Translations under genes and position numbers: made by a program
The notes under the pieces: generated by a model
Database searches by the model: none
Seen by the model: the letters and a program-made list of their open reading frames with translations, nothing else
What the model was told of the DNA's origin: nothing
NCBI RefSeq assembly: GCF_002072105.2
Contig: NZ_MTBC01000002.1
Location: 62,001-126,000 of the forward strand
Origin: Croceivirga radicis
Lineage (GTDB): Bacteria; Bacteroidota; Bacteroidia; Flavobacteriales; Flavobacteriaceae
Length of the DNA stretch: 64,000 nucleotides
Direction of reading: 5' to 3'
Shown here: positions 1 through 64,000 of the stretch, in pieces
Layout of the letters: each line of letters opens with the position of its first letter
Position numbering within the stretch: position 1 is the stretch's first letter

Positions 1-1
1 C

Positions 2-2008
2 CGTACCGTGAACATGGCGCGTATTTTAGAAGGTTCTGTGCGTAATACCGGTATACATGCTTGTGGGGTAATCATTACTCCAGATGATATTACCAAGTTT
101 GTACCTGTTTCTACCGCAAAGGATTCCGATTTGTATGTGACCCAGTTTGATAACTCTGTGGTAGAAAGTGCGGGGTTACTAAAAATGGATTTCTTGGGGT
201 TAAAAACGCTAACCCTTATTAAGGATACGGTAAAAATTGTAAAAGCAAGAACGGGGGTAGAATTGATTCCAGATGACTTTCCGCTAGATGATGAAAAGAC
301 GTATGAGCTTTTTCAACGCGGAGAAACAATTGGGGTGTTCCAGTACGAATCGCCTGGGATGCAAAAACACATGAAGAGTCTTAAGCCTACGGTTTTTGAC
401 GATTTAATTGCCATGAACGCCTTGTACCGTCCGGGGCCCATGGAATACATACCAAGTTTTATTGCCCGTAAACATGGCGATGAAGAGATTTCTTATGATT
501 TGCCAGAGATGGAAGAGTATCTGCAAGATACCTACGGTATTACGGTGTATCAAGAGCAGGTGATGCGTTTGTCTCAGAAACTGGCAGGTTTTTCTAAGGG
601 TGATGCAGATGTTTTGCGGAAGGCTATGGGTAAAAAGATTTTTGCCCTACTAGAAAAGTTAAAACCACAGTTCTTGGACGGGGGCGAAAAAAATGGACAT
701 CCAAGAGATGTTTTGGCAAAAATTTGGAAAGACTGGGAGGCTTTTGCATCCTATGCTTTTAATAAAAGTCACTCTACCTGCTATGCGTACATTGCTTACC
801 AAACGGCCTATTTAAAAGCGCACTATCCGGCGGAATACATGGCGGCGGTTTTGTCCAATAACATGAATGACATTAAGCAGGTCACCTTTTTTATGGAAGA
901 GTGTAAGCGAATGGGCTTGCAGGTATTGGGTCCAGATGTAAACGAATCGTTCTACAAATTTGCCGTAAATAAAGACTATGCAGTTCGTTTTGGATTGGGA
1001 GCCATTAAAGGGGTTGGTAGGGCAGCCGTAGAAGCAATCGTAAAGGAACGTGCAGAAAATGGTCCTTATAAATCTGTATTTGATATGACCAAAAGAGTAG
1101 ACCTTCGCGCAGCAAATAAAAAAGCATTTGAAAATTTAGCTTTAGCTGGTGGGTTCGATTCCTTTGGCGGCACACATAGGGCACAGTATTTTCATCAAGA
1201 AGCAGACGGTATCATGTTCTTGGAAAAAGTAATAAAATATGGTTCCAAGTTTCAAGAGAATCAAAATAGTTCTCAAGTAAGTTTGTTTGGCGAAGCCAGT
1301 GAGGTTCAAATTCCGGAACCGGTGGTGCCTCCTTGTGATGATTGGGGTACCATGGAAAAATTAAGAAGGGAAAAAGAAGTGGTAGGTATTTACCTTTCTG
1401 GGCACCCTTTAGATGACTTTAAAAAAGAAATGGATGCCTTTTGCACCGCAAGTTTGTCTCATTTAAAGGGCGATTTGAACGAAGTGGTGAATAGGGAGCT
1501 TTCTGTTGCGGGGGTAATTACAGATGTGCAACACCGAGTATCTAAAAACGGAAAAGGTTGGGCCGCATTCACAGTAGAAGATTATATGGATTCTTATGAG
1601 TTTAGGATTTTTGGTGAAGAATACCTGCGTTTTAGGCACTTTTTAATGATGAATTCTTTTATTTACCTAAAGGTGTTTATTAGAGAAGGTTGGGTTAATA
1701 GGGAAACCGGTAAAAAGGGAGACCCTAGGTTGCAGTTTAATGATTTTAAGCAGTTGCAGGATGTAATGGAAACCTACGCTAAAAAGTTGACTATAAAACT
1801 AAATGTGGCAGCCTTGCAAGAACAGCGGATCAAGGAGTTAAAAGAAGCTATTTTAGAACATGCCGGGAGCCATACCCTAAATTTTGTGGTGTACGAACAA
1901 GAAGAAAAGATAAAGCTAAATTTATCTAGCAGAAAGCAAAAAGTAAATATTACCACAGACTTATTAAATACATTAGAAAAACAAGAGGTGGTTTATAAAT
2001 TAAACTAG
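2..2008 (+). CDS. dnaE: DNA polymerase III alpha subunit, C-terminal part (5' end outside window)
   Basis: Catalytic subunit of the replicative DNA polymerase. The reading frame is open from the first bases of the window, so the gene starts upstream and about 669 codons are visible. Seen: typical DnaE blocks such as KSHSTCYAYIAYQTAYL and YRPGPMEYIPSFIARKHG, a helix-hairpin-helix-like stretch (VDLRAANKKAFENLALAGGF), the SGHPLDDF motif, and an OB-fold-like domain around visible residues 495-560 (ELSVAGVITDVQHRVSKNGK). It ends with TAG. The GTG at position 8 is an internal valine codon, not a start. Family assignment is certain. The PHP and N-terminal palm regions lie outside the window. Confidence 0.97.
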   Translation, partial: RTVNMARILEGSVRNTGIHACGVIITPDDITKFVPVSTAKDSDLYVTQFDNSVVESAGLLKMDFLGLKTLTLIKDTVKIVKARTGVELIPDDFPLDDEKTYELFQRGETIGVFQYESPGMQKHMKSLKPTVFDDLIAMNALYRPGPMEYIPSFIARKHGDEEISYDLPEMEEYLQDTYGITVYQEQVMRLSQKLAGFSKGDADVLRKAMGKKIFALLEKLKPQFLDGGEKNGHPRDVLAKIWKDWEAFASYAFNKSHSTCYAYIAYQTAYLKAHYPAEYMAAVLSNNMNDIKQVTFFMEECKRMGLQVLGPDVNESFYKFAVNKDYAVRFGLGAIKGVGRAAVEAIVKERAENGPYKSVFDMTKRVDLRAANKKAFENLALAGGFDSFGGTHRAQYFHQEADGIMFLEKVIKYGSKFQENQNSSQVSLFGEASEVQIPEPVVPPCDDWGTMEKLRREKEVVGIYLSGHPLDDFKKEMDAFCTASLSHLKGDLNEVVNRELSVAGVITDVQHRVSKNGKGWAAFTVEDYMDSYEFRIFGEEYLRFRHFLMMNSFIYLKVFIREGWVNRETGKKGDPRLQFNDFKQLQDVMETYAKKLTIKLNVAALQEQRIKELKEAILEHAGSHTLNFVVYEQEEKIKLNLSSRKQKVNITTDLLNTLEKQEVVYKLN

Positions 2009-2079
2009 TATAAGTTTTGCCAATTGCTTGATAATGAAAACAAATGTTATAAGAGTAAGGAATGCGCGTTTTAATTGAC

Positions 2080-2087
2080 TAACTTTG
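2080..2087 (+). promoter_or_regulatory. Bacteroidetes -7 promoter element upstream of trxA
   Basis: TAACTTTG matches the Bacteroidetes -7 consensus TANNTTTG and lies 21 bases before the trxA start codon. No TTG is found at the expected distance upstream (about 19 bases), so only the -7 half is supported. Confidence 0.45.
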
Positions 2088-2108
2088 CGTTAATATAAAT
2101 AAATACAC

Positions 2109-2426
2109 ATGGCACTAGAGATAACAGATGCAACATTTGAAGAAGTTGTTTTAAAAAGTGATAAGCCAGTAATGGTAGATTTTTGGGCTGCATGGTGCGG
2201 ACCTTGTAGAATGGTAGGCCCAATCATAGAAGAAGTTAGTCAAGAATACGATGGCAAAGCTGTAGTTGGTAAAGTAGATGTAGATGCCAACCAAGAATTT
2301 GCCGCTAAATACGGAGTAAGAAACATTCCAACCGTATTGGTATTCAAGGATGGAGAAATCGTAAGCAGACAAGTTGGTGTATCTCCTAAAAAAGTTTACA
2401 CAGACGCTATTGACGGTTTGTTATAA
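2109..2426 (+). CDS. trxA: thioredoxin
   Basis: Cytoplasmic disulfide reductase, 105 residues, the normal size for thioredoxin 1. The redox motif W29-C30-G31-P32-C33 is intact, as is the later cis-proline motif NIPTV. No signal peptide is seen, so it acts in the cytoplasm. It stands alone, with its own -7 element upstream and a strong hairpin terminator downstream. In Flavobacteriaceae trxA is often found next to dnaE, as here. Confidence 0.97.
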   Translation: MALEITDATFEEVVLKSDKPVMVDFWAAWCGPCRMVGPIIEEVSQEYDGKAVVGKVDVDANQEFAAKYGVRNIPTVLVFKDGEIVSRQVGVSPKKVYTDAIDGLL

Positions 2427-2447
2427 ACCTATAGCGTAATAAATTTT

Positions 2448-2480
2448 AAAGGCCTGGTGTAAACCGGGCCTTTTCTTTTT
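2448..2480 (+). terminator. rho-independent terminator after trxA
   Basis: Arms AAAGGCCTGG (2448-2457) and CCGGGCCTTT (2464-2473) pair over 10 bp with one G-T, around a 6-base loop, followed by a T-rich tract. It separates trxA from the DUF58 gene. Confidence 0.85.
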
Positions 2481-2493
2481 ATCTTGGGGTTAG

Positions 2494-3423
2494 ATGGATA
2501 TTAAAAATCAATTACAAGACGCCAAACTATTTAAAAATCTAGAATTGCTTGCCAAGCAAGTAGTAGAAGGTTTTATCAATGGTATGCATAAAAGTCCTTT
2601 TCATGGCTTTTCTTCAGAATTTGCGGAACATAAGATTTATAATAACGGAGAAAGCACCAAGCACATAGATTGGAAATTGTTTGCACGAACAGATAAGTTG
2701 TACACCAAACGCTACGAAGAAGAAACCAATTTGCGTTGTCATATGATTTTGGACAACTCGGCTTCTATGTACTTTCCAGAATTAAAGCAACAACAGATAG
2801 GGAGTTTAAATAAGATGGGGTTTTCAGTGTTGGCAATTGCGGCTATAATGAACTTGCTTAAAAAGCAACGAGACGCTGTTGGCTTAAGTGTATATGGTAA
2901 AGGGTATAATTACTATGCTCCTGAAAAAAGCAGTGAGCGGCACATGCAGATGCTTTTGGCACAATTAAATGAGTTAGGTAATAGCAAGCAAGGTGATAAG
3001 GAAACGCGCACTTATGACTATTTGCATCAAATAGCAGAAAAGCTACACCGTAGAAGTTTAGTTTTTTTGTTTACGGATATGTTGCAGCATCAGGTGGAAC
3101 AAGAAAGGTTGTTTGAGGCTTTGCGTCATCTAAAGTATAATAAACATGACGTTGTAATGTTCCATGTAATGGACAAAAAGTTAGAACAAGAATTTGATTT
3201 TGAAGCAGGTCCCAAGCGATTTATTGATGTTGAAACCGGTGCTAAAATTGATGTGTACGCAGAAGGTGTAAAAGAAAATTATAAAAAAGAATTTGAGGCC
3301 TATAAAGAAGAAGTGAAGCTTAAATGTATGCAGTATAAGATTAAGTATGTGGCAGTTGACGTTGGTGCCGATTTTGCAACAGTCTTAAATACATTTTTAG
3401 TAGAACGAAGAAAGTTCGTTTAA
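2494..3423 (+). CDS. DUF58 domain protein (MoxR-system partner, VWA-like)
   Basis: 309 residues. The central part holds the DUF58 signature region (NGESTKHIDWKLFARTDKLY, about residues 51-70) followed by a VWA-like beginning, MILDNSASMYF, with a DxSxS metal-site pattern. DUF58 proteins usually work with MoxR AAA+ ATPases in assembly or chaperone roles, but no moxR is visible here. No signal peptide or clear membrane helix is seen, so it is probably cytoplasmic. It starts 14 bases after the trxA terminator and is followed by the tRNA promoter. Family clear; substrate unknown. Confidence 0.85.
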   Translation: MDIKNQLQDAKLFKNLELLAKQVVEGFINGMHKSPFHGFSSEFAEHKIYNNGESTKHIDWKLFARTDKLYTKRYEEETNLRCHMILDNSASMYFPELKQQQIGSLNKMGFSVLAIAAIMNLLKKQRDAVGLSVYGKGYNYYAPEKSSERHMQMLLAQLNELGNSKQGDKETRTYDYLHQIAEKLHRRSLVFLFTDMLQHQVEQERLFEALRHLKYNKHDVVMFHVMDKKLEQEFDFEAGPKRFIDVETGAKIDVYAEGVKENYKKEFEAYKEEVKLKCMQYKIKYVAVDVGADFATVLNTFLVERRKFV

Positions 3424-3436
3424 ATGAAAAAAAATT

Positions 3437-3466
3437 TTGTGTAATTAAAAACAGCGTGTATATTTG
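3437..3466 (+). promoter_or_regulatory. promoter of tRNA-Asp (TTG / TANNTTTG)
   Basis: TTG at 3437-3439 and TATATTTG at 3459-3466 are 19 bases apart, the textbook Bacteroidetes sigma-ABfr spacing. It implies a 5' leader of roughly 75 bases before the mature tRNA. Confidence 0.75.
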
Positions 3467-3546
3467 CACTCGCTTTTGAAAAGCAATTGTAACAAGATTT
3501 GAATCCCGCTGATGCAGGAGTCTTAGTTAAATAAGATAAAATTCTT

Positions 3547-3620
3547 GGTCTGGTAGTTCAGTTGGTTAGAATACCTGCCTGTCACGCAGGGGGTCGCGGG
3601 TTCGAGTCCCGTCCAGACCG
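3547..3620 (+). tRNA. tRNA-Asp (anticodon GTC)
   Basis: 74 bases without an encoded CCA. Acceptor arms GGTCTGG (3547-3553) and CCAGACC (3613-3619) pair perfectly, with G as discriminator. The anticodon arm is CCTGC, loop CTGTCAC, GCAGG, which places GTC at 3581-3583. The T arm GCGGG-TTCGAGT-CCCGT is canonical, and the D-loop contains AGTTGGTTAGA. Single-copy unit with its own promoter and terminator. An accessory island begins just downstream. Confidence 0.97.
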
Positions 3621-3624
3621 CAAA

Positions 3625-3652
3625 AAGCCTCAACGAATGTTGAGGCTTTTTT
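3625..3652 (+). terminator. terminator of tRNA-Asp
   Basis: Arms AAGCCTCAAC (3625-3634) and GTTGAGGCTT (3639-3648) pair perfectly around a GAAT loop and are followed by a T run. Confidence 0.88.
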
Positions 3653-3662
3653 GTTTCCCTTG

Positions 3663-4033
3663 TTAGTTGATAAATCCATTAGCTTTAGCATGCACCACAG
3701 CTTCGTCCGTATGGTTTATAAGTTGAATAGGAACGTGGGTTTTTTGCTCCAGTCTTTTCTTAATTCGTTTCATTTTTAGATGGTCTTTTGTGGTACGAAT
3801 GTATATGGCGCTAATCATATCAGGATATGTTTCCGCAATAGCGCTGTAAATATCATGGTCTAAATCTTTCGCATCGCCAATTAAAACAAAAGGTAGATTT
3901 GGAAAACTTTCCAGAATATGTGCAGTTTTTGTATACTTGTTTTCTTCCTTAAAACTTTGTTTTTTTTCGTTTTCCAAGCCTATATCCCTTAAAAGTAACA
4001 CGCCTTTTGGAAAATTTTGATACTTTAAAAATT
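3663..4033 (-). pseudogene. truncated App1-type phosphatase, 3'-end duplicate
   Basis: A 371-bp copy of the 3' end of the full gene at 5336-6331, in the same orientation and with no indels. By eye there are about 16 mismatches, near 96% identity. It encodes only the last ~123 residues, from around VLLLRDIGLEN to the stop. The catalytic DxDxT motif and everything before it are missing, and there is no promoter or start for this piece, so it cannot be functional. Homology stops sharply at 4033, eight bases before the leader-peptide relic on the other strand. The substitutions show that the duplication is not brand new. Confidence 0.85.
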
Positions 4034-4040
4034 AGAAAAA

Positions 4041-4214
4041 ATGGATTTCGAGATGTATAATATTCAAGAATAGAATGTACAAGAGTTAACTGTAATAGAA
4101 GGTGGTGGTTGGTTTTCTGACTTAGCAAAAGACATAGGGCATGCTGTTGGTTATGCAATAGGTGATGCGGTGGGTTAGGTAGTAGTTGCTGCACATATTT
4201 TGACCCATAAATGA
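4041..4214 (+). pseudogene. double-glycine-leader (bacteriocin-like) peptide, broken by two amber codons
   Basis: Frame 1 from ATG 4041 reads MDFEMYNIQE, then TAG (4071-4073), then NVQELTVIEGG followed by GWFSDLAKDIGHAV and GYAIGDAVG, a second TAG (4176-4178), and VVVAAHILTHK before TGA at 4212. The leader (acidic start, xVQELTxIxGG with a GG cleavage point at codons 21-22) and the Gly/Ala-rich amphipathic core match double-glycine leader peptides exported by peptidase-containing ABC transporters, a class known in Bacteroidetes. Each stop is one base from a sensible codon (TTG, CAG or TGG). No start codon follows the first stop, so the gene looks dead unless amber is read through. A CPBP gene starts 107 bases downstream. 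Recognised by eye, not by search. Confidence 0.6.
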
Positions 4215-4321
4215 AATGTACTAGACTAAATGCTTGATTAAAAAATTAATCATAACTATCTGAATAGCATCCAGTATTTAATAAATGCTAATTTTGATTT
4301 GTAACTTCTTTAAACCAGTAC

Positions 4322-5011
4322 ATGAAACTAATATCTGATTTACTTTTATTCTTAAAAAATCCAAAAAACTTAAAAAAGGGAGAAGCAAAGTTCATTACGG
4401 ACTTTAAGAATTTTGTAATCTATGACTTAACCATAACCTTTTTGTGGGCATTCGCGGTTGGAATGCTAACTGTAACTTTCGTAGATTTCGCCATGGTGTT
4501 TAAGAGTAAGAAAAGCCTTGGAGGTAATTTTACACATGCTTTTTTAATCATTGTATTTATAGGGCCTATAATAGAAGAATTGGCATTTAGGTTTAGTCTT
4601 AAAGTAAATAAATTAACAGTCGCGGTTAGTTTATCCGTACAACTTATATTCTATTTACACATATTGAAATTTATTGATGTGGGTTTTTATGTCAGAATTA
4701 TATTAATGGTAGTATGCTCATTTATTTTATATTTTACCATCAGTTCAAGACTAAGTCTATTTTTAAAGAAAAAGTTTAATTATTATCTGTATTATAATTT
4801 GTTTGCTTTTGGCTTTTTACATGCATTAAATTTTTCTTATTTTGAAGTTTTCCACTATTTATTCATTCCTATATTAGTCTCGGTACAACTTTTATTTGGG
4901 TTATACTTAAGTTATATAAGAATTAGAAGAAATATATCATATGCTATTGGTTTTCATATCTTTCATAACGCCTTAATATTCGGTTGGGGTCAACTAATGT
5001 CATCCTATTAA
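4322..5011 (+). CDS. CPBP-family intramembrane metalloprotease, candidate immunity protein
   Basis: 229 residues with at least six hydrophobic segments. All three CPBP (Abi/Rce1-type) motifs are present: EExxxR at E85-E86-R90 (GPIIEELAFR), FxxxH at F163-H167, and H212/H215-N216 near the C-terminus (GFHIFHNAL). Family members are membrane proteases. In Gram-positive class II bacteriocin loci they commonly serve as self-immunity proteins. The position directly after a double-glycine peptide relic suggests the same role here, but that is inference; prenyl-protein-type processing or another function is equally possible. The gene looks intact, is AT-rich, and sits between the two copies of the App1 sequence. 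Confidence 0.8.
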   Translation: MKLISDLLLFLKNPKNLKKGEAKFITDFKNFVIYDLTITFLWAFAVGMLTVTFVDFAMVFKSKKSLGGNFTHAFLIIVFIGPIIEELAFRFSLKVNKLTVAVSLSVQLIFYLHILKFIDVGFYVRIILMVVCSFILYFTISSRLSLFLKKKFNYYLYYNLFAFGFLHALNFSYFEVFHYLFIPILVSVQLLFGLYLSYIRIRRNISYAIGFHIFHNALIFGWGQLMSSY

Positions 5012-5335
5012 ATATACATTAATTATTAGAACCTCATTGTAAGTGCACCCAATGTAGTTATGGCAACATTTCGGATAACAATTATGAAATTTTTAGGTAA
5101 ATAAGTCAAGATTGTGTGCTGTACTGTTGTTTTATTGGTGCAAAGAAAATATTATTTAATCTCTTGCTTACTAAAAAATTGAATTTGTAAAAAGGTTGGA
5201 CTAACTTCCTTTAAAGGTGTTGAGGCTAGAAAAGGTAAGATTGAAAATTATATTTCAAATTTATAATCAATGAATAAAATTAAGTACTCGTTAGACTTGT
5301 TGTTGTAACGACCATTTTTAATTTTGTTTCTCCTC
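5012..5335. other. gene-free interval between CPBP gene and App1 gene
   Basis: AT-rich, with no convincing gene on either strand. The longest protein-like stretch is about 24 codons (around 5183-5254, reading KKVGLTSFKGVEARKGKIEN), with a stop directly before it, perhaps a decayed coding remnant. No clear terminator or promoter was found. Confidence 0.5.
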
Positions 5336-5706
5336 TTAGTTGATAAGTCCATTAGCTCTAGCATGCACCACAGCTTCGTCCGTATGGTTTATAAGTTGAA
5401 TAGGAACGTGGGTTTTTTGCTCCAGTCTTTTCTTGATTCGTTTCATTTTTAGATGGTCTTTTGTGGTACGAATGTATATGGCGCTAATCCTATTAGGATA
5501 TGTTTCTGCAATAGCGCTGTAAATATCATGGTCTAAATCTGCCGCATCGCCAATTAAAACAAAAGGTAGATTTGGATAACTCTCCAGAATATGTGCAATT
5601 TTTATATACTTGTTCTCTTCCTTAAAACTTTGTTTTTTTTTGTTTTCCAAGCCTATATCCCTTAAAAGTAACACGCCTTTTGGAAAATTCTGATATTTTA
5701 AAAATT
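5336..5706 (-). repeat. 371-bp direct repeat, copy 2 (copy 1 at 3663-4033)
   Basis: Same orientation and exactly the same length as copy 1; about 16 substitutions and no indels by eye. Both copies begin at the TTA stop triplet of the phosphatase and end at AAAAATT. The repeats flank 1.3 kb carrying the peptide relic and the CPBP gene. Recombination between them would delete that module and leave a complete phosphatase gene beside tRNA-Asp. Confidence 0.9.
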
Positions 5707-6331
5707 CCATAAGATATTCATACAAATTCCAAGGACTATTGGAAAGGTAGAAGAATGGATTTTTGTCATTTCCGCTTATACCTTTTCTAAGCAACTGGTA
5801 GAATTCTTGTGCGCCTTCTAATGGCATGCGCTGATTGCTATGCTTAAAGAAGGAATTGACAACAACCTTCCATTTAAATGCCGAAGATATACCGGTACGT
5901 ATTACCGTGTCATCTAAATCTGAAATTATACCGTACTGTGCAGACGGTAATGGTTTAAGAATTTCGTCTTTTATAGTAAAGGGTTTGCCACTGTATGTTA
6001 GTGAATAGTGTATGGGGTGCCATTCTTCATCAAGTAAATTGGCATTGTAGGCTTCGTCTAAATATATATAGCCTTCCGCATCTGATGTAAGACTGGTTTT
6101 AAGTTCATTAGCGGTTACTGTAACTACAACACCTTCTTTTTCATCGCTTTCAAAACGTTTATAGCTGTTGTATAAATTCTTTAAAAAACCGTTGTCTTCT
6201 TCGTGTGTAATTCCTTCGTCCTCCAAAACCCTAGCCTGACCAAAGATCTTATCGTTGTTGGCGTAGCCACCAAATGGGATAATAATAACTGGGTCGGGGT
6301 CGTCAATCAATCTAGAAAGGAACTGAAACAT
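5336..6331 (-). CDS. App1-type phosphatidate phosphatase-like protein (DUF2183)
   Basis: 331 residues from the ATG at 6331. A longer frame begins only with a TTG at 6364, so the ATG at MFQFLSRLIDDPDP is preferred. The C-terminal catalytic domain has the HAD-like nucleophile motif SDLDDTV (about residues 137-143 from the ATG), then YLSNSPWN and the FVLIGD block, as in the yeast App1 catalytic domain (DUF2183, HAD superfamily). Bacterial members have no settled substrate; lipid phosphate hydrolysis is the family-based guess. Its last 371 bp are duplicated at 3663-4033. No signal peptide is evident. Confidence 0.82.
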   Translation of the reverse strand: MFQFLSRLIDDPDPVIIIPFGGYANNDKIFGQARVLEDEGITHEEDNGFLKNLYNSYKRFESDEKEGVVVTVTANELKTSLTSDAEGYIYLDEAYNANLLDEEWHPIHYSLTYSGKPFTIKDEILKPLPSAQYGIISDLDDTVIRTGISSAFKWKVVVNSFFKHSNQRMPLEGAQEFYQLLRKGISGNDKNPFFYLSNSPWNLYEYLMEFLKYQNFPKGVLLLRDIGLENKKKQSFKEENKYIKIAHILESYPNLPFVLIGDAADLDHDIYSAIAETYPNRISAIYIRTTKDHLKMKRIKKRLEQKTHVPIQLINHTDEAVVHARANGLIN

Positions 6332-6548
6332 CTTCTTTTTTTTGCTAAAAATAGATGCAACCAAATATTTGGGTTAGGTTAAATGCAAGTTTTATTGACT
6401 TGATAGCTTAAGGATACAATTTACGGGTGGTATACCGTTTTTTCTAGCATTTGGCTTCTCTCATTGGTCGCTGGTCTAATAAAGAAGGTAAAATCAAGAG
6501 ATTTTTTAGACTTTTTGACCACTATATCCAAACCAACTATAGTTTTTA

Positions 6549-8795
6549 ATGACACCATTGGCTAGAAATATATGGGTTGTAGTAACCTTTGGTCTGTTAC
6601 TGTACGGCGCATGCGGTACAGAAAACAACAACAAAGGGGCAAACCAAAGTACGGAAGACGTATTGTCTTATGTTGACCCTTTTATTGGTACCGGCGGTCA
6701 CGGCCATACATTTCCTGGTGCCGTATCTCCTTTTGGTATGGTGCAACCTAGTCCGGATAACGGGAGAGGTGGCTGGGATTGGTGCTCAGGGTACCATATA
6801 ACAGACTCTTTAATAGCTGGTTTTTCACAGTTGCATTTAAGTGGTACGGGTATTGGCGATTTGTTGGATGTGCTAATAATGCCTACCAATTCTAAAATGG
6901 ACGTAACACGTTTTGGAAAAACCAGAGATAGTTTGCCATATGTGTCTAGTTTTAATCATGAACGGGAACAAGCGCACCCTGGATTTTATAGTGTTTATTT
7001 ATCTAAGCCAGACGTAACTGCTTCCCTAACGGCCAGTGAACGCGTTGCGGTACATAAATATGCTTTCAATGCTAAAGAAGAGCCTTCTTTTATTATTGAT
7101 TTGGGTTTTGCAGTTAATTGGGATGGTGTTTTGGCATCTGAAATTAATCTGGAAAACAAAACACTTATAACCGGTTATAGACACAGTACAGGTTGGGCAA
7201 AAAATCAAAAGGTCTTTTTTGCTATTCAGACCAATCAATCTATTGTAAATACCAATTGGGTAGCAGATGGTTTTATAAAAGAGCAAGTGCAAAAAGTAGC
7301 AGGTAAAAATACGGGGGCACAATTCTTTTTTGCACCAGAAACAGTCAGTGTGCAGTTAAAAATTGCAGTGTCCTCTGTAAGTATAGCTAATGCCAAAGCA
7401 AATTTGGCAACAGGTAAGTGGTTTGCAGAAACTAAGGCAAAAACAGAACAAGAATGGCGTAACGCACTAGGAAAAATAGAAATAGATACGCCAATAGATT
7501 CTTTAAAAACTATTTTTTATACCGCTTTATACCACGCACAAATTGCTCCTAATTTGTTTAGTGATGTATCTGGGGAATTTCGCTTACAAAACGATTCTAT
7601 CGCAAAGGCTCCTCAACATACAGCTGCCTATTCAACCCTTTCCGTTTGGGATACTTTTAGGGCAGAAAACCCTTTGTTGAATATTCTTCAACCTAAAAAA
7701 GTAAACGGAATTATACGATCCATGCTAGCCTATTATCAAGAACAGGGTAGGCTACCCATTTGGACGCTCTACGGTAATGAAACCCAAACCATGACCGGAA
7801 ACCATGCAGTGTCTGTATTGGTAGAAGCCTATTTAAAGGGCTTTAGGGATTATGATGTTGATTTGGCCTACCAAGCGGTAAAAAAGACCATGTTAGGTAG
7901 AGATAGAGGGCTGGATTTATACAGCCAATACGGTTATATACCATTTGATATGGCAGACGAATCTGTGACCATTTCCTTGGAATACGCTTACAATGACTGG
8001 TGCGTGGCACAAATGGCGAAAGCCTTGGGCAAGAAAGAAGACTACGATTATTTTTACCAAAGGTCTAAGTCGTTTGAACAGTTGTTTAATCCTAAGACAG
8101 GATTTATGCAAGGTAAATCTGCAAGTGGGCAACAATGGAGGCAGCCTTTTGATCCCAAACATTCCAATCATAGAGAACATACAGATTACACAGAAGGAAA
8201 TGCTTGGCAGCATAGTTGGTTTGTACCGCATAATGTGGAATCTTTAATTGCCTTGCATGGAGGGGAAGCTTCTTTTGTTAAAAAATTGGAGCAATTGTTT
8301 ACAGAAAGTTCAGACATAACTGGGGATAACGTTTCTGTAGATATTTCTGGTCTCATTGGCCAGTATGCGCATGGAAATGAGCCCAGTCACCACATAGCGT
8401 TTCTTTTTAATAAAGCAAATGCACCATGGAAAACCCAATTTTGGGTGCGCGAAATTTTAAACACTCAATATACCACAAGGCCAGATGGTCTAAGTGGTAA
8501 TGAAGATTGTGGCCAGATGTCTGCCTGGTACGTTTTTAGTGCACTCGGTTTTTATCCAATGAATCCAGCTTCTGGCACCTATGAATTTGGAAGTCCACTA
8601 TTTAAGAAAGCGATTATAAAGCTAGACAATGGTAAAACGTTAACGGTGGAGGCCCCTAAAACAACAACTGAGAATAAATATATACAAACGGTAAAACTAA
8701 ACGGTAAGCTGCTAGACCGTACCTACATAACGCATAACGAAATTATGGCTGGAGGGGTTTTGGAATTTGAGATGGGAGCAAATCCTAAGTATTGA
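6549..8795 (+). CDS. GH92 alpha-mannosidase, lipoprotein (first of four)
   Basis: 748 residues. The N-terminal signal ends in a lipobox (LLLYGAC, Cys at residue 22), so it is a lipoprotein of the periplasm or outer membrane. GH92 signatures: YVDPFIGTGGHGHTFPGA near the N-terminus, the catalytic-acid motif HGNEPSHH with E611, and GNEDCGQMSAWYVFSALGFYP, which carries the aspartates of the general base. GH92 enzymes are calcium-dependent, inverting exo-alpha-mannosidases acting on N-glycans and mannans. The motif set is that of a normal alpha-mannosidase; linkage specificity cannot be read. It leads a run of six same-strand genes. Confidence 0.95.
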   Translation: MTPLARNIWVVVTFGLLLYGACGTENNNKGANQSTEDVLSYVDPFIGTGGHGHTFPGAVSPFGMVQPSPDNGRGGWDWCSGYHITDSLIAGFSQLHLSGTGIGDLLDVLIMPTNSKMDVTRFGKTRDSLPYVSSFNHEREQAHPGFYSVYLSKPDVTASLTASERVAVHKYAFNAKEEPSFIIDLGFAVNWDGVLASEINLENKTLITGYRHSTGWAKNQKVFFAIQTNQSIVNTNWVADGFIKEQVQKVAGKNTGAQFFFAPETVSVQLKIAVSSVSIANAKANLATGKWFAETKAKTEQEWRNALGKIEIDTPIDSLKTIFYTALYHAQIAPNLFSDVSGEFRLQNDSIAKAPQHTAAYSTLSVWDTFRAENPLLNILQPKKVNGIIRSMLAYYQEQGRLPIWTLYGNETQTMTGNHAVSVLVEAYLKGFRDYDVDLAYQAVKKTMLGRDRGLDLYSQYGYIPFDMADESVTISLEYAYNDWCVAQMAKALGKKEDYDYFYQRSKSFEQLFNPKTGFMQGKSASGQQWRQPFDPKHSNHREHTDYTEGNAWQHSWFVPHNVESLIALHGGEASFVKKLEQLFTESSDITGDNVSVDISGLIGQYAHGNEPSHHIAFLFNKANAPWKTQFWVREILNTQYTTRPDGLSGNEDCGQMSAWYVFSALGFYPMNPASGTYEFGSPLFKKAIIKLDNGKTLTVEAPKTTTENKYIQTVKLNGKLLDRTYITHNEIMAGGVLEFEMGANPKY

Positions 8796-8814
8796 ATGTA
8801 AAGAATAATTGAGT

Positions 8815-10692
8815 ATGGATATCATAGATGTATCTATAATTGCTATCTACATTTTGCTAACGCTTTTTGTGGGTATTTGGATTTCTAAAAAGGCTTCTAA
8901 AGGCCTTAAATCGTATTTCTTGGGAGGTAACGATATTAAGTGGTATTATTTAGGATTGAGCAACGGTTCTGGCATGTTCGATATATCTGGTACGGCCTGG
9001 ATGGTGGGTATACTGTTCTTATATGGTGCCAAGAGTTTTATGTTCATGTGGTTATGGCCTATCTGGAACCAAGTATTCGTGATGATATTCTTGGCTATCT
9101 GGATCAGGAGGTCCAATATTATGACGGGGTCTGAATGGATATTAACACGATTTGGAGACGACCGTGCAGGTAGGGCGTCTCACAGTATAGTGGCTGTGTT
9201 TGCCGTAGTTTCAACTATTGGTTTTATTGCATACTTTTTTGAAGGAACTGGTAAGTTCTTGACCGTAATACTTCCTTGGGACTTAACCTTACAATTGGGA
9301 GAATTGGTGTTGCTCACCTCTGAGCAAGCATACGCATTGGTAATTATTCTGTTAACCACATTGTATACGATCAAAGGCGGAATGTTCTCCGTAGTTGCCA
9401 CAGAGGTACTGCAATTTGGTATAATGGTTATAACTGGAATTCTGGTTGCTGGTTATGCTTTTTACAGTGTTGCCGATTTGCAATTGCAAGGGATTATTAC
9501 ACCAGAATGGAAAAGCATATTGTTTGGTGCCGAGTTAGAACCAGTTTGGGGAGACAAGTTTGCGGCATTTAATAGGCTTATAGATACTGAAGGTTATAAA
9601 ATGTTTGGGGCATTTATAGGGATGACGTTATTTAAAGGCTTTTTTGCAAGTATTGCGGGGCCTGTTCCTAGTTACGATTTTCAACGTATACTTTCTACTA
9701 GAACGGTTAAGGAAGCCGCCTATATGAGTGGTTTTACCAATTTGGTGCTGTACATACCACGGTATCTTTTAATAGCCGGGGTTGTGGTAATAGCCTTAGT
9801 GGCCATGGGGCCAGAAATGAATGCAGATCCCAATTTAAATGGCGGTAGTTTAGAAGTGATTCTTCCTAAGGTTATCAATAACCATATTCCAGTGGGTATT
9901 AAAGGATTGTTGTTGGCAGGGCTTTTAGCGGCATTCATGTCAACTTTTTCTGCCTTTGTAAATTCTGGTCCAGCTTATATTGTAAACGATATTTATAAAA
10001 AATACTTTAAGCCTAACGCTTCCCCAAGTCATTATATCAAGGCCAGCCAATTGGCATCTTGTTTGGTTGTGGTTTTAGGTGTTTGCATGGGTTTTTTTGC
10101 AGATTCTATCAACTCCTTAACCTTATGGATAACAAGTGCTTTGTACGGAGGTTATGTGGCAGCCAACTTTTTAAAATGGGTATGGTGGCGCTTTAATGGT
10201 TGGGGTTATTTTTGGGGAATGCTCGCCGGTTTGCTTATTGCTACCCTTAATTTCTTATTGGATCAAAACAAGGCCAGTTTTGAAGCGGGTACCCTTTTAT
10301 ATGAATTAACCAATGTGCATGCCATTTACCTGTTTCCATTGATTTTAGGTTTTTCGTTGTTAGGCTCTATTTTGGGTACCTACTTTACCCAACCAACAAA
10401 ACCAGAGGTATTACAGGCATTTTATAAGAGCGTTAAACCTTGGGGTTGGTGGCAACCAGTGGTTGCCCAAATACAACAAACACAACCCAACTTTAAAAAG
10501 AATACAGAGTTTTGGTCAGATATGCTCAACTGTTTAGTGGGCATGGTATGGCAATCTAGTATGATATTACTACCAATTTATTTGTTGGTTAGAGATTATC
10601 CTAAAATGTTGATAGCCTTTGCCATATTTATTGTTACCACCACGATTTTAAAATTTACCTGGCTAGATAAGGTCAGACAAATCCCGAATTAA
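8815..10692 (+). CDS. SSS-family sodium/solute symporter (sugar uptake)
   Basis: 625 residues with 13-14 hydrophobic segments; family sodium:solute symporter (SGLT-like). The SSS-typical pattern SKKASKGLKSYFLGGNDIKW lies near residues 26-45. The ATG at 8815 is preferred to an in-frame TTG at 8809. It lies between the first GH92 gene and the GH130 gene, with 19 and 11 bases of spacing, so it probably brings the trimmed product (mannose or Man-GlcNAc) into the cytoplasm with sodium. The locus has no SusC/SusD pair. Confidence 0.9.
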   Translation: MDIIDVSIIAIYILLTLFVGIWISKKASKGLKSYFLGGNDIKWYYLGLSNGSGMFDISGTAWMVGILFLYGAKSFMFMWLWPIWNQVFVMIFLAIWIRRSNIMTGSEWILTRFGDDRAGRASHSIVAVFAVVSTIGFIAYFFEGTGKFLTVILPWDLTLQLGELVLLTSEQAYALVIILLTTLYTIKGGMFSVVATEVLQFGIMVITGILVAGYAFYSVADLQLQGIITPEWKSILFGAELEPVWGDKFAAFNRLIDTEGYKMFGAFIGMTLFKGFFASIAGPVPSYDFQRILSTRTVKEAAYMSGFTNLVLYIPRYLLIAGVVVIALVAMGPEMNADPNLNGGSLEVILPKVINNHIPVGIKGLLLAGLLAAFMSTFSAFVNSGPAYIVNDIYKKYFKPNASPSHYIKASQLASCLVVVLGVCMGFFADSINSLTLWITSALYGGYVAANFLKWVWWRFNGWGYFWGMLAGLLIATLNFLLDQNKASFEAGTLLYELTNVHAIYLFPLILGFSLLGSILGTYFTQPTKPEVLQAFYKSVKPWGWWQPVVAQIQQTQPNFKKNTEFWSDMLNCLVGMVWQSSMILLPIYLLVRDYPKMLIAFAIFIVTTTILKFTWLDKVRQIPN

Positions 10693-10703
10693 TTGTTTTT
10701 TAA

Positions 10704-11681
10704 ATGAGTACAGAAAAAGTAGCCATGCCATGGCAAGACAGACCAGAAGGTCATACAGAGGTTCTTTGGAGACATTCAGAAAATCCAATCATAGCCAGAG
10801 ACGCAATTCCTACCTCCAATAGTATATTTAACAGTGCTGTTGTACCTTTTGGAGATGGATATGCAGGAGTGTTTCGTTGTGATAATAAGGCCGTACAAAT
10901 GAATATTTTTGCCGGATTTAGTAAGGATGGTATTCATTGGGATATAGCCCATGAGCCAATCCAATTTGCAGCAGGTAACACAGAAATGATAGATTCTGAC
11001 TATAAGTATGACCCTAGGGTTACTTGGATAGAAGACCGTTATTGGATTACTTGGTGTAATGGATACCACGGGCCAACAATTGGGATAGGCTATACTTTCG
11101 ATTTTAAAGAGTTTTTTCAATGTGAAAATGCTTTTTTGCCTTTTAACAGAAACGGTGTGCTTTTTCCAGAAAAGATAGATGGTAAATTTGCCATGTTAAG
11201 TAGGCCTAGTGATAACGGCCATACGCCCTTTGGAGATATTTATGTAAGCTACAGCCCAGATATGAAGTATTGGGGAGAGCACCGTTGTGTAATGAAAGCC
11301 TCCCCGTTTATGGATAGTGCATGGCAATGCACAAAAATTGGAGCAGGGCCAATACCTATTTTGGTAGACGAAGGATGGTTAATGTTCTATCATGGCGTGA
11401 TCAATACTTGCAACGGATTTAGATACTCTATGGGTGCAGCTATTCTGGATAAGGATAACCCTGCCGTTGTAAAATACAGGACCCAACCGTATCTTTTGGC
11501 TCCACAGACCACTTATGAGTGCATGGGAGACGTTCCTAATGTTGTATTCCCTTGTGCTGCATTACATTCTGTTGAAGAAGATAAAGTAGCCGTTTATTAC
11601 GGAGCGGCAGATACTACCGTGGCATTGGCATACGGTAAATTATCAGAGGTAGTTAAATTTACCATAGAAAATAGCTTATAA
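10704..11681 (+). CDS. GH130 phosphorylase, probable beta-1,4-mannosyl-N-acetylglucosamine phosphorylase
   Basis: 325 residues, no signal peptide, so cytoplasmic. Blocks seen: [24 protein letters not shown] with the catalytic aspartate, [33 protein letters not shown] and [16 protein letters not shown]. From memory these are very close to the N-glycan phosphorylases BT1033 of Bacteroides thetaiotaomicron and UhgbMP (GH130 subfamily 2), which split Man-beta-1,4-GlcNAc into mannose 1-phosphate and GlcNAc. The surrounding GH92 genes fit that role, since they would strip the alpha-mannoses from the core. Subfamily placement is recalled similarity, not a computed alignment. Confidence 0.88.
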
Positions 11682-11688
11682 AAATTTG

Positions 11689-13941
11689 ATGATGAGACAT
11701 GGGTTTTGGGTTTTAAGCGTAATTTTTGTTTTGGCTTGTAAAAATCAACCAAAACCTAAAAGCCTAAAAAGCTTAACTAGCTATGTTAATCCTTTTATTG
11801 GTACAGATGGCCCTGGGAATACCTATCCTGGGGCTACCGTGCCTTTTGGTATGGTTCAATTAAGTCCAGACATTGGTATTCCGGGTTGGGACCGCATTGC
11901 CGGATATTATTACCCAGATAGTATCCTTACTGGCTTTTCCCATACGCATTTAACGGGTACGGGTGCTGGAGACTTATACGATATCTTGGTTATGCCAACC
12001 AATAGTAGATTTAAGGACACGTTAAAAGCCAATAATTATAAGCCTTATTCCCATTTTAATCATGTAGAGGAAGGCGCATCACCTGGTTACTATTGGGTTC
12101 AATTAAAGGATTATGGAATAAAAGCGGAACTCACGGCTACTCCAAGAGTAGGAATACATAAATATACCTTTCCAAAAGATACGTTATCGCAAATTCATGT
12201 AGACTTAGGGTATAGTTTAAATTGGGACAGGCCAACCAATACCAAGATTACCGTGGTTAATGATTCGGTGCTTCAAGGTTTTAGAATGTCCGAAGGTTGG
12301 GCTAGAAACCAACAGCTTTATTTTGAGATGACTTTTTCCAAACCGTTTTCTTCCTATTACATCAAAGAAAATAAAGAAGGACAAGCAACTAAAATCATTT
12401 TAAATTATCAAACCGAAGAAGATGAGGTGATTACAGTTAAAACAGGTCTATCTTCGGCGAGTGTAGGCGGCGCCTCAAAAGCTATTAAACAAGAAGCAAA
12501 GCAGGACTTTGAGTCAATTAGAAAACAAGCCAATGCGGTATGGGAAAAAGAACTTTCTAAAATTAGAATAACTACACAAAACAAAGAGCGAAAAACCATC
12601 TTTTACACCATGATGTATCAATCTATGTTGGCACCAACGTTATATAGCGATAGCAATCAGCAATATAAGGCCGCGAACGATGCTAATGGTCAGTATTTGC
12701 CAGAAACAGATAGTATTGCAATGGCCAAAGGGTTTAACAGGTATGATACTTTTTCTCTATGGGATACCTACCGGGCAGCACATCCACTGTACACCATAAT
12801 ACAAACGGAGCGTGTGCCGGATATGATAAAATCGCTTTTGGCACATTACCAGGAAACTGGAAAGTTACCCGTTTGGTCCATGCAGGGTAGCGAAACCAAT
12901 ATGATGATCGGTTACCATGCCGTTCCGGTAATAGTAGACGCTTATTTTAAAGGTTTTGAATTCGATGCAAATTTGGCGTACCAAGCGTGTAAAACCAGTG
13001 CTATGGTAAAAGAGCGTCAAATAGACGAGTTTGCTCAAAATGGCTACATAGCTACGGCTGCCGGACATGAAAATTGGTCTGTTTCCAAAACCTTGGAATA
13101 TGCTTATGACGATTGGTGTTTAGCCCAATTTGCCAAGGATTTAGGTAAAGAAGAAGACTTTGATTATTTCATAGAACGGTCCAATAATTGGAAAAATGTA
13201 TACAATGCCAAAAACTCTTGGTTGCAACCAAAAGACGCATCAGGCACTTTTATCTATCCTTTTACGCCAAAAGAATATTCGCCTTATTTCTGTGAAAGTA
13301 ATGCATGGCAATATTATTGGTCGGTAGCACAAGATATTCCTGGCCTTGTGGCTGCCACTGGAGGTGCAAATCGATTTGAACAAAAATTAGATTCCATGTT
13401 TACTTATGCTCCGCTGCCAACAGATAAGTTACCCATTTTTAGTACGGGGATGATTGGCCAATATGCACATGGAAACGAACCAAGCCATCATGTTGCTTAC
13501 CTGTATAATTATATTGGTAAACCCCATAAAACCCAAGATTTGGTTTATAAAATTCGCAATGAACAGTATAAAAATGAGCCTAATGGCCATTGCGGAAACG
13601 AAGATTGTGGGCAAATGTCTTCTTGGTATATTTTAAACAGTTTGGGTATGTATCCGGTAAACGCTGCCCAAGGGATATTGGATTTGAGTGTGCCACAATT
13701 TTCTAAAGCTAGTATACAGTTGCCAAACAATAAAACATTTGAGGTAAAAGCCACAGGTTTATCAGAAGAAAACCGCTATGTTGCTGCCGTTTCTTTAAAT
13801 GGGCAGCAGTTGAATAGAAGATTTATTACCTACAAAGAATTAATGCAGGGAGGTATTTTAGAGTTTATAATGACTGCAAATAAGGATACGGTGAATACGC
13901 AAAGATATGAACAACCAAATCCCTTAAAAATTTATAACTAA
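11689..13941 (+). CDS. GH92 alpha-mannosidase, lipoprotein (second of four)
   Basis: 750 residues from the ATG at 11689; an in-frame TTG three bases earlier is unlikely to be the start. Lipobox FVLAC gives lipoprotein anchoring. Complete GH92 motif set: YVNPFIGTDGPGNTYPGA, HGNEPSHH with catalytic acid E597, and GNEDCGQMSSWYILNSLGMYP. It begins eight bases after the GH130 stop, clearly the same operon. Overall layout matches the first GH92, so it is expected to be an ordinary exo-alpha-mannosidase, perhaps for another linkage. Confidence 0.95.
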   Translation: MMRHGFWVLSVIFVLACKNQPKPKSLKSLTSYVNPFIGTDGPGNTYPGATVPFGMVQLSPDIGIPGWDRIAGYYYPDSILTGFSHTHLTGTGAGDLYDILVMPTNSRFKDTLKANNYKPYSHFNHVEEGASPGYYWVQLKDYGIKAELTATPRVGIHKYTFPKDTLSQIHVDLGYSLNWDRPTNTKITVVNDSVLQGFRMSEGWARNQQLYFEMTFSKPFSSYYIKENKEGQATKIILNYQTEEDEVITVKTGLSSASVGGASKAIKQEAKQDFESIRKQANAVWEKELSKIRITTQNKERKTIFYTMMYQSMLAPTLYSDSNQQYKAANDANGQYLPETDSIAMAKGFNRYDTFSLWDTYRAAHPLYTIIQTERVPDMIKSLLAHYQETGKLPVWSMQGSETNMMIGYHAVPVIVDAYFKGFEFDANLAYQACKTSAMVKERQIDEFAQNGYIATAAGHENWSVSKTLEYAYDDWCLAQFAKDLGKEEDFDYFIERSNNWKNVYNAKNSWLQPKDASGTFIYPFTPKEYSPYFCESNAWQYYWSVAQDIPGLVAATGGANRFEQKLDSMFTYAPLPTDKLPIFSTGMIGQYAHGNEPSHHVAYLYNYIGKPHKTQDLVYKIRNEQYKNEPNGHCGNEDCGQMSSWYILNSLGMYPVNAAQGILDLSVPQFSKASIQLPNNKTFEVKATGLSEENRYVAAVSLNGQQLNRRFITYKELMQGGILEFIMTANKDTVNTQRYEQPNPLKIYN

Positions 13942-13959
13942 ACTGAATAAACGCTCATA

Positions 13960-16278
13960 ATGATTAACAAAACAAAACTAATTTTATTAGCATTGACCGC
14001 GCTGATATATGCTTGTGGGGAAAAATCCACAAATACCTTTTCTAAAGACGATTCAAAAACGGAATTACTGGCTTACGTAAACCCTTTAATGGGTACAGAT
14101 TCTGATTTTAGCCTCTCTAATGGGAATACCTATCCGGCTATTGCCACACCTTGGGGCATGAATTTTTGGACACCAATGACCAATAAGATGGGAGATGGGT
14201 GGACGTATGGTTATGACGATAAAACCATTAGGGGCATTAAACAAACGCATCAACCAAGTCCATGGATAAATGATTATGCCGCGTTCTCTTTTATGCCGGT
14301 CGTAGGCGATTTAAAATACAAAGAAGACGAGCGTGCCTCTTATTTTTCGCATAAGGCAGAAACAGTGCGTCCAGATTATTACAGTGTGTATTTGGCAGAT
14401 TATGATGTTACGGCAGAGGTTACGCCAACATCGCGTGCGGCACAGTTTCGTTTTACCTTTCCAGAAACGGATAGTGCCTACATTCTTTTAGATGCTTTTT
14501 TCAAAGGCTCTATGGTAAAAATATTACCAGAAGAACAAAAGATTGTTGGGTACTGCCGTAACAACAGCGGTGGAGTGCCAGAAAACTTTCATAATTATTT
14601 TGTGGCCCAATTTGATAAACCTTTTGAAACTACCCATACTTGGGGGGATAACTGGAGTCTTTTAGAGAACAGCACAGATAATAAAGGGGAACATGTTGGC
14701 GCAATAATTGGTTTTAAGACTAAAAAAGGAGAACAAGTTACCGTAAAAGTAGCATCGTCTTTTATAAGTCAAGAACAAGCAGAATTAAATTTAGATCGGG
14801 AGATTGGAAAAGACACTTTTGATGAAACCAAAGAAAAAGCAGCTGTTGCCTGGGAAAAAGAGTTAAGTAGAATAGCGGTTGCCTCAAATAACTTAGACCA
14901 ATTGCGCACCTTCTATTCTTGTCTTTATAGGGTGTTATTGTTTCCAAGAACGTTTTACGAAATGGATGCGGAAAACAACGTGGTACATTATAGTCCGTAC
15001 AATGGAAAAGTGGAAGCCGGTTACATGTTTACCGATAATGGCTTTTGGGACACCTTTAGAGCTGTGTTTCCGTTTTTTAATATGATGTATCCAGAGCTAA
15101 ATACCCAAATTATGGAAGGTTTGGCCAATACCTATAAAGAATCTGGGTGGCTGCCAGAATGGGCAAGCCCTGGTCATAGAGATTGTATGATCGGGTCCAA
15201 TTCTGCTCCAATTATAGCAGATGCACATCTTAATGGTTTATCTGGTTTTGATAAAGAGATTTTATTGGAAGCCATGCTAAAAAACGCTACAGTTTCACAA
15301 GGGCGTCCAGTGAATTCCGTAGGCAGGGCTGGTATAGATTACTACAATGAATTGGGGTACGTACCTTATGATGTAAATATACATGAGAACGCTGCTAGAA
15401 CGCTAGAATATGCCTATGCCGATTTTACCATTGCCCAAATGGCCAAATCTATGGGTAAGGAAGATTTGGCAAATAAATATTTTCAAAAATCATTGAACTA
15501 CAAGAACCTATTTGATCCGGAAACCAATTGGATGCGTGGTAAAAACCAAGATGGAACGTTTCAAGAACCTTTTAATCCTTTAAAATGGGGAGATGCTTTT
15601 ACCGAAGGTAATAGCCTGCATTATACCTGGTCTGTTTTTCATGATGTTCAAGGATTAATAGGTTTAATGGGTGGTGAAGAAAGCTTTGTTGGTAAATTGG
15701 ACGATGTCTTTAACATGCCACCAAAATTTGATGCTTCGTATTATGGTTTTACCATACATGAAATACGAGAGATGCAAATAGCCAATATGGGTAATTATGC
15801 GCACGGTAACCAACCCATACAGCATATGATTTATTTGTACAATTATGCCAAACAACCTTGGAAAACCCAAGAAAAAATAAGAGAAGTATTAACCAAACTA
15901 TATACGCCAAACCCTGATGGCTATTGCGGAGACGAAGACAACGGGCAAACATCGGCTTGGTATGTGTTTAGTGCCTTAGGCTTTTACCCGGTAGCCCCTG
16001 CTACCAACCAGTATGTAATAGGTAGTCCGTTGTTCAATGAGGTTACGTTACAATTGCAAAATGGTAACACTTTTACTATTTCTGCCAGCAATAACGCAAT
16101 GGATCATCCATATATCCAATCGGCCAGGTTAAATGGTAAACCATTTGATCAAACCTTTATTTCAACACAGGCTATACAACAGGGCGGTAGTCTAGAATTT
16201 AACATGGGCAAAGAGCCTAATAAAAATTGGGCCGTATCAGAGGCTGCAAAACCTTATTCTTTATCCAATGAAAAATAG
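13960..16278 (+). CDS. GH92 enzyme with Glu-to-Gln change at the catalytic acid (candidate mannose-1-phospho-mannose hydrolase)
   Basis: 772 residues, lipoprotein (lipobox ALIYAC). GH92 fold motifs are present (YVNPLMGTDSD near the start, GDEDNGQTSAWYVFSALGFYP at the end), but the usual HGNEPSHH reads HGNQPIQH, with Q618 in place of the general-acid glutamate. The same Glu-to-Gln exchange is recalled for CcGH92_5 of Cellulosimicrobium, which removes mannose from mannose-1-phospho-6-mannose caps; a phosphate leaving group needs no proton donor. A phosphodiester-uncapping role is therefore likely. Alternatives are reduced activity or another substrate. Its end overlaps the next gene by 11 bases. 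Confidence 0.9.
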   Translation: MINKTKLILLALTALIYACGEKSTNTFSKDDSKTELLAYVNPLMGTDSDFSLSNGNTYPAIATPWGMNFWTPMTNKMGDGWTYGYDDKTIRGIKQTHQPSPWINDYAAFSFMPVVGDLKYKEDERASYFSHKAETVRPDYYSVYLADYDVTAEVTPTSRAAQFRFTFPETDSAYILLDAFFKGSMVKILPEEQKIVGYCRNNSGGVPENFHNYFVAQFDKPFETTHTWGDNWSLLENSTDNKGEHVGAIIGFKTKKGEQVTVKVASSFISQEQAELNLDREIGKDTFDETKEKAAVAWEKELSRIAVASNNLDQLRTFYSCLYRVLLFPRTFYEMDAENNVVHYSPYNGKVEAGYMFTDNGFWDTFRAVFPFFNMMYPELNTQIMEGLANTYKESGWLPEWASPGHRDCMIGSNSAPIIADAHLNGLSGFDKEILLEAMLKNATVSQGRPVNSVGRAGIDYYNELGYVPYDVNIHENAARTLEYAYADFTIAQMAKSMGKEDLANKYFQKSLNYKNLFDPETNWMRGKNQDGTFQEPFNPLKWGDAFTEGNSLHYTWSVFHDVQGLIGLMGGEESFVGKLDDVFNMPPKFDASYYGFTIHEIREMQIANMGNYAHGNQPIQHMIYLYNYAKQPWKTQEKIREVLTKLYTPNPDGYCGDEDNGQTSAWYVFSALGFYPVAPATNQYVIGSPLFNEVTLQLQNGNTFTISASNNAMDHPYIQSARLNGKPFDQTFISTQAIQQGGSLEFNMGKEPNKNWAVSEAAKPYSLSNEK

Positions 16279-18499
16279 ATTTTTTTCTATCGTATTTATT
16301 TTAGTAGCAACCCTTCTTATGGGTCAAAAAAAGCCTGTAGACTACGTAAATCCGTTTATTGGCACCTCTAATTTTGGTGCTACCAACCCGGGGCCAATTG
16401 CTGTTCGGGGAATGGCCAATGTTTCGCCCTTTAACGTTGCGGGGCCACAAAACTTACCTATGGAGAAGGATAGCCGATGGTTTTCTACGCCCTACGTAAA
16501 TGAAAACCCTTATTTAACAGGGTTTAGCCATGTAAACCTTAGTGGAGTGGGTTGTCCGGAATTGGGAGTAATCATTACCATGCCCACAACTGGAGCTTTG
16601 GTTACCGATCACGAGCAATACGGATCTACTTATAGCAATGAGGCTGCAAAACCAGGTTATTATACCAATACCTTAGATAAGTACGGGGTAAAGGTAGAGG
16701 CTACGGCAACTACAAGAACGGGGGTAAGTAAATACCATTTCCCCGAAGGGGAGGCTAATGTTCTGTTGAATTTAGGTCTTGGATTGACCAATGAAGAAGG
16801 CGCCCAAGTAAAGGTTGTTTCCCCAACAGAAATAGAAGGTATGCGCATGGTTGGTTCTTTTTGTTATTACAAATCCGAAGAAAGCTACCCCATTTATTTT
16901 GTGGCACAATTCTCTGAGCCTGCACAAGAATATGGTGTTTGGAAAAAGCCCCGTAAATATAACGGTGTGGAGGCACAATGGATGGTAACCAATGGTGAAA
17001 CCCGTATCAAAAAAGGTTTTAGGCAGACTGTAGTAGGGGACAGTATTGGTGCGTACATGCGATACAATTTTAAACAACCCAAAACGGTATCTGTTAAAGT
17101 GGGGGTGTCTTATGTAAGCATTGAAAATGCGCGGGAAAATTTAAAGGTAGAAACGCAGAATAAAGATTTTGAAACGCTATTGGCAGAAGCCCAAGATAAA
17201 TGGAACAAACAGTTGTCTAGGATAGAAGTTGAGGGCGGAACAGAAGCGGACAAAACCATTTTCTACACTGCATTATACCATACCCAGATCCACCCAAGTA
17301 CGTTGAACGATGCCAATGGGGAATATCCTAAAATGCAAACAAGGGAAACCCTTAAGACCAAAGACACGCGGTATACTGCCTTTTCACTTTGGGATACCTA
17401 TAGAAATTACCATCAATTAATGAGTTTGGTGTATCCAAAACAGCAATCAGATATGGTAAAAAGTATGTTACAAGTGTATGACGAGTCTGGTTGGCTGCCC
17501 AAATGGGAACTCAATGCTACAGAAACAACCACCATGGTAGGTGATCCGGCGGGTATTGTTCTGGCAGATACCTACCTTAAGGGAATTCAGGATTTTGATG
17601 TAGAACTTGCCTACGAGGCCATGTTAAAAAGTGCGGATCAGTTAGAAGGAAACCCGTTACGTCCAGGCCTAAAGGATTACATAGAAAAAGGCTACCTCAC
17701 TACTAAAACTACCAAAAGTGGTTCCGTGTCAACCACCCAGGAATATAATATTTCTGATTTTGCCATTGCGCAATTGGCCAAAGCCCTAGGTAAAAAGGAA
17801 GATTACAAACGCTTTTCCAAGCGTTCCATTTCCTATAGAAAGTTGTTTGATAAGGAGTTTAATTTGCTTCGTCCTAAAAACGATGACGGCAGTTGGCTTA
17901 ACCCATACAACCCAGAGACCGGAGCTAATTTTGTAAAAAACCTTGGATTCATAGAAGGTAATGCCTGGCAATACTCTTTTATGGTAGCTCATGATGTTAA
18001 AGGTCTTATGAATTTAATGGGAGGTTCAAAATCGTTCACGAAAAAATTACAGCAGGTTTTTGACAAAAATCAGTTCGATATGGCCAATGAGCCCGATATA
18101 GCTTACCCTTATTTATTTAATTATGTAAAAGGAGAAACCCACCGAACGGACCAATTGGTTAGTGAGCTTTTAAAAACATATTTTAAGAACGAATCAGCCG
18201 GTCTTCCCGGAAATGACGATACGGGAACTATGAGTGCTTGGGCGGTTTTTAGTATGATGGGAATTTACCCTGTGAGTCCGGCCAACCCAATATACACCTT
18301 TACTGTTCCGGTTTTTGATAAGGTAACAATACAGTTAGAAGATAGTTATTATGGGGGGGGGACATTAGTTATCAAAAAGGAAGATTCAGCAGGATTAAAC
18401 AACGAAAGGGAAGTTTTTATAGGTAAGAAAAAAATCACAAAACCTTTTGTGTCTCACCAAGAATTATTGGCTAGAAAAGAAATCACTATAAAGTATTAA
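16268..18499 (+). CDS. GH92 family enzyme, divergent subgroup, secreted (fourth of four)
   Basis: 743 residues. It has a Sec signal peptide without a lipobox (MKNRFFSIVFILVATLLMGQ), so it is likely periplasmic rather than lipid-anchored. The general-acid region reads MANEPDIAYPYLFNY: E608 is kept but the following SHH is replaced. The base region reads GNDDTGTMSAWAVFSMMGIYP. It resembles a separate GH92 subgroup, and substrate may differ from the first two enzymes. Its start overlaps the upstream GH92 by 11 bases, so the two are translationally coupled. A run of nine G lies in codons 696-698. Confidence 0.92.
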   Translation: MKNRFFSIVFILVATLLMGQKKPVDYVNPFIGTSNFGATNPGPIAVRGMANVSPFNVAGPQNLPMEKDSRWFSTPYVNENPYLTGFSHVNLSGVGCPELGVIITMPTTGALVTDHEQYGSTYSNEAAKPGYYTNTLDKYGVKVEATATTRTGVSKYHFPEGEANVLLNLGLGLTNEEGAQVKVVSPTEIEGMRMVGSFCYYKSEESYPIYFVAQFSEPAQEYGVWKKPRKYNGVEAQWMVTNGETRIKKGFRQTVVGDSIGAYMRYNFKQPKTVSVKVGVSYVSIENARENLKVETQNKDFETLLAEAQDKWNKQLSRIEVEGGTEADKTIFYTALYHTQIHPSTLNDANGEYPKMQTRETLKTKDTRYTAFSLWDTYRNYHQLMSLVYPKQQSDMVKSMLQVYDESGWLPKWELNATETTTMVGDPAGIVLADTYLKGIQDFDVELAYEAMLKSADQLEGNPLRPGLKDYIEKGYLTTKTTKSGSVSTTQEYNISDFAIAQLAKALGKKEDYKRFSKRSISYRKLFDKEFNLLRPKNDDGSWLNPYNPETGANFVKNLGFIEGNAWQYSFMVAHDVKGLMNLMGGSKSFTKKLQQVFDKNQFDMANEPDIAYPYLFNYVKGETHRTDQLVSELLKTYFKNESAGLPGNDDTGTMSAWAVFSMMGIYPVSPANPIYTFTVPVFDKVTIQLEDSYYGGGTLVIKKEDSAGLNNEREVFIGKKKITKPFVSHQELLARKEITIKY
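18353..18361 (+). repeat. poly-G tract (9 G) inside a GH92 coding region
   Basis: Nine consecutive G encode three glycines (codons 696-698) in an otherwise AT-rich gene, 45 codons before its end. A one-base slip would replace the C-terminal tail. Confidence 0.9.
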
Positions 18500-18540
18500 A
18501 AAACTGTAAAACAGAATAGTAACATTATTTTTATGTAAAA

Positions 18541-18568
18541 GGCGCTAATTAACCATTAGCGCTTTTTT
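18541..18568 (+). terminator. terminator of the GH92 operon
   Basis: Arms GCGCTAAT (18542-18549) and ATTAGCGC (18555-18562) pair perfectly around a 5-base loop, followed by six T. Confidence 0.85.
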
Positions 18569-18668
18569 ATTTTTACCATTTATTTTTATGAAGTAAAATA
18601 CTTACATATTGCGAAGAAATTATATAATTTGTGTAATTTGTAAATAAAATGTTAATGGCCTAACCGGC

Positions 18669-20855
18669 ATGGTAGACAATAAACTTATCTTAGATCAAGC
18701 TCCCTTACCTATTGCACTGCTTGATTTGGATTATCATATTCTAGGGCTTTCCAAGAAATGGCGAGATACGTATAATTTATCTGAAAATTATAAGGACAAA
18801 CCATTTTTTAAGTTAATGCCCAATCTTCCCAATGAACTAAAAATTGATTTGGATTATTGCAGGGAAGGACTTGGCGAGCGCGAAGATGAAGTTAAATGCT
18901 ATTTGCCTTCTGGTAAACTTGTATGGTATAAATGGCAAATCTCTCAATATTTTGATAACGATAAACCTTCTGGTTTCATCGTTTTTCTTACGGATACCAC
19001 AAAGGAGAATTTAGACAAACAACTTTTTGCAAAATCACAGCAAGTTGCCCGTATTGGTGGTTGGGAGGTAGATTTAATTAACAACCAAATGTATTGGTGT
19101 AATATAACCAAGAAAATACATGAGGTTCCAGAAGATTTTGTGCCTAATTTAGAAACAGGTATAAATTTTTACAAAGAAGGTTATAGCAGAAATTTAATTA
19201 CAGAAAAGGTAACTCAAGGTATAGAAAAGGGTCTACCTTGGGATGTTGAACTACAAATTATTACCCAATCTGGGAAAGAATTATGGGTTAGGGCCAAAGG
19301 TGAACCAGAATTGGTCGATAATAAATGTGTACGCATCTGTGGAACGTTCCAAGATATAGATTTTAGAAAAAAGACAGAGTTAAAATATAAAAGGACTCGG
19401 GATCGCTTGCAAATGGCAACAGCGAAAGCTGGCTTTGGAATCTGGGAAATAGACTTGATTACAAGTGAGGTTGTCTGGGATGATAATATGTATAAAATCT
19501 ATGGTCTAAAAAAGAAGATTGTAGATAAAGACCTGCGTACATTATTTTCAGAAATCGTTTACCCAGAGGATTATGCAGAACTTAATAGATTAATTGAAAA
19601 GGCAACGCCAGAAAACGATCAATTCACCTTCATTTTTAGAACCAAACAAGATGCAGTGGGATTAAGGTATATTAAGGGCATGCATACGGTAATTTTAGGG
19701 GAAGATAATAAGCCTTGTAAGGTAATTGGTATAGCAGAGGATGTTACCGAGTTTGTGGAGACACAAAAACAGTTGGTCTCCGTAGAAGGTGCTCTTGATG
19801 CTTTGTTTGAAAATTCAGCAATAGGAATGGCACTAGTAGATGGCGAGGCTAAGATTTTGAAAGCAAATTTGCCATTGGCCAAAAGTTTAGGCTATAAAGT
19901 AGACGAGTTGCTTGGGATTAATTTTAGGTCTATATCCCACCCAGAGGATTTGGAGCGAGATATACCTAATTTTATTTCGCTTAGAAGAGGCGAAATTAGC
20001 AACTACAAAACAGAAAAGCGCTATTTTCATAAAAATGGGTCTGTGGTACATGTAATTATGAATGCTACGGTAAGATTAGATTTGGGAGATAATCTTTCTT
20101 ATTTAATTGTACAGCTAGTAGACATTACCAAACAAAAAAATACAGAAAACAAGTTAAAAGGGTTACTAGAAATTAGTAACAAACAAAATGAAAGCTTACT
20201 AAATTTTGCCCATATCGTATCTCATAATTTACGCTCGCATGCTTCTAACCTAACAATGATTTCTAGTTTGTTAATTGATAACGAAGTAGAGGAAGATGAA
20301 AAGGAACAAACTTTAGATATGTTAAATGAGGCTTCTGAGGGTTTAAACGAAACTATTTTTCATCTTAACGAAGTAGTGCAGGTAAAATTGAATACCCATA
20401 ATAAAATGGGTAGAATAAATTTATTGGACCTTATAGAAAAGGTAGTCAAGAATTATGAGATGGAATTGGAAAAGAATGAGATAAAATTGGCCGTAAACTG
20501 TTCTAATCGTATAGAGGTTTTGGGTTTGGCTAATTATGTAGAAAGTATCTTGACCAATCTACTTTCAAATGCTATAAAATACAAGTCGCCGCAAAGGCGC
20601 CCTATGATAAACATAGCGGTAAGAGAAACTGAGGATAGTATAGTTTTGGATGTTGCGGATAACGGATTAGGAATAGATTTAAAAAGACACGCCAACAAGG
20701 TTTTTGGTATGTATAAAACCTTTCATAACCACCCAGAAGCTAAGGGTGTTGGCTTGTTTATTATTAAAAATCAAATTGAGTCTATGGGTGGTAGAATATC
20801 CGTTACCAGCAATCTAGATGTTGGCTCTACGTTCACGGTACATTTTAACAAATAG
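18669..20855 (+). CDS. multi-PAS sensor histidine kinase
   Basis: 728 residues, no signal peptide or membrane helix, hence a cytoplasmic sensor. The first ~500 residues hold about four PAS/PAC units (PAC-like ends IVFLTDTTKEN, ICGTFQDIDFRKK, VIGIAEDVTEF, IVQLVDITKQK). The phospho-acceptor region reads FAHIVSHNLRSHASNL with the His inside SHNLRS. The ATPase domain has N box NLLSNAIKY, G1 box DNGLGID and G2-like GVGLFIIK. No receiver is attached and no regulator is adjacent, so it is an orphan kinase. Signal and partner are unknown. It starts after the GH92 terminator, so it is a separate unit. Confidence 0.92.
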   Translation: MVDNKLILDQAPLPIALLDLDYHILGLSKKWRDTYNLSENYKDKPFFKLMPNLPNELKIDLDYCREGLGEREDEVKCYLPSGKLVWYKWQISQYFDNDKPSGFIVFLTDTTKENLDKQLFAKSQQVARIGGWEVDLINNQMYWCNITKKIHEVPEDFVPNLETGINFYKEGYSRNLITEKVTQGIEKGLPWDVELQIITQSGKELWVRAKGEPELVDNKCVRICGTFQDIDFRKKTELKYKRTRDRLQMATAKAGFGIWEIDLITSEVVWDDNMYKIYGLKKKIVDKDLRTLFSEIVYPEDYAELNRLIEKATPENDQFTFIFRTKQDAVGLRYIKGMHTVILGEDNKPCKVIGIAEDVTEFVETQKQLVSVEGALDALFENSAIGMALVDGEAKILKANLPLAKSLGYKVDELLGINFRSISHPEDLERDIPNFISLRRGEISNYKTEKRYFHKNGSVVHVIMNATVRLDLGDNLSYLIVQLVDITKQKNTENKLKGLLEISNKQNESLLNFAHIVSHNLRSHASNLTMISSLLIDNEVEEDEKEQTLDMLNEASEGLNETIFHLNEVVQVKLNTHNKMGRINLLDLIEKVVKNYEMELEKNEIKLAVNCSNRIEVLGLANYVESILTNLLSNAIKYKSPQRRPMINIAVRETEDSIVLDVADNGLGIDLKRHANKVFGMYKTFHNHPEAKGVGLFIIKNQIESMGGRISVTSNLDVGSTFTVHFNK

Positions 20856-20856
20856 A

Positions 20857-22098
20857 TCAGTTAATCTTTCTTCGCAGAAACCAATTGTCTAGTAAGCTTA
20901 GATTTAAAGTTAGCATATGGTAATTTTCTTTAATCAAGGAATTGTCAATCTTACCCCTTGTGCCATAGGCATAAGATAGATTTACCATAGATCCGCTTCT
21001 GTAACTAGTAGGCAATCCAATCCCAAAGGTGAACTGTTGTCCGTTTATACTGTTTCCGCCAACACGTAAATTACCAGTATCATAGGTGTAGCCGGTTCTA
21101 AAGGCTATGCGCTGTCCATAGTTCAAATTTCGGCCTTCTTTTTTGTACGCCAATCCTACTCCAAACACGTCCTGGTCTATATAGGAGCCCAAAAATTCAG
21201 ATTGATTGGTTTGTTCCCAATAATTTTTCTTGTAGTCTACATTTAGGGTCCAATTATTTTTAAATACGGTACTTATACCTAGTCCAAGTTCCATGGGTAG
21301 GGTAAAACCATTTACTTTGCTTTTCTCGTCTTCCTGAACGGCTACTTCGGCATTATCCACAATTTTTATGGTATTGGTAATTTGATTGCCATTAAGGTTT
21401 ACCGGAAAATTTATGGTTGATCCCAAGGTCGTATTTTTAGTTATATCCCATTGTAGGCCAGTTCCAATTTTAAAGCCGCTATAGTTAGTGCTTTTTTCTT
21501 GAGTAAAGGCACTGCTTTCCAGTGAAAAACTTTCAGTTTGTTCAATATTTCCAAATAAGAGCGAGGCGCTTACACCCAAGCGCAAACTGGGTAGTAAAGC
21601 GTAACCAAAATTTAGTTTAAAATCAGTTAGTCCACCTAATCCATCAACATTACTTTCATAGGTGTCCGTTGAGCCTTCTATATTATTTTGTTTGCCAATT
21701 AATGTGTAACCAACATCTGTATAAGGTAGCAATGTAATACCCATACCTCCTTTGTTTCCTAAGGGAAAGGCAAAAGCAAGGTTAGAAAAATTAAAATAGG
21801 CTTTGGATTCTAGGTCATTGTAATTTTCATAAGTATTGTAATTGCCCCTTAATCCAACATCGTACAAGAATGTGCCTTTTTGTATAAGTGCAAAATTGGC
21901 AGCGTTTAAGTTATTAATATCCGTAGTAGATTTTTGGCCAATACCGGTATACCCCATACTATTATACCTGCCAAGGGTAGTCTGATTTATGGTTCCCAAT
22001 CCGTATAAAGAATAGGGGGAGTTGGTTAAACCTTCAGACTGTGAAAAGGTGGAAAAATAAATCAAGAAAAGTAAAAGAATTATTGGTATTCTAATCAT
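20857..22098 (-). CDS. outer-membrane beta-barrel protein partnered with DUF4270 lipoprotein
   Basis: 413 residues with a Sec signal peptide (MIRIPIILLLFLIYFSTFSQS). The mature protein has alternating aromatic/hydrophobic strands and glycine turns typical of a porin-like barrel (GKGGMGITLL-type repeats, RTGYTYDTGNLRVGG), and starts with NSPYSLYGLGTINQ, seen in flavobacterial outer-membrane proteins of unknown role. It overlaps the stop of the upstream DUF4270 gene by 8 bases, so the two are translationally coupled and probably work together at the cell surface. Function unknown. Confidence 0.75.
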   Translation of the reverse strand: MIRIPIILLLFLIYFSTFSQSEGLTNSPYSLYGLGTINQTTLGRYNSMGYTGIGQKSTTDINNLNAANFALIQKGTFLYDVGLRGNYNTYENYNDLESKAYFNFSNLAFAFPLGNKGGMGITLLPYTDVGYTLIGKQNNIEGSTDTYESNVDGLGGLTDFKLNFGYALLPSLRLGVSASLLFGNIEQTESFSLESSAFTQEKSTNYSGFKIGTGLQWDITKNTTLGSTINFPVNLNGNQITNTIKIVDNAEVAVQEDEKSKVNGFTLPMELGLGISTVFKNNWTLNVDYKKNYWEQTNQSEFLGSYIDQDVFGVGLAYKKEGRNLNYGQRIAFRTGYTYDTGNLRVGGNSINGQQFTFGIGLPTSYRSGSMVNLSYAYGTRGKIDNSLIKENYHMLTLNLSLLDNWFLRRKIN

Positions 22099-23416
22099 TT
22101 TGGTAAATGGTATAATTAATGGTGATTTTTGCAGGGTTTACTAATGCGTTGCTTCCTGTTAGAATATTCCGGTCTACCGTAGAATTATTGTTTGGTGGTA
22201 AAAACAACAGTCCATAGTCTGTATAATCTGTTGTGGTGTATAACAAATCTGCGAACGTGGAGATGTCTGCTTCATAGTAAGTGTTGTTAAATTCAGAATC
22301 AACCTTATTTAAAACAGCATATATGGCAGAAGAACTTGCACTAGTAAGCTGGTTTAGGATTACGTTCTTACGGTCCACCAAATACACACTTAAGGAATCG
22401 TTTAGTGGTAAATTGTTTGTGTGGTCCTGCGCGCTTGGGTAAAACTTTAGGTTTGCACTTAACAGCGATCCAGAACCTTCAATATCGTCTAAGGATTTGA
22501 TGGTTGGTAAACTAAATTTTGTAGCAAGCCCCAAGCCACTATGAACAAATGTTTTGTTTTCTGTAATGCTGTCCACTACCTCTTGTTCTTGGCTAGTAAT
22601 AGCCGTTAGAGACTCCAAATTATAGGTAGAAGTAATGGCATTAAAGAAAGGAGTAGTAGAACCATAAGCACTAAGGTTAAAATCTAGGGTATAGGTAACG
22701 GTGTTGTCTTCATCTTCTTGGGTATAATGCAATTGTACGGTAAGGGCACCGGCATCTTTGGCATAACCCAAAATGCAACTGTTATCTTGTTCAGGGGCAA
22801 GTAATACCATACCCTTAAAATAATCTCTGAAGCCGGCTTGGTCCGTTATGGATTTTTCTTTAATTCTCTCAAACAGATTTAACCCTAAACTATCGTTTAA
22901 GCGCGTACTTATGGAGTCTTTTTGTAAGGGTCTAGGGGTAAAGGAAAGCGTTCCCAGTATTTGGTTACTACTATAAGCAATGCTGGAGGTGTTATAAAAG
23001 TAATCTTCTGTTGGTACAACACTTTCCAATAACTCCCTAATTTCTATTTTTTGGGTTAACGTAGTATCATTATAGAAATAGCCATCTAGTTTTAAAGAGA
23101 TGGTAATGCTATCGTAAACGGCATCATGGTCAAGAATATAAGATTCTGGTTCTAGTTCAAAATAGCTGCTAGCTGTTACCGTACCAAAAATGGGGTCTGT
23201 GTATGATCCAACCAAAATTCGGCTTGCATCCCCTGTTACAAAACTATCTAACTTAACGGTGCTGGTTTTTAAGGTAAGGGTATCAAACGTAATAACTTTT
23301 AAATTTGAGTTGGTAAAACCTTCTCCCGCCACAAAATCAGAGCTATTGTAAGAATCGGAGGAACAGCTTATTAAAATTGCCGTAAGCAATACTATACATG
23401 ATGTTATAAAACGCAT
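22091..23416 (-). CDS. DUF4270 lipoprotein
   Basis: 441 residues from the ATG at 23416 (MRFITSCIVLLTAILISC); an upstream non-ATG extension is rejected because it would displace the signal peptide. Lipobox ILISC gives a lipoprotein. Matches the DUF4270 family: conserved beginning with VGSYTDPIFGTVTAS, and YDSITISLKLDGYFYND-type beta-rich segments. DUF4270 proteins are surface or periplasmic proteins confined to Bacteroidetes, with no established activity. It is coupled to the downstream barrel gene. Confidence 0.85.
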   Translation of the reverse strand: MRFITSCIVLLTAILISCSSDSYNSSDFVAGEGFTNSNLKVITFDTLTLKTSTVKLDSFVTGDASRILVGSYTDPIFGTVTASSYFELEPESYILDHDAVYDSITISLKLDGYFYNDTTLTQKIEIRELLESVVPTEDYFYNTSSIAYSSNQILGTLSFTPRPLQKDSISTRLNDSLGLNLFERIKEKSITDQAGFRDYFKGMVLLAPEQDNSCILGYAKDAGALTVQLHYTQEDEDNTVTYTLDFNLSAYGSTTPFFNAITSTYNLESLTAITSQEQEVVDSITENKTFVHSGLGLATKFSLPTIKSLDDIEGSGSLLSANLKFYPSAQDHTNNLPLNDSLSVYLVDRKNVILNQLTSASSSAIYAVLNKVDSEFNNTYYEADISTFADLLYTTTDYTDYGLLFLPPNNNSTVDRNILTGSNALVNPAKITINYTIYQND

Positions 23417-23656
23417 TGGTGGTTTAATTTGATACCAAACTAAACGTAGTCTTACGTAGTACGGTAACACAATAGATCAAGTAGGGTTTTTACACTGCCA
23501 AGACCTAGATTAGGACTATAAACAGGAGCCATGGATTTGGTAGGACAAAATGCGTGTTTGGTGTATTAAAACCTCCTGTTGGTATATTTTGTTACCACAA
23601 GTTATAAGCGGCAAGTAGTTTAGCCATCAAATAACAAAAACTTGTAAATAAAACCT

Positions 23657-24649
23657 ATGGCTAAATTATACCACCTTAGAATAGTTTTCATAATGGTAAT
23701 AAGCATGTCTTTATTAACCGCTTGTAATAATGACGATGATGATGACGAAATTGGAAACTGGGTAGACCGATCCGTTTTTGATGGAAGCCCAAGAAGTTCA
23801 GCTGCCTATTTTACTTTGGATAATATAGGTTATATAGTTGCGGGTTATGATGGAGATGATTATTTGAATTCCGTTTGGTCTTATGATATAGAAGGTAACT
23901 TTTGGTCTCAAAAAGCTGATTTTCCTGGTGTAGCTAGAAGCTCTGCAGTGGCTTTTACTGCTGCCAATAAAGGTTATGTGGGTTCTGGTTACGATGGCTT
24001 AGACGAACTCGCGGATTTTTATAGTTATGATCCAACTAGCAATTCTTGGAGCCAGATAGCCAATTTTCCAGAAAACCCCAGAAGAAGTGCTCTTGCTTTT
24101 AGCGCCAACGATATAGGTTATTTTGGAACCGGCTTTGACGGGGAAAATGATCGTAAGGATTTTTGGAAATATAACCCTGCAACAGATACTTGGACCGCTT
24201 TAGTTGGTTTTGGAGGTAACAAAAGAAGAGATGCAACAAGTTTTACCGTTAACGGTACGGTTTATATGGGTACAGGTGTGTCTAACGGGGTTTATCTAAC
24301 GGATTTTTGGTCTTTTGATCCGGCTACTGAAAGTTGGACCCAATTAACGGATTTAGATGAGGAAGATGATTATGCCATTACCCGTAGTAATGCAGTTGGT
24401 TTTGGCCTAAATGATTACGGGTACATTGCCTGTGGCACATCTTCTGGTAGCATAAGTAGTGTTTGGGAGTACCATCCTAGTACGGATGATTGGGAGGTAA
24501 AAACAAATTTTGAAGGTACCTCTAGGCAAGATGCGGTTGCATTTTCTAATGGGGTTAGGGCATTTATAGGCCTGGGTAGATCTGGTAGTTTGTACCTAGA
24601 TGACCTAGATGAGTTTTTTGCCTTTGAGGAATATGACGATGAAGATTAA
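23657..24649 (+). CDS. Kelch-repeat lipoprotein
   Basis: 330 residues with lipobox SLLTAC and an acidic spacer just after it (NNDDDDDE). About six ~45-residue repeats follow, each with the pattern RSSAAYFTLDNIGYIVAGYDG / WSYDIEGNFWSQ, which is a Kelch beta-propeller. It probably sits on the cell surface or in the periplasm as a binding protein. It is followed by a DUF4907 gene and a LytS/LytTR pair on the same strand, suggesting a shared sensing or regulated function. Ligand unknown. Confidence 0.88.
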   Translation: MAKLYHLRIVFIMVISMSLLTACNNDDDDDEIGNWVDRSVFDGSPRSSAAYFTLDNIGYIVAGYDGDDYLNSVWSYDIEGNFWSQKADFPGVARSSAVAFTAANKGYVGSGYDGLDELADFYSYDPTSNSWSQIANFPENPRRSALAFSANDIGYFGTGFDGENDRKDFWKYNPATDTWTALVGFGGNKRRDATSFTVNGTVYMGTGVSNGVYLTDFWSFDPATESWTQLTDLDEEDDYAITRSNAVGFGLNDYGYIACGTSSGSISSVWEYHPSTDDWEVKTNFEGTSRQDAVAFSNGVRAFIGLGRSGSLYLDDLDEFFAFEEYDDED

Positions 24650-24701
24650 TTAAAGTTTTTCATTTTTTTTAGATAGTTGAGTATTGAGTAATTTTTCTTG
24701 T

Positions 24702-24723
24702 GGGGTTGTAGCAATACAACCCC
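24702..24723 (+). terminator. 9-bp hairpin with GCAA tetraloop between Kelch and DUF4907 genes
   Basis: GGGGTTGTA (24702-24710) pairs perfectly with TACAACCCC (24715-24723) around GCAA, a GNRA tetraloop. The following sequence is TTAAGTTTT, a weak T tract. It may be a partial terminator or an RNA stability element between operon genes; the low T content makes a simple terminator uncertain. Confidence 0.55.
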
Positions 24724-24745
24724 TTAAGTTTTAAAGTGAATAGTT

Positions 24746-25081
24746 GTGGGTAAAAAAGGTTTTATGATGCTAATAGTTCTTTTAACAGGAATTTTCATTT
24801 TTCTTATAGCTTATTCTGTTTCTTTATGGAAAGTAAATGATTTACAGACTTTTGAAGTTAAAACTGTGCAATTGCCGCAAGGTTTTGGCTATCATATTTA
24901 TAAAGGAGAGGCTTTATTGGTTAAGCAAGAGTTTATACCGGGAGTTGCAGGAAACATACCTTTTAAAAATGAAATAGAAGCACAAATAATTGGCGATTTA
25001 GTTGTTTCCAAATTGGTAGAAGGTAATTTACCAACTGTAAATCATTCAGATTTAATAGGATTGAAAATTACGCTTAAATAG
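24746..25081 (+). CDS. DUF4907 membrane-anchored protein
   Basis: 111 residues starting with GTG (an internal ATG follows at codon 7). One N-terminal membrane helix (MMLIVLLTGIFIFLIAYSVSL) is followed by a short soluble domain with the DUF4907 pattern (GFGYHIYKGEALLVKQEFIPG and IGDLVVSKL). Function unknown. In flavobacteria it is repeatedly found beside Kelch lipoproteins, as here. It lies 10 bases before the LytS-type kinase gene, so it may be part of the signal input for that kinase. Confidence 0.75.
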   Translation: MGKKGFMMLIVLLTGIFIFLIAYSVSLWKVNDLQTFEVKTVQLPQGFGYHIYKGEALLVKQEFIPGVAGNIPFKNEIEAQIIGDLVVSKLVEGNLPTVNHSDLIGLKITLK

Positions 25082-25091
25082 CATCTGATAT

Positions 25092-26132
25092 ATGGAAGGG
25101 AATAAGTTCAATAGCAAGGAAGTTTGGATGCATTTTTTTATTTGGGTATCCATTTATGCGTTTATACTCTACCAATTTGCTAATGAGTTTGATCAAATTC
25201 CCTTTAAACTACTGGTTAAGTTGGGTATAGGCCTAGTCTTGTTTTACTGCAATTATTTTTTGTTGGTGCCTTTTTTACTACTTAAAAGAAAGCTATTGGT
25301 CTATTTTATAGTATCCATGGTAGCCCTCGTAGTTTTGGGCTTTATAAGCCATGAGTTTTTAATGCATGACCGTGTACCTCCTATAAACGGTCCGTTAAGG
25401 CCTAGACCTTTAGAGCCTGCGGTTGGGTTAAGGCGTTTTCCTTTGCTTATGCCAGACACGGCCATTTTCGCGCTTCATTTTGTAGCAGGTGCATTAACAC
25501 GTATTTACAAAGAATGGAACAGGAGCGAGGTACTTAAAAAAGAAATAGAGAACCAACGGGTAAACTCACAACTTCAGTTTTTAAAAACGCAACTAAACCC
25601 GCATTTTTTATTCAATTCCTTAAATGCTATCTATTCACTTTCAGAAAAAAAATCTAATGATACCGGGGAGGCAATTTTAAATCTATCTGAGTTAATGCGA
25701 TACATGTTGTATGAAGCTAATGGGGATAAAGTTTCATTGGCTAGTGAAATTAACTACATAGAAAATTACGTACAACTGCAAAAACTTAGGTTGCCCCATA
25801 CCGCAACCGTACAGTTTAAAGTTACCGGAGACGAACGTAATAAAGAAATAACACCACTCATTTTCATATCCTTTATAGAGAACGCATTTAAATATGGTAC
25901 GGATTATAAAGGAAATACACATGTGGTAATAAACCTTTTAATAAAAGAAAGGTCTATAGAGTTTAAGATAGAAAATACAATAGGTAGAAAAAAACGCGTG
26001 CTGCAAAGTTCCGGAATAGGGTTAACCAATATTAAAGACCGTTTGTTGTTGCTTTATCCAGATAACCATGAACTTTTGGTAAACAAAGGAGAAACCCTTT
26101 TTACCGTGCTTTTAAAATTAAATTTAGTTTAG
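25092..26132 (+). CDS. LytS-type membrane histidine kinase (His_kinase family)
   Basis: 346 residues. About four membrane helices occupy roughly residues 10-135, followed by the LytS-family phospho-acceptor region LKTQLNPHFLFNSLNAIYSL with the His in NPHFLFN, then ENYVQLQKLR and an ATPase domain with IENAFKYG and GIGLTNIKDRL. No extra sensor domain; signal is probably perceived in the membrane. The response-regulator gene follows immediately with no intergenic base, so the pair is cotranscribed. Confidence 0.92.
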   Translation: MEGNKFNSKEVWMHFFIWVSIYAFILYQFANEFDQIPFKLLVKLGIGLVLFYCNYFLLVPFLLLKRKLLVYFIVSMVALVVLGFISHEFLMHDRVPPINGPLRPRPLEPAVGLRRFPLLMPDTAIFALHFVAGALTRIYKEWNRSEVLKKEIENQRVNSQLQFLKTQLNPHFLFNSLNAIYSLSEKKSNDTGEAILNLSELMRYMLYEANGDKVSLASEINYIENYVQLQKLRLPHTATVQFKVTGDERNKEITPLIFISFIENAFKYGTDYKGNTHVVINLLIKERSIEFKIENTIGRKKRVLQSSGIGLTNIKDRLLLLYPDNHELLVNKGETLFTVLLKLNLV

Positions 26133-26861
26133 ATGAAGTGTATTATTATAGACGATGAGCCTTTGGCGGCAGATTTGTTGGCAGATTATTGTCAGCATTT
26201 AGATTTCTTAGAAGTTGTAGGGGTTTTTACCAATCCATTAGAATCTATTCCTGTAATCAAAGCCAAAAATATAGATCTCATTTTTTTAGACATCGAAATG
26301 CCTCAACTATCTGGACTTGAGTTTATAGAGTTGTTAGATAATCCACCTTTATTTGTGTTTACCACAGCCTATTCACAATACGCCGTAGAGGGGTTTGATC
26401 TAAATGCGGTAGACTACCTCTTAAAACCTATTCGAAGAAGTAGATTTATCAAAGCGGTAACTAGGGTAAAAGAAGTTCATTCACAAAGAAATCCATTAAT
26501 AGCCAATAACATTTTTTCTTCTGTTGGAGGAGAAAACAAAAAGGAAGATTTTATTTTCATTAAATCAGAATATGAAAACATTAAGGTTAAGATAGAAGAC
26601 ATTACCTATGTACAGGGTTTAAAAGACTATTTAAAAGTACATCTGGTGCAGTGCAATAAACCCATACTTACCCTAATGAGCTTTAAACAATTGGCAGATC
26701 GCCTTAATAGCTCAAGTTTTGAAAGGGTGCACAAATCATTTCTTGTCAATATAAACCACATAGATGCTGTTCAAAGAAATAGAATAGTATTAAGCGATAT
26801 GCGCATACCTATTGGGGAGCGCTATAAGCCTAATGTGCTTTCTCGTTTGGGTATATCTTAA
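26133..26861 (+). CDS. LytTR-family response regulator
   Basis: 242 residues: receiver domain (residues 1-120, acidic D7/D8, phospho-acceptor D53 in LIFLDIEMP, later LLKP lysine) and a C-terminal LytTR DNA-binding domain (FIFIKSEYENIKVKIEDITYV through RVHKSFLVNI). Cognate partner of the LytS-like kinase directly upstream. It may control the Kelch/DUF4907 operon itself, but no LytTR direct repeat was identified. Confidence 0.94.
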   Translation: MKCIIIDDEPLAADLLADYCQHLDFLEVVGVFTNPLESIPVIKAKNIDLIFLDIEMPQLSGLEFIELLDNPPLFVFTTAYSQYAVEGFDLNAVDYLLKPIRRSRFIKAVTRVKEVHSQRNPLIANNIFSSVGGENKKEDFIFIKSEYENIKVKIEDITYVQGLKDYLKVHLVQCNKPILTLMSFKQLADRLNSSSFERVHKSFLVNINHIDAVQRNRIVLSDMRIPIGERYKPNVLSRLGIS

Positions 26862-26998
26862 AAATCCATTAATCTAAAGAACTGGGCAATTCGTCTATAC
26901 AAATAAGAGTACTACAGAAATGACCCTTTATTTCCCTTAGCTCGATGGTATTTTTGAATTATCAAATAAAGCAAAACACTATTTAACTATAAAAAAAA

Positions 26999-27091
26999 TA
27001 CTGTCGTTTGAGGACAGTAAAATGGGATTATCTATTTTAGGGTAGATATATTGGGAGCTGATTAAAACACCCTCTTTTGGAGGGTGTTTTT
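26999..27091. terminator. two hairpins in the LytTR-ROK intergenic region
   Basis: Hairpin 1: TACTGTC (26999-27005) with GACAGTA (27013-27019). Its A-run lies on the left side, so as a terminator it would serve the minus strand. Hairpin 2: CACCCTC (27068-27074) with GAGGGTG (27080-27086), flanked by AAA and a run of T, a good plus-strand terminator that also reads as bidirectional. The rest of the 350-base gap shows no gene. Confidence 0.65.
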
Positions 27092-27212
27092 GCGTTTTTA
27101 TACATTATTCAAAAAACTACAACGTTGTAGGGTATTTTTAGATTTAATAAATGATAAACCCTTTCAAAAAAAGCTGATAAACTACTATTTTTAAACCTTA
27201 CACTAGTAGATT

Positions 27213-28175
27213 ATGGAAATTGTTGTAGGTATAGATATAGGTGGTACAAAAACCAAGATAGGCTTGGTTAACAAAGAAGGTACCTGCTTGGTTCAAACGT
27301 TTTTTAGAACACGTGATTATTTGGATCTAGACGCCTATCAACTTCAAATAAAAAATACGGTTGATGGGTTGTTGCAAGAGTTAGGAGGTACACCAATAGT
27401 TTTGGGTTGCGGAATAGGAGCACCTAACGCCTCTAGTAAAAATGGAACCATAGAAAACCCAGCAAACTTGGCTTGGAAAGGGAGCACCCCATTTGTAGCC
27501 AAACTAAAGGAAAAAATGCCCATGCCCATGCGTATTATGAACGATGCAAGTGCGGCTGCTTTGGGTGAGTTGCTTTTTGGTAGGGGAAAGGAAATGACGG
27601 ATTTTATTGCCATTACCTTAGGAACTGGTTTTGGTGCAGGTATAGTAGCTAATGGTAAATTAATAGATGGCTTTGATGGGTTTGCAGGAGAATTGGGCCA
27701 TGTAGACATGAATTTGGGAGACGGTAGATTAACGGGATTGGGAATACCTGGTGGTTTGGAAGCATACGTGTCTGCAACCGGTTTAAAACGTACCATTGTA
27801 TACATGCAGGCGCAATACTTGGATGATAGTAGGTTTAGGAACGTTGCCTTTAACGATCTGCATGGAGAAGATATAACCAAAGCAGCAGAAGAAGGCGATG
27901 TATTAGCAATAAAAGCTTTTGATTATACGGCAAATATAATGGCTAAGGCCCTAGCTAACTTTACAGCTTTTACCCAGCCCGAAGCATTTATCTTAATGGG
28001 AGGTTTGGTAAATAGTGGTAAATGGATTTTGGAACCGCTAAACACTTATTTAGACCAATATTTGTTAGAGGTATATAGAGGTAAAGTAAAGATTTTGGAA
28101 TCTGGTATGGAAGGTAAGACTGCCGCTATCTGTGGTGCCGCCGCATTAATTTGGGAAAACCACCAAACCAATTAA
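27213..28175 (+). CDS. ROK-family sugar kinase
   Basis: 320 residues, cytoplasmic. ATP-binding motif DIGGTKTKIGLV at the N-terminus, then the ROK signature region ITLGTGFGAGIVANGKLIDG and FAGELGHVDM with the metal-position His. The CxCGxxGC zinc motif common in ROK kinases and repressors is missing (the sequence reads LTGLGIPGGLEAY). No HTH domain, so a kinase and not a repressor. Substrate could be glucose, mannose or GlcNAc. Mannose or GlcNAc would suit the mannosidase locus 9 kb upstream, but that link is inference. Confidence 0.88.
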   Translation: MEIVVGIDIGGTKTKIGLVNKEGTCLVQTFFRTRDYLDLDAYQLQIKNTVDGLLQELGGTPIVLGCGIGAPNASSKNGTIENPANLAWKGSTPFVAKLKEKMPMPMRIMNDASAAALGELLFGRGKEMTDFIAITLGTGFGAGIVANGKLIDGFDGFAGELGHVDMNLGDGRLTGLGIPGGLEAYVSATGLKRTIVYMQAQYLDDSRFRNVAFNDLHGEDITKAAEEGDVLAIKAFDYTANIMAKALANFTAFTQPEAFILMGGLVNSGKWILEPLNTYLDQYLLEVYRGKVKILESGMEGKTAAICGAAALIWENHQTN

Positions 28176-28183
28176 AACTTTTT

Positions 28184-28191
28184 TATCTTTG
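28184..28191 (+). promoter_or_regulatory. -7 promoter element of the candidate small RNA
   Basis: TATCTTTG fits TANNTTTG exactly, just after the ROK stop codon and in the direction of the structured region. The -33 TTG is not at the usual spacing. Confidence 0.5.
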
Positions 28192-28196
28192 CAACG

Positions 28197-28289
28197 TTGT
28201 GTTGTGTCTTGATGCGATATCAAGACAGGTGAACATCGTAATACGATGTAATCCAATGAAAGGCTTTCCTCTTGTGGGAGGCTTTTTTT
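28197..28289 (+). ncRNA. candidate structured small RNA
   Basis: Between convergent genes. After the -7 element come a 9-bp perfect hairpin, TGTCTTGAT (28205-28213) with ATCAAGACA (28219-28227); a 7-bp hairpin, ACATCGT (28233-28239) with ACGATGT (28243-28249); and a terminator hairpin (28259-28289) ending in seven T. About 93 bases. No reading frame of note. The Rfam family Flavo-1 (flavobacterial, unknown role) should be compared; I could not check its consensus. The start is estimated from the promoter position. Confidence 0.6.
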
Positions 28290-28291
28290 GT

Positions 28292-29248
28292 TTATACAGG
28301 TTGTTCATGTATAACAAAATGTACCAAAGACGCGGCTAGTTTTGCGGTTTGGTTATCTATATCGTAATCAGGGTTTAATTCTGCAATGTCCATACTTAAA
28401 AGCTTACCACTATCCAAAATGCTCGTTAAAAGTTCAAGTACCAATTGGGGTTCAAAACCCATGGGCGAAGCAGCACTTACGCCTGGTGCAAAAGCAGAAG
28501 AAAATCCGTCCAAATCAATAGTCAAGTAAATACAATCTACTTTTTCTATAAATGCTTTTAGCCAAGTTTTTAGTTCTTCAAGGTAATTAAGGCGCATAAC
28601 TTGGCGCTCTATATAAACCACATCTAGCTCTCTGGCGGTTTCAAATAATTGTTTGTCATTGGCATCTTTTCTTATACCAATACATAAATAATTGAACTCT
28701 TTTTCTTCTTTGGCAATTTGGAAAAAAGGAGTACCAGAAGTTGGACCATTTTCCGGATTTCTTAAGTCAAAATGGGCATCAAAATTAATAATTCCCAATT
28801 TTGCTTTAGGCTTCTTATCCTTTAAATAGCCTTTAATGCCTTTATAATGTGCGTAAGCTATGTCATGACCACCGCCTAAGGCTATAGGAAATATTTGCTG
28901 GTCTAATAACGCCGTAATGTTTTTTGCCAGTTGTTGCTGCGTATGCTCCAAATCGGTTTCTACACAGGCAACGTTACCTACATCTAAAAATTTATGGTCT
29001 TTAGGTAGGTGATTGGGCATTTTGCCCAACATTTTTTTTATGGCATCTGGCCCATTAATAGCGCCAGTTCTACCCTGGTTTCTTCTAACTCCTTCATCAC
29101 AAGCATAACCTAATAAAGCGTATTGCACCGTTTTTAAGTTGGCTATTTCCGTTATTGGAACCAATTCTACCTTTTCATGCAGATATAACTGTTCTTCGGA
29201 TTTTCTACCGTTCCAGTTCTTAGGGCTAGGGCTTGTGTATAATACCAT
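28292..29248 (-). CDS. hutG: formimidoylglutamase (arginase family)
   Basis: 318 residues from the ATG at 29248; a longer frame would begin with TTG inside the hutU end. Last step of histidine degradation: formiminoglutamate to glutamate and formamide. Arginase-family manganese motifs are intact: GGGHDIAYAHY, INFDAHFDLR and LTIDLDGFSSAFAPGVSA. It begins 4 bases after hutU and is the last gene of the hut operon. Agmatinase or arginase activity is less likely given the hut context. Confidence 0.9.
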   Translation of the reverse strand: MVLYTSPSPKNWNGRKSEEQLYLHEKVELVPITEIANLKTVQYALLGYACDEGVRRNQGRTGAINGPDAIKKMLGKMPNHLPKDHKFLDVGNVACVETDLEHTQQQLAKNITALLDQQIFPIALGGGHDIAYAHYKGIKGYLKDKKPKAKLGIINFDAHFDLRNPENGPTSGTPFFQIAKEEKEFNYLCIGIRKDANDKQLFETARELDVVYIERQVMRLNYLEELKTWLKAFIEKVDCIYLTIDLDGFSSAFAPGVSAASPMGFEPQLVLELLTSILDSGKLLSMDIAELNPDYDIDNQTAKLAASLVHFVIHEQPV

Positions 29249-29252
29249 GCAA

Positions 29253-31259
29253 CTAAAATAGTGAATCAATCAATGTGTCATCCGCAATTTGTGGTAGGGT
29301 TACTTTTAATTGTGGCGTACGTTGCATTTCTCTTTCTATAGCTAATAGAGCAGCTTCGTTTCTGGCCCAACTTCTTCTTGCAATTCCATTGTTAACATCA
29401 TAGAACAGCATGTTCTTAAGACGATTTGTAGCAACCTTGGTCCCGTCTAAAACTAGACCAAAGCCACCATTGATTACTTCGCCCCAACCTACACCACCAC
29501 CGTTGTGGATAGATACCCAAGTAGCCCCTCTAAAACTATCGCCTATAACATTATGGATGGCCATATCAGCCGTAAATTTACTGCCGTCGTAAATATTACT
29601 GGTTTCTCGGTATGGGGAATCTGTACCGCTAACGTCATGGTGGTCTCTGCCCAAAACAATAGGAGCGCTAATTTCTCCATTGGCAATAGCGTTGTTAAAG
29701 GCTTGGGCAATTTTAATTCGGCCCTCGGCATCCGCGTATAAAATACGGGCTTGTGAACCTACTACCAGTTTATTTTTTTTGGCGGCTTTAATCCATGCAA
29801 TATTGTCGGCCAATTGTTGCTGAATTTCATCCGGAGCTTCTTCTTTTATTTTTTCTAAAACATCCAATGCAATAGCATCTGTTTGGTCAAGGTCTTCCGT
29901 TTTTCCCGAAGTACATACCCACCTAAATGGACCAAAGCCATAATCAAAACACATTGGTCCTAAAATATCTTGCACGTAAGATGGATATCTAAAATCAGTC
30001 TTATTGGAAGTAAATACAGCTGCACCCGCTCGTGAGGCCTCTAGTAGAAAGGCATTTCCGTAATCAAAAAAATAAGTTCCTTTGGCAACGTGGGCATTTA
30101 TGGCTTTTACATGCCTAACCAATGATTGTTGAACATATTTTTTAAATAAACCTGGGTCTTTGACCATTAAGGTGTTGGCCTCCTCAAAAGTTAGGTTTGC
30201 GGGGTAGTAACCACCCGCCCAAGGGTTGTGCAGAGAAGTTTGGTCAGATCCCAAGTGGATATAAATATTTGCTTTTAAAAAGTGTTCCCAAACGGTGACC
30301 ACATTTCCTATATAAGCTAGGGATACCACTTCCTCATTAGCAATGGCATTTTTAACACGTTTTGTTAGTAAGTGTATATCAGAAAACAACTCGTCTACCC
30401 AACCCTGTTCATGTCTTTTTTTGGCTGCTTGTTCATTTACTTCTGCACAAATGGTAATACACTCGGCAATTGTACCCGCTTTAGGTTGTGCGCCGCTCAT
30501 ACCGCCTAAACCCGCGGTTAAAAATAGTTTGCCACGTGGAGAAGTTCCTTTTTTCAATACTTTTCTAAAAGCATTCATTACCGTGATGGTTGTTCCGTGC
30601 ACAATACCCTGCGGACCAATGTACATATAGGAACCAGCCGTCATTTGTCCATATTGTGTAACTCCTAGGGCATTATACTTTTCCCAGTGGTCTGGTTTGG
30701 AATAATTTGGAATCATCATTCCGTTGGTAACTACCACTCTTGGTGCCATTTCTGAAGAAGGGAATAAACCCATTGGGTGGCCAGAGTAGAGATGCAAGGT
30801 TTGGGTATGGGTCATTTGAGACAGGTACTGCATGGTTAGCAGGTATTGCGCCCAGTTTTGAAAAACCGCCCCATTGCCACCATAGGTAATTAGCTCATTA
30901 GGGTGTTGTGCTACGGCAGGATCCAAATTGTTTTGTATCATAAGCATAATAGCTGCAGCTTCTTTACATTTTGCAGGATATTCTTCTATTGGCCGTGCAT
31001 ACATTTTATAACTCGGCTTAAACCTGTGCATGTATATTCGCCCTAGGGTGTTTAGTTCCGCTAAAAACTCGGAGGCCAATTCGGCATGCCATGCTGTTGG
31101 AAAATAACGTAAGGCATTTTTTAGCGCTAATTTCTTTTCATCAGTAGATAGAATATCTTTCCGTTTGGGAGCCGGGTTGTCCTTATTTTGATTTACTGGC
31201 TTTGGAGGTAGTGTATTGGGTATACCTTCTTGTATGGCTTGTTGAAATGTTGTGGTCAT
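29253..31259 (-). CDS. hutU: urocanate hydratase
   Basis: 668 residues, longer than the ~555 of the Pseudomonas enzyme but normal for the Bacteroidetes type. Converts urocanate to 4-imidazolone-5-propionate using tightly bound NAD+. Seen: QNWAQYLLTMQYL, LFLTAGLGGMSGAQPKAG (Gly-rich NAD region), LGSDQTSLHNPWAGGYYPA, and GPFRWVCTSGKTEDL with the active-site Cys. Cytoplasmic. Spacing of one base to hutI confirms operon organisation. Confidence 0.97.
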   Translation of the reverse strand: MTTTFQQAIQEGIPNTLPPKPVNQNKDNPAPKRKDILSTDEKKLALKNALRYFPTAWHAELASEFLAELNTLGRIYMHRFKPSYKMYARPIEEYPAKCKEAAAIMLMIQNNLDPAVAQHPNELITYGGNGAVFQNWAQYLLTMQYLSQMTHTQTLHLYSGHPMGLFPSSEMAPRVVVTNGMMIPNYSKPDHWEKYNALGVTQYGQMTAGSYMYIGPQGIVHGTTITVMNAFRKVLKKGTSPRGKLFLTAGLGGMSGAQPKAGTIAECITICAEVNEQAAKKRHEQGWVDELFSDIHLLTKRVKNAIANEEVVSLAYIGNVVTVWEHFLKANIYIHLGSDQTSLHNPWAGGYYPANLTFEEANTLMVKDPGLFKKYVQQSLVRHVKAINAHVAKGTYFFDYGNAFLLEASRAGAAVFTSNKTDFRYPSYVQDILGPMCFDYGFGPFRWVCTSGKTEDLDQTDAIALDVLEKIKEEAPDEIQQQLADNIAWIKAAKKNKLVVGSQARILYADAEGRIKIAQAFNNAIANGEISAPIVLGRDHHDVSGTDSPYRETSNIYDGSKFTADMAIHNVIGDSFRGATWVSIHNGGGVGWGEVINGGFGLVLDGTKVATNRLKNMLFYDVNNGIARRSWARNEAALLAIEREMQRTPQLKVTLPQIADDTLIDSLF

Positions 31260-31260
31260 T

Positions 31261-32490
31261 TTAAAAGACTATTTTTTCACCGTGTTTAATAATTCCGTGT
31301 GGTAACATTTGTCCCTGTTGGTAGGTAATTTCTCTGTAATCGTCTGTAGGGTAAAGGGCTAAATCTGCATAATAACCTACGGCTAGACTTCCATAGAATT
31401 TTAGATTTAATGCTGCGGCTGCCCTGTAGGTTAGTGCGGCTAATATTTCAGCATTGCTCAATTTTTCAAAAGTCCCCAAAATGGATGCTTGTACCATTAA
31501 ATTGCCCATGGGAGCAGACCCAGGATTGTAATCGCTGGCAATTGCCAAGACGGCGCCCGCGTCTAATAGTTTACGTGCGGGCGTAAACTTACACCCCAAT
31601 CCCAAAGAAGCACCAGGTAAGGCAACGGCCACAGTATTGCTTTTGGCAATGTGTTCAATTTCTTTTTGGGTACTGGCTTCTAAATGGTCTATGCTTATGG
31701 CACCCAATGCTACACCAACCTTACTGCCACCTGTAGTAAACTGATCGGCATGCACGGTTATATCAAAGCCAAGTGCTTTGGCCTTTTTTAGATATGGAGT
31801 AATTTCTTCAGGGGAAAAAGCACTTTCCTCTACAAATGCATCTACACGTTGCGCTAGATTTTCAACCTGTAAGGTGGGTAATAAATGCGTTGCTATTTCA
31901 TCTAAATATTCATAACCGTTACCCTTATAATCTTTGGGTAACATATGTGCGGCCAAACAGGTGGTAACCAGATTTTGCTTAAGTTTTGGAGCTACAGCTT
32001 TTATGGCCTTGAGCATCTTAAGTTCTTCTGGTACAGATAGGCCGTATCCGCTTTTAACTTCTAAAGTGGTAATGCCTTGGAGTAGCATTTTTTTTCCGCG
32101 GGCTATAATAAGGTCTTCCAGATGTTCAATACTGGCGTTACGGGTTTTTGTGACGGTGTCCCAAATACCTCCTCCGGATTTGGCAATTTCTAAATAGGTT
32201 TTTCCAGAATTGCGTAGCGCATAATCTTGCGCTCGGCTACCGGCATAACAAATATGGGTATGTGCATCAATTAATCCGGGTATCGCTACTGTGGGCTGGT
32301 TTACCCGCTCAAGAGGAATAGTGCCATCGTTTAAGTCTTTGAATTTGCCCACGCGCTCTATTCTAGCTTCGTTAACTATGATTCCACCATCGGTAATTAT
32401 TTTTATGTCTTCATCTTTAAGACTTCCTTTTAAAGGTAGGTGGCTTAACGGGAGTAGTTGACTAAACGGACCTATAAGTTTACGTTTCAT
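31261..32490 (-). CDS. hutI: imidazolonepropionase
   Basis: 409 residues, amidohydrolase superfamily, third step of the Hut pathway (imidazolonepropionate to formiminoglutamate). Metal-binding HTHICYAG in the GLIDAHTH context, EVKSGYGL, DITVHADQF, and the SDYNPGSAP block with the catalytic Asp are all visible. Cytoplasmic. One base separates it from hutU and one from hutH. Confidence 0.96.
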   Translation of the reverse strand: MKRKLIGPFSQLLPLSHLPLKGSLKDEDIKIITDGGIIVNEARIERVGKFKDLNDGTIPLERVNQPTVAIPGLIDAHTHICYAGSRAQDYALRNSGKTYLEIAKSGGGIWDTVTKTRNASIEHLEDLIIARGKKMLLQGITTLEVKSGYGLSVPEELKMLKAIKAVAPKLKQNLVTTCLAAHMLPKDYKGNGYEYLDEIATHLLPTLQVENLAQRVDAFVEESAFSPEEITPYLKKAKALGFDITVHADQFTTGGSKVGVALGAISIDHLEASTQKEIEHIAKSNTVAVALPGASLGLGCKFTPARKLLDAGAVLAIASDYNPGSAPMGNLMVQASILGTFEKLSNAEILAALTYRAAAALNLKFYGSLAVGYYADLALYPTDDYREITYQQGQMLPHGIIKHGEKIVF

Positions 32491-32491
32491 A

Positions 32492-34063
32492 CTAGAAGAG
32501 GTTAAATTCTTGGGTTAAATTGGAATCCCATTTAAGGGAGTGGGTTTGCATTTCATTAGCTACGGTTCTTAAAATATCTTCATTTTGAATTAAACCAATA
32601 GCAGTTTCTATGTCTTCTGCAAATACACGGTCTTCTTTTACAAAGGTTACCTTACTGCGCACCAACTGATGAACGCTGTCTAATAATGGGCCCGATTTTA
32701 AGGGTTTTCTAAAGTCAAACGCCTGTGCGGCGGTCAAAAGTTCAATGGCCAATATTTTCTCAATATTATTTAAGATGCTTAATGCTTTTCTGCCACTAAT
32801 ACTGCCCATGCTTACGTGGTCTTCTTGCCCCAAGGAAGTGGGTATACTATCTGCACTAGCTGGGTAACACAGACTTTTGTTTTCGCTGGCCAAGGCGGCA
32901 GAGGTATATTGTAAGATCATGTAGCCAGAATTGATACCCGTATTGTTCATTAAAAGTTGAGGTACGCCATGCCCACCTTCTAGAGCTAAATAGATGCGCC
33001 TATCAGAAATAGTACCCAATTCTGATGCGGCCAAAGCAGCATAATCCAAGGCCATTGCCAGTGGCTGGCCATGAAAGCTTCCGCCACTTATGGTCAAATC
33101 CTTATCTATGATTACCGGGTTGTCGGTCACGGAATTTAATTCAATTTGAAGCAATTCTTTTAGATGTAGCCATGTGTTTCTAGAAGCACCATGAACCTGA
33201 GGTATGCAACGTAAAGAATAGGGATCTTGTACACGGTCGCAATCAATATGGTCTTCCAAAATCTCCGAGCCTTGTAGTAAGGTGCGAATACGTCCAGCTA
33301 CATGTAGGTTGCCTTTAAAGGGGCGTATTGTATGCAGTTCTTTGTAAAAAGGTTTAATGGACCCTTGTAGGCCCTCTAGCATCATGGCGCCTATAATATC
33401 TGCTTGATCCAAGCAACTTTTTAGTTTTTGGCTAACCAAAACAGCATGTGCCAAAATAAACTGTGTACCATTAATCAAGGCAAGGCCTTCTTTGGCGCTC
33501 AACTGGATTGGTTTCTTATGTAAAGCTTCAAAAGCTTTTTGGGTAGGTACTATTTTGTTTTTAAAATGTACTTTTCCTAACCCTATTAAGGGTAAGAATA
33601 AATGAGACAAAGGCGCCAAATCACCAGAGGCCCCAACAGAACCCTGTGAGGGCACAACGGGTATTACGTCGTTATCTAAAAACCACAACATCATTTCTAG
33701 GGTAGACAATTGTATACCGGAGAATCCTTTAGCAAGTACGTGTATTTTCAAAATCAGCATTAAACGAGAGAGCAACTCCTCAATGGGTTCTCCTACACCT
33801 ACACTATGGCTCTGTAAGATATTTGACTGTAGTATTTGGGTTTCTTCTTTTGAGATTTTAGTAGTACACAAGGGGCCAAAACCGGTATTAATACCATAAA
33901 CGGGAGCACCTTTTTCTACTATTTGGGCTACTAACTCGCTGCTTGCGTTAATTTTTTCTTTGGAGCTGTGGGTTAGTATCGGTTTTAGGTAGCCATTGGC
34001 CTATTGCAGGGCTATTTGTCCCGTTAAGGTAGCTTCTCCAACAGCAAAAGTTTTTGTACTCAT
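32492..34063 (-). pseudogene. hutH: histidine ammonia-lyase with in-frame amber codon at position 21
   Basis: First Hut enzyme (histidine to urocanate). Homology runs from ATG 34063 (MSTKTFAVGEATLTGQIALQ), is stopped by TAG at 34003-34001, and continues in the same frame (ANGYLKPILTHSSK and on) for 502 codons to the normal end. The downstream part holds the catalytic Tyr (GAPVYGINTGFG, Tyr56) and the MIO-forming Ala145-Ser146-Gly147 in SVGASGDLAPLSH. No ATG lies between the stop and Tyr56, so re-initiation would lose that residue. A sequencing error or very recent nonsense mutation is likely, since nothing else is eroded and the rest of the operon is intact. Confidence 0.85.
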
Positions 34064-34133
34064 GATTGGTTAATTGATACGGTTAAAAGTAAAACGGCTA
34101 ATTGATAATTGGTAATACTTATTTTTGTAATAA
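34064..34133. promoter_or_regulatory. divergent hut / lysR control region
   Basis: Seventy bases between the divergent hutH and lysR starts. Two related boxes are seen: TTAATTGATAC near 34070-34080 and CTAATTGATAATTGGT at 34099-34113, the latter with T-rich/A-rich halves that could suit a LysR-type regulator. A -7 element TATTTTTG (34120-34127) points towards lysR and would put transcription start at or just after the first ATG, which favours the second ATG at 34143. Autoregulation and hut control are inference. Confidence 0.5.
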
Positions 34134-34142
34134 ATGATAACT

Positions 34143-35030
34143 ATGAATTATCAAATTGAATTGCGCCATCTTCATTACTTCTTGGCCGTAGCGGAGAGTT
34201 TACACTTTAGAAAAGCTGCGGAACGCTTGTTTATAAGTCAGCCAGGATTAAGTACACAAATAAAGCAGTTAGAACAAGCATTGCATACCCAGTTGTTTGT
34301 AAGAGATAAACGAAAAGTTGTACTGACCCCTGCTGGTGAATATTTGAAGGCAGAGGTAGAGTACCTGCTCAATCATCTAGAATTAACCAAAAAACAAGTT
34401 CAGCATATTGGTAATGGTGAACTGGGCGAATTGCGTATTGGATTCTTGGGCTCTGCCATGCAACAAGTAATTCCAGATTTATTACTTCTGTTAAAAAAAC
34501 GGTTTCCAAAGATTAATACCACCTTAGACGAGTTATCCAATACCGCACAGTTAAACGCTATTTTAAAAGACAAATTGGATTTGGGCTTTGTGCGTTTATC
34601 CAGAGTACCTAAAGGGGTGGCATTGGCACCGGTTTTTGAGGATACGTTTTCTTTGGTTTTACCTAAAAATCATTCGGTTACCGTGGAAAATTTCAAGGGA
34701 ATGCAACAATTTAAGGAAGAGGAGTTTATCTTGTTTAGTGCCGCTTACAGCCCACTTTATTATGATACGGTCATGAGTATTTGTGAAGATGCTGGTTATG
34801 TGCCAAGAGTCTCGCACAAATCCGTACATGCCCAAACTATTTTTAAGTTGGTAGAAAATGGTTTGGGTATTGCCATAATACCTACGCAATTGCAAAATGG
34901 ATTTGATATGGCGGTTAAATTTATTGAGCTAAGAAAAATAAAGCAAAGAGCGGTATTAAGTGTAATCTGGAAATTAGATAACAGAAACCCTGTTTTAAAA
35001 CAGGGTGTTGATCTGTTGTTAAGAAACTAG
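34143..35030 (+). CDS. LysR-family transcriptional regulator, probable hut regulator
   Basis: 295 residues from ATG 34143 (MNYQIELRHLHYFLAVAESL). An ATG three codons earlier is possible but lies too near the predicted transcription start. The N-terminal winged HTH (FRKAAERLFISQPGLSTQIKQLEQAL) and C-terminal effector-binding domain (from about residue 90, GELRIGFLGSAM) are typical of LysR proteins. Divergent from hutHIUG, the usual arrangement for a regulator of the neighbouring operon; the inducer could be histidine or urocanate. No catabolic gene of its own follows. Confidence 0.9.
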   Translation: MNYQIELRHLHYFLAVAESLHFRKAAERLFISQPGLSTQIKQLEQALHTQLFVRDKRKVVLTPAGEYLKAEVEYLLNHLELTKKQVQHIGNGELGELRIGFLGSAMQQVIPDLLLLLKKRFPKINTTLDELSNTAQLNAILKDKLDLGFVRLSRVPKGVALAPVFEDTFSLVLPKNHSVTVENFKGMQQFKEEEFILFSAAYSPLYYDTVMSICEDAGYVPRVSHKSVHAQTIFKLVENGLGIAIIPTQLQNGFDMAVKFIELRKIKQRAVLSVIWKLDNRNPVLKQGVDLLLRN

Positions 35031-35071
35031 AAGGGGCTATAGCATTTCTTATTTTTGAAAAAAACTAATAG

Positions 35072-35629
35072 ATGATATTCGATTTAATAGCAAACAGACG
35101 TTCGGTCTTTCCACCGCAATTCATAAATAAGCCTATAGCCAAAGAAACTTTAGAGAAAATTTTGGAGGCGGCTAATTGGGCGCCTACCCACAAAAAAACT
35201 GAACCCTGGCGGTTTAAAGTGCTTACTTCTGCCGAAAAGAAAGCAGAACTAGGAAAATTCTTGTCGGATAAATACCAAGAAGTAGACCCAAAACCAAAAC
35301 AGGTTACCATTAAAAAATTACAGGATAACCCAGAACGCTCAGCGGCCGTAATAGCCATTTGTATGCAACGCGATCCTAAAGAAAGTTTACCGGAGTGGGA
35401 AGAAGTAGCAGCTGTTGGTATGGCCGTACAAAACATGTGGCTGTGTTGTGCAGAATTGGGTATTGGAGCCTATTGGAGTTCTCCTGGCCTAATCAAGTTT
35501 ATGGATGAGTATTTTGATTTTAACGAAGGCGAAAAATGTTTAGGCTTTTTCTATATGGGCTATTTTGAGGGCGATTTGCAGGAAGGTCAACGTAGCCCTA
35601 TTGAAAATAAAGTAACGTGGTTGGGTTAG
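35072..35629 (+). CDS. nitroreductase-family flavoprotein
   Basis: 185 residues, cytoplasmic. Nitroreductase (FMN) family: IANRRSVFPPQFINKPIAKE at the N-terminus (RRS binds FMN phosphate), AANWAPTHKKTEPWRFKVL, and AVGMAVQNMWLCCAELGIGAYW in the middle. Closest in form to the small YdjA-type branch. Physiological substrate unknown. Its 3' end overlaps the convergent DUF456 gene by four bases. Confidence 0.9.
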   Translation: MIFDLIANRRSVFPPQFINKPIAKETLEKILEAANWAPTHKKTEPWRFKVLTSAEKKAELGKFLSDKYQEVDPKPKQVTIKKLQDNPERSAAVIAICMQRDPKESLPEWEEVAAVGMAVQNMWLCCAELGIGAYWSSPGLIKFMDEYFDFNEGEKCLGFFYMGYFEGDLQEGQRSPIENKVTWLG

Positions 35630-36141
35630 GCACTAAACGTAAATAATTCAGGACCATACTCTACTGCTTTCCAAATAAAGAGGCCTAGATAGACCAAGGT
35701 GACCAAGAATTTCAAAAATGTACCGGTCAAAAATCCAATAAAGGAACCAAAAGCCGCTTTTAGGGCTCTTTTTTGGTCAGAATTGTGAATTAGTTCTCCT
35801 ACCAAAGCACCAATAAAGGGCCAAATGATAATTCCAAACGGACCCAAGATAGGGAAGAAGATGGCAACTAGTAACCCCAATATACTGCCCCAAATGCCAT
35901 ACTTGCTTCCGCCAAATTTTTTGGTTCCAGCGGCGGGTATTATATAATCTAGAATGGTTATGGTAAGGGCAACAACCAAAAGAATAATTAACAACGTCCA
36001 GTTTTCGGGCACTGCTTTGGTCAAATACAATAAGAGCAAACCCACCCAGCTAATAGGCGGCCCTGGTAATACCGGTAAAAAACTGCCTAGTACACCAACA
36101 AGCATACACAAAAGGCCAATTATAAGTAATACTATGTCCAT
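35626..36141 (-). CDS. DUF456 membrane protein
   Basis: 171 residues, four to five hydrophobic segments. The pattern matches DUF456: repeated glycine-rich membrane hairpins (LPGPPISWVGLLLLYL; GGSKYGIWGSILGLLVAIFF). Inner-membrane protein of unknown function. Convergent with the nitroreductase gene, with a 4-base overlap. Confidence 0.85.
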   Translation of the reverse strand: MDIVLLIIGLLCMLVGVLGSFLPVLPGPPISWVGLLLLYLTKAVPENWTLLIILLVVALTITILDYIIPAAGTKKFGGSKYGIWGSILGLLVAIFFPILGPFGIIIWPFIGALVGELIHNSDQKRALKAAFGSFIGFLTGTFLKFLVTLVYLGLFIWKAVEYGPELFTFSA

Positions 36142-36244
36142 ATTGGTTTATAAGACTAAATTTACGGCAAATTGTTACAATTATAGCGTAAATAAAACCC
36201 TTGGTTAAAAAACTACGTAAGTAGATTAAAACATAATAAAAACA

Positions 36245-36691
36245 ATGCGAACAGTGGCTAATTATAGCGGACGATTAAAAGGGTTTGTAACCCTTATGGT
36301 CTGTTTTTATATCTTGGCCTTAGTGCAGTTTCCGGTATTGGAGCTTGGCCATACGTTATCGCATACCCTGGCTATTTCTAAAAGTAATACACACTCCCAT
36401 TTATTTTTTAAAACACATGAAGCTTCAGAAGCACAGCGTTCTTTAGAGGCCATGGCCGGGCATGATCACAATATGCTAGAAACCTTAAAACTAGTTTTGG
36501 AATTGGAAGAGAATCCTGTGCCAACAGATAGTTTTGAGTCGGAATTAAAATTAGATAAACACTTTACGCAATACAGCTTTAAGCTCCCGGAATGGGAGCC
36601 TGTTTTAGCACCCAAAAATCATGGTTATGTTTTAATGATGCTATCACAACCAATTTTGGGAATACCTACACCTCCTCCAGACGTTTGTTAG
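36245..36691 (+). CDS. small membrane-anchored His-rich protein upstream of TonB receptor
   Basis: 148 residues, not assigned to a family. One N-terminal hydrophobic segment (about residues 13-31) is followed by a soluble region with several His clusters (LGHTLSHTL, SNTHSHLFF, MAGHDHNM) and a C-terminal PTPPPDVC. His-rich exported proteins before a metal-type TonB receptor suggest metal binding (zinc, copper or nickel). It is followed after 90 bases by the receptor gene on the same strand. The metal assignment is inference. Confidence 0.6.
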   Translation: MRTVANYSGRLKGFVTLMVCFYILALVQFPVLELGHTLSHTLAISKSNTHSHLFFKTHEASEAQRSLEAMAGHDHNMLETLKLVLELEENPVPTDSFESELKLDKHFTQYSFKLPEWEPVLAPKNHGYVLMMLSQPILGIPTPPPDVC

Positions 36692-36781
36692 ATTTTTAGC
36701 GGTTCAATAATTCACAGGTGCTTCATGTATCTACTTATTGGGCAACATTTAAATAAAAACATAACAAACAATCAATATAGA

Positions 36782-39007
36782 ATGAAGTATTTTATTTGGA
36801 TAGGCATCTTATTGGGTGCCCTGTCCATCAATGCACAACAATTAAAAGGCACCCTTAAAAGTGCCGCAGGCGTTCCTTTAGAAGATGCTGGAATTTTTAA
36901 TAAAACCAACGGTAAACATAATCACACAAATGCTTTGGGCGAATTTGTTTTGGAGGATACCCAAATTAACGATGAGGTTTCGTTTTCCAGATTGGGCTAT
37001 GCTACTAAAACCATTACAATATCCCAAATTCATATCCAAAACGGCCTAAACCTAGTTTTAGAAGAAAGTAGCATTAATCTGGACCAGATTGTTCTTACGT
37101 CAGATAAAAAGGTACTTACGCAATTGGTAGATGTAGACCTAAAGCAACAACCCGTAAAATCGTCTCAAGAAATTTTGAGAAAAGTACCTGGTTTAATCAT
37201 AGGTCAGCATGCTGGTGGTGGTAAGGCAGAGCAAATTTTTCTACGTGGTTTTGATGTAGACCACGGAACAGATGTGGCCATAACCGTAGATGGCATGCCC
37301 GTGAATATGGTAAGCCATGCGCACGGACAAGGCTATGCAGATTTACATTTTGTGATACCAGAAACTATAGAAAATGTAGATTTTGGTAAAGGCCCTTTTT
37401 ATGCCCAACAAGGAAATTTTAATACGGCAGGGTATGTAGATTTAGAACTTAAAAAACGCTTGAATACTAACCGAATTAGCTTTGAAGCAGGCCAGTTTGA
37501 TACCCGTAGGCTTTTGGGTATGTTCAATGTATTGGATGGGCAAAAGCAAGCTGCATATTTAGCGTCTGAGGTATATTTAACCAACGGCCCCGTAGAATCT
37601 CCACAGAATTTTAATCGTATAAATATTTTAGGGCGATACAACACGCAATTGGCCGCAGATTCTGACTTAACCCTAACGGTATCGCATTTTCAAAGCAAGT
37701 GGGATGCATCCGGTCAAATTCCACAACGTGCCGTAGACCAAGGTTTAATTTCTAGGTTTGGTGCTATAGACGATACCGAAGGTGGAGAAACATCGCGCAG
37801 CAATATCATGTTGCGTCATAAAAAGTTTTTGGGTAATGGTAAGAGTTGGCAGACCGATGCTTATGTATCTAAGTACGATTTTAAACTGTTTTCTAACTTC
37901 ACCTTTTTCTTAGAAGACCCGGAGAATGGCGATCAAATAATGCAAGAAGAAGACAGAAGTTTGCTTGGGGCAAGTACGGTTTTTAAAAACAGCATGGCAA
38001 CCTTAGGCAACAGCACTTTTGAATATGAAGCAGGTCTTGGTTTTAGGTATGATAACGTAGATGATGTAGCCCTTTCACGCACGTTAAACCGAAAGGAAAT
38101 TCTAGAACGTTTGGCCTATGGTGATGTAGACGAAACCAATGCCAATGCATTTGTGGCAGCAACTTTCACCAGTGGTAAGTTTAGTTTTGAACCGGCGTTG
38201 CGCTTGGATTATTTTAAGTTCGATTATGTGAACAAGCTTACGGAAACCTACGATAATAAAGGCCAAGAAAAGCTCGCTTTTAGTCCAAAATTCAATACTA
38301 TTTTCAATGCAACGGAGAACACCCAGTTGTTTGTTAAAACAGGAATAGGGTTTCATAGTAACGATGCAAGGGTAGTAGTAGCCAATAGCGGAGAAGCTAT
38401 TTTACCAGCAGCCTACGGGGTAGATTTTGGTGTAATTACCAAACCTGCCAAGAATTTGGTTTTAAACGCTACGTTATGGAGTTTGTTTCTAGACCAAGAG
38501 TTTGTATATGTGGGTGATGCGGGTATTGTAGAACCAAGTGGTAAAACAAGAAGAATGGGTGTTGAGGTAGGTGCCCGCTACCAACCTACAGATTGGTTTT
38601 ATGTGTATACCGATGCCAATTACACGCATGCCAGAAGTACAGAAGAAGCAGATGGCGAAGATTACATTCCACTAGCGCCAGATTTTACGGCAGTAGGCGG
38701 TTTAAGCCTTGGTAGGGAACAAGGATTCTCTGGCGGATTAAACTACCGTTATATAGATGATAGGGCGGCCAATGAAGACAATAGTATTGTTGCAGAAGGC
38801 TATTTTGTTACCGATGCTACATTAAACTACAGCACCCAACAATGGACATTTGGTCTTATTGTAGAAAACTTATTTGATACCGAATGGAACGAAACGCAAT
38901 TTGCAACAGAAAGCCGATTGTTTAATGAAACCAACCCGGTAGAAGAGATACATTTTACACCGGGAACACCATTTTATTTAAGAGGTAAAATTACGTATCA
39001 GTTCTAG
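36782..39007 (+). CDS. TonB-dependent outer-membrane receptor, probable metal uptake
   Basis: 741 residues from ATG 36782 (MKYFIWIGILLGALSINAQQ, a Sec signal); the longer frame from 36725 would bury the signal peptide. Order: carboxypeptidase-like domain (to about residue 90, with GKHNHTNALGEF), plug domain with ILRKVPGLIIGQHAGGGK and the His-containing DGMPVNMVSHAHGQGYADLHFV, then a 22-strand barrel ending in LRGKITYQF. The HAHGQGYxDLxFVIPE pattern is recalled from receptors linked to metal uptake in other phyla. No SusD partner, so not a glycan SusC. Confidence 0.88.
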   Translation: MKYFIWIGILLGALSINAQQLKGTLKSAAGVPLEDAGIFNKTNGKHNHTNALGEFVLEDTQINDEVSFSRLGYATKTITISQIHIQNGLNLVLEESSINLDQIVLTSDKKVLTQLVDVDLKQQPVKSSQEILRKVPGLIIGQHAGGGKAEQIFLRGFDVDHGTDVAITVDGMPVNMVSHAHGQGYADLHFVIPETIENVDFGKGPFYAQQGNFNTAGYVDLELKKRLNTNRISFEAGQFDTRRLLGMFNVLDGQKQAAYLASEVYLTNGPVESPQNFNRINILGRYNTQLAADSDLTLTVSHFQSKWDASGQIPQRAVDQGLISRFGAIDDTEGGETSRSNIMLRHKKFLGNGKSWQTDAYVSKYDFKLFSNFTFFLEDPENGDQIMQEEDRSLLGASTVFKNSMATLGNSTFEYEAGLGFRYDNVDDVALSRTLNRKEILERLAYGDVDETNANAFVAATFTSGKFSFEPALRLDYFKFDYVNKLTETYDNKGQEKLAFSPKFNTIFNATENTQLFVKTGIGFHSNDARVVVANSGEAILPAAYGVDFGVITKPAKNLVLNATLWSLFLDQEFVYVGDAGIVEPSGKTRRMGVEVGARYQPTDWFYVYTDANYTHARSTEEADGEDYIPLAPDFTAVGGLSLGREQGFSGGLNYRYIDDRAANEDNSIVAEGYFVTDATLNYSTQQWTFGLIVENLFDTEWNETQFATESRLFNETNPVEEIHFTPGTPFYLRGKITYQF

Positions 39008-39020
39008 AATTAAAAGATAA

Positions 39021-39056
39021 AAACCTGCTAAAACGTTCATTAGCAGGTTTTTTTTA
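39021..39056 (+). terminator. terminator after the TonB receptor gene
   Basis: Perfect 11-bp stem: AAACCTGCTAA (39021-39031) with TTAGCAGGTTT (39040-39050), then a T run. Confidence 0.9.
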
Positions 39057-39065
39057 TCATTTTTT

Positions 39066-39132
39066 AACTAAAAAATTAGTTTAAACTAAATATTTAGTTA
39101 TATTTGAATCGTATTTAACTAAAAACTTAGTT
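39066..39132 (+). promoter_or_regulatory. three palindromic operators around the BlaI/M56 promoter
   Basis: Three 16-base sites share AACTAA-NNNN-TTAGTT: 39066-39081, 39084-39099 and 39117-39132. Centres are 18 and 33 bases apart. A -7 element TATATTTG (39099-39106) directly adjoins the second site, and the third lies just downstream of the expected transcription start. This is a textbook repression layout for the BlaI-type regulator encoded next. Confidence 0.82.
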
Positions 39133-39199
39133 GAATATATATATCACAAAGTACTGTAGTACGGATAAATAAATAAGGATAAAACAATACGCAAATAGT

Positions 39200-39559
39200 A
39201 TGAAACAACTTACTAAAGCAGAAGAAGAAGTTATGCAAGTGCTCTGGCAACTACAAAAAGCCAACGTAGCTGCCATAATAGAGGAATTTAGTGCGCCAAA
39301 ACCTGCTTACAATACGGTTTCTACCATTGTACGCATATTAGAAGACAAAGGTTTTGTGAACCATGAAAAAGTAGGAAAGGGGCATGTTTATTATCCGATT
39401 GTAAAAAAATCGGATTACAGCAACCAGAGCATCAACAAATTACTGAACGGTTACTTTCAAGGTTCGTTCAGTAGTATGGTTTCGTTTTTTATGAAAAAGA
39501 ACGACATCAACCTAAAAGAATTAGAAGAAATTCTAGACCAAATTAAGGAAGAAGAATAG
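39200..39559 (+). CDS. BlaI/MecI-family repressor
   Basis: 119 residues: winged-helix domain (LTKAEEEVMQVLWQL, APKPAYNTVSTIVRILEDKGFV) and a C-terminal dimer region (SMVSFFMKKNDINLKELEEILDQIKE). The usual cleavage zone between them is compatible with release by the M56 partner 39 bases downstream. It most likely binds the three AACTAANNNNTTAGTT palindromes in front of its own gene. In Bacteroidetes such pairs are usually general cell-envelope sensors, not beta-lactam resistance; no beta-lactamase gene is nearby. Confidence 0.92.
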   Translation: MKQLTKAEEEVMQVLWQLQKANVAAIIEEFSAPKPAYNTVSTIVRILEDKGFVNHEKVGKGHVYYPIVKKSDYSNQSINKLLNGYFQGSFSSMVSFFMKKNDINLKELEEILDQIKEEE

Positions 39560-39598
39560 CCTTAGAAAAATTAGCAGACCACATAAAAAATACACCTT

Positions 39599-41368
39599 AT
39601 GCTTACTTATATTCTAGAATGCGTAGCATTTCAACTTATTTGCTTACTGGTTTACGATTTATTCCTAAAAAAGGAAACTTTTTTCCAATGGAATCGAGCC
39701 TTTTTGATAGTAAGCTACCTACTATCGCTAGTGTTGCCATGGGTTAAAATAGAGGCCTTAAAAACAACTGTAAGCAAAGAGGCGGTATATTATCCGGCTA
39801 ATTGGTTTGTGCAAATAGAAGGGGTAGTGGTAGAAGAAAACCCCACAGCAACCAGTTTTTTGGAGCAATTATCGGCTTGGGAATGGGCCTACATCTTTGG
39901 GGTTTTAGGCATGGCCGTGTGGTTGAGTACTAAGTTGTACAGGATTAGAAAGTTGCACCGTGAAGGCTTTAAAAAATATTACCCAGAGTATACGCGGGTT
40001 ACCGTACAAAAGAGCAACGTGGCCTTTTCTTTCTTTAAATCCATTTTTATGGGCGATGCGTTGCCCAAAAACAAGGAACTACAAATATTGGAACACGAGC
40101 TGGTACACATAAAGCAATGGCACTCTCTGGATTTGTTCTTTTTTGAGCTAATGCGTATTGCTTTCTGGTTTAATCCGCTAGTATACGTATATCAAAATAG
40201 GATATCAGAATTGCATGAGTTTATTGCAGATGCCAAGGTGGCCAAGTACCAAAGAAAAGAGCAGTATTCCATCTTATTGTCACAGGCTTTTAAGACGGAA
40301 AATATCAGTTTTATCAATCAATTTTTCACACAATCATTAATCAAAAAACGAATAGTTATGTTATCAAAACAAAAATCAAAGCGCATTTTTCAATTAAAGT
40401 ACATCTTGTTGATTCCTATAGTATTAGGTATGTTGGTGTATACTTCTTGTGAACAAAGTGTAGATAATCAAGAAGAAAAAATAGAGGCGGTTAGTCTTAA
40501 CGAAGTTCTCGTAAAGACAGACACCATTATTACGTCTACTTCAGTTCCTTTTTCTACAATAGACCAAGTCCCAGTATTTCCTGGTTGTGAAAGTGCAGCA
40601 GATAAAAGGGCCTGTTTTCAAGAAAATATTCAAAACCACATTCGCAAACACTTTAATTATCCTTCAGAAGCACAGGAGCAAAATATTCAGGGCAGGGTTG
40701 CTATAATGTTTACCATACAAGAAGATGGTACCATAGGTAAGATTAGAAAACGTGGTCCGCACGCCTTATTGGAAAATGAAGCGGTACGGATTATAGAGCG
40801 GTTACCAAAAATGGAACCGGGCAAAAACAAAGGCAAAGTAGTAAGCGTACCTTTTTCTATACCTATCACTTTTAAATTGGCAAGTAATACAAGCAACGCA
40901 GATTCCAATGAAGTCAATGAAATCAGCATAATTGGTTATGAAGGCCTTAACACCATGAATTCTTCTACTTTGTTTTTTATAGATGGTAAAGAATCTTCTG
41001 TAAAACAAATGAATACCTTAAACCCACATTCTATAGAATCGGTACAGGTGTTAAAAGATGAGGTTGCCATTGAAAAGTATGGTCAAAAAGGTAAAAATGG
41101 GGTTGTTGAAATTAAAACCAAGAATAATTTTAAAGCGCAAGCAATGCATGTTAAGGATTTTAAATATGTGCCACAGCAAGGTTTGACAAAGGGAAAGATA
41201 ATAAGTGGTGAAAAAGCATTGCCAGGTGTAAATATCTCCATTAAAGGAGGCGATGCAACAACAGTTTCAGATTTTGATGGTAACTTCAAAATAAATGCAC
41301 AACCAGGACAAGTTATAGAGTTTGATTATATAGGCTTTCCCAAAACAGCGTTATTAGTAAAAGAATAA
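39599..41368 (+). CDS. M56 (BlaR1-like) membrane metallopeptidase fused to TonB-like and plug-like domains
   Basis: 589 residues. N-terminal half: membrane helices and the M56 zinc motif HELVHIKQWH with downstream E-H-EFIADAKVAK. Then a membrane segment (KYILLIPIVLGMLVYTSC), followed not by a penicillin-binding domain but by a TonB C-terminal-like domain (HFNYPSEAQEQNIQGRVAIMF, residues about 340-420), a TonB-plug-like stretch (SIESVQVLKDEVAIEKYGQK) and a carboxypeptidase-like terminal beta domain (GEKALPGVNISIKGGD). Partner of the BlaI-type repressor. It may sense outer-membrane or TonB status. Confidence 0.9.
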   Translation: MLTYILECVAFQLICLLVYDLFLKKETFFQWNRAFLIVSYLLSLVLPWVKIEALKTTVSKEAVYYPANWFVQIEGVVVEENPTATSFLEQLSAWEWAYIFGVLGMAVWLSTKLYRIRKLHREGFKKYYPEYTRVTVQKSNVAFSFFKSIFMGDALPKNKELQILEHELVHIKQWHSLDLFFFELMRIAFWFNPLVYVYQNRISELHEFIADAKVAKYQRKEQYSILLSQAFKTENISFINQFFTQSLIKKRIVMLSKQKSKRIFQLKYILLIPIVLGMLVYTSCEQSVDNQEEKIEAVSLNEVLVKTDTIITSTSVPFSTIDQVPVFPGCESAADKRACFQENIQNHIRKHFNYPSEAQEQNIQGRVAIMFTIQEDGTIGKIRKRGPHALLENEAVRIIERLPKMEPGKNKGKVVSVPFSIPITFKLASNTSNADSNEVNEISIIGYEGLNTMNSSTLFFIDGKESSVKQMNTLNPHSIESVQVLKDEVAIEKYGQKGKNGVVEIKTKNNFKAQAMHVKDFKYVPQQGLTKGKIISGEKALPGVNISIKGGDATTVSDFDGNFKINAQPGQVIEFDYIGFPKTALLVKE

Positions 41369-41390
41369 AAAAGATTTCAATATATCGTAA

Positions 41391-42536
41391 ATGAACTTAG
41401 GGCGATTCTGTTTTGTTATTTTCCTTTTAAAGTTAGTTTTTGTTAAGGGCCAGTCTCTTGACATGCAGACGGCAGATAGCCTTTATACAATTGGCAATTA
41501 TACCGCTGCCATAAATACTTATGCAGGTTTAAAAGGTGAAAAAGCCAAACTACAGATTGCAAGGGCATATGCTGCATTGGGCAATACAGAAAAAGCGGTA
41601 GTGGCATACCAGTCCATAATTACCCAAGACAGTACACAAACCATTGCTATGTTTGAGCTGGGTAAATTATTGGCTGCTAAAAATAAAACAACTAACGCCT
41701 TGCCGCTTTTTGTACGTTTAACTGCGGTTGACCAATCTAACCCCGGGTTTTTCTATCATCTTGGAAAAATCCAATTGGCTTTGGGTAACTTCAACTTGGG
41801 AAAAAAGGCGCTCCAAGAAGCCATAGACAAAGACAATACCCATTTAAAGGCCATTTATGTCTTGGCCAAACACTTATTTACCCATGGAGAACCTAGTAAC
41901 GCCAAGAAAATTATAAACCTTGGATTGCAGACGGCTCCCAAAGATGTTGCACTTTTAAATTTAAAGGCATTGGTTTATTTTGAAAATGGTAATTATAAAG
42001 AAGCAGCTAGTTTATTTAATGAATTAATTGTCCTAGGAGAAAAGAAACCTTTTATTTTTAAAAAATTGGGATTTGCACAGAATGCCCTGTGGGAAACACA
42101 AAAAGCGGTAGAGGCCTATAGGCAAATGGCCAAATTTCCAGACTACACTGGTGATGCCTACTTGGGTCTGGGAGCGGTGTACTTAAAAGCAAAACAATTG
42201 GATAGTGCCGCTTACTACTATAAAGAAGGGATTAAAGAAAATACTGTTTCCTTTTCCAAGGAATACGCCAGTTTAGGCCATATTTACAAGTTGAAGGGAA
42301 ACTTGAAAAAGGCAATGGATTATTATACCCTGGCATGGGAAGAAGATACGACCAATCCTTATTTTTATTATCAAATCTGTACTTTGGTAGATGCCTATTA
42401 TAAAGACCCCAAAACCAAACTGGGCTATTATGAACGTTTGTTAGAATACTATCCAGAACTGGTGCCTTATATAAAGGAAAGGGCAAAAATTAGAATTACA
42501 GAACTAAAAGAGGAAATACACTTTGCTGCGAATTAA
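41391..42536 (+). CDS. TPR-repeat protein
   Basis: 381 residues with an N-terminal Sec signal (LKLVFVKGQS). Some eight to nine 34-residue TPR units cover the remainder (for example LQIARAYAALGNTEKAVVAYQ; AYLGLGAVYLKAKQLDSAAYYY). Periplasmic scaffold by prediction. It lies 22 bases after the M56 gene and appears to be the third gene of that operon. No enzymatic domain. Confidence 0.85.
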   Translation: MNLGRFCFVIFLLKLVFVKGQSLDMQTADSLYTIGNYTAAINTYAGLKGEKAKLQIARAYAALGNTEKAVVAYQSIITQDSTQTIAMFELGKLLAAKNKTTNALPLFVRLTAVDQSNPGFFYHLGKIQLALGNFNLGKKALQEAIDKDNTHLKAIYVLAKHLFTHGEPSNAKKIINLGLQTAPKDVALLNLKALVYFENGNYKEAASLFNELIVLGEKKPFIFKKLGFAQNALWETQKAVEAYRQMAKFPDYTGDAYLGLGAVYLKAKQLDSAAYYYKEGIKENTVSFSKEYASLGHIYKLKGNLKKAMDYYTLAWEEDTTNPYFYYQICTLVDAYYKDPKTKLGYYERLLEYYPELVPYIKERAKIRITELKEEIHFAAN

Positions 42537-42577
42537 TTTCTCTAAATTATCGTAATTTCAGCCCCATAACGGGGAAT

Positions 42578-43057
42578 ATGCAACGGATACGTTTCTTGGT
42601 GGTTTTAATGGTGTTTACCTCATGCGAGCTATTTATTTCAAAAGAAAGACAAATGGAGCGCCGCGTGAACCAAGAATTAATGGCTATAGATTGGGATTCG
42701 GTAGATCAATATCCACTTTTTGATAATTGTGATGAAAACGTTTCAAAGGAAATACAAAAAGCCTGTTTTGAAACCACTATGTTAAATCATTTTGCTAAAG
42801 CGTTTAGCGGTTTACAATTTGAGGTGGAACAAGATATGAACGATACCATAAAAGTAGATTTTTTAATAGACGAACATGGCTTTATAACCATAAGAGATAT
42901 TGAAGAAAACGGTGAAATAATGGCCGTTCTGCCCAATATTAAACAAGAAATAACAACTCGCCTAAATGATTTGACTACCGTGGCACCAGCTATTAAACAA
43001 GGTGTTCCGGTTGGGGTTTCCATAAGGCTGCCCTTGATTTTAAAAACAACAGAATAA
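42578..43057 (+). CDS. small lipoprotein with TonB-C-like domain
   Basis: 159 residues; lipobox VFTSC (Cys16). The C-terminal ~100 residues resemble a TonB C-terminal fold (YPLFDNCDENVSKEIQKACF, then VDFLIDEHGFITIRDI), a pattern shared with the M56 fusion upstream and common in Bacteroidetes. Function unknown. Its stop directly abuts the ruvC start. Confidence 0.6.
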   Translation: MQRIRFLVVLMVFTSCELFISKERQMERRVNQELMAIDWDSVDQYPLFDNCDENVSKEIQKACFETTMLNHFAKAFSGLQFEVEQDMNDTIKVDFLIDEHGFITIRDIEENGEIMAVLPNIKQEITTRLNDLTTVAPAIKQGVPVGVSIRLPLILKTTE

Positions 43058-43612
43058 TTGTCAAAAGAAAAGATAATTTTAGGAATTGATCCGGGTACCA
43101 CCATCATGGGTTTTGGAATTATTAAGGTGGTAAACAAAAAGATGCATTTTGTTCAAATGAACGAGTTGCTCTTAAATAAATATAAAGATCCCTATCTAAA
43201 ATTAAAGCTAATTTTTGAACGTACCATAGAATTAATAGATACCTACAACCCAGACGAAATTGCCATTGAAGCGCCTTTTTACGGCAAAAACGTACAATCT
43301 ATGCTAAAATTAGGAAGGGCTCAGGGCGTGGCAATGGCTGCCGGTTTATCAAGGGAAATTCCTATTACGGAGTATTTTCCCAAGAAAATAAAAATGGCCA
43401 TTACAGGTAATGGTAACGCAAGTAAGGAGCAGGTAGCTAAAATGCTCAAAGGGCTTTTAGGGTTAAAAACCTTACCCAAAAATTTAGACAGTACAGATGG
43501 TTTGGCGGCTGCGGTATGCCATTTTTATAATGAAGGCAGGGTTGAGTTGGGTACGCAATACACAGGTTGGGAAGCCTTTGTAAAAGCCAATGCTGATAAG
43601 ATTAAAAAGTAA
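43058..43612 (+). CDS. ruvC: Holliday junction endonuclease RuvC
   Basis: 184 residues. Resolves Holliday junctions with RuvAB. The four acidic metal ligands are in place: D11 (GIDPGTT), E71 (IAIEAPF), D144 and D147 (NLDSTDGLA). Start is TTG, taken because it lies directly after the upstream stop and gives MSKEKIILGIDPGTT of normal length; no ATG is available before D11. Confidence 0.95.
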   Translation: MSKEKIILGIDPGTTIMGFGIIKVVNKKMHFVQMNELLLNKYKDPYLKLKLIFERTIELIDTYNPDEIAIEAPFYGKNVQSMLKLGRAQGVAMAAGLSREIPITEYFPKKIKMAITGNGNASKEQVAKMLKGLLGLKTLPKNLDSTDGLAAAVCHFYNEGRVELGTQYTGWEAFVKANADKIKK

Positions 43613-43623
43613 ATGCTTAAATT

Positions 43624-44754
43624 ATGAGTGGTATTTACATACACATCCCCTTTTGTAAACAAGCTTGCCATTATTGCGATTTCCATTTTTCCACTTCGCT
43701 TAAAAAAAAAGAACCGGTACTTAAGGCTTTAAAAAAAGAACTGATTTTACGTAAAGATGAATTAGGTGGTGCCACAATAGAGACTATTTATTTTGGCGGC
43801 GGTACCCCCTCTTTATTAACTACGGACGAAATATTAGATTTGGTTGGTACGGTACAGGTTAACTATACCGTAATAGAAGACCCAGAAATTACACTAGAGG
43901 CCAATCCAGACGATTTATCATTGGAGCGTATTAAAACTTTAGCTGGGTCTCCAGTAAACCGCTTAAGTATAGGCGTGCAATCCTTCTTTGAAAAAGATTT
44001 AAAGTTAATGAACCGCGCTCACAATGCTCAAGAAGCCAAACAAGTATTGGATTGGGCTACGCAGTATTTTAAGAACATTAGTATAGATCTTATTTACGGC
44101 ATACCGGGCCTTACCGATCAAGAATGGCAAGAGAATATTAGAATTGCTTTAGCATCTGGAGTACCCCATATTTCTAGTTATGCCCTTACGGTAGAACCAA
44201 AGACCGCTTTGGCCAATTTTGTGGCCAAGGGCATTGTGCCAGAGGTAGATGATGAACAAGCACAACGCCAATTTTTACAATTGGTTCAAGAGTTAGAAAG
44301 CAAAGATTTTATCAATTACGAGATTTCTAATTTTGGAAAAGCGGGTTATTTTTCTAAAAACAATACCGCTTATTGGTTGGGCAAATCTTATTTGGGTATT
44401 GGGCCATCTGCACATTCTTTTAACGGTACCCATAGGGGTTGGAACGTACGTAACAACCAAACCTATGTAAAAGCTATAGAAGCAAATGAGTTGCCAATAG
44501 AAATTGAAGAACTATCCGTAAAGGATCGTTACAATGAATATATAATGACGGGCTTGCGTACCGTTTGGGGAATTTCTTTGGAGCGTATAGCTAACGAATT
44601 TGGCCATAATTACGCAAAGTACGCCAAGATGCAGGCGCAAAAATATGTTGCGGAACATTTACTTTTTTTAGAAGATAATATCTTTAGGGCAACACGCAAG
44701 GGAAAATTTTTGGTAGACGGAATTGCATCTGATTTATTTATGGTTAAATTATAA
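43624..44754 (+). CDS. hemW: HemW-type radical SAM protein (haem chaperone)
   Basis: 376 residues. The iron-sulfur motif C11-xxx-C15-xx-C18 (PFCKQACHYCDF) lacks the extra Cys of HemN, so it is HemW, a haem chaperone, and not coproporphyrinogen dehydrogenase. Further blocks YFGGGTPSLL, NRLSIGVQSF, SIDLIYGIPG and a C-terminal wing follow. Cytoplasmic. It starts 12 bases after ruvC and lies 2 bases before the cyclase gene. The H-NOX haem sensor operon lies 3 kb downstream, probably by coincidence. Confidence 0.92.
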   Translation: MSGIYIHIPFCKQACHYCDFHFSTSLKKKEPVLKALKKELILRKDELGGATIETIYFGGGTPSLLTTDEILDLVGTVQVNYTVIEDPEITLEANPDDLSLERIKTLAGSPVNRLSIGVQSFFEKDLKLMNRAHNAQEAKQVLDWATQYFKNISIDLIYGIPGLTDQEWQENIRIALASGVPHISSYALTVEPKTALANFVAKGIVPEVDDEQAQRQFLQLVQELESKDFINYEISNFGKAGYFSKNNTAYWLGKSYLGIGPSAHSFNGTHRGWNVRNNQTYVKAIEANELPIEIEELSVKDRYNEYIMTGLRTVWGISLERIANEFGHNYAKYAKMQAQKYVAEHLLFLEDNIFRATRKGKFLVDGIASDLFMVKL

Positions 44755-44756
44755 GC

Positions 44757-45506
44757 ATGATAGCAACGATAAAACTCAATTCTAAAAATTATAAGATTGA
44801 TTTAAAAGCACCATTGGATTTGTCCATACCTATGAAAGGAGACGAAACGGATGTGAATGCATGGTACTTGCCACCAGCCCAGATAAAGCCACACATAGAA
44901 GAGGGCTTTGTGGGCAGTGTTAAAGAAGGTGCGTCCATCAATTTTAATACCATAACCTTTAACCCACATGCGCACATAACCCATACGGAAACGGTAGGCC
45001 ATATCTCTGAACAATTGGTTTCTGTACATGATAAGTTTAAAAAGTATTTCTTCCTTGCAGAGGTTATTACCATTGCTCCGGAAAAAAAAGGAGATGATTG
45101 GGTCATTTCTAAAAAGCAACTTAGTTATGCCTTAGGTAAAAAAAAGCGAGAGGCCGTAGTTATTAGAACTTTACCCAATACCAGAAAGAAAAAATCCAGA
45201 CAATATTCCAATAGTAATCCTCCGTTTATGTCTGAGGCTGCCGCAAACTTTCTTAAAGAGAAAGGCATACAGCATTTGTTGGTAGACCTGCCTTCTGTAG
45301 ATAAAGAAAAAGACGAAGGTGCTCTGGTTGCTCATAAAGCATTTTGGAACGTTAGGGGCAAGGTACGAACAAAGGCTACCATCACAGAGTTTATTTATGT
45401 GCCCAATAAGGTTATAGATGGCACCTATTTCTTAAACTTGCAACTTGCGGCAATGGTGAACGACGCTTCGCCCAGTAGACCTATCTTGTATAAGATAATA
45501 GATTAG
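44757..45506 (+). CDS. cyclase-family metal-dependent hydrolase (kynurenine formamidase-like)
   Basis: 249 residues, cytoplasmic. Cyclase family (PF04199): LSIPMKGDETDVNAWYLPP, then FNPHAHITHTETVGHI in place of the usual HxGTHxDxPxH metal motif, and LLVDLPSVDKEKDEGALVAHKAF towards the C-terminus. The altered motif leaves two His (HAHITHTE), so metal binding may differ from the canonical form. Substrate unknown. Start is 2 bases after hemW. Confidence 0.75.
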   Translation: MIATIKLNSKNYKIDLKAPLDLSIPMKGDETDVNAWYLPPAQIKPHIEEGFVGSVKEGASINFNTITFNPHAHITHTETVGHISEQLVSVHDKFKKYFFLAEVITIAPEKKGDDWVISKKQLSYALGKKKREAVVIRTLPNTRKKKSRQYSNSNPPFMSEAAANFLKEKGIQHLLVDLPSVDKEKDEGALVAHKAFWNVRGKVRTKATITEFIYVPNKVIDGTYFLNLQLAAMVNDASPSRPILYKIID

Positions 45507-45524
45507 AACACAGTATATTTGGGT

Positions 45525-46148
45525 ATGGATAGCATTGTAGAAGCATTTTTAGGCCTAATTCTTGGCGCCATAATCATGTATTGGGTCTACTCACTTTTCA
45601 ATAAAAAGAAAAGAAGGGAGCTGGTAGAACATCAATCCACGGTTATTTTAGAAAAAATAAAAAGTGTTTGTAAGCTTACTACTGTTGAGGGAGAATTTGC
45701 AGAGATTTACACTTACGAAAATACCAAGGAAGGCTTTATGAGTCTACTTAGTAGTAAGAAAAAAGCATTAATCGTAATCAATGCCAAAGCCCAAGTGGGG
45801 TACGATTTAAAAAAGCTAGAGTTACAGGCAGATACGGAAAATAAAAAAGTACTGCTTTCTAAATTTCCAGAACCCGAAGTGCTTTCAATAGAACCAGATT
45901 TACAATTTTACGATATTAAAAATGGATTTTTCAATTCGTTCTCCCCAGATGACCTAACCAAGTTAAACGCCAACGCCAAGGAACATATTAGAACCAAAAT
46001 ACCCGAGAGTGGTTTGTTAGATTCTGCAAAAACAGAGGCACTGCAAGCTGTACTGTTAATGGAAAAAATAGTAGAGACCATAGGGTGGAAGTTAGATTAT
46101 TCGGCCCTTGAAATATCCAATAGAGACAAACAATTTTTAGAACAATAA
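45525..46148 (+). CDS. DUF4230 protein
   Basis: 207 residues from ATG 45525 (MDSIVEAFLGLILGAIIMYW). An in-frame TTG at 45519 lies inside a TATATTTG -7 box and is rejected. One N-terminal membrane helix is followed by a soluble domain of the DUF4230 type (VEGEFAEIYTYENTKEGFMS, ETIGWKLDYS). Function unknown. Confidence 0.8.
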   Translation: MDSIVEAFLGLILGAIIMYWVYSLFNKKKRRELVEHQSTVILEKIKSVCKLTTVEGEFAEIYTYENTKEGFMSLLSSKKKALIVINAKAQVGYDLKKLELQADTENKKVLLSKFPEPEVLSIEPDLQFYDIKNGFFNSFSPDDLTKLNANAKEHIRTKIPESGLLDSAKTEALQAVLLMEKIVETIGWKLDYSALEISNRDKQFLEQ

Positions 46149-46158
46149 CCTTTAAAAA

Positions 46159-46554
46159 ATGAAAAAAGCACTTGTAGTATTAACCCTAATTTGTGCTAGC
46201 TTTATGGCTAAAGCACAAGACACCAATATGAAAGAATTTGATAGCAATTTTGCCCACGTAGTTTATTTCTGGTTTAAAGACCCAAATAATTTAGAAGCCA
46301 AGGCCACTTTTGAAGCTTCTTTAAAGAAATTCATGGCTAACTCCAAATATGCCAAAACACAATATATAGGCACGCCGCCCAAGGCCATTAGAGATGTTGT
46401 AGATGACAGTTTTACCTATAACCTAATTGCCACATTTTCTTCTGCAGAAGAACAAGCCAAATATCAAGAAGAACCAGCACATCTATTATTTATAGAAGAG
46501 TGTAAAGATTTATGGGAAAAGGTGATTGTATATGATTCTAATAGCATAGATTAA
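46159..46554 (+). CDS. exported Dabb-domain (stress-responsive A/B barrel) protein
   Basis: 131 residues with a signal peptide (MKKALVVLTLICASFMAKAQ) and one Dabb domain (FAHVVYFWFKDPNNLEAK ... FTYNLIATFSSAEEQAKYQ). Dimeric alpha/beta barrel; most family members bind small hydrophobic ligands or have no known activity. Located in the periplasm, which is unusual for Dabb proteins outside Bacteroidetes. Confidence 0.82.
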   Translation: MKKALVVLTLICASFMAKAQDTNMKEFDSNFAHVVYFWFKDPNNLEAKATFEASLKKFMANSKYAKTQYIGTPPKAIRDVVDDSFTYNLIATFSSAEEQAKYQEEPAHLLFIEECKDLWEKVIVYDSNSID

Positions 46555-46914
46555 ATGCATATAGAGGCCATTAGGGAATATTGTTTGCAAAAAAAAGGGG
46601 CAATAGAAACATTTCCCTTTGATGAAAGTACTTTGGTGTTCAAAGTCATGGATAAAATGTTTGCCTTGGCTCCCTTGGAGCGCTTACCTGCCCAAGTAAA
46701 CCTAAAATGCGACCCAGAAAAAGCTATTGAGTTAAGAGAAACTTTCGACGGAGTAGTATTGCCTGGTTATCATATGAACAAAAAACATTGGAATACGGTT
46801 ATCTTAAACAACTTAGAGGCTAGGGAATATAAAGAAATGATTGACCACTCCTATAATTTGGTCGTAGCTAAATTGACCAAAAAACAGAAAGAAGCGCTAG
46901 CAGCTATAGAATAG
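46555..46914 (+). CDS. MmcQ/YjbR-family protein
   Basis: 119 residues, cytoplasmic. MmcQ/YjbR pattern: IREYCLQKKGAIETFPFDE, then FALAPLERLPAQVNLKCDPEKA and GYHMNKKHWNTVILN. It has a cystatin-like fold with suspected DNA binding. Start codon follows the upstream stop with no gap. Confidence 0.88.
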   Translation: MHIEAIREYCLQKKGAIETFPFDESTLVFKVMDKMFALAPLERLPAQVNLKCDPEKAIELRETFDGVVLPGYHMNKKHWNTVILNNLEAREYKEMIDHSYNLVVAKLTKKQKEALAAIE

Positions 46915-47064
46915 TTTAAACAGGTGTTAATCTGTAAGAATATTATTATTAACTTCATCGAAACTTTTAGGTTATTCGTCTATAGTAAATTACTATTGAT
47001 GCTTTAACGTTCTCCCCATTAATGTTTAAAAAGGCAAATTTGTAGTTATCCAAACAAGCAAGTA

Positions 47065-47463
47065 ATGAAAGTATTATTCATTGAAGATGATATGATAGAG
47101 TGCATGAAAATGCAACGTGCCGTATCCAAATTCACTACCAAACACCAAATAATAGAGGCAAAGAATGGCGAGGAGGCCTTGAATATTCTTAAGGGAGGTG
47201 ACTTACCAGATATAATATTTTTAGACTTGAACATGCCAAGGATGAATGGAATAGAATTCTTAGCTATTCTAAAAAATGACGAAAAACTTAGATACTTGCC
47301 TACTATAATTCTTACTACTTCTGAGAACCGTACAGATTTATTGGAATGTTTTAAGATTGGCATTGCAGGATACATTATTAAGCCCTTGAAATATGAAGAC
47401 TACGAAGACAAAATTAAAAGGGCTTTTCAGTACTGGGAAATTAACGAGCTAATCAAAGGTTAA
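47065..47463 (+). CDS. single-domain response regulator (CheY-like)
   Basis: 132 residues, receiver domain only. Acidic pocket E7-D8-D9, phospho-acceptor D54 (IIFLDLNMPRMNG), and K106 in IIKPLKY. Similar to Rcp1/CheY receivers that accept phosphate from PAS kinases. First gene of the signalling cluster. It probably receives phosphate from the kinases downstream or passes it via the Hpt proteins; its own output is unknown. Confidence 0.92.
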   Translation: MKVLFIEDDMIECMKMQRAVSKFTTKHQIIEAKNGEEALNILKGGDLPDIIFLDLNMPRMNGIEFLAILKNDEKLRYLPTIILTTSENRTDLLECFKIGIAGYIIKPLKYEDYEDKIKRAFQYWEINELIKG

Positions 47464-47542
47464 TACCCAAAATACTTCTTTGTTACCTGCATAATAAGTA
47501 GTCTATTTCTTACGTTTTACTACAAACTAACGCTGTCTTATT

Positions 47543-48085
47543 ATGAAAGGAATTGTATTTACCGAGTTTCTTGAAATGGTAGAAGAAACTTTTGGTCTAG
47601 AAACTGTGGATACTATTATAGAAAATTCAGAATTGCCCTCAGGAGCCGCTTATACCGCGGTGGGCACCTATGACTTTAATGAAATGGTGCAGTTGTTAAC
47701 AAACCTGAGTCAGGAAACGGAAATTCCCGCAAACGACTTACTGTATACCTTTGGCACCTATTTGTTCAATAGTTTGGCAGGGGTGCATCCAGAAGTAGTG
47801 GCAGGCTATAAGGCACCACTTAACCTACTATACTCTATAGAAGACCATATTCACGTTCACGTTAAAAAACTATATCCAGACGCAGAACTACCTACTTTCA
47901 AAATTTTAGAAAAGACAGACAATACCATGGTAATGATTTACAGCTCTACTAGAGGTTTGTATGCATTGGCACATGGATTAATGACCAAAACTTTTGAGCA
48001 TTTTAATAAAAGGGTAGATGTTGATATGGAGTTGCTTAACGAGCAGGGAACCGAAGTAAAGTTTTCTATAGTCCAACATGGATAG
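47543..48085 (+). CDS. H-NOX haem nitric-oxide/oxygen sensor
   Basis: 180 residues, HNOB domain. Axial haem ligand His104 (DHIHVHVKKLYP, in the HxxV context), P117 (AELPTF) and the haem-propionate motif Y133-S-S-T-R137 are all visible. Cytoplasmic. H-NOX proteins bind NO and control an adjacent kinase or diguanylate cyclase. Here the coding region overlaps the PAS kinase gene by 8 bases, so coupled translation with its likely partner. NO selectivity over oxygen cannot be read with confidence. Confidence 0.92.
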   Translation: MKGIVFTEFLEMVEETFGLETVDTIIENSELPSGAAYTAVGTYDFNEMVQLLTNLSQETEIPANDLLYTFGTYLFNSLAGVHPEVVAGYKAPLNLLYSIEDHIHVHVKKLYPDAELPTFKILEKTDNTMVMIYSSTRGLYALAHGLMTKTFEHFNKRVDVDMELLNEQGTEVKFSIVQHG

Positions 48086-50426
48086 CAACAAAGAAGTAGA
48101 ATTACTAAAACGTGCCTTAAAACGAGAGAAAACAGCGCGTAGGGCAGCAGAAAGTTTGCTTGAAGAAAAATCTAAGCAGCTTTATGATGCCTCTATGCAT
48201 TTACGAGAAGTTAACGGTAGGTTAAAAGGCATGTTATCTACCAAGGATTCTCTTTGGGAAGACGCATTTGTAAATATCATAGACCCTTATGTGGTCATGG
48301 ATATTGCAGGGAATGTTTTGAGTATGAACCAAAGTGCCAAGGAATTTTTTGGCTTTGATCATGAAAAACAAAACATTAACCTCACGTCCTTAGTTCACAA
48401 GGATTACGTAGAATACACCAAAAATGCATTTGCCTCCTTAATGCATACGGGTATTATTAAAAATTATAATGCCAAACTTAACACCTTATCCAATGGGGAA
48501 CGCTACGTTAACATGAACGCGAGTCTTATATACGATGATAAGGGCAATCCAATTGCTGCTCAAGGTGTAATTAGGGATACAACCAGGGAAGTAGAAATAA
48601 AAGAGTTGCTAGAAGATCAGAAAAAGCAACAAGATATTATTGTAGAAAATTCCTCATTAGGCATCTTGCTTACGGTAAAAGATGTAGTTGTAAAAGCAAA
48701 TAAAACGTTTGTAGAGCTACTAGGTTATTCGGCAACGGAACTGGCCAGTAAAACCTTGGATGATATATCTTCTGTAGAAGATTTAGATGCGTTAGAACAC
48801 ATTTTAAAGAGTGATGGTACCGCGGTAAGCGATAAATATTCTATAGTACGAAAATTTAGAAAGAAAACAGGTGAAACACTTTTCGGAAAAACATCGGTAA
48901 ATACCGTACGCAATAAAGAAGGAGAAATAGTCTATCAAGTGGTCATGATAGAAGATATTACTCAAGACCGTATTGCAGAAGAAAAAATACGGGCTTCTGA
49001 GCAACGTATGTCTACTTTAATTACCAACCTACAAACAGGAATTCTTCTAGAAGATGCCAATAGGAAAATGGTATTGACCAACAAGAAGTTTTGTGAGCTT
49101 TTTCATATACCCATTGCTCCAGAAAGTCTAGTTGGTGTAGATTGTAAAGCTTATCTAGAAAAAAGTAGAGCTGTTTTTAAAAATCCTGACGCGGTTATTG
49201 AAAGATTGAATCGTGTTTTAGAGGCACGTGAATTGGTTATGTCAGACGAGATAGAGCTAGCAGATGGGCGTACCTTAGAGCGAGATTATATTCCACTTTA
49301 CGTAGATAATGTTTATCAAGGGCATTTATGGTCTTATAGTGATGTTACTATTAAAAAGAATTACCGCAAAAACTTAGAGGCAGAGCGCAGAAAGTATGGC
49401 AGTATTGTAGATAACATGAATCTAGGTCTGGTAGAGATAGATGGCGATGGTAATATTCTAATGACCAATAGTCGTTTTTTAGAAATGATTGGGTATTCCA
49501 AAGAGGCTATTGTTGGCCAGAACGTGGTAAGTTTAATGCAATTAGATGATGTTAATAGGAAAAAAATACGGGAACAGATTAATAAGCGTAAGCAACATGT
49601 TTCTGATTCTTATGAAATAGAGATAACGGATTACAATGGAAATCTGCGACATTGGTTAATTAGTGCTGGTCCTAATTTTGATGAATCTGGAAAGGTTATA
49701 GGATCAATTGGTGTGCATTTAGATATTACCGAGCAAAAAGAGCTAGAAAAGCAATTGGCAGAAAGTAATAAAGGTTTGCAAGAATATGCACATATTGTTT
49801 CTCATGATTTAAAATCGCCCTTAAGAAGCGTTACGGCTTTAATAACTTGGCTGCAAGAAGATTATGCCGAGGTTTTAGATGAAAATGGTAAAAATACCCT
49901 AAGAATGATTACCGATAAGATTGAGGGTATGGACAGACTTATTGGGGGTATTCTCAAATATTCTACCGTAAATAATGATACGTTGGACAATACCGCGGTT
50001 AATTTGAACAATGTGGTAGAAGAGATTACGGACATCATCTACATACCAGATAACGTACAGGTAAAAATTAAGGGAGATTTACCAACCATACAGGCAGATA
50101 AAGTAAAAATGCACCAATTGTTTCAGAATATCATTGGTAATGCCGTGGTTAACATAGATAAGGAGGTTGGCCTTGTAGAGGTATCTGGTAAAGAAACAAC
50201 CTCACATTGGCAGTTTAGTGTTAAAGATAATGGTGTTGGTATCCCTAAGGAATACCATGAAAAAATCTTTAAAATATTTCAATCTATTGGCAATAATGAA
50301 AGAAGTACAGGTATAGGATTGTCCATTGTAAAAAAGATTATAGATAGGTATCACGGAAAAGTTTGGCTAGATAGTGAAATTGGAGTAGGTACCACCTTTC
50401 ATTTTACCCTTAAAAAGAATTTGTAA
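48078..50426 (+). CDS. PAS-domain hybridless histidine kinase, probable H-NOX partner
   Basis: 782 residues, soluble. N-terminal coiled coil (LLKRALKREKTARRAAESLL), then four PAS units (about residues 65-560, each ending in a PAC-like IRDTTREVEI, VVMIEDITQDR or IGVHLDITEQKELE). Kinase domain: phospho-acceptor H576 in AHIVSHDLKSPLRS, N box QNIIGNAVVN, DNGVGIP, and STGIGLSIVKKII. No receiver or Hpt is attached, so phosphate must pass to separate proteins. Position directly after H-NOX suggests NO/H-NOX control. The kinase core closely resembles the one at 51552. Confidence 0.93.
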   Translation: MDSNKEVELLKRALKREKTARRAAESLLEEKSKQLYDASMHLREVNGRLKGMLSTKDSLWEDAFVNIIDPYVVMDIAGNVLSMNQSAKEFFGFDHEKQNINLTSLVHKDYVEYTKNAFASLMHTGIIKNYNAKLNTLSNGERYVNMNASLIYDDKGNPIAAQGVIRDTTREVEIKELLEDQKKQQDIIVENSSLGILLTVKDVVVKANKTFVELLGYSATELASKTLDDISSVEDLDALEHILKSDGTAVSDKYSIVRKFRKKTGETLFGKTSVNTVRNKEGEIVYQVVMIEDITQDRIAEEKIRASEQRMSTLITNLQTGILLEDANRKMVLTNKKFCELFHIPIAPESLVGVDCKAYLEKSRAVFKNPDAVIERLNRVLEARELVMSDEIELADGRTLERDYIPLYVDNVYQGHLWSYSDVTIKKNYRKNLEAERRKYGSIVDNMNLGLVEIDGDGNILMTNSRFLEMIGYSKEAIVGQNVVSLMQLDDVNRKKIREQINKRKQHVSDSYEIEITDYNGNLRHWLISAGPNFDESGKVIGSIGVHLDITEQKELEKQLAESNKGLQEYAHIVSHDLKSPLRSVTALITWLQEDYAEVLDENGKNTLRMITDKIEGMDRLIGGILKYSTVNNDTLDNTAVNLNNVVEEITDIIYIPDNVQVKIKGDLPTIQADKVKMHQLFQNIIGNAVVNIDKEVGLVEVSGKETTSHWQFSVKDNGVGIPKEYHEKIFKIFQSIGNNERSTGIGLSIVKKIIDRYHGKVWLDSEIGVGTTFHFTLKKNL

Positions 50427-51550
50427 TGAAGTTCAATCAAGGCATAAAACAGAAAAATAAAGAGTGGGACTTTACACAACAAACACCCCTTGACAATCCT
50501 TTGGTTTTAGTATTTGGAGACCGTTATTTACTAGAGTCGGAAACGATTTTTGAAGAAGTACGTGAAATGTATCCAAATGGTGAAATTGTTTTTGGTTCAA
50601 CTTCAGGAGAAATTTACAATACCAATGTTTTTGAAGAGTCTGTAGTTATTACGGCAATAGAATTTGAAAAAACAACATATAAAATAGTAACTGATAATGT
50701 TAAAAATTACAGTTCTATAACAGAATTGGGTAGGTCTTTGGCCACTAAATTACCCAAAGAGAATTTGAATCACATTTTTGTTGTCTCAGATGGTAGTTTC
50801 GTAAATGGTAGCCAACTAATCAAAGGTATTGAAGAAATTAGTAAGGATACCGCCCCAATTACAGGTGGACTTTGTGGAGATGGCGCTCGTTTTGAAAAAA
50901 CATTGACCGCTTACAATAGCAATCCAAAAGAAGGAGAGGTTGTAGTAATTGGGTTTTATGGGAAAGAATTGGAAGTTAGTTATGCAAACTATGGTGGATG
51001 GTCCGTTTTTGGCCCAAACCGATTGGTAACCCGGTCTAAAGACAACGTGTTGTTTGAAATTGATGGCCAGCCGGCATTAGAGTTGTACAAAAAATATTTA
51101 GGAGAAAAATCTAAAGATCTGCCACAAGCGGCGCTGCTTTATCCGTTAGCTGTAAAAGTTGGTGATAAAAAACCTTTGGTACGTACCATTTTAAATATAG
51201 ATGAAAAGACAAATTCTATGATTTTGGCTGGTGACGTTCCAGAAGGTGCAACGGTGCAATTAATGATGTCTACTATGAACGATATTGCTGAGGCAGCTTC
51301 CAAAGCGGCTAATTTGGCGATGGAAAAACGGAGTAAAAAACCAGAATTGGCCCTATTAGTAAGCTGTGTAGGTAGAAAATTGGTTCTAGCGGGTAGAACA
51401 GAAGAGGAAATTGAGGAGGTAAGGGATGCTATTGGTGATACTGCCGTTATAACTGGTTTTTATTCTTATGGTGAAATGGCACCATTTTCAGGAAAAAAGA
51501 ACTGTCTTTTACACAACCAGACAATGACATTAACCTTAATGAGTGAATAA
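50426..51550 (+). CDS. FIST-domain sensor (NosP-like)
   Basis: 374 residues, soluble, FIST-N (roughly residues 28-220: LVLVFGDRYLLE, EIVFGSTSGEIYN, ITGGLCGDGARF) and FIST-C (about 230-360: ALELYKKYLGE, ALLVSCVGRKLVLAGRTEEE, GFYSYGEMAP). FIST proteins near histidine kinases and Hpt genes include NosP, a second type of haem NO sensor. Haem binding here is inference from that precedent. Start overlaps the preceding kinase stop by one base (TAATG). Confidence 0.9.
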   Translation: MKFNQGIKQKNKEWDFTQQTPLDNPLVLVFGDRYLLESETIFEEVREMYPNGEIVFGSTSGEIYNTNVFEESVVITAIEFEKTTYKIVTDNVKNYSSITELGRSLATKLPKENLNHIFVVSDGSFVNGSQLIKGIEEISKDTAPITGGLCGDGARFEKTLTAYNSNPKEGEVVVIGFYGKELEVSYANYGGWSVFGPNRLVTRSKDNVLFEIDGQPALELYKKYLGEKSKDLPQAALLYPLAVKVGDKKPLVRTILNIDEKTNSMILAGDVPEGATVQLMMSTMNDIAEAASKAANLAMEKRSKKPELALLVSCVGRKLVLAGRTEEEIEEVRDAIGDTAVITGFYSYGEMAPFSGKKNCLLHNQTMTLTLMSE

Positions 51551-51551
51551 T

Positions 51552-52604
51552 ATGCATTCGTTGCTTAAAAGACAAATACGAAAATTTTTACCAGATAGTT
51601 GCAAAGGCAATAAAGATTTAGAAGCGTTTCTAGAAGCCGTAAATAGGTCTTATGTAGATTATGATGATAAGTTAGATATGATACAACGTGCCACGGCATT
51701 AAGTTCAGAAGAATTGTATGAGGCAAACCAACGATTGAACAAAGAAACCGATAGCCAACAAAAAATTCTAGATGCCTTGAGTACGGCAATTGCAACTATG
51801 GAGAACAAAACCGTATCTGATAGCAATGAGATTAAAATAAAGACATCTGAGCTAGTAGAAAATATTGAAAAACAAACCAAACGCATAATTTCTATAAACC
51901 AAGAAAAAGACGAGTTGCTAACCAATTTAGAGCGAAAAAACGAAGCTTTGAACAATTATGCCCATATGGTTTCCCACGATTTAAAATCGCCCATTAGAAA
52001 TATACATTCGTTGGTTGATTGGACCTATGAAGATAGCTCAGAGGATTTTAAGGCTACCTACAAAGAAAATTTTGATTTAATCTTTCAAAATTTAACCAAA
52101 ATGGATAGCCTAATAAATGGAATACTAAAGCATGCTACCATAGATGCACTAGAAGAAGACACGGTGCCCGTAAACTTAAATACATTGGTTGGCGAAATAC
52201 AACGCACCATATTTGTGCCAGAACATGTAGCCATCACTATTAACGGTGAGCTTCCCGTATTAATGGCCGGTAAATATCGATTGGAACAACTGTTTAAAAA
52301 CTTATTGATCAATGCCGTAACCGCAGTCTCAGATAAACCAGAGGGCAAGATTGTTCTTTCTGCGGAAAAAGATGGCGATAACTGGTTTTTTACGGTAAAA
52401 GATAATGGTAAAGGTATACCAAAACATTTACAAGACGGTATTTTTGATATGTTTAAAAAGTTGGAAAACGATGCGTCCGCAACCGGTATTGGTTTGGCCT
52501 TGGTCAAAAAAATAATTAATTATTATAACGGTAAAATCTGGTTAGACTCACAAAAAGGTCTTGGAGCCATTTTTTACTTTACGTTGAATTTAAAGGAGGT
52601 GTAA
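51552..52604 (+). CDS. histidine kinase, probable FIST partner
   Basis: 350 residues from ATG 51552, which directly follows the FIST stop; a GTG at 51543 is also possible. A long coiled coil (about residues 40-130) lies before the kinase core: H142 in AHMVSHDLKSPIRN, N box KNLLINAVTAV, DNGKGIPKHLQDGIF and TGIGLALVKKII. No PAS, membrane helix or receiver, so signal must come through a protein partner, most simply the FIST protein. Start of the Hpt gene overlaps its stop by one base. Confidence 0.92.
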   Translation: MHSLLKRQIRKFLPDSCKGNKDLEAFLEAVNRSYVDYDDKLDMIQRATALSSEELYEANQRLNKETDSQQKILDALSTAIATMENKTVSDSNEIKIKTSELVENIEKQTKRIISINQEKDELLTNLERKNEALNNYAHMVSHDLKSPIRNIHSLVDWTYEDSSEDFKATYKENFDLIFQNLTKMDSLINGILKHATIDALEEDTVPVNLNTLVGEIQRTIFVPEHVAITINGELPVLMAGKYRLEQLFKNLLINAVTAVSDKPEGKIVLSAEKDGDNWFFTVKDNGKGIPKHLQDGIFDMFKKLENDASATGIGLALVKKIINYYNGKIWLDSQKGLGAIFYFTLNLKEV

Positions 52605-52924
52605 TGGAGCATGTAGTAGACCTAGCTTATCTAAACGATATTTCTGGCGGAAATGAATTGGTACGGAACAAATTTTTGCAAGTGGTAAAAGTAGAGTTTC
52701 CACAAGAAAAAGCGGCTTATTTTGATTTGATGAAATCTAAGAAAAACAAAGAAGCAGCAGAGTTAGTCCATAAAATAAAAAATAAATTTGGTATTTTAGG
52801 TTTAAATAATGGATACCAAATTGCGGTAGACTACGAAGAAGGGCTCAAAGTTGAAGATTATTCCCTCAAGACAAACTTTGAAACCGTTTTAACAGTTGTA
52901 AGTAATTATATTCAGAAAATTTAA
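52604..52924 (+). CDS. Hpt phosphotransfer protein (first)
   Basis: 106 residues, single Hpt domain. Phospho-site H56 in AAELVHKIKNKFGILGL, with flanking helices typical of Hpt. It presumably shuttles phosphate between the kinases and the receivers (CheY-like, LytTR, GT2 fusion). Coupled to the kinase by a one-base overlap. Confidence 0.87.
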   Translation: MEHVVDLAYLNDISGGNELVRNKFLQVVKVEFPQEKAAYFDLMKSKKNKEAAELVHKIKNKFGILGLNNGYQIAVDYEEGLKVEDYSLKTNFETVLTVVSNYIQKI

Positions 52925-52929
52925 AACAC

Positions 52930-53652
52930 GTGAACTGTATTGTCATAGATGATGAAATGTTATCCCAAGAAATAATGGGGCAGCTAATATCTACTCATTC
53001 CAAGTTAGAGATAGCAGAGAAATTTCCTAGTTGTATTGCGGCGTTAAAATATTTGGGGGATCATAAGGTAGATTTAATTTTTCTTGATCTGCATATGAAA
53101 GATTTTTCTGGAGTAGATTTTTTGAAAACCATTAGTAGTGATCAAAAAGTTGTTTTAACTACATCTGACCCATCATTTGCATCTGCTTCCTATGAATATG
53201 ACAACATAGTAGATTATTTGGTAAAACCAATAACTTCTGATCGTTTTGAAAAAACAGTTTCTAGAATAGAGGCTGCCTTTGCAGAGCAGAAAGCACCAAA
53301 AGCTGCTAGTGCAGATAAGGAAGAAAATGGTAGTGCAGGAGATGAGTTGTTCATCAATATAGATAGAAGACTAATTAAACTTAAATTTAAGGACATTCTA
53401 TTTATAGAGGCCAAAGGAGACTACATCCATGTAAAAACAATAAAAGAAGACTTTAGGGTACACAGCACCTTAAAAAAGATTAAGGACAAACTTCCAGAGT
53501 CCTTGTTTATGCAAATTCATAGGTCCTATGTTATCAATTTCACTAAAATTATTGATATACAGGATAATAGTGTGCTCATAGAAAAAAGTGTAATTCCAAT
53601 AAGCAGGTCTCAAAGACCAAACCTAATGCAGCGGCTAAATTTGCTACAATAA
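52930..53652 (+). CDS. LytTR-family response regulator
   Basis: 240 residues, GTG start 5 bases after the Hpt stop. Receiver with D6-D7-equivalent acidic pocket, D53 (LIFLDLHMKDFSG) and LVKP lysine; linker of low complexity (KAPKAASADKEENGSAGDE); LytTR DNA-binding domain (LKFKDILFIEAKGDYIHVK to MQIHRSYVINFTKI). It is the only DNA-binding output of the cluster, so it probably sets transcription of the cluster or of the polysaccharide genes. Confidence 0.93.
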   Translation: MNCIVIDDEMLSQEIMGQLISTHSKLEIAEKFPSCIAALKYLGDHKVDLIFLDLHMKDFSGVDFLKTISSDQKVVLTTSDPSFASASYEYDNIVDYLVKPITSDRFEKTVSRIEAAFAEQKAPKAASADKEENGSAGDELFINIDRRLIKLKFKDILFIEAKGDYIHVKTIKEDFRVHSTLKKIKDKLPESLFMQIHRSYVINFTKIIDIQDNSVLIEKSVIPISRSQRPNLMQRLNLLQ

Positions 53653-53725
53653 AGCTCGTTTTGATGCAATAAAAGTAGGAAAATACGTTATATATAAACA
53701 ACTTTTAGCGTGTTAGTGTAACGTT

Positions 53726-54028
53726 ATGGCTTTAGAAATTGCAGAGAAAGATGGTGTTGTAGAATTAAAGGGCAAGGTTAATGCCCATAACATTGGTGCC
53801 ATCTTAATATTTCTACAAGAAAAGTTATTAGTGGAACAAAACTTAAAAGTAGACCTAAGTAAGGTGCAGCAGTTGGATATAAAAGCTGCCTTGTTGTTAG
53901 AAGAATTATATAGAGCTTCTAATCTTACAATAAAAAGAACTCAATTTTATGGAAAGGATAATGCATGTGTTATGGAAACCTTGAGGTTTACCAAAACCGC
54001 TTATATCCTATCAGAATCTAAATCTTGA
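53726..54028 (+). CDS. STAS-domain protein
   Basis: 100 residues, STAS fold (MALEIAEKDGVVELKGKVNAHNIGAI, VDLSKVQQLDIKAALLLEEL). The phospho-serine place in the usual DSSG motif reads LDIKAA, so it is probably not phosphorylated by an RsbW-type kinase. No anti-sigma factor is nearby. It lies 73 bases after the LytTR regulator and 4 bases before the second Hpt gene. A similar STAS-like gene opens the polysaccharide set at 56917. Confidence 0.78.
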   Translation: MALEIAEKDGVVELKGKVNAHNIGAILIFLQEKLLVEQNLKVDLSKVQQLDIKAALLLEELYRASNLTIKRTQFYGKDNACVMETLRFTKTAYILSESKS

Positions 54029-54032
54029 TTTT

Positions 54033-54359
54033 ATGGTTACCGAACAACCTAGTACAACCTACATAGATGATGTAGCCGGCTCTGATGCAGACTTTAGAGC
54101 AAGTTTTATCAACATAGTAAAAATGGAATTTCCAGAAGAGTACCAATACTATCTAAAAATGTATGAAGAGGGCAACTTAACGGAAACCGCAAGCATTGTT
54201 CATAAATTAAAGCATAAGCTTAATATTGTTGGCCTACAAGAAGGGTACAAATTAGCCGTTACCTATGAAGAAGAATTAAAGGCAGGTTCCGCAGCATTAC
54301 ATACCACGTTTTTACCGGTTTTAGATAAAGCAAAAGAATTTATAACCACACTAGAATAA
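54033..54359 (+). CDS. Hpt phosphotransfer protein (second)
   Basis: 108 residues, Hpt domain with H57 in TASIVHKLKHKLNIVGLQEGY, clearly paralogous to the Hpt at 52604 (shared HKxKxKxxIxGLxxGYxxAVxYEE pattern). Two distinct Hpt proteins in one cluster suggest two branches of phosphotransfer. Confidence 0.87.
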   Translation: MVTEQPSTTYIDDVAGSDADFRASFINIVKMEFPEEYQYYLKMYEEGNLTETASIVHKLKHKLNIVGLQEGYKLAVTYEEELKAGSAALHTTFLPVLDKAKEFITTLE

Positions 54360-54382
54360 GTTAGTAGGGTCTATTTACATGC

Positions 54383-54411
54383 AAAAAAGGGTGCCATTGG
54401 CACCCTTTTTT
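54383..54411. terminator. bidirectional terminator between convergent genes
   Basis: GGGTGCC (54389-54395) pairs with GGCACCC (54399-54405) around ATT; an A run on the left and a T run on the right make a terminator in both directions. Confidence 0.92.
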
Positions 54412-54429
54412 ATATTCGATTAGTTCTTA

Positions 54430-56514
54430 TTAGTTTTCTAGTAATGCCATATCCTTACCAAACAGTTGATTAAAGAATAAGGGTTTCTCCGTTATATTCC
54501 ATTTAAGTCTCAGCCCCATTTCTGTAAACTGAAAACCGGCACCAATGGCAGATGCAATATTACTATACTTTCCATAAGCGGTAAGGCTCAACCGTTTGGT
54601 AAATGCATGTGTAAGCCCGCCTTCTGCACGGTAGATCACCGTCATGTCATCTTGTTCTACTTGCTGTAAACCGCCAGCGGCGCTAACATATCCTTTTGTT
54701 TTCTTGGATAAATCACCTCTTAAATCAAAAAACAATTCCATGTTTTTGTAAATAGAGGGGCTAAAATATATTGTAGGTACTTGGTTTTTAAAGGATAAAT
54801 ATTGAAAGTTTACCCCAAATTTAAATGCAGGTTTCTTAAATAGGTTATAATACAAAGATGTAAATAGCAATTGCCTAACATTCTCATCAGTCTGGGTGGT
54901 ATACATTGCTTGGGTATACCAACCTAGATTAAAATTTGTGCCTAGGTTATAGGTAAGCCCGTAATGGTTCATGATAATTTCTCTTTTTATCAATTCTGCG
55001 TTAAAGGCTTGTACTTCTCTTTTATAATTAAGCTCTAGACTATTTAATTTTAACGGTTTGGTTTGTAGTTTAACATCTAATAATGGGGTTATGTAGGTAG
55101 TGTCCAAAAAACGAGCAGCGTATACACCACCGCTAGCAATTAAATTAACCCTAGGCACCAATTTGTAGCTTGCCGTTCCTGTAAATGTATGTGAGCTAGC
55201 CTTATTTACGGTAATCTCATTTTCACTATTTCTATATTGGTACAAAAATCCGGTTTTAAACTTAGGGCTTATGGGTATATCTACTGTAGTGGTAGCCGCG
55301 TAGGCTATATTGTTTCCATTATCAAAAGTATATTGAAGCCATTCTTCTGCTGTTGGCGTATTTTGCAGATTAAGTTTTTCTATAAATCCAACTGCATCTT
55401 TTTGGTTCTCATAGATTTTAAGAGTGTTAAATGCGTTTTCATAGGCCGGCACTAAATTGTCATTGGCAAACATAGCATTGGCTTTTCCCATATTACCATC
55501 AAAAGAGGTGCTGTCTCGCTCCAAAATAACATCATAATTGGTAATACTGGTTTTAAAGTCACCGGTATACATGCCTAGTGTTGAGCGGAGCAAGGTGAGC
55601 CAATTGCTGTTAGGATAATGTTTTTCTAAACTATCTATTTTTTTTCTGGCCACCACATATTTTTGATTCCAAATAAGGGCTTGAATGTATCTATTATAGG
55701 TATCTTCTATCTGCGGATGGTTTGCCACCATATCTACCTTTTTTTTCGCCTTTAAAACGGAATTTAAAGCGCTTTTATCATCTTCTTTTAAATGATAAGC
55801 AAGAGAAATACCATTTAAAGCGGTAATACTGTCTGCATGCGTAGTTGCCAATCTTTTATAAGTTGCAATTTGTTTATCATACTCTTTTGACATTAAAAAT
55901 AGGTTGGCTAAATTTTGGAGTCCTTGCTTATCTTCAGGAAAATCTACAAAAACCTTGTTCAATAAGTTTTCTGCAGGTTTAAATTGATCTATTTTAGATA
56001 ACTTATAGGCATATCCCAAATAAATATATTTTCTAGAAACTTTTGCTCCTTCATTTTCGGGTTCCATGGCAATAGCTTTATTTACCCATTCCAGGGCCGC
56101 ATTATATTCTTGTAGATTAGAAAGGGTATTGGCCAAGCCTAGAACGGCTCCAAACTTATCTGGATTGTTTTTTACAAGTTGCTGATAATGTGGTTTTGCT
56201 TCTTTGAACTTTCTGGCCCATAAAAATGCTTCGCACCAGTTAGATTCTATCTCATAGTCATTAGGATAATCTGCTTTCATAGCCTCAAAATAGGTTATGG
56301 CTTCTTCTGGTTTACCACTTAAACCAAATGCTCTACCGTAACAAATTCTAGCAGATTTATTCAAGGGGTCCTCTTTTAAATAGGCTTCAAAAAAAATTGA
56401 AGCTTCTTTAAATTGTCCAGAATCCAATAGACTAAACCCTTTGGTAATGTCCATTTGCGCATTGGCCATCCAACAACAACAAAAAGCTAAAATAGCTATA
56501 CTATTTAATTTCAT
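54430..56514 (-). CDS. TPR protein with C-terminal outer-membrane beta-barrel (YaiO-type)
   Basis: 694 residues from ATG 56514 (MKLNSIAILAFCCCWMANAQ, a Sec signal); an upstream non-ATG extension is rejected. Residues about 25-400 are TPR units (SARICYGRAFGLSGKPEEA, KFGAVLGLANTLSNLQEYNAA and others). The last ~270 residues form beta strands with aromatic ends as in YaiO barrels, ending in LRLKWNI. Periplasmic TPR plus barrel is the plan of PgaA and BcsC, which export polysaccharide. The gene lies between the signalling and the polysaccharide genes, on the opposite strand, so an export role is plausible but not shown. Confidence 0.85.
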   Translation of the reverse strand: MKLNSIAILAFCCCWMANAQMDITKGFSLLDSGQFKEASIFFEAYLKEDPLNKSARICYGRAFGLSGKPEEAITYFEAMKADYPNDYEIESNWCEAFLWARKFKEAKPHYQQLVKNNPDKFGAVLGLANTLSNLQEYNAALEWVNKAIAMEPENEGAKVSRKYIYLGYAYKLSKIDQFKPAENLLNKVFVDFPEDKQGLQNLANLFLMSKEYDKQIATYKRLATTHADSITALNGISLAYHLKEDDKSALNSVLKAKKKVDMVANHPQIEDTYNRYIQALIWNQKYVVARKKIDSLEKHYPNSNWLTLLRSTLGMYTGDFKTSITNYDVILERDSTSFDGNMGKANAMFANDNLVPAYENAFNTLKIYENQKDAVGFIEKLNLQNTPTAEEWLQYTFDNGNNIAYAATTTVDIPISPKFKTGFLYQYRNSENEITVNKASSHTFTGTASYKLVPRVNLIASGGVYAARFLDTTYITPLLDVKLQTKPLKLNSLELNYKREVQAFNAELIKREIIMNHYGLTYNLGTNFNLGWYTQAMYTTQTDENVRQLLFTSLYYNLFKKPAFKFGVNFQYLSFKNQVPTIYFSPSIYKNMELFFDLRGDLSKKTKGYVSAAGGLQQVEQDDMTVIYRAEGGLTHAFTKRLSLTAYGKYSNIASAIGAGFQFTEMGLRLKWNITEKPLFFNQLFGKDMALLEN

Positions 56515-56916
56515 AAAAAGTAAGTTAAATACTACAAATATGTAACGTCGTAATTTGGATTTTATTAGTGAAAAGGGAGTATGTAAAGTTAAATTATCTA
56601 CATACACATTCAATAGTAAGCTTTTTAACGTTGGTCTATACTAGTTGGTAATTGGTCTAATGCACTTTAATACAACTGGTTAAAAGTTAAGATTTTAGTT
56701 AAAGCAAGGGTGCGGAGAATTAATATGCCAGAGAATTTATGTTAAATAAAACTTAAAAATATTTGAATAATCAATTGAATAATATGGTTTCTGGGCGATG
56801 AAATTAACATAAATTAAAGAAAAGTACGTAAAAACCTACAATAAATATAGGAATTAGCGTTATAGGTAATATGAGGCATTTGCTCTCCCAAATTAATTAA
56901 CCTACAAACTCGCCTT
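56515..56916. other. divergent intergenic region
   Basis: About 400 bases between divergent genes, AT-rich. Near-consensus elements such as AATATTTG (plus strand, around 56757-56764) are present, but no exact promoter, terminator or small gene could be supported. It probably holds the promoters of the TPR-barrel gene and of the STAS/polysaccharide operon, with long leaders. Confidence 0.4.
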
Positions 56917-57180
56917 ATGGCTTTACATATTAAAGAGTACAATAACGTAATTTACATCCAGGGATGTTTAGATACCACTAATCTCACCTGTTTAAGGAGT
57001 TACTTAATACCGCAACTAGAAGCCGGTAAACAGTTAATGGTCAATGTAGATGGTGTGTCCACTATTACCAATGAAATGGTTAAAGAGATGCATGCGCTAA
57101 AAAAAATTGCGCAAGAGGTTAACGGAAGTATTTCTTATTACTCCAACAATCATAAAGACATTTACAAATATCAGACTTAA
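56917..57180 (+). CDS. small STAS-like protein
   Basis: 87 residues with STAS-like pattern (MALHIKEYNNVIYIQGCLDT, then MVNVDGVSTITNEMVKEM). Similar in outline to the STAS protein at 53726 (both begin MAL-I-E--). First gene of the polysaccharide run, 10 bases before the flippase gene. Role unknown; it may bind a protein of the signalling group. Confidence 0.65.
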   Translation: MALHIKEYNNVIYIQGCLDTTNLTCLRSYLIPQLEAGKQLMVNVDGVSTITNEMVKEMHALKKIAQEVNGSISYYSNNHKDIYKYQT

Positions 57181-57190
57181 AATTAACTGA

Positions 57191-58453
57191 ATGGAAGCTT
57201 TAAAAACGTTACATAAACGGTTATCACCAGAGCAATTGTTCATGGTAAGCGTTATTGTAGTTAACGGTGGTAACTATTTATATAATTTATTACTTGGTAG
57301 AATATTGGGGCCAGAAGCTTTTGCAGAGGCCGCTTTATTAATTACCCTATTATTGGTTTTATCTTTTATTGGAATGACTTTTCAGTTGACTGCAGCAAAA
57401 TTTGCGGTAGAATTTACTGGAGAAAAATGGCATGCATTTAAAAATAGAACCTTGTTTTTGACTTTGGTTTTCGGGGCTGTGGTTGGGTTGTTGCTAATCT
57501 TGTTTTCAGCAAGTCTAAAAAGCCTATTTCATACAGAGAGCGCATGGATGTTCATCATTTTTGCCATTGGTATACCCGTTTACTTTTTTATGAGTTTAAA
57601 CAGGGGTATTTATCAAGGCAAACAAGAATATGCCAGCTTATCTACAACTTACCAAACAGAAATGTGGAGTAGGTTACTTTTGACCATAGCACTATTATTC
57701 ATTTTGCCCTTGCCAACGGGAATAGTAGTTGCCATTGGTATTCTAATATCTTTCTTCTTTGGTTTGTTCCCATCTAAAATTAAAAGTCTAAGGATTAACA
57801 AGTCCTTGGTTTTGGAACCAGTGGCCCGTAAGCATGTTATACGGTTTATGTGGTTAACCGCTGGTTATGAATTAACGCAAATTATTATAAACAATAGTGA
57901 TATTCTTTTGGTAAAACATTTTTTTGAAGCCAAACCTGCAGGTTTATATGCGTCTTTGGCCCTAATTGGAAGGGTGGTTTATTTTGCAGCATGGATGTTT
58001 GTTATGCTTTTGTTGCCAACTGTGGTAAAAAACCGTAAAGAGGGCAAACCAACAGCTCCGGTTTTAATAAAATATGTAACCTACATTGGTGGTTTGGCCA
58101 TATTAATTGTAGGGGTATGTTTTTTAATTCCAGAAACCGTAGTAAATCTAATGTTTGGTAAAGCCTATATAGAAGTTGCCCACATGTTGTGGAAATACGC
58201 GCTAGCTACCTCATTATTTGCCCTAAGTAACATATTTGCGTATTACTTTTTATCCTTGGATCATTACGTTCCAGTTATTCTTTCAGGAATCCTTGGCATG
58301 TCCCAAATCATATTGATTTTATTTTTTCATGATAGCCTTAATACGGTAATTCTTATGCAGATTATTGCCATGGCTATTTTACTGGTGGTACAACTAATGT
58401 ACTTTTTGAACAAAGAAATATTTAATTCCCAAATTAACATAGATAATCCTTAA
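57191..58453 (+). CDS. polysaccharide flippase (Wzx-like, MATE/MOP superfamily)
   Basis: 420 residues, about 12 membrane helices over the full length. N-terminal NYLYNLLLGRILGPEAFAEA matches the polysaccharide-export (Wzx/RfbX) family signature; SLNRGIYQGKQEY and AYYFLSLDHY fit MOP flippases. It would move lipid-linked sugar units across the inner membrane. Followed after 3 bases by the GT4 gene. Confidence 0.88.
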   Translation: MEALKTLHKRLSPEQLFMVSVIVVNGGNYLYNLLLGRILGPEAFAEAALLITLLLVLSFIGMTFQLTAAKFAVEFTGEKWHAFKNRTLFLTLVFGAVVGLLLILFSASLKSLFHTESAWMFIIFAIGIPVYFFMSLNRGIYQGKQEYASLSTTYQTEMWSRLLLTIALLFILPLPTGIVVAIGILISFFFGLFPSKIKSLRINKSLVLEPVARKHVIRFMWLTAGYELTQIIINNSDILLVKHFFEAKPAGLYASLALIGRVVYFAAWMFVMLLLPTVVKNRKEGKPTAPVLIKYVTYIGGLAILIVGVCFLIPETVVNLMFGKAYIEVAHMLWKYALATSLFALSNIFAYYFLSLDHYVPVILSGILGMSQIILILFFHDSLNTVILMQIIAMAILLVVQLMYFLNKEIFNSQINIDNP

Positions 58454-58456
58454 CCT

Positions 58457-59686
58457 ATGAGATTAGCAATAGTAACGGCCTACCCTCCCAGTAAGGTTAC
58501 CCTTACGGAGTACGCATACTACTTGGTAAAGCATTTTAGAATGCAGCATCGTGTAGAAGAATTGATTTTATTATGCGATAAAACAGCAGGTGAAAAAGAC
58601 TTGGATTTTACGGAAGATGGTTGCAAAATTACCGTAAAAGAATGTTGGCGATTTAATGATTATGGCAACTTGTTTAGCATAACCAATGCTATAAGAAGCA
58701 CCAAGCCAGATGCGGTATTGTACAATCTGCAGTTTATGAAGTTTGGAGACAAAAAGGTGCCAGCTGCCCTAGGGTTGTTATTACCTTTTATTACAAAGGT
58801 TAGTGGTGTGCCCACGGTATCTCTTTTGCACAACATAATGGAGACCGTGGATTTAAAGGATGCTGGTTTTACCAATAACAGGCTTTTGGCAGCTATCTAC
58901 AATTTTATTGGTTCTACATTAACCCGTTTTGTTTTAGCGTCAGATGAGGTAGCGGTAACCATTAGTATGTACGTAAAAACACTTAAGGCGAAGTACAAAA
59001 AGGACAACATAAAGTTAATACCACACGGCACCTTTGAACTACCGCCACAACCGGATTATACATTACCAAAGGGGCCAAAGCAAGTTATGGCGTTTGGAAA
59101 ATTTGGTACCTATAAAAAGGTAGAGGTAATGATTGAAGCCGTAGAACAAATTAGAAAAAGAACCCAAGAAGATATTGAAATTGTTATTGCGGGTACAGAT
59201 AGCCCTAATACACCTGGATATTTGGCAGCTGTTGCAAAAAAATATGAACACGTACCACAACTACGATTTACGGGGTATGTTCCAGAAGAAGACGTGCAAC
59301 GTATTTTCCAAGAAAGTGCGGTTGCTGTATTCCCCTATACCTCTACCACGGGTAGCTCCGGGGTACTGCACCAAGCAGGTAGCTATGGTAAAGCAGTTGT
59401 ACTTCCAGATTTAGGTGATTTAGGAATATTGGTTAGAGAAGAAGGTTATACGGGTGAATTTTTTGAAGCGGATAATTCAGATTCACTGGCCAATGCCATA
59501 GAAAAAATATTGGTTAATGATGCCTACAGGGTAGAATTGGGACAAACCAATTACCAGGCAGCTACCTCGTTGCCAATGTCTAAAATTACATCTATGTATT
59601 TAGATCTTTTTGAAGCGATTGCCAAAAGAAGGGGAAAAGTATGTAAAGAAAAAATAGAAGAAAAAACAGAAAAGATACTGGCGTAG
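58457..59686 (+). CDS. GT4-family glycosyltransferase
   Basis: 409 residues. Two Rossmann-type halves: N-terminal acceptor part (MRLAIVTAYPPSKVTLTEYA) and C-terminal nucleotide-sugar part (VMAFGKFGTYKKVEVMIEAV, QLRFTGYVPEEDVQRIFQESAVAVFPY, GVLHQAGSYGKAVVLPD). The E-x7-E motif is partly altered (SSGVLHQAGSYGKAVV). Cytoplasmic or membrane-peripheral. Sugar unknown. Confidence 0.9.
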   Translation: MRLAIVTAYPPSKVTLTEYAYYLVKHFRMQHRVEELILLCDKTAGEKDLDFTEDGCKITVKECWRFNDYGNLFSITNAIRSTKPDAVLYNLQFMKFGDKKVPAALGLLLPFITKVSGVPTVSLLHNIMETVDLKDAGFTNNRLLAAIYNFIGSTLTRFVLASDEVAVTISMYVKTLKAKYKKDNIKLIPHGTFELPPQPDYTLPKGPKQVMAFGKFGTYKKVEVMIEAVEQIRKRTQEDIEIVIAGTDSPNTPGYLAAVAKKYEHVPQLRFTGYVPEEDVQRIFQESAVAVFPYTSTTGSSGVLHQAGSYGKAVVLPDLGDLGILVREEGYTGEFFEADNSDSLANAIEKILVNDAYRVELGQTNYQAATSLPMSKITSMYLDLFEAIAKRRGKVCKEKIEEKTEKILA

Positions 59687-59717
59687 CCTAGGTATTTCCA
59701 TATAAAAACTTACAACA

Positions 59718-60941
59718 ATGAAAATTTTAGCAATAGATGATCAGCAGTTAATCTTGATGTCTTTACAAAAAAGACTTCAAGAATTGGGGTATCAGGTGCA
59801 AATTGCCAGTAACGGTGTTAGTGCCAAAGCGGTATTTGATGAGTTTGAGCCAGACTTGGTTCTAGTAGATATTAATATGCCACAAATTAGTGGTTTAGAA
59901 TTGGTCCAATACTTTAGAAACACCAAGAATTCAGAGGTGCCAATTATGGTATTGTCTGGAAATACAGATGAAGAAACTATTCTCAAAGGCTATGATTTGG
60001 GAATTAGCGATTACATGAAAAAGCCGGTTAGTCTCAATGAGGTAGCAGCTCGAGTTAAAAATTTAATAGGCGTGCCAGAACAATCTGGTGTTTCACATAA
60101 AAACGATACAAACCAGATGTTACAAGAATATGTGGTTGGTGTGGTAATACCTTGTTACAACGAGGAGGAGCGTTTGTTGAGTGATGAATTCCAGTCTTTT
60201 GTAAAGCAAAACTTAGGATATCACCTCTGTTTTGTAAATGATGGTAGCACAGACAACACCCTGGCTGTTTTAAACAAACTGAAAGAAGGCCATGAAGACC
60301 ACATTAGTGTTTATGATTGCCCGCAAAATGGAGGTAAAGCAGAAGCAGTGCGTTTGGGTACGCTGCACTTGGCCCAAGATCCACAGTTAGATTATATCGG
60401 GTACCTTGACGCGGATTTATCCACGGATTTTAAAGATTTTGACGATTTAGTGCAGACCATCAGAAAGTCAGATTATAAGATAGTCAGTGGTTCTAGAATG
60501 GCTAGAATGGGGGCGGATATAAACAAAGAATCTGCTAGGGCAATAATTAGCAAGACTATTAATTTTTTAATACGCTCTATCTTAAGAATGCCGTTTAATG
60601 ATACGCAATGCGGAGCAAAAATCATGGATAAGGAAATTGCTACCTTGGTATTTGGCAAACCTTTTTTGACCAGATGGTTGTTCGATGTTGAAATTTTTAA
60701 ACGAATTAGCAATGCCTATGGAAGACAGCAAGCAATAGCAATAATTTGTGAGCAACCATTAAAACGTTGGATTCATGCAGACGGGTCTAAACTATCTTTT
60801 AAAGATTCTGCCAAGATTATATTTCAACTGGCGCAAATAGCTTTTCATTACAGGTTAAAAAAGAATAAAGATCGTAAGACCAAGCTTGTAAAGACCCCAA
60901 AAAACGTAATCAACAATACATCGGTTTCTCCTACATCTTAA
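59718..60941 (+). CDS. response-regulator receiver fused to GT2 glycosyltransferase
   Basis: 407 residues. Residues 1-120: complete receiver, with D7-D8, phospho-acceptor D51 (LVLVDINMPQISG), S80 and K102 (MKKPVSL). Residues ~138-380: GT2 of the dolichyl-phosphate-glucose/mannose-synthase type, with VVIPCYNEEERL, NDGSTDNT, metal-binding DAD at 231-233 (YLDADLSTD), MPFNDTQCGAKIMDKE and TRWLFDVEIF. No membrane helix, so a soluble or peripheral enzyme. It probably transfers sugar to polyprenyl phosphate, with activity gated by phosphorylation. The fusion lies in one reading frame without a break. Unusual architecture; the phosphate donor is likely a kinase or Hpt from 48-54 kb. Confidence 0.92.
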   Translation: MKILAIDDQQLILMSLQKRLQELGYQVQIASNGVSAKAVFDEFEPDLVLVDINMPQISGLELVQYFRNTKNSEVPIMVLSGNTDEETILKGYDLGISDYMKKPVSLNEVAARVKNLIGVPEQSGVSHKNDTNQMLQEYVVGVVIPCYNEEERLLSDEFQSFVKQNLGYHLCFVNDGSTDNTLAVLNKLKEGHEDHISVYDCPQNGGKAEAVRLGTLHLAQDPQLDYIGYLDADLSTDFKDFDDLVQTIRKSDYKIVSGSRMARMGADINKESARAIISKTINFLIRSILRMPFNDTQCGAKIMDKEIATLVFGKPFLTRWLFDVEIFKRISNAYGRQQAIAIICEQPLKRWIHADGSKLSFKDSAKIIFQLAQIAFHYRLKKNKDRKTKLVKTPKNVINNTSVSPTS

Positions 60942-61018
60942 TCAGTAACTATATACTAGTTTTAAAAGTAAACCGTTAACTTAATAGCTTACAATTTGAA
61001 TTAAAACTACTTTAACGT

Positions 61019-61882
61019 ATGAAAATTTTGGTAACAGGCGCAAAAGGGCAGTTAGGACAAACCATTGCAGGATTGGCTCAAAACTACCCAAGTTTTGATT
61101 TTGATTTTAAATCTTCATCAGAATTGGACATTACAAATGCCGAAGCGGTAAAAGCTTTATTTGCGTCTAAATCCTATGATTATTGTATAAATTGTGCAGC
61201 ATACACTAAAGTAGATTTGGCAGAACAAGAAATAGATCTGGCCAGAAAGGTAAATAGTATTGGACCTAAAAACCTTGCGGCGCAATGTAAACTACATGAT
61301 GTAGTTTTATTGCATATTTCTACAGACTTTGTTTTTGATGGTTTTTTGAACGAACCCTATCGGGAAAAAGATATAGCTAGGCCACTTGGCTTCTATGGCG
61401 ATTCTAAATATAAAGGAGAACGCTACATTGCCGAAAACCTGCCGGAACATTTTATTTTTAGAACATCCTGGTTGTATTCAGAATATGGTCATAATTTTTT
61501 AAAGACCATGATAAAGCTTGGGGACGAAAAGGAAGAACTAAGTATTGTTTACGATCAATTGGGAACACCCACGTATACAGAAGACCTGGTAGAGGTAATG
61601 TTGCACATAATTGAACTGGGTAGTACGGCATACGGCGTGTATCATTACAGTAACGAAGGGGTTGCTAGTTGGTATGATTTTGCTAAGGAGATATTTGATG
61701 TGTCTTCTACCAATGTTAGATTAAAACCTATCCTATCTGCTGCATATCCTACACCAGCAAAGCGCCCAAAATATAGTGTTTTGGACAAGTCCAAGATTAA
61801 GGGCACTTTTGGTATTGCCATACCTCACTGGAGAGATAGCTTAAAAAAGGCGGTTGGTGCTTTAAAAAAGGAAAGCGTTTAA
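61019..61882 (+). CDS. dTDP-4-dehydrorhamnose reductase family (RmlD-like)
   Basis: 287 residues, extended SDR. NAD(P) motif GAKGQLG, ELDITNAEAV, NCAAYTKVDLAEQE, and active-site YxxxK in YGDSKYKGE. Makes dTDP-L-rhamnose or a related deoxysugar nucleotide. RmlA, B and C are not present here, so they must lie elsewhere if rhamnose is the product. Last gene of the polysaccharide run; its end overlaps the convergent DUF4407 gene by four bases. Confidence 0.9.
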   Translation: MKILVTGAKGQLGQTIAGLAQNYPSFDFDFKSSSELDITNAEAVKALFASKSYDYCINCAAYTKVDLAEQEIDLARKVNSIGPKNLAAQCKLHDVVLLHISTDFVFDGFLNEPYREKDIARPLGFYGDSKYKGERYIAENLPEHFIFRTSWLYSEYGHNFLKTMIKLGDEKEELSIVYDQLGTPTYTEDLVEVMLHIIELGSTAYGVYHYSNEGVASWYDFAKEIFDVSSTNVRLKPILSAAYPTPAKRPKYSVLDKSKIKGTFGIAIPHWRDSLKKAVGALKKESV

Positions 61883-62979
61883 AGCCCTTTTGCCTGTACT
61901 TTATGAAAAGCATCTGCTTGTAGTTTTAACAAAGCTTGTGCTTTTTCTTTCTTATAATCGTATAATTCCTTTTCGTTTTTTAAGTCTTGGTAAATCTCCG
62001 TATTTAATTCGGCATCCGTATCCATTAGTAATTTACGTTGTGCAACTTTTTGGTTTACCCAGGTTGCGACCACGCTTTCTGCTTCTTCAATTTTAAAATC
62101 GTACTCACCTTTACTAGATAAAAGTTTGGTAATAATTGGGGCGGTTTCAATTGCCAGAAAAAGCAGGAATATAAAAAAGGAGGGTAGCCAGGGCAGTTTA
62201 CCCAAGGCATCTATTCTAGCCATTAAACCATCAAAATTATTAATTACAGGTTGATCTTGTACAACCTGATCTTGGTAAGCGGTATTTAATTGGCTAATTT
62301 CATTTTCCAACAAGTTTATTTTTTCTGCGTTCGTTTGTTTTAAAACATTTAGTTCTGCTAGTGCGGCATCATGTTTTTCACGTTTTTCTTTATAAACGGG
62401 GCCTTTACCCAAAAGGCCAGTACCAGCAGTGCCTTCGGCTTCGTTAATAAAGATGTCGTATAAGGCATTTGTCTCAGCTTCCTTTGCGCTAATTTCATTT
62501 TGGAGCGCTTTTATATTTTCTTCTAGTTTTAAAATTTTAGGTTGATATTGAAGCGCTATTTCTTCTTGGTTCTCCAAGGTCATTCTATTTTTTTCCGTAA
62601 GTAAAACTTGGTCAATTTCTTTCTTAAAAATTTTAAGTTCCAGCGGTTTTGAAATCACTATGGCAATAATCAAGGCCAATATAAGTCTAGGTATGGCCTG
62701 TAGCACCTCTTGGTATTTGCGTTCTTTCTTTTTTAGCGTACTAACAATATAGCGGTCTAGATTAAAAATCAAAAGCCCCCAAACCAAGCCAAAACCTATG
62801 GCTATATAATAATTGTCAAAAACCGTATAGAGGGCGTAAGAAGCAGCAATAAATGCCATTAGGGCGGTAAAGAATACAGTAGCGCCTATACCTGCGTATT
62901 TGTTTTGTTCTGCTTTGGAACAGGTATCCAAAACATCTGCATCTGCCCCAGAGCAGAGAATAAAAAATTTACCTAACAT
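61879..62979 (-). CDS. DUF4407 membrane protein
   Basis: 366 residues from ATG 62979 (MLGKFFILCSGADADVLDTC); an upstream in-frame extension is rejected. Three N-terminal membrane helices, a long periplasmic or cytoplasmic coiled-coil part (about residues 130-260, rich in E, K and Q), then one more helix (LPSFFIFLLFLAIETAPII) and an alpha-helical tail. Matches DUF4407, a Bacteroidetes/actinobacterial membrane family of unknown function. Confidence 0.88.
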   Translation of the reverse strand: MLGKFFILCSGADADVLDTCSKAEQNKYAGIGATVFFTALMAFIAASYALYTVFDNYYIAIGFGLVWGLLIFNLDRYIVSTLKKKERKYQEVLQAIPRLILALIIAIVISKPLELKIFKKEIDQVLLTEKNRMTLENQEEIALQYQPKILKLEENIKALQNEISAKEAETNALYDIFINEAEGTAGTGLLGKGPVYKEKREKHDAALAELNVLKQTNAEKINLLENEISQLNTAYQDQVVQDQPVINNFDGLMARIDALGKLPWLPSFFIFLLFLAIETAPIITKLLSSKGEYDFKIEEAESVVATWVNQKVAQRKLLMDTDAELNTEIYQDLKNEKELYDYKKEKAQALLKLQADAFHKVQAKGL

Positions 62980-63272
62980 AATAGTGTTCGTTCTTTGATT
63001 AATGGTATTAGAACGCAAACCATGATACTTTGTTACAGTAATTCTGCTAAAATTGAGCCAAAATGCTAGTTTAACGGCATTTATTGGCGACTAACTGCAT
63101 GTATAAGATTCAAGGTTAAAACGCTATAGGATTAGCTGGTCTTACTAAAAATACCATTCGTCTACACTTTATTACAGCTAGGGCTTACTGCTAATTTTTA
63201 ACGGGTTTGCGGTGGTACTTTTGAATCAAATAATAAAAACAAGTACAACAAACTATAAAAAATAACATCAAC

Positions 63273-63410
63273 ATGAAAAGTCCAAACAATAACAAGATGT
63301 ATAGCGGTATGGTCATATTCAACAACAGGCAAAAAGAGTTTAGCATCTGCGATGTGGAACTTACCGATACCGAATTGGTAATTGCGGTGTACAAGCCAAT
63401 TGCTTGCTAA
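63273..63410 (+). CDS. possible 45-residue peptide gene
   Basis: ATG at 63273 opens a frame reading MKSPNNNKMYSGMVIF, NNRQKEFSICDVELTDTELV and IAVYKPIAC. The composition looks protein-like and is mostly beta-strand forming. No family recognised. The opposite strand has a hydrophobic 41-codon frame (MTIPLYILLLFGLFMLMLFF and a basic tail, ending at 63198) that could instead be a small membrane protein; only one is likely real. Confidence 0.3.
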   Translation: MKSPNNNKMYSGMVIFNNRQKEFSICDVELTDTELVIAVYKPIAC

Positions 63411-63422
63411 TAATAAGATTAT

Positions 63423-63581
63423 TTAATGGTACTGTTTTTCCCCCAAGTCTTAATCCCCCAAGTTTTTAAAGTACCATTAACAGAAAGAGGCCATTAGGTA
63501 AAGCAAGTTCTAGATGTTTTGGTGTAGTGTTATCTAGAACCGGATGATTGAACAACATCCTGCCATTACCAATGGCCTCTT
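63423..63581. other. multi-branched inverted-repeat element
   Basis: Four nested or adjacent perfect stems: TTAATGGTACT (63423-63433) with AGTACCATTAA (63470-63480); AAGAGGCCATT (63485-63495) plus GGTAA (63497-63501) with TTACC (63566-63570) plus AATGGCCTCTT (63571-63581); inside it GTTCTAGAT (63507-63515) with ATCTAGAAC (63532-63540) and GGATG (63542-63546) with CATCC (63556-63560). CCCCCAAGT and CCCCAAGT lie in the first loop. Too elaborate for a simple terminator of the adjacent M20 gene. Confidence 0.6.
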
Positions 63582-63586
63582 ACATT

Positions 63587-64000
63587 TTATTGCTGTGTAG
63601 CAAGTTCTGTATAATACTTATAAAAATAAGGTATGGTCTCAATACCTTTTAAATAGTTCCAAATGCCAAAATGCTCATTGGGTGAGTGTATGGCATCACT
63701 ATCCAATCCAAAGCCCATTAAAATTATCTTACTGTCCAAAATTTGCTCAAATAATGCTACAATAGGTATGCTTCCTCCGCCACGTTCGGGTATTGCTATT
63801 TTACCAAATGTAGTCTCATAAGCTTTTGCGGCTGCTTGGTAACCAATGTTATCTATTGGAGTAACATACGGTAATCCGCCATGATGCGGTTTTACCTTTA
63901 CTTTAACTCCTTTTGGGGCAATAGCCATAAAGTGATCCATGAACAATTGGGTAATTTCATCTGGATCTTGGTCTGGAACCAGACGCATAGATATTTTAGC
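63587..64000 (-). CDS. M20-family dipeptidase, C-terminal part (5' end outside window)
   Basis: The frame is open to the end of the window, so the gene starts outside; 137 C-terminal codons are seen. M20 patterns: SMRLVPDQDPDEITQLF (lid-domain edge), HHGGLPYVTP, and the terminal metal-binding FGLDSDAIHSPNEHF with the late His ligand. Zinc peptidase acting on dipeptides, probably of the carnosinase-like branch (CNDP/DUG1-like). Confidence 0.9.
   Translation of the reverse strand, partial: AKISMRLVPDQDPDEITQLFMDHFMAIAPKGVKVKVKPHHGGLPYVTPIDNIGYQAAAKAYETTFGKIAIPERGGGSIPIVALFEQILDSKIILMGFGLDSDAIHSPNEHFGIWNYLKGIETIPYFYKYYTELATQQ

Follow-up and report, generated by a model that had tools for sequence, protein, structure and literature searches.

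The operon described here lies in a 64,000-nucleotide stretch of the Croceivirga radicis genome (hereafter the window) and encodes two sensors from different families, H-NOX and FIST, each followed by its own cytoplasmic kinase. What is new here is the pairing of each sensor with a particular N-terminal head, carried by the kinase that follows it. We lean slightly towards a joint reading in which H-NOX- and FIST-type sensors recognise their partners via these short heads, across phyla and beyond kinases, and in which flavobacteria exchange a cassette of sensor plus head, joined upstream of the phosphorylated histidine, on a fixed kinase core and relay. The result would be one operon with interchangeable sensors and a local matrix-polysaccharide regulon. 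Such a natural domain swap, in which the kinase core is constant while sensor and head differ, bears on the way in which free-standing H-NOX and FIST/NosP proteins locate and switch their kinases. It also provides exact segments to delete or exchange, making the question testable with small purified proteins. The initial annotation was silent on the sensor-specific heads, on their co-swapping with sensors, and on the predicted LytTR sites near polysaccharide genes.

Nine ORFs, all on the + strand, make up the series that the initial annotation had described, and each was found where it had been placed. The ORFs, the two proposed docking regions and the adjoining hairpin are as follows.

47065..47463, + strand: stand-alone receiver, operon gene 1 (PF00072, 1e-20)
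47543..48085, + strand: H-NOX, type A (PF07700, E 1.5e-38)
48078..50426, + strand: HK1, with KREK head, PAS stretches, HisKA and HATPase, without a receiver (Pfam, head profile)
48078..48251, + strand: KREK head of HK1, a helix proposed to dock H-NOX (alignment)
50426..51550, + strand: FIST sensor, FIST_N plus FIST_C (PF08495, 1.6e-43; PF10442, 3e-38)
51552..52604, + strand: HK2, with FIST-kinase head, DHp and HATPase, without PAS or receiver (ORF, Pfam, head profile)
51552..51773, + strand: FIST-kinase head of HK2, a domain proposed to dock FIST (alignment)
52604..52924, + strand: Hpt-like phosphotransfer protein, operon-conserved (conserved His56, size, position)
52930..53652, + strand: receiver-LytTR DNA-binding regulator (PF04397, 1.7e-19; PF00072, 1.9e-14)
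53726..54028, + strand: STAS-domain protein, accessory (PF01740, 4.3e-5)
54033..54359, + strand: second Hpt-like protein, rare addition (size, position)
54389..54412, no strand assigned: hairpin and T run between convergent genes, likely terminator (GGGTGCC-ATT-GGCACCC-TTTTTT, spotted by eye)

The genes from the receiver to the LytTR regulator form a near-gapless run on one strand, and the overlaps claimed previously (8 bases for H-NOX/HK1, 1 base each for HK1/FIST and HK2/Hpt) are borne out. The more likely start of HK2 is the ATG at 51552, which leaves FIST and HK2 1 base apart; the alternative GTG at 51543 would create an 8-base overlap. The hairpin was identified by eye and is absent from the output of the automated scan. 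A promoter consensus scan returned 40 promoter-like sites versus 40.7 in shuffles, and its calls were therefore not used.

The profile search proposed in the initial annotation recovered HNOB, both FIST domains, HATPase, Response_reg and LytTR from Pfam, and the genome carries a single match each to H-NOX and FIST. The H-NOX protein scores 132.7 bits against PF07700 (cut-off 25.5) and matches PDB 6bde with an E value of 6.9e-60; 6bde and 6bdd are structures of a close homologue. The haem-binding histidine noted before, His104, aligns with these structures and is present in 99% of 107 type A H-NOX proteins. Besides the proximal haem histidine, H-NOX proteins are marked by a YxSxR motif; its Tyr133 and Ser135 are found in 100% of the 107 proteins, and Arg137 is present in the window protein. 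By its sequence, the window H-NOX is predicted to be a haem sensor, and of the two sensors it is the one that can be called a gas sensor with confidence.

The FIST protein matches FIST_N with 149.2 bits and FIST_C with 131.4 bits. The initial annotation called it NosP-like; however, the NosP equivalog model (NCBIfam) has a cut-off of 450 bits and gives this protein 64.9, a score that rules it out as a NosP equivalog and reduces the label to kinship within the FIST family. In our preferred reading its signal is probably also NO/haem- or redox-related, with NO itself as the candidate. A tentative but substantial alternative, to which we give appreciably less than an even chance, keeps the same relay and has FIST sense a non-NO cue such as a small metabolite, free haem or thiol oxidation via conserved cysteines, so that the operon would integrate NO with an unrelated signal. 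Besides the NosP score, this possibility draws on the predicted fold (AlphaFold2, pLDDT 88.9), whose best match is human FBXO22 (Z 23.6), followed by chorismatase and cyanuric-acid hydrolase, neighbours that would make a small-molecule ligand as natural as haem. No haem protein is prominent among the fold matches listed, which excludes nothing, and a search of solved structures with the FIST sequence gave no credible match. In addition, C314 and C360 are invariant among 63 cassette FIST proteins, in which H363 is the sole invariant histidine. Against a non-NO cue, kinase-partnered FIST sensors respond to NO according to excerpts of three reports (PMC12570481, PMC6769237, PMC11237717), and H-NOX and FIST also co-occur in another operon type (L110), suggesting related signals.

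Phospho-accepting residues are present in all four parts of a split phosphorelay (kinase, receiver, Hpt and regulator). Both kinases carry the SHDLKSP core and lack a receiver, as had been reported, and Pfam finds HATPase in both and PAS stretches in HK1; HisKA is barely above its cut-off of 26.9 in HK1 (27.0) and under it in HK2 (23.8). Asp8, Asp54, Thr85 and Lys106 of the stand-alone receiver are found in 100% of 109 homologues, His56 of the conserved Hpt-like protein in 99% of 108, and the phospho-acceptor Asp53 of the LytTR regulator in 100% of 101. The LytTR domain itself scores 70.3 bits against PF04397 (cut-off 22.6). Neither Hpt-like protein matches PF01627 or any other Pfam family at 0.001, and the name Hpt-like reflects size, position and a conserved histidine.

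According to the initial annotation, two NO/redox inputs converge on this relay through two Hpt branches to one DNA-binding output. The portion that stands comprises sensors of two families, each before its own receiver-less kinase, and a single receiver, conserved Hpt-like protein and LytTR output common to both. The two branches do not stand as a general feature, because a second Hpt-like gene occurs in only 2 of the 98 tree-set operons (the window and L069, where it is accompanied by a second LytTR gene), and additionally beside the operon of L140, the nearest named relative. The STAS-Hpt2 pair is thus a local feature.

We regard the following modular sensory phosphorelay, taken as a whole, as moderately probable. 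H-NOX, as a separate haem- and NO-binding protein, would act on the KREK helix of HK1. FIST, likewise separate, would act on HK2 via the LLKRQ-type head of that kinase, and each of the two would switch its own cytoplasmic kinase. Phosphate would then pass from HK1 or HK2 to the stand-alone receiver, to Hpt and to the LytTR regulator. That both kinases feed the same chain is suggested by their having the same kind of DHp/ATPase core. The regulator would bind 21-bp direct repeats at its own promoter, as feedback, and before neighbouring polysaccharide genes, in which case the signal would set matrix production. This picture suggests that marine flavobacteria have a circuit leading from NO to matrix, and it supplies candidate sites for the regulator. 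The Bacillus Spo0 phosphorelay similarly has several kinases, a stand-alone receiver, a phosphotransferase and a DNA-binding regulator, whereas here the cytoplasmic sensors are separate proteins, the output is a LytTR protein and the genes form one operon.

It is unlikely that the operon instead holds two parallel two-component systems on a shared transcript, with HK1 and HK2 addressing different receivers (the CheY-like and the LytTR protein) and no convergence. Both receivers are indeed present, and FIST-HK2 stands alone in two genomes (L258 and L265 in G383 and G002), with no recognised Hpt or LytTR gene in the 14 kb examined. However, FIST-less operons retain receiver, Hpt and LytTR, leaving HK2 without a private partner in the operon, and in the kinase-core tree (80 rows) the HK1 and HK2 cores fall into one clade with SH-aLRT support of 100, apart from 13 other H-NOX/FIST kinases. 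This clade also takes in third kinases of L227, L228 and L251 and a long-branched kinase of L240.

Conservation of the gene order in relatives, on which the initial annotation had staked its reading, was found: the receiver-HNOX-HK1-Hpt-LytTR order recurs across Flavobacteriaceae, with FIST-HK2 as an optional insert. The survey for co-occurrence within 5 kb that had also been proposed places FIST at this distance from H-NOX in 58 of 105 H-NOX genomes, compared to about 0.3% expected under random placement. This recurrence, together with the conserved order, rules out chance co-location or a single-genome oddity. Among 299 genomes, 68 carry both sensors, 37 only H-NOX, 19 only FIST and 175 neither. 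Presence of the insert requires at least 21 changes on the backbone tree, which, like the kinase-core tree, comes from a quick search with SH-aLRT support only. The frequent absence of the insert, a point against the two-input relay, indicates that the second input is dispensable. Without it, the median gap between HK1 and Hpt is 1 bp (40 operons), and with it the gap between HK2 and Hpt is likewise 1 bp (55 operons), with outliers to about 300 bp. Distances track the backbone for FIST (Spearman 0.73) and H-NOX (0.81) in 51 type A operons, and for the HK2 core (0.86) in all 56 operons.

LytTR regulators bind pairs of direct repeats spaced by roughly two turns of the helix. A repeat scan identified two predicted LytTR sites of this kind, one of which lies among the genes next to the operon.

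46953..46982, + strand: predicted LytTR site at the operon promoter, a direct repeat of two 9-bp half-sites whose starts are 21 bp apart; this lineage has a degenerate form
54430..56613, - strand: TPR protein, convergent neighbour (TPR families)
56630..56659, + strand: predicted LytTR site with the TPR gene (-) on one side and the polysaccharide genes (+) on the other; it could serve either
56917..60941, + strand: likely polysaccharide genes, namely a small STAS-like protein, a flippase-like membrane protein, a group 1-type glycosyltransferase and a receiver-glycosyltransferase 2 fusion

On both strands of the window, and at spacings of 15-30, these are the only two such half-site pairs, both at 21, and 50 shuffles gave none at this spacing. 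Other LytTR proteins could read 21-bp sites. With up to 5 mismatches allowed, the motif from relatives is found in 71 of 93 upstream regions; the window's own operon promoter, with 7 mismatches, fails this test. Exact sites are found in 13 of 25 H-NOX+ genomes, leaving 12 without one, versus 0 of 25 H-NOX- genomes. Of the 13 sites outside the operon promoter, 12 are at most 29 kb from H-NOX and on its strand; the 11 promoter sites are circular, since the motif was learned from operon promoters. In the source genome, the 6 exact half-sites are hardly above the 4 in a reversed control.

The C-terminus of the TPR protein is a probable outer-membrane barrel, and its match to the PgaA model is weak (36 bits, cut-off 367). 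In 42 of 86 operons a homologue has the corresponding position and orientation, and among these 86 the downstream homologues number 22 for the flippase-like protein, which was named by eye and matches no model, 15 for GT4 and 10 for receiver-GT2. Glycosyltransferase families were also found in homologues at L047 and L088. The shared relay probably controls the slime (biofilm) genes next door, with its LytTR protein as the predicted reader of the repeats. We consider it improbable that the repeats serve a different regulator of the polysaccharide genes and that the relay has its output elsewhere. The window does have another LytTR gene, at 26133-26861, with a site of 21-bp spacing behind it (26863, 13.8 bits), but the sites precede the operon itself, none of the 25 H-NOX- genomes has an exact one, and the exact sites that do occur are concentrated near H-NOX, on the strand that encodes it.

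The association between sensors and kinase heads is close. The next kinase has the KREK helix head at 110 of 110 deduplicated type A H-NOX loci having a kinase, an HNOBA head at 10 of 10 type B loci, and a third, LLKRQ-type head at 77 of 78 FIST loci. These ratios cover rows in which a kinase was recognised no more than 600 bp away, which omits 3 type A, 5 type B, 7 FIST and 3 divergent FIST rows, and most of the counts are not independent, because heads and sensors are mostly co-inherited. Before deduplication the counts were 188, 10 and 126/127; named and unnamed loci overlap. The head profiles were built from these same kinases (40 KREK, 40 FIST-head and 8 HNOBA sequences), so that adjacency is tested and head detection is partly circular. 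The profile scores had been inspected before they were used to delimit the H-NOX and FIST classes, and the H-NOX tree carries a long-branch warning; by their scores, FIST proteins of about 90-120 bits appear to be another kind. Genome-wide, the KREK head is found in 30/30 H-NOX+ versus 1/30 H-NOX- genomes, and the FIST-kinase head in 23/33 FIST+ versus 0/27 FIST- genomes.

Orphans count against the modular reading. HK2 retains its head in the FIST-less operon L048, HNOBA-HK1 occurs without H-NOX in L249 and L251, and G050:C1 has a KREK kinase before FIST with no H-NOX nearby. The KREK match of L121 is weak (E 4.6e-5), and the H-NOX of L109, a type B locus with no kinase, is truncated and lies at the end of its contig. 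The resident kinase core stayed in at least two lineages while its sensor and head changed together: type B H-NOX is paired with HNOBA on the same core, and L103 combines a divergent FIST with a different head. That the concordance reflects only shared ancestry of linked genes and is silent on docking is unlikely, for although most loci come from one family and the KREK and FIST heads are inherited vertically with their sensors, these two separate exchanges kept the core, and in a comamonad the EAL protein that follows H-NOX starts with KREK as well.

The initial annotation was aware of no reported operon that combines the two sensors. We likewise found no description of such an operon in open-licence literature, but adjacency of the two is already in print, as FIST genes are reported in the neighbourhood of one H-NOX cluster in an excerpt of PMC8738867, which also cites two H-NOX/kinase interface papers. 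From excerpts, H-NOX/HnoK-type pairs of Shewanella, Vibrio and Caulobacter (PMC8846402, PMC8738867, PMC12329717) resemble the present case in that a stand-alone H-NOX adjoins a cytoplasmic kinase, and the KREK head is also found on H-NOX-linked kinases of Vibrio and Pseudoalteromonas plasmids. Here, in contrast, the output is LytTR, apparently via a separate receiver and Hpt, rather than a c-di-GMP enzyme, and a second sensor-kinase pair is in the same operon. NosP-NosK/NahK systems of Burkholderia, Legionella, Vibrio and Pseudomonas (excerpts of PMC12570481, PMC11237717, PMC6769237) similarly place a stand-alone FIST beside a kinase without a recognised sensory domain, whereas the present FIST is far under the NosP cut-off, HK2 is receiver-less and the operon has no c-di-GMP enzyme. 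Two gas-sensor families also meet in one network in Legionella and Vibrio, where H-NOX and NosP inputs converge on c-di-GMP or quorum-sensing networks; in Legionella, however, an excerpt of PMC11237717 places three receptor genes in three separate operons. Saccharophagus degradans also has two sensors in one network, but these are two H-NOX proteins, for which the excerpt of PMC8738867 gives one and the same kinase.

Plasmids extend the pattern beyond Flavobacteriaceae. Six regions were opened from 18 records with an H-NOX match (Persicobacter, two; Vibrio; Pseudooceanicola; Pseudoalteromonas; the comamonad), and in all six the protein directly after H-NOX starts with KREK, five being kinases and the comamonad protein the EAL protein. 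Five regions were opened from 92 records with a FIST match; they hold a lone Legionella FIST, two Azospirillum FIST proteins followed by a PAS kinase with a FIST head, and two others, with no H-NOX annotated beside FIST in any of the five. As single sequences, the HK2 and KREK heads gave no match to plasmids at 0.05, queries of 58-74 residues being too short, while the head profiles did match heads on plasmid proteins.

All nine open reading frames of the initial annotation are present on a single strand of the window, which is part of contig C12 of a 3.6-Mb genome, and they follow one another almost without gaps. The relatives of the window are Flavobacteriaceae, and the closest H-NOX protein among named genomes (86% identity) is from Flavobacterium sp. 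ASW18X. A domain search identified a receiver, HNOB, PAS-HisKA-HATPase in the kinase after H-NOX (HK1), FIST_N/FIST_C, HATPase in the kinase after FIST (HK2), receiver-LytTR, and STAS, with HisKA of HK2 slightly below the cut-off. No Pfam model matched the two small Hpt-named proteins in this search; a His within a block is kept in 99% of 108 homologues of the Hpt-like proteins. Judged from its sequence, the H-NOX protein is a standard haem sensor: His104, Tyr133, and Ser135 are conserved, and the best solved-structure matches are 6bde/6bdd (E 6.9e-60), of which 6BDD is the Kordia algicida H-NOX as used in the available text of PMC7356049. The second sensor is a FIST-family member, and NosP-like can denote only family kinship here, as it scores far below the NosP model cut-off (64.9 versus 450 bits).

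Among 299 Flavobacteriaceae genomes, H-NOX is found in 105 and FIST in 87 (both in 68, H-NOX only in 37, FIST only in 19, neither in 175), giving an odds ratio of 16.9 that is not corrected for kinship. The co-occurrence survey proposed earlier bears out the linkage, with FIST within 5 kb of H-NOX in 58 of the 105 H-NOX genomes; both are present but unlinked in 10. Counted from gene chains, FIST is present in 57 and absent from 50 of 107 H-NOX loci in the first genome set, and present in 52/80 around H-NOX loci of named genomes; these counts are summed from a table, the sets overlap, and some chains stop at contig ends. Two orders prevail, namely receiver-HNOX-HK1-Hpt-LytTR and the same order with FIST-HK2 added between HK1 and Hpt. 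A genome from another family of the class (locus L233) has the full order as well, and a phylum-wide sample of 345 genomes contains H-NOX in 26 and FIST in 82. The initial annotation knew of no described system of this kind. Searches of the available text of open-licence papers turned up no account of the operon, the kinase heads, or the swaps described here, but H-NOX/FIST adjacency itself is not new: section 10 of PMC8738867 places FIST near H-NOX in a network of gene neighbourhoods for one H-NOX cluster and gives no operon analysis there.

The junction of the FIST-HK2 insert is nearly seamless. The median gap is 1 bp both for HK1-Hpt without the insert (40 operons) and for HK2-Hpt with it (55 operons), with a few outliers of up to about 300 bp. 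FIST presence changes at least 21 times on a backbone tree of receiver, Hpt, and LytTR from 98 operons, while FIST distances track backbone distances (Spearman 0.73, 51 type A operons). Because of this combination, an old insert with many losses fits better than repeated arrival, and local transfers may add to the pattern. The FIST-HK2 pair stands on its own elsewhere in two genomes (L258, L265).

The N-termini of the kinases fall into three kinds of head. Kinases of the common, type A H-NOX start with a helix, LKRAL.REK.AR..AE..LE.KS.ELY, which we name the KREK head. Those of the distant, type B H-NOX start with HNOBA (PF07701; 65.5 bits in L226, 60.9 bits in L230), known as the H-NOX-associated domain of guanylate cyclase. 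FIST kinases start with LLKRQI.K....FL.AV..SY, a head that is predicted to be helical in a model whose whole-kinase pLDDT is only 75.7. After deduplication, and for loci where a recognised kinase lies no more than 600 bp away, sensor and head match in 110/110 type A/KREK, 10/10 type B/HNOBA, and 77/78 FIST/FIST head cases. In the single exception (L110), a type B H-NOX sits between FIST and an HNOBA kinase; this H-NOX is placed inside a different operon, of the FIST-hybrid-kinase type. One intermediate H-NOX (L240) and two divergent FISTs are accompanied by kinases with different heads.

The pairing also holds when all ORFs of the fetched loci are searched, where 189/192 KREK, 127/132 FIST head, and 11/13 HNOBA matches lie directly after their own sensor. 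Of 60 whole genomes, 30/30 with H-NOX and 1/30 without have the KREK head, and 30 of the 34 matches, read from their positions, directly follow H-NOX. The FIST head is found in 23/33 genomes with FIST and 0/27 without; nine of the ten FIST-containing genomes that lack it have only lower-scoring FISTs, and one has a partial FIST. Outside the family, 18 plasmid records have an H-NOX match (seven from Vibrio), and in all six regions opened, the next protein starts with KREK (E 5e-21 to 8e-10); neither other head matched these six proteins at 0.001. Five are kinases, from Persicobacter (two), Vibrio, Pseudooceanicola, and Pseudoalteromonas. The sixth, on a comamonad plasmid (L266:4001-6419), is an EAL-domain protein rather than a kinase, again with the KREK head at its start. 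The FIST head is likewise present on two FIST kinases from Azospirillum (E 3e-10 and 7e-11). Positions in genome G050 (C1:94725-97674) place a KREK-headed kinase, FIST, and an HK2 head one after another with no H-NOX among them; the H-NOX operon of that genome is on a different contig.

Natural swaps exchange sensor and head together. Operons of genus g128 (L226-L230) carry a type B H-NOX (type A profile score 39-61 bits) among clear orthologues of the receiver, FIST, HK2, Hpt, and LytTR. In the H-NOX tree, g128-type H-NOX proteins group with those of other HNOBA kinases (100, SH-aLRT 99). In the kinase-core tree, their HK1 cores are far from other HNOBA kinases; those of L226-L231, L249, and L251 form an 8-row clade (SH-aLRT 99) within a 40-row HK1 clade (97). 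In a window-wise comparison, HK1 of these operons resembles external HNOBA kinases over residues 1 to about 400 and the resident HK1 from there on. In L230 and L231, at most about 50 residues separate the switch from the phospho-His box that follows; in L226 and L227 it comes earlier, with additional resident-like segments in between.

A same-genus pair, L044 and L103, presents the equivalent for FIST. Receiver, H-NOX, and LytTR share 85-91% identity and HK1 77%; FIST shares just 26%, and the HK2 N-terminus is unrelated until unbroken identity returns 12-15 residues before the phospho-His. The L103 HK2 core lies within the HK2 clade (SH-aLRT 99), and L116 has a divergent FIST and head of the same kind as L103. 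Decay states also occur. HK2 of L048 keeps its head in an operon without FIST, and L249:3541-6510 and L251:7375-10317 retain HNOBA-HK1 and FIST-HK2 with H-NOX gone. Their HNOBA scores are 45 and 36 bits, respectively, versus 61-76 in four kinases with H-NOX. LytTR is on the opposite strand in L249, and none is found in the stretch of L251 examined. The available text of PMC1592074 already describes how input modules are exchanged about the signalling helix; what is new, as far as the literature we have seen goes, is that a separate sensor gene is exchanged in step with them.

The cores of HK1 and HK2 form a single 80-row clade (SH-aLRT 100), which also includes third kinases of L227, L228, and L251 and a long-branched L240 kinase and stands apart from 13 other H-NOX/FIST kinases. 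In the window's genome, the HK1 core is among the two closest matches of HK2 (44% identity), and a contig C14 kinase scores slightly higher. This 441-aa protein outside the operon (C14:14471-15187; 42%) may feed the same relay as HK2. As first noted, neither kinase has an attached receiver. Conserved alongside the kinases are the stand-alone receiver, the first Hpt, and LytTR, whose phospho-residues are kept in 99-100% of homologues, and phosphate would pass from kinase to receiver to Hpt to LytTR. The proposal of two Hpt branches finds little place here, the second Hpt being rare (window, L069, L140). At L069:12250-14950, one more Hpt-like gene and one more LytTR gene come after the operon, resembling a duplicated output end. 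Third kinases lie between HK2 and Hpt at L227:3715-5100 (minus strand) and L228:7917-9209 (plus strand), with a GAF-like or membrane N-terminus by eye; the L228 core is sister to its own genome's HK2 core (97), as if a gene-conversion copy.

For the FIST sensor (window 50426-51550), the predicted structure (pLDDT 88.9) has human FBXO22 as top fold match (Z 23.6), followed by enzymes of the chorismatase and cyanuric-acid hydrolase type (Z 10.9-14.5), which suggests that FIST sensors and small-molecule enzymes have a fold in common. C314, C360, and H363 (the only invariant His) are retained across 63 cassette FISTs, and H116 is also invariant in a narrower set of 31. The available portions of published studies report that FIST proteins with partner kinases sense NO in Burkholderia, Legionella, and Vibrio (PMC12570481, PMC11237717, PMC6769237), and a review, in its accessible part, words the FIST role cautiously. 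We lean towards an NO- or haem-related signal for the cassette FIST. In Flavobacteriaceae without H-NOX (G225:C68:172600-176945, G101, G069, G261, G078), FIST genes with lower scores stand in tandem, three to four to an array; a search of G069, G078, and G101 revealed no FIST head. On a Legionella anisa plasmid (L220:4476-5642), a FIST gene shares 41% identity with that of the window and has no adjoining kinase annotated.

Upstream of the operon is a conserved motif, CCATTCGTC[TG]ACACTT, found within 5 mismatches in 71/93 upstream regions (shuffles 0-2); the window, L033, and L230 have 7 mismatches. Exact half-sites favour the operon strand 125 to 12 in 107 loci. LytTR regulators are expected to bind direct repeats, and second half-site copies are most frequent at a spacing of 21 bp (43 on the downstream and 24 on the upstream side, against an average of 1.4 elsewhere), as such repeats would give. 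A search of 50 whole genomes gives exact matches in 13/25 with H-NOX and 0/25 without (Fisher 2.9e-5; reversed-motif control 0). Eleven of the 24 exact sites are operon promoters that served to learn the motif; among the remaining 13, one is on another contig and 12 share the contig and strand of H-NOX, at a distance of 5.5-28 kb from it.

Sites at profile score 16 or more (from 11 in the window) number 207 on the operon strand versus 11 on the opposite strand. The gene after the site, taken as the longest ORF of at least 70 residues, was obtained for 195 sites; among these genes are operon receiver and receiver-GT2 proteins in one joined cluster (98), a secreted DUF4114 protein (33), flippase-like (12), STAS (10), glycosyltransferase (9), UDP-sugar dehydrogenase (4), and a 790-residue protein (4) with Pfam AAA_31, read as a chain-length regulator/kinase. 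Degenerate half-site pairs at any spacing of 15-30 occur exactly twice in the window:

46953, plus strand, predicted LytTR site at the operon, half-site pair at 21 bp
56630, plus strand, predicted LytTR site between a TPR gene and polysaccharide genes, half-site pair at 21 bp

Both are degenerate (13.2 and 11.8 bits; highest shuffled score 8.0), and exact half-sites in this genome are scarcely above control (6 versus 4); both points count against the output reading. Elsewhere in the window (25092-26900), a gene resembling a sensor kinase lies with a further LytTR regulator gene, directly after which comes a 21-bp spaced site (13.8 bits). By homology to L088, whose counterpart stands behind a predicted site, window 59718-60941 encodes a fusion of a receiver domain with a GT2 glycosyltransferase, which may put polysaccharide synthesis under direct phospho-control.
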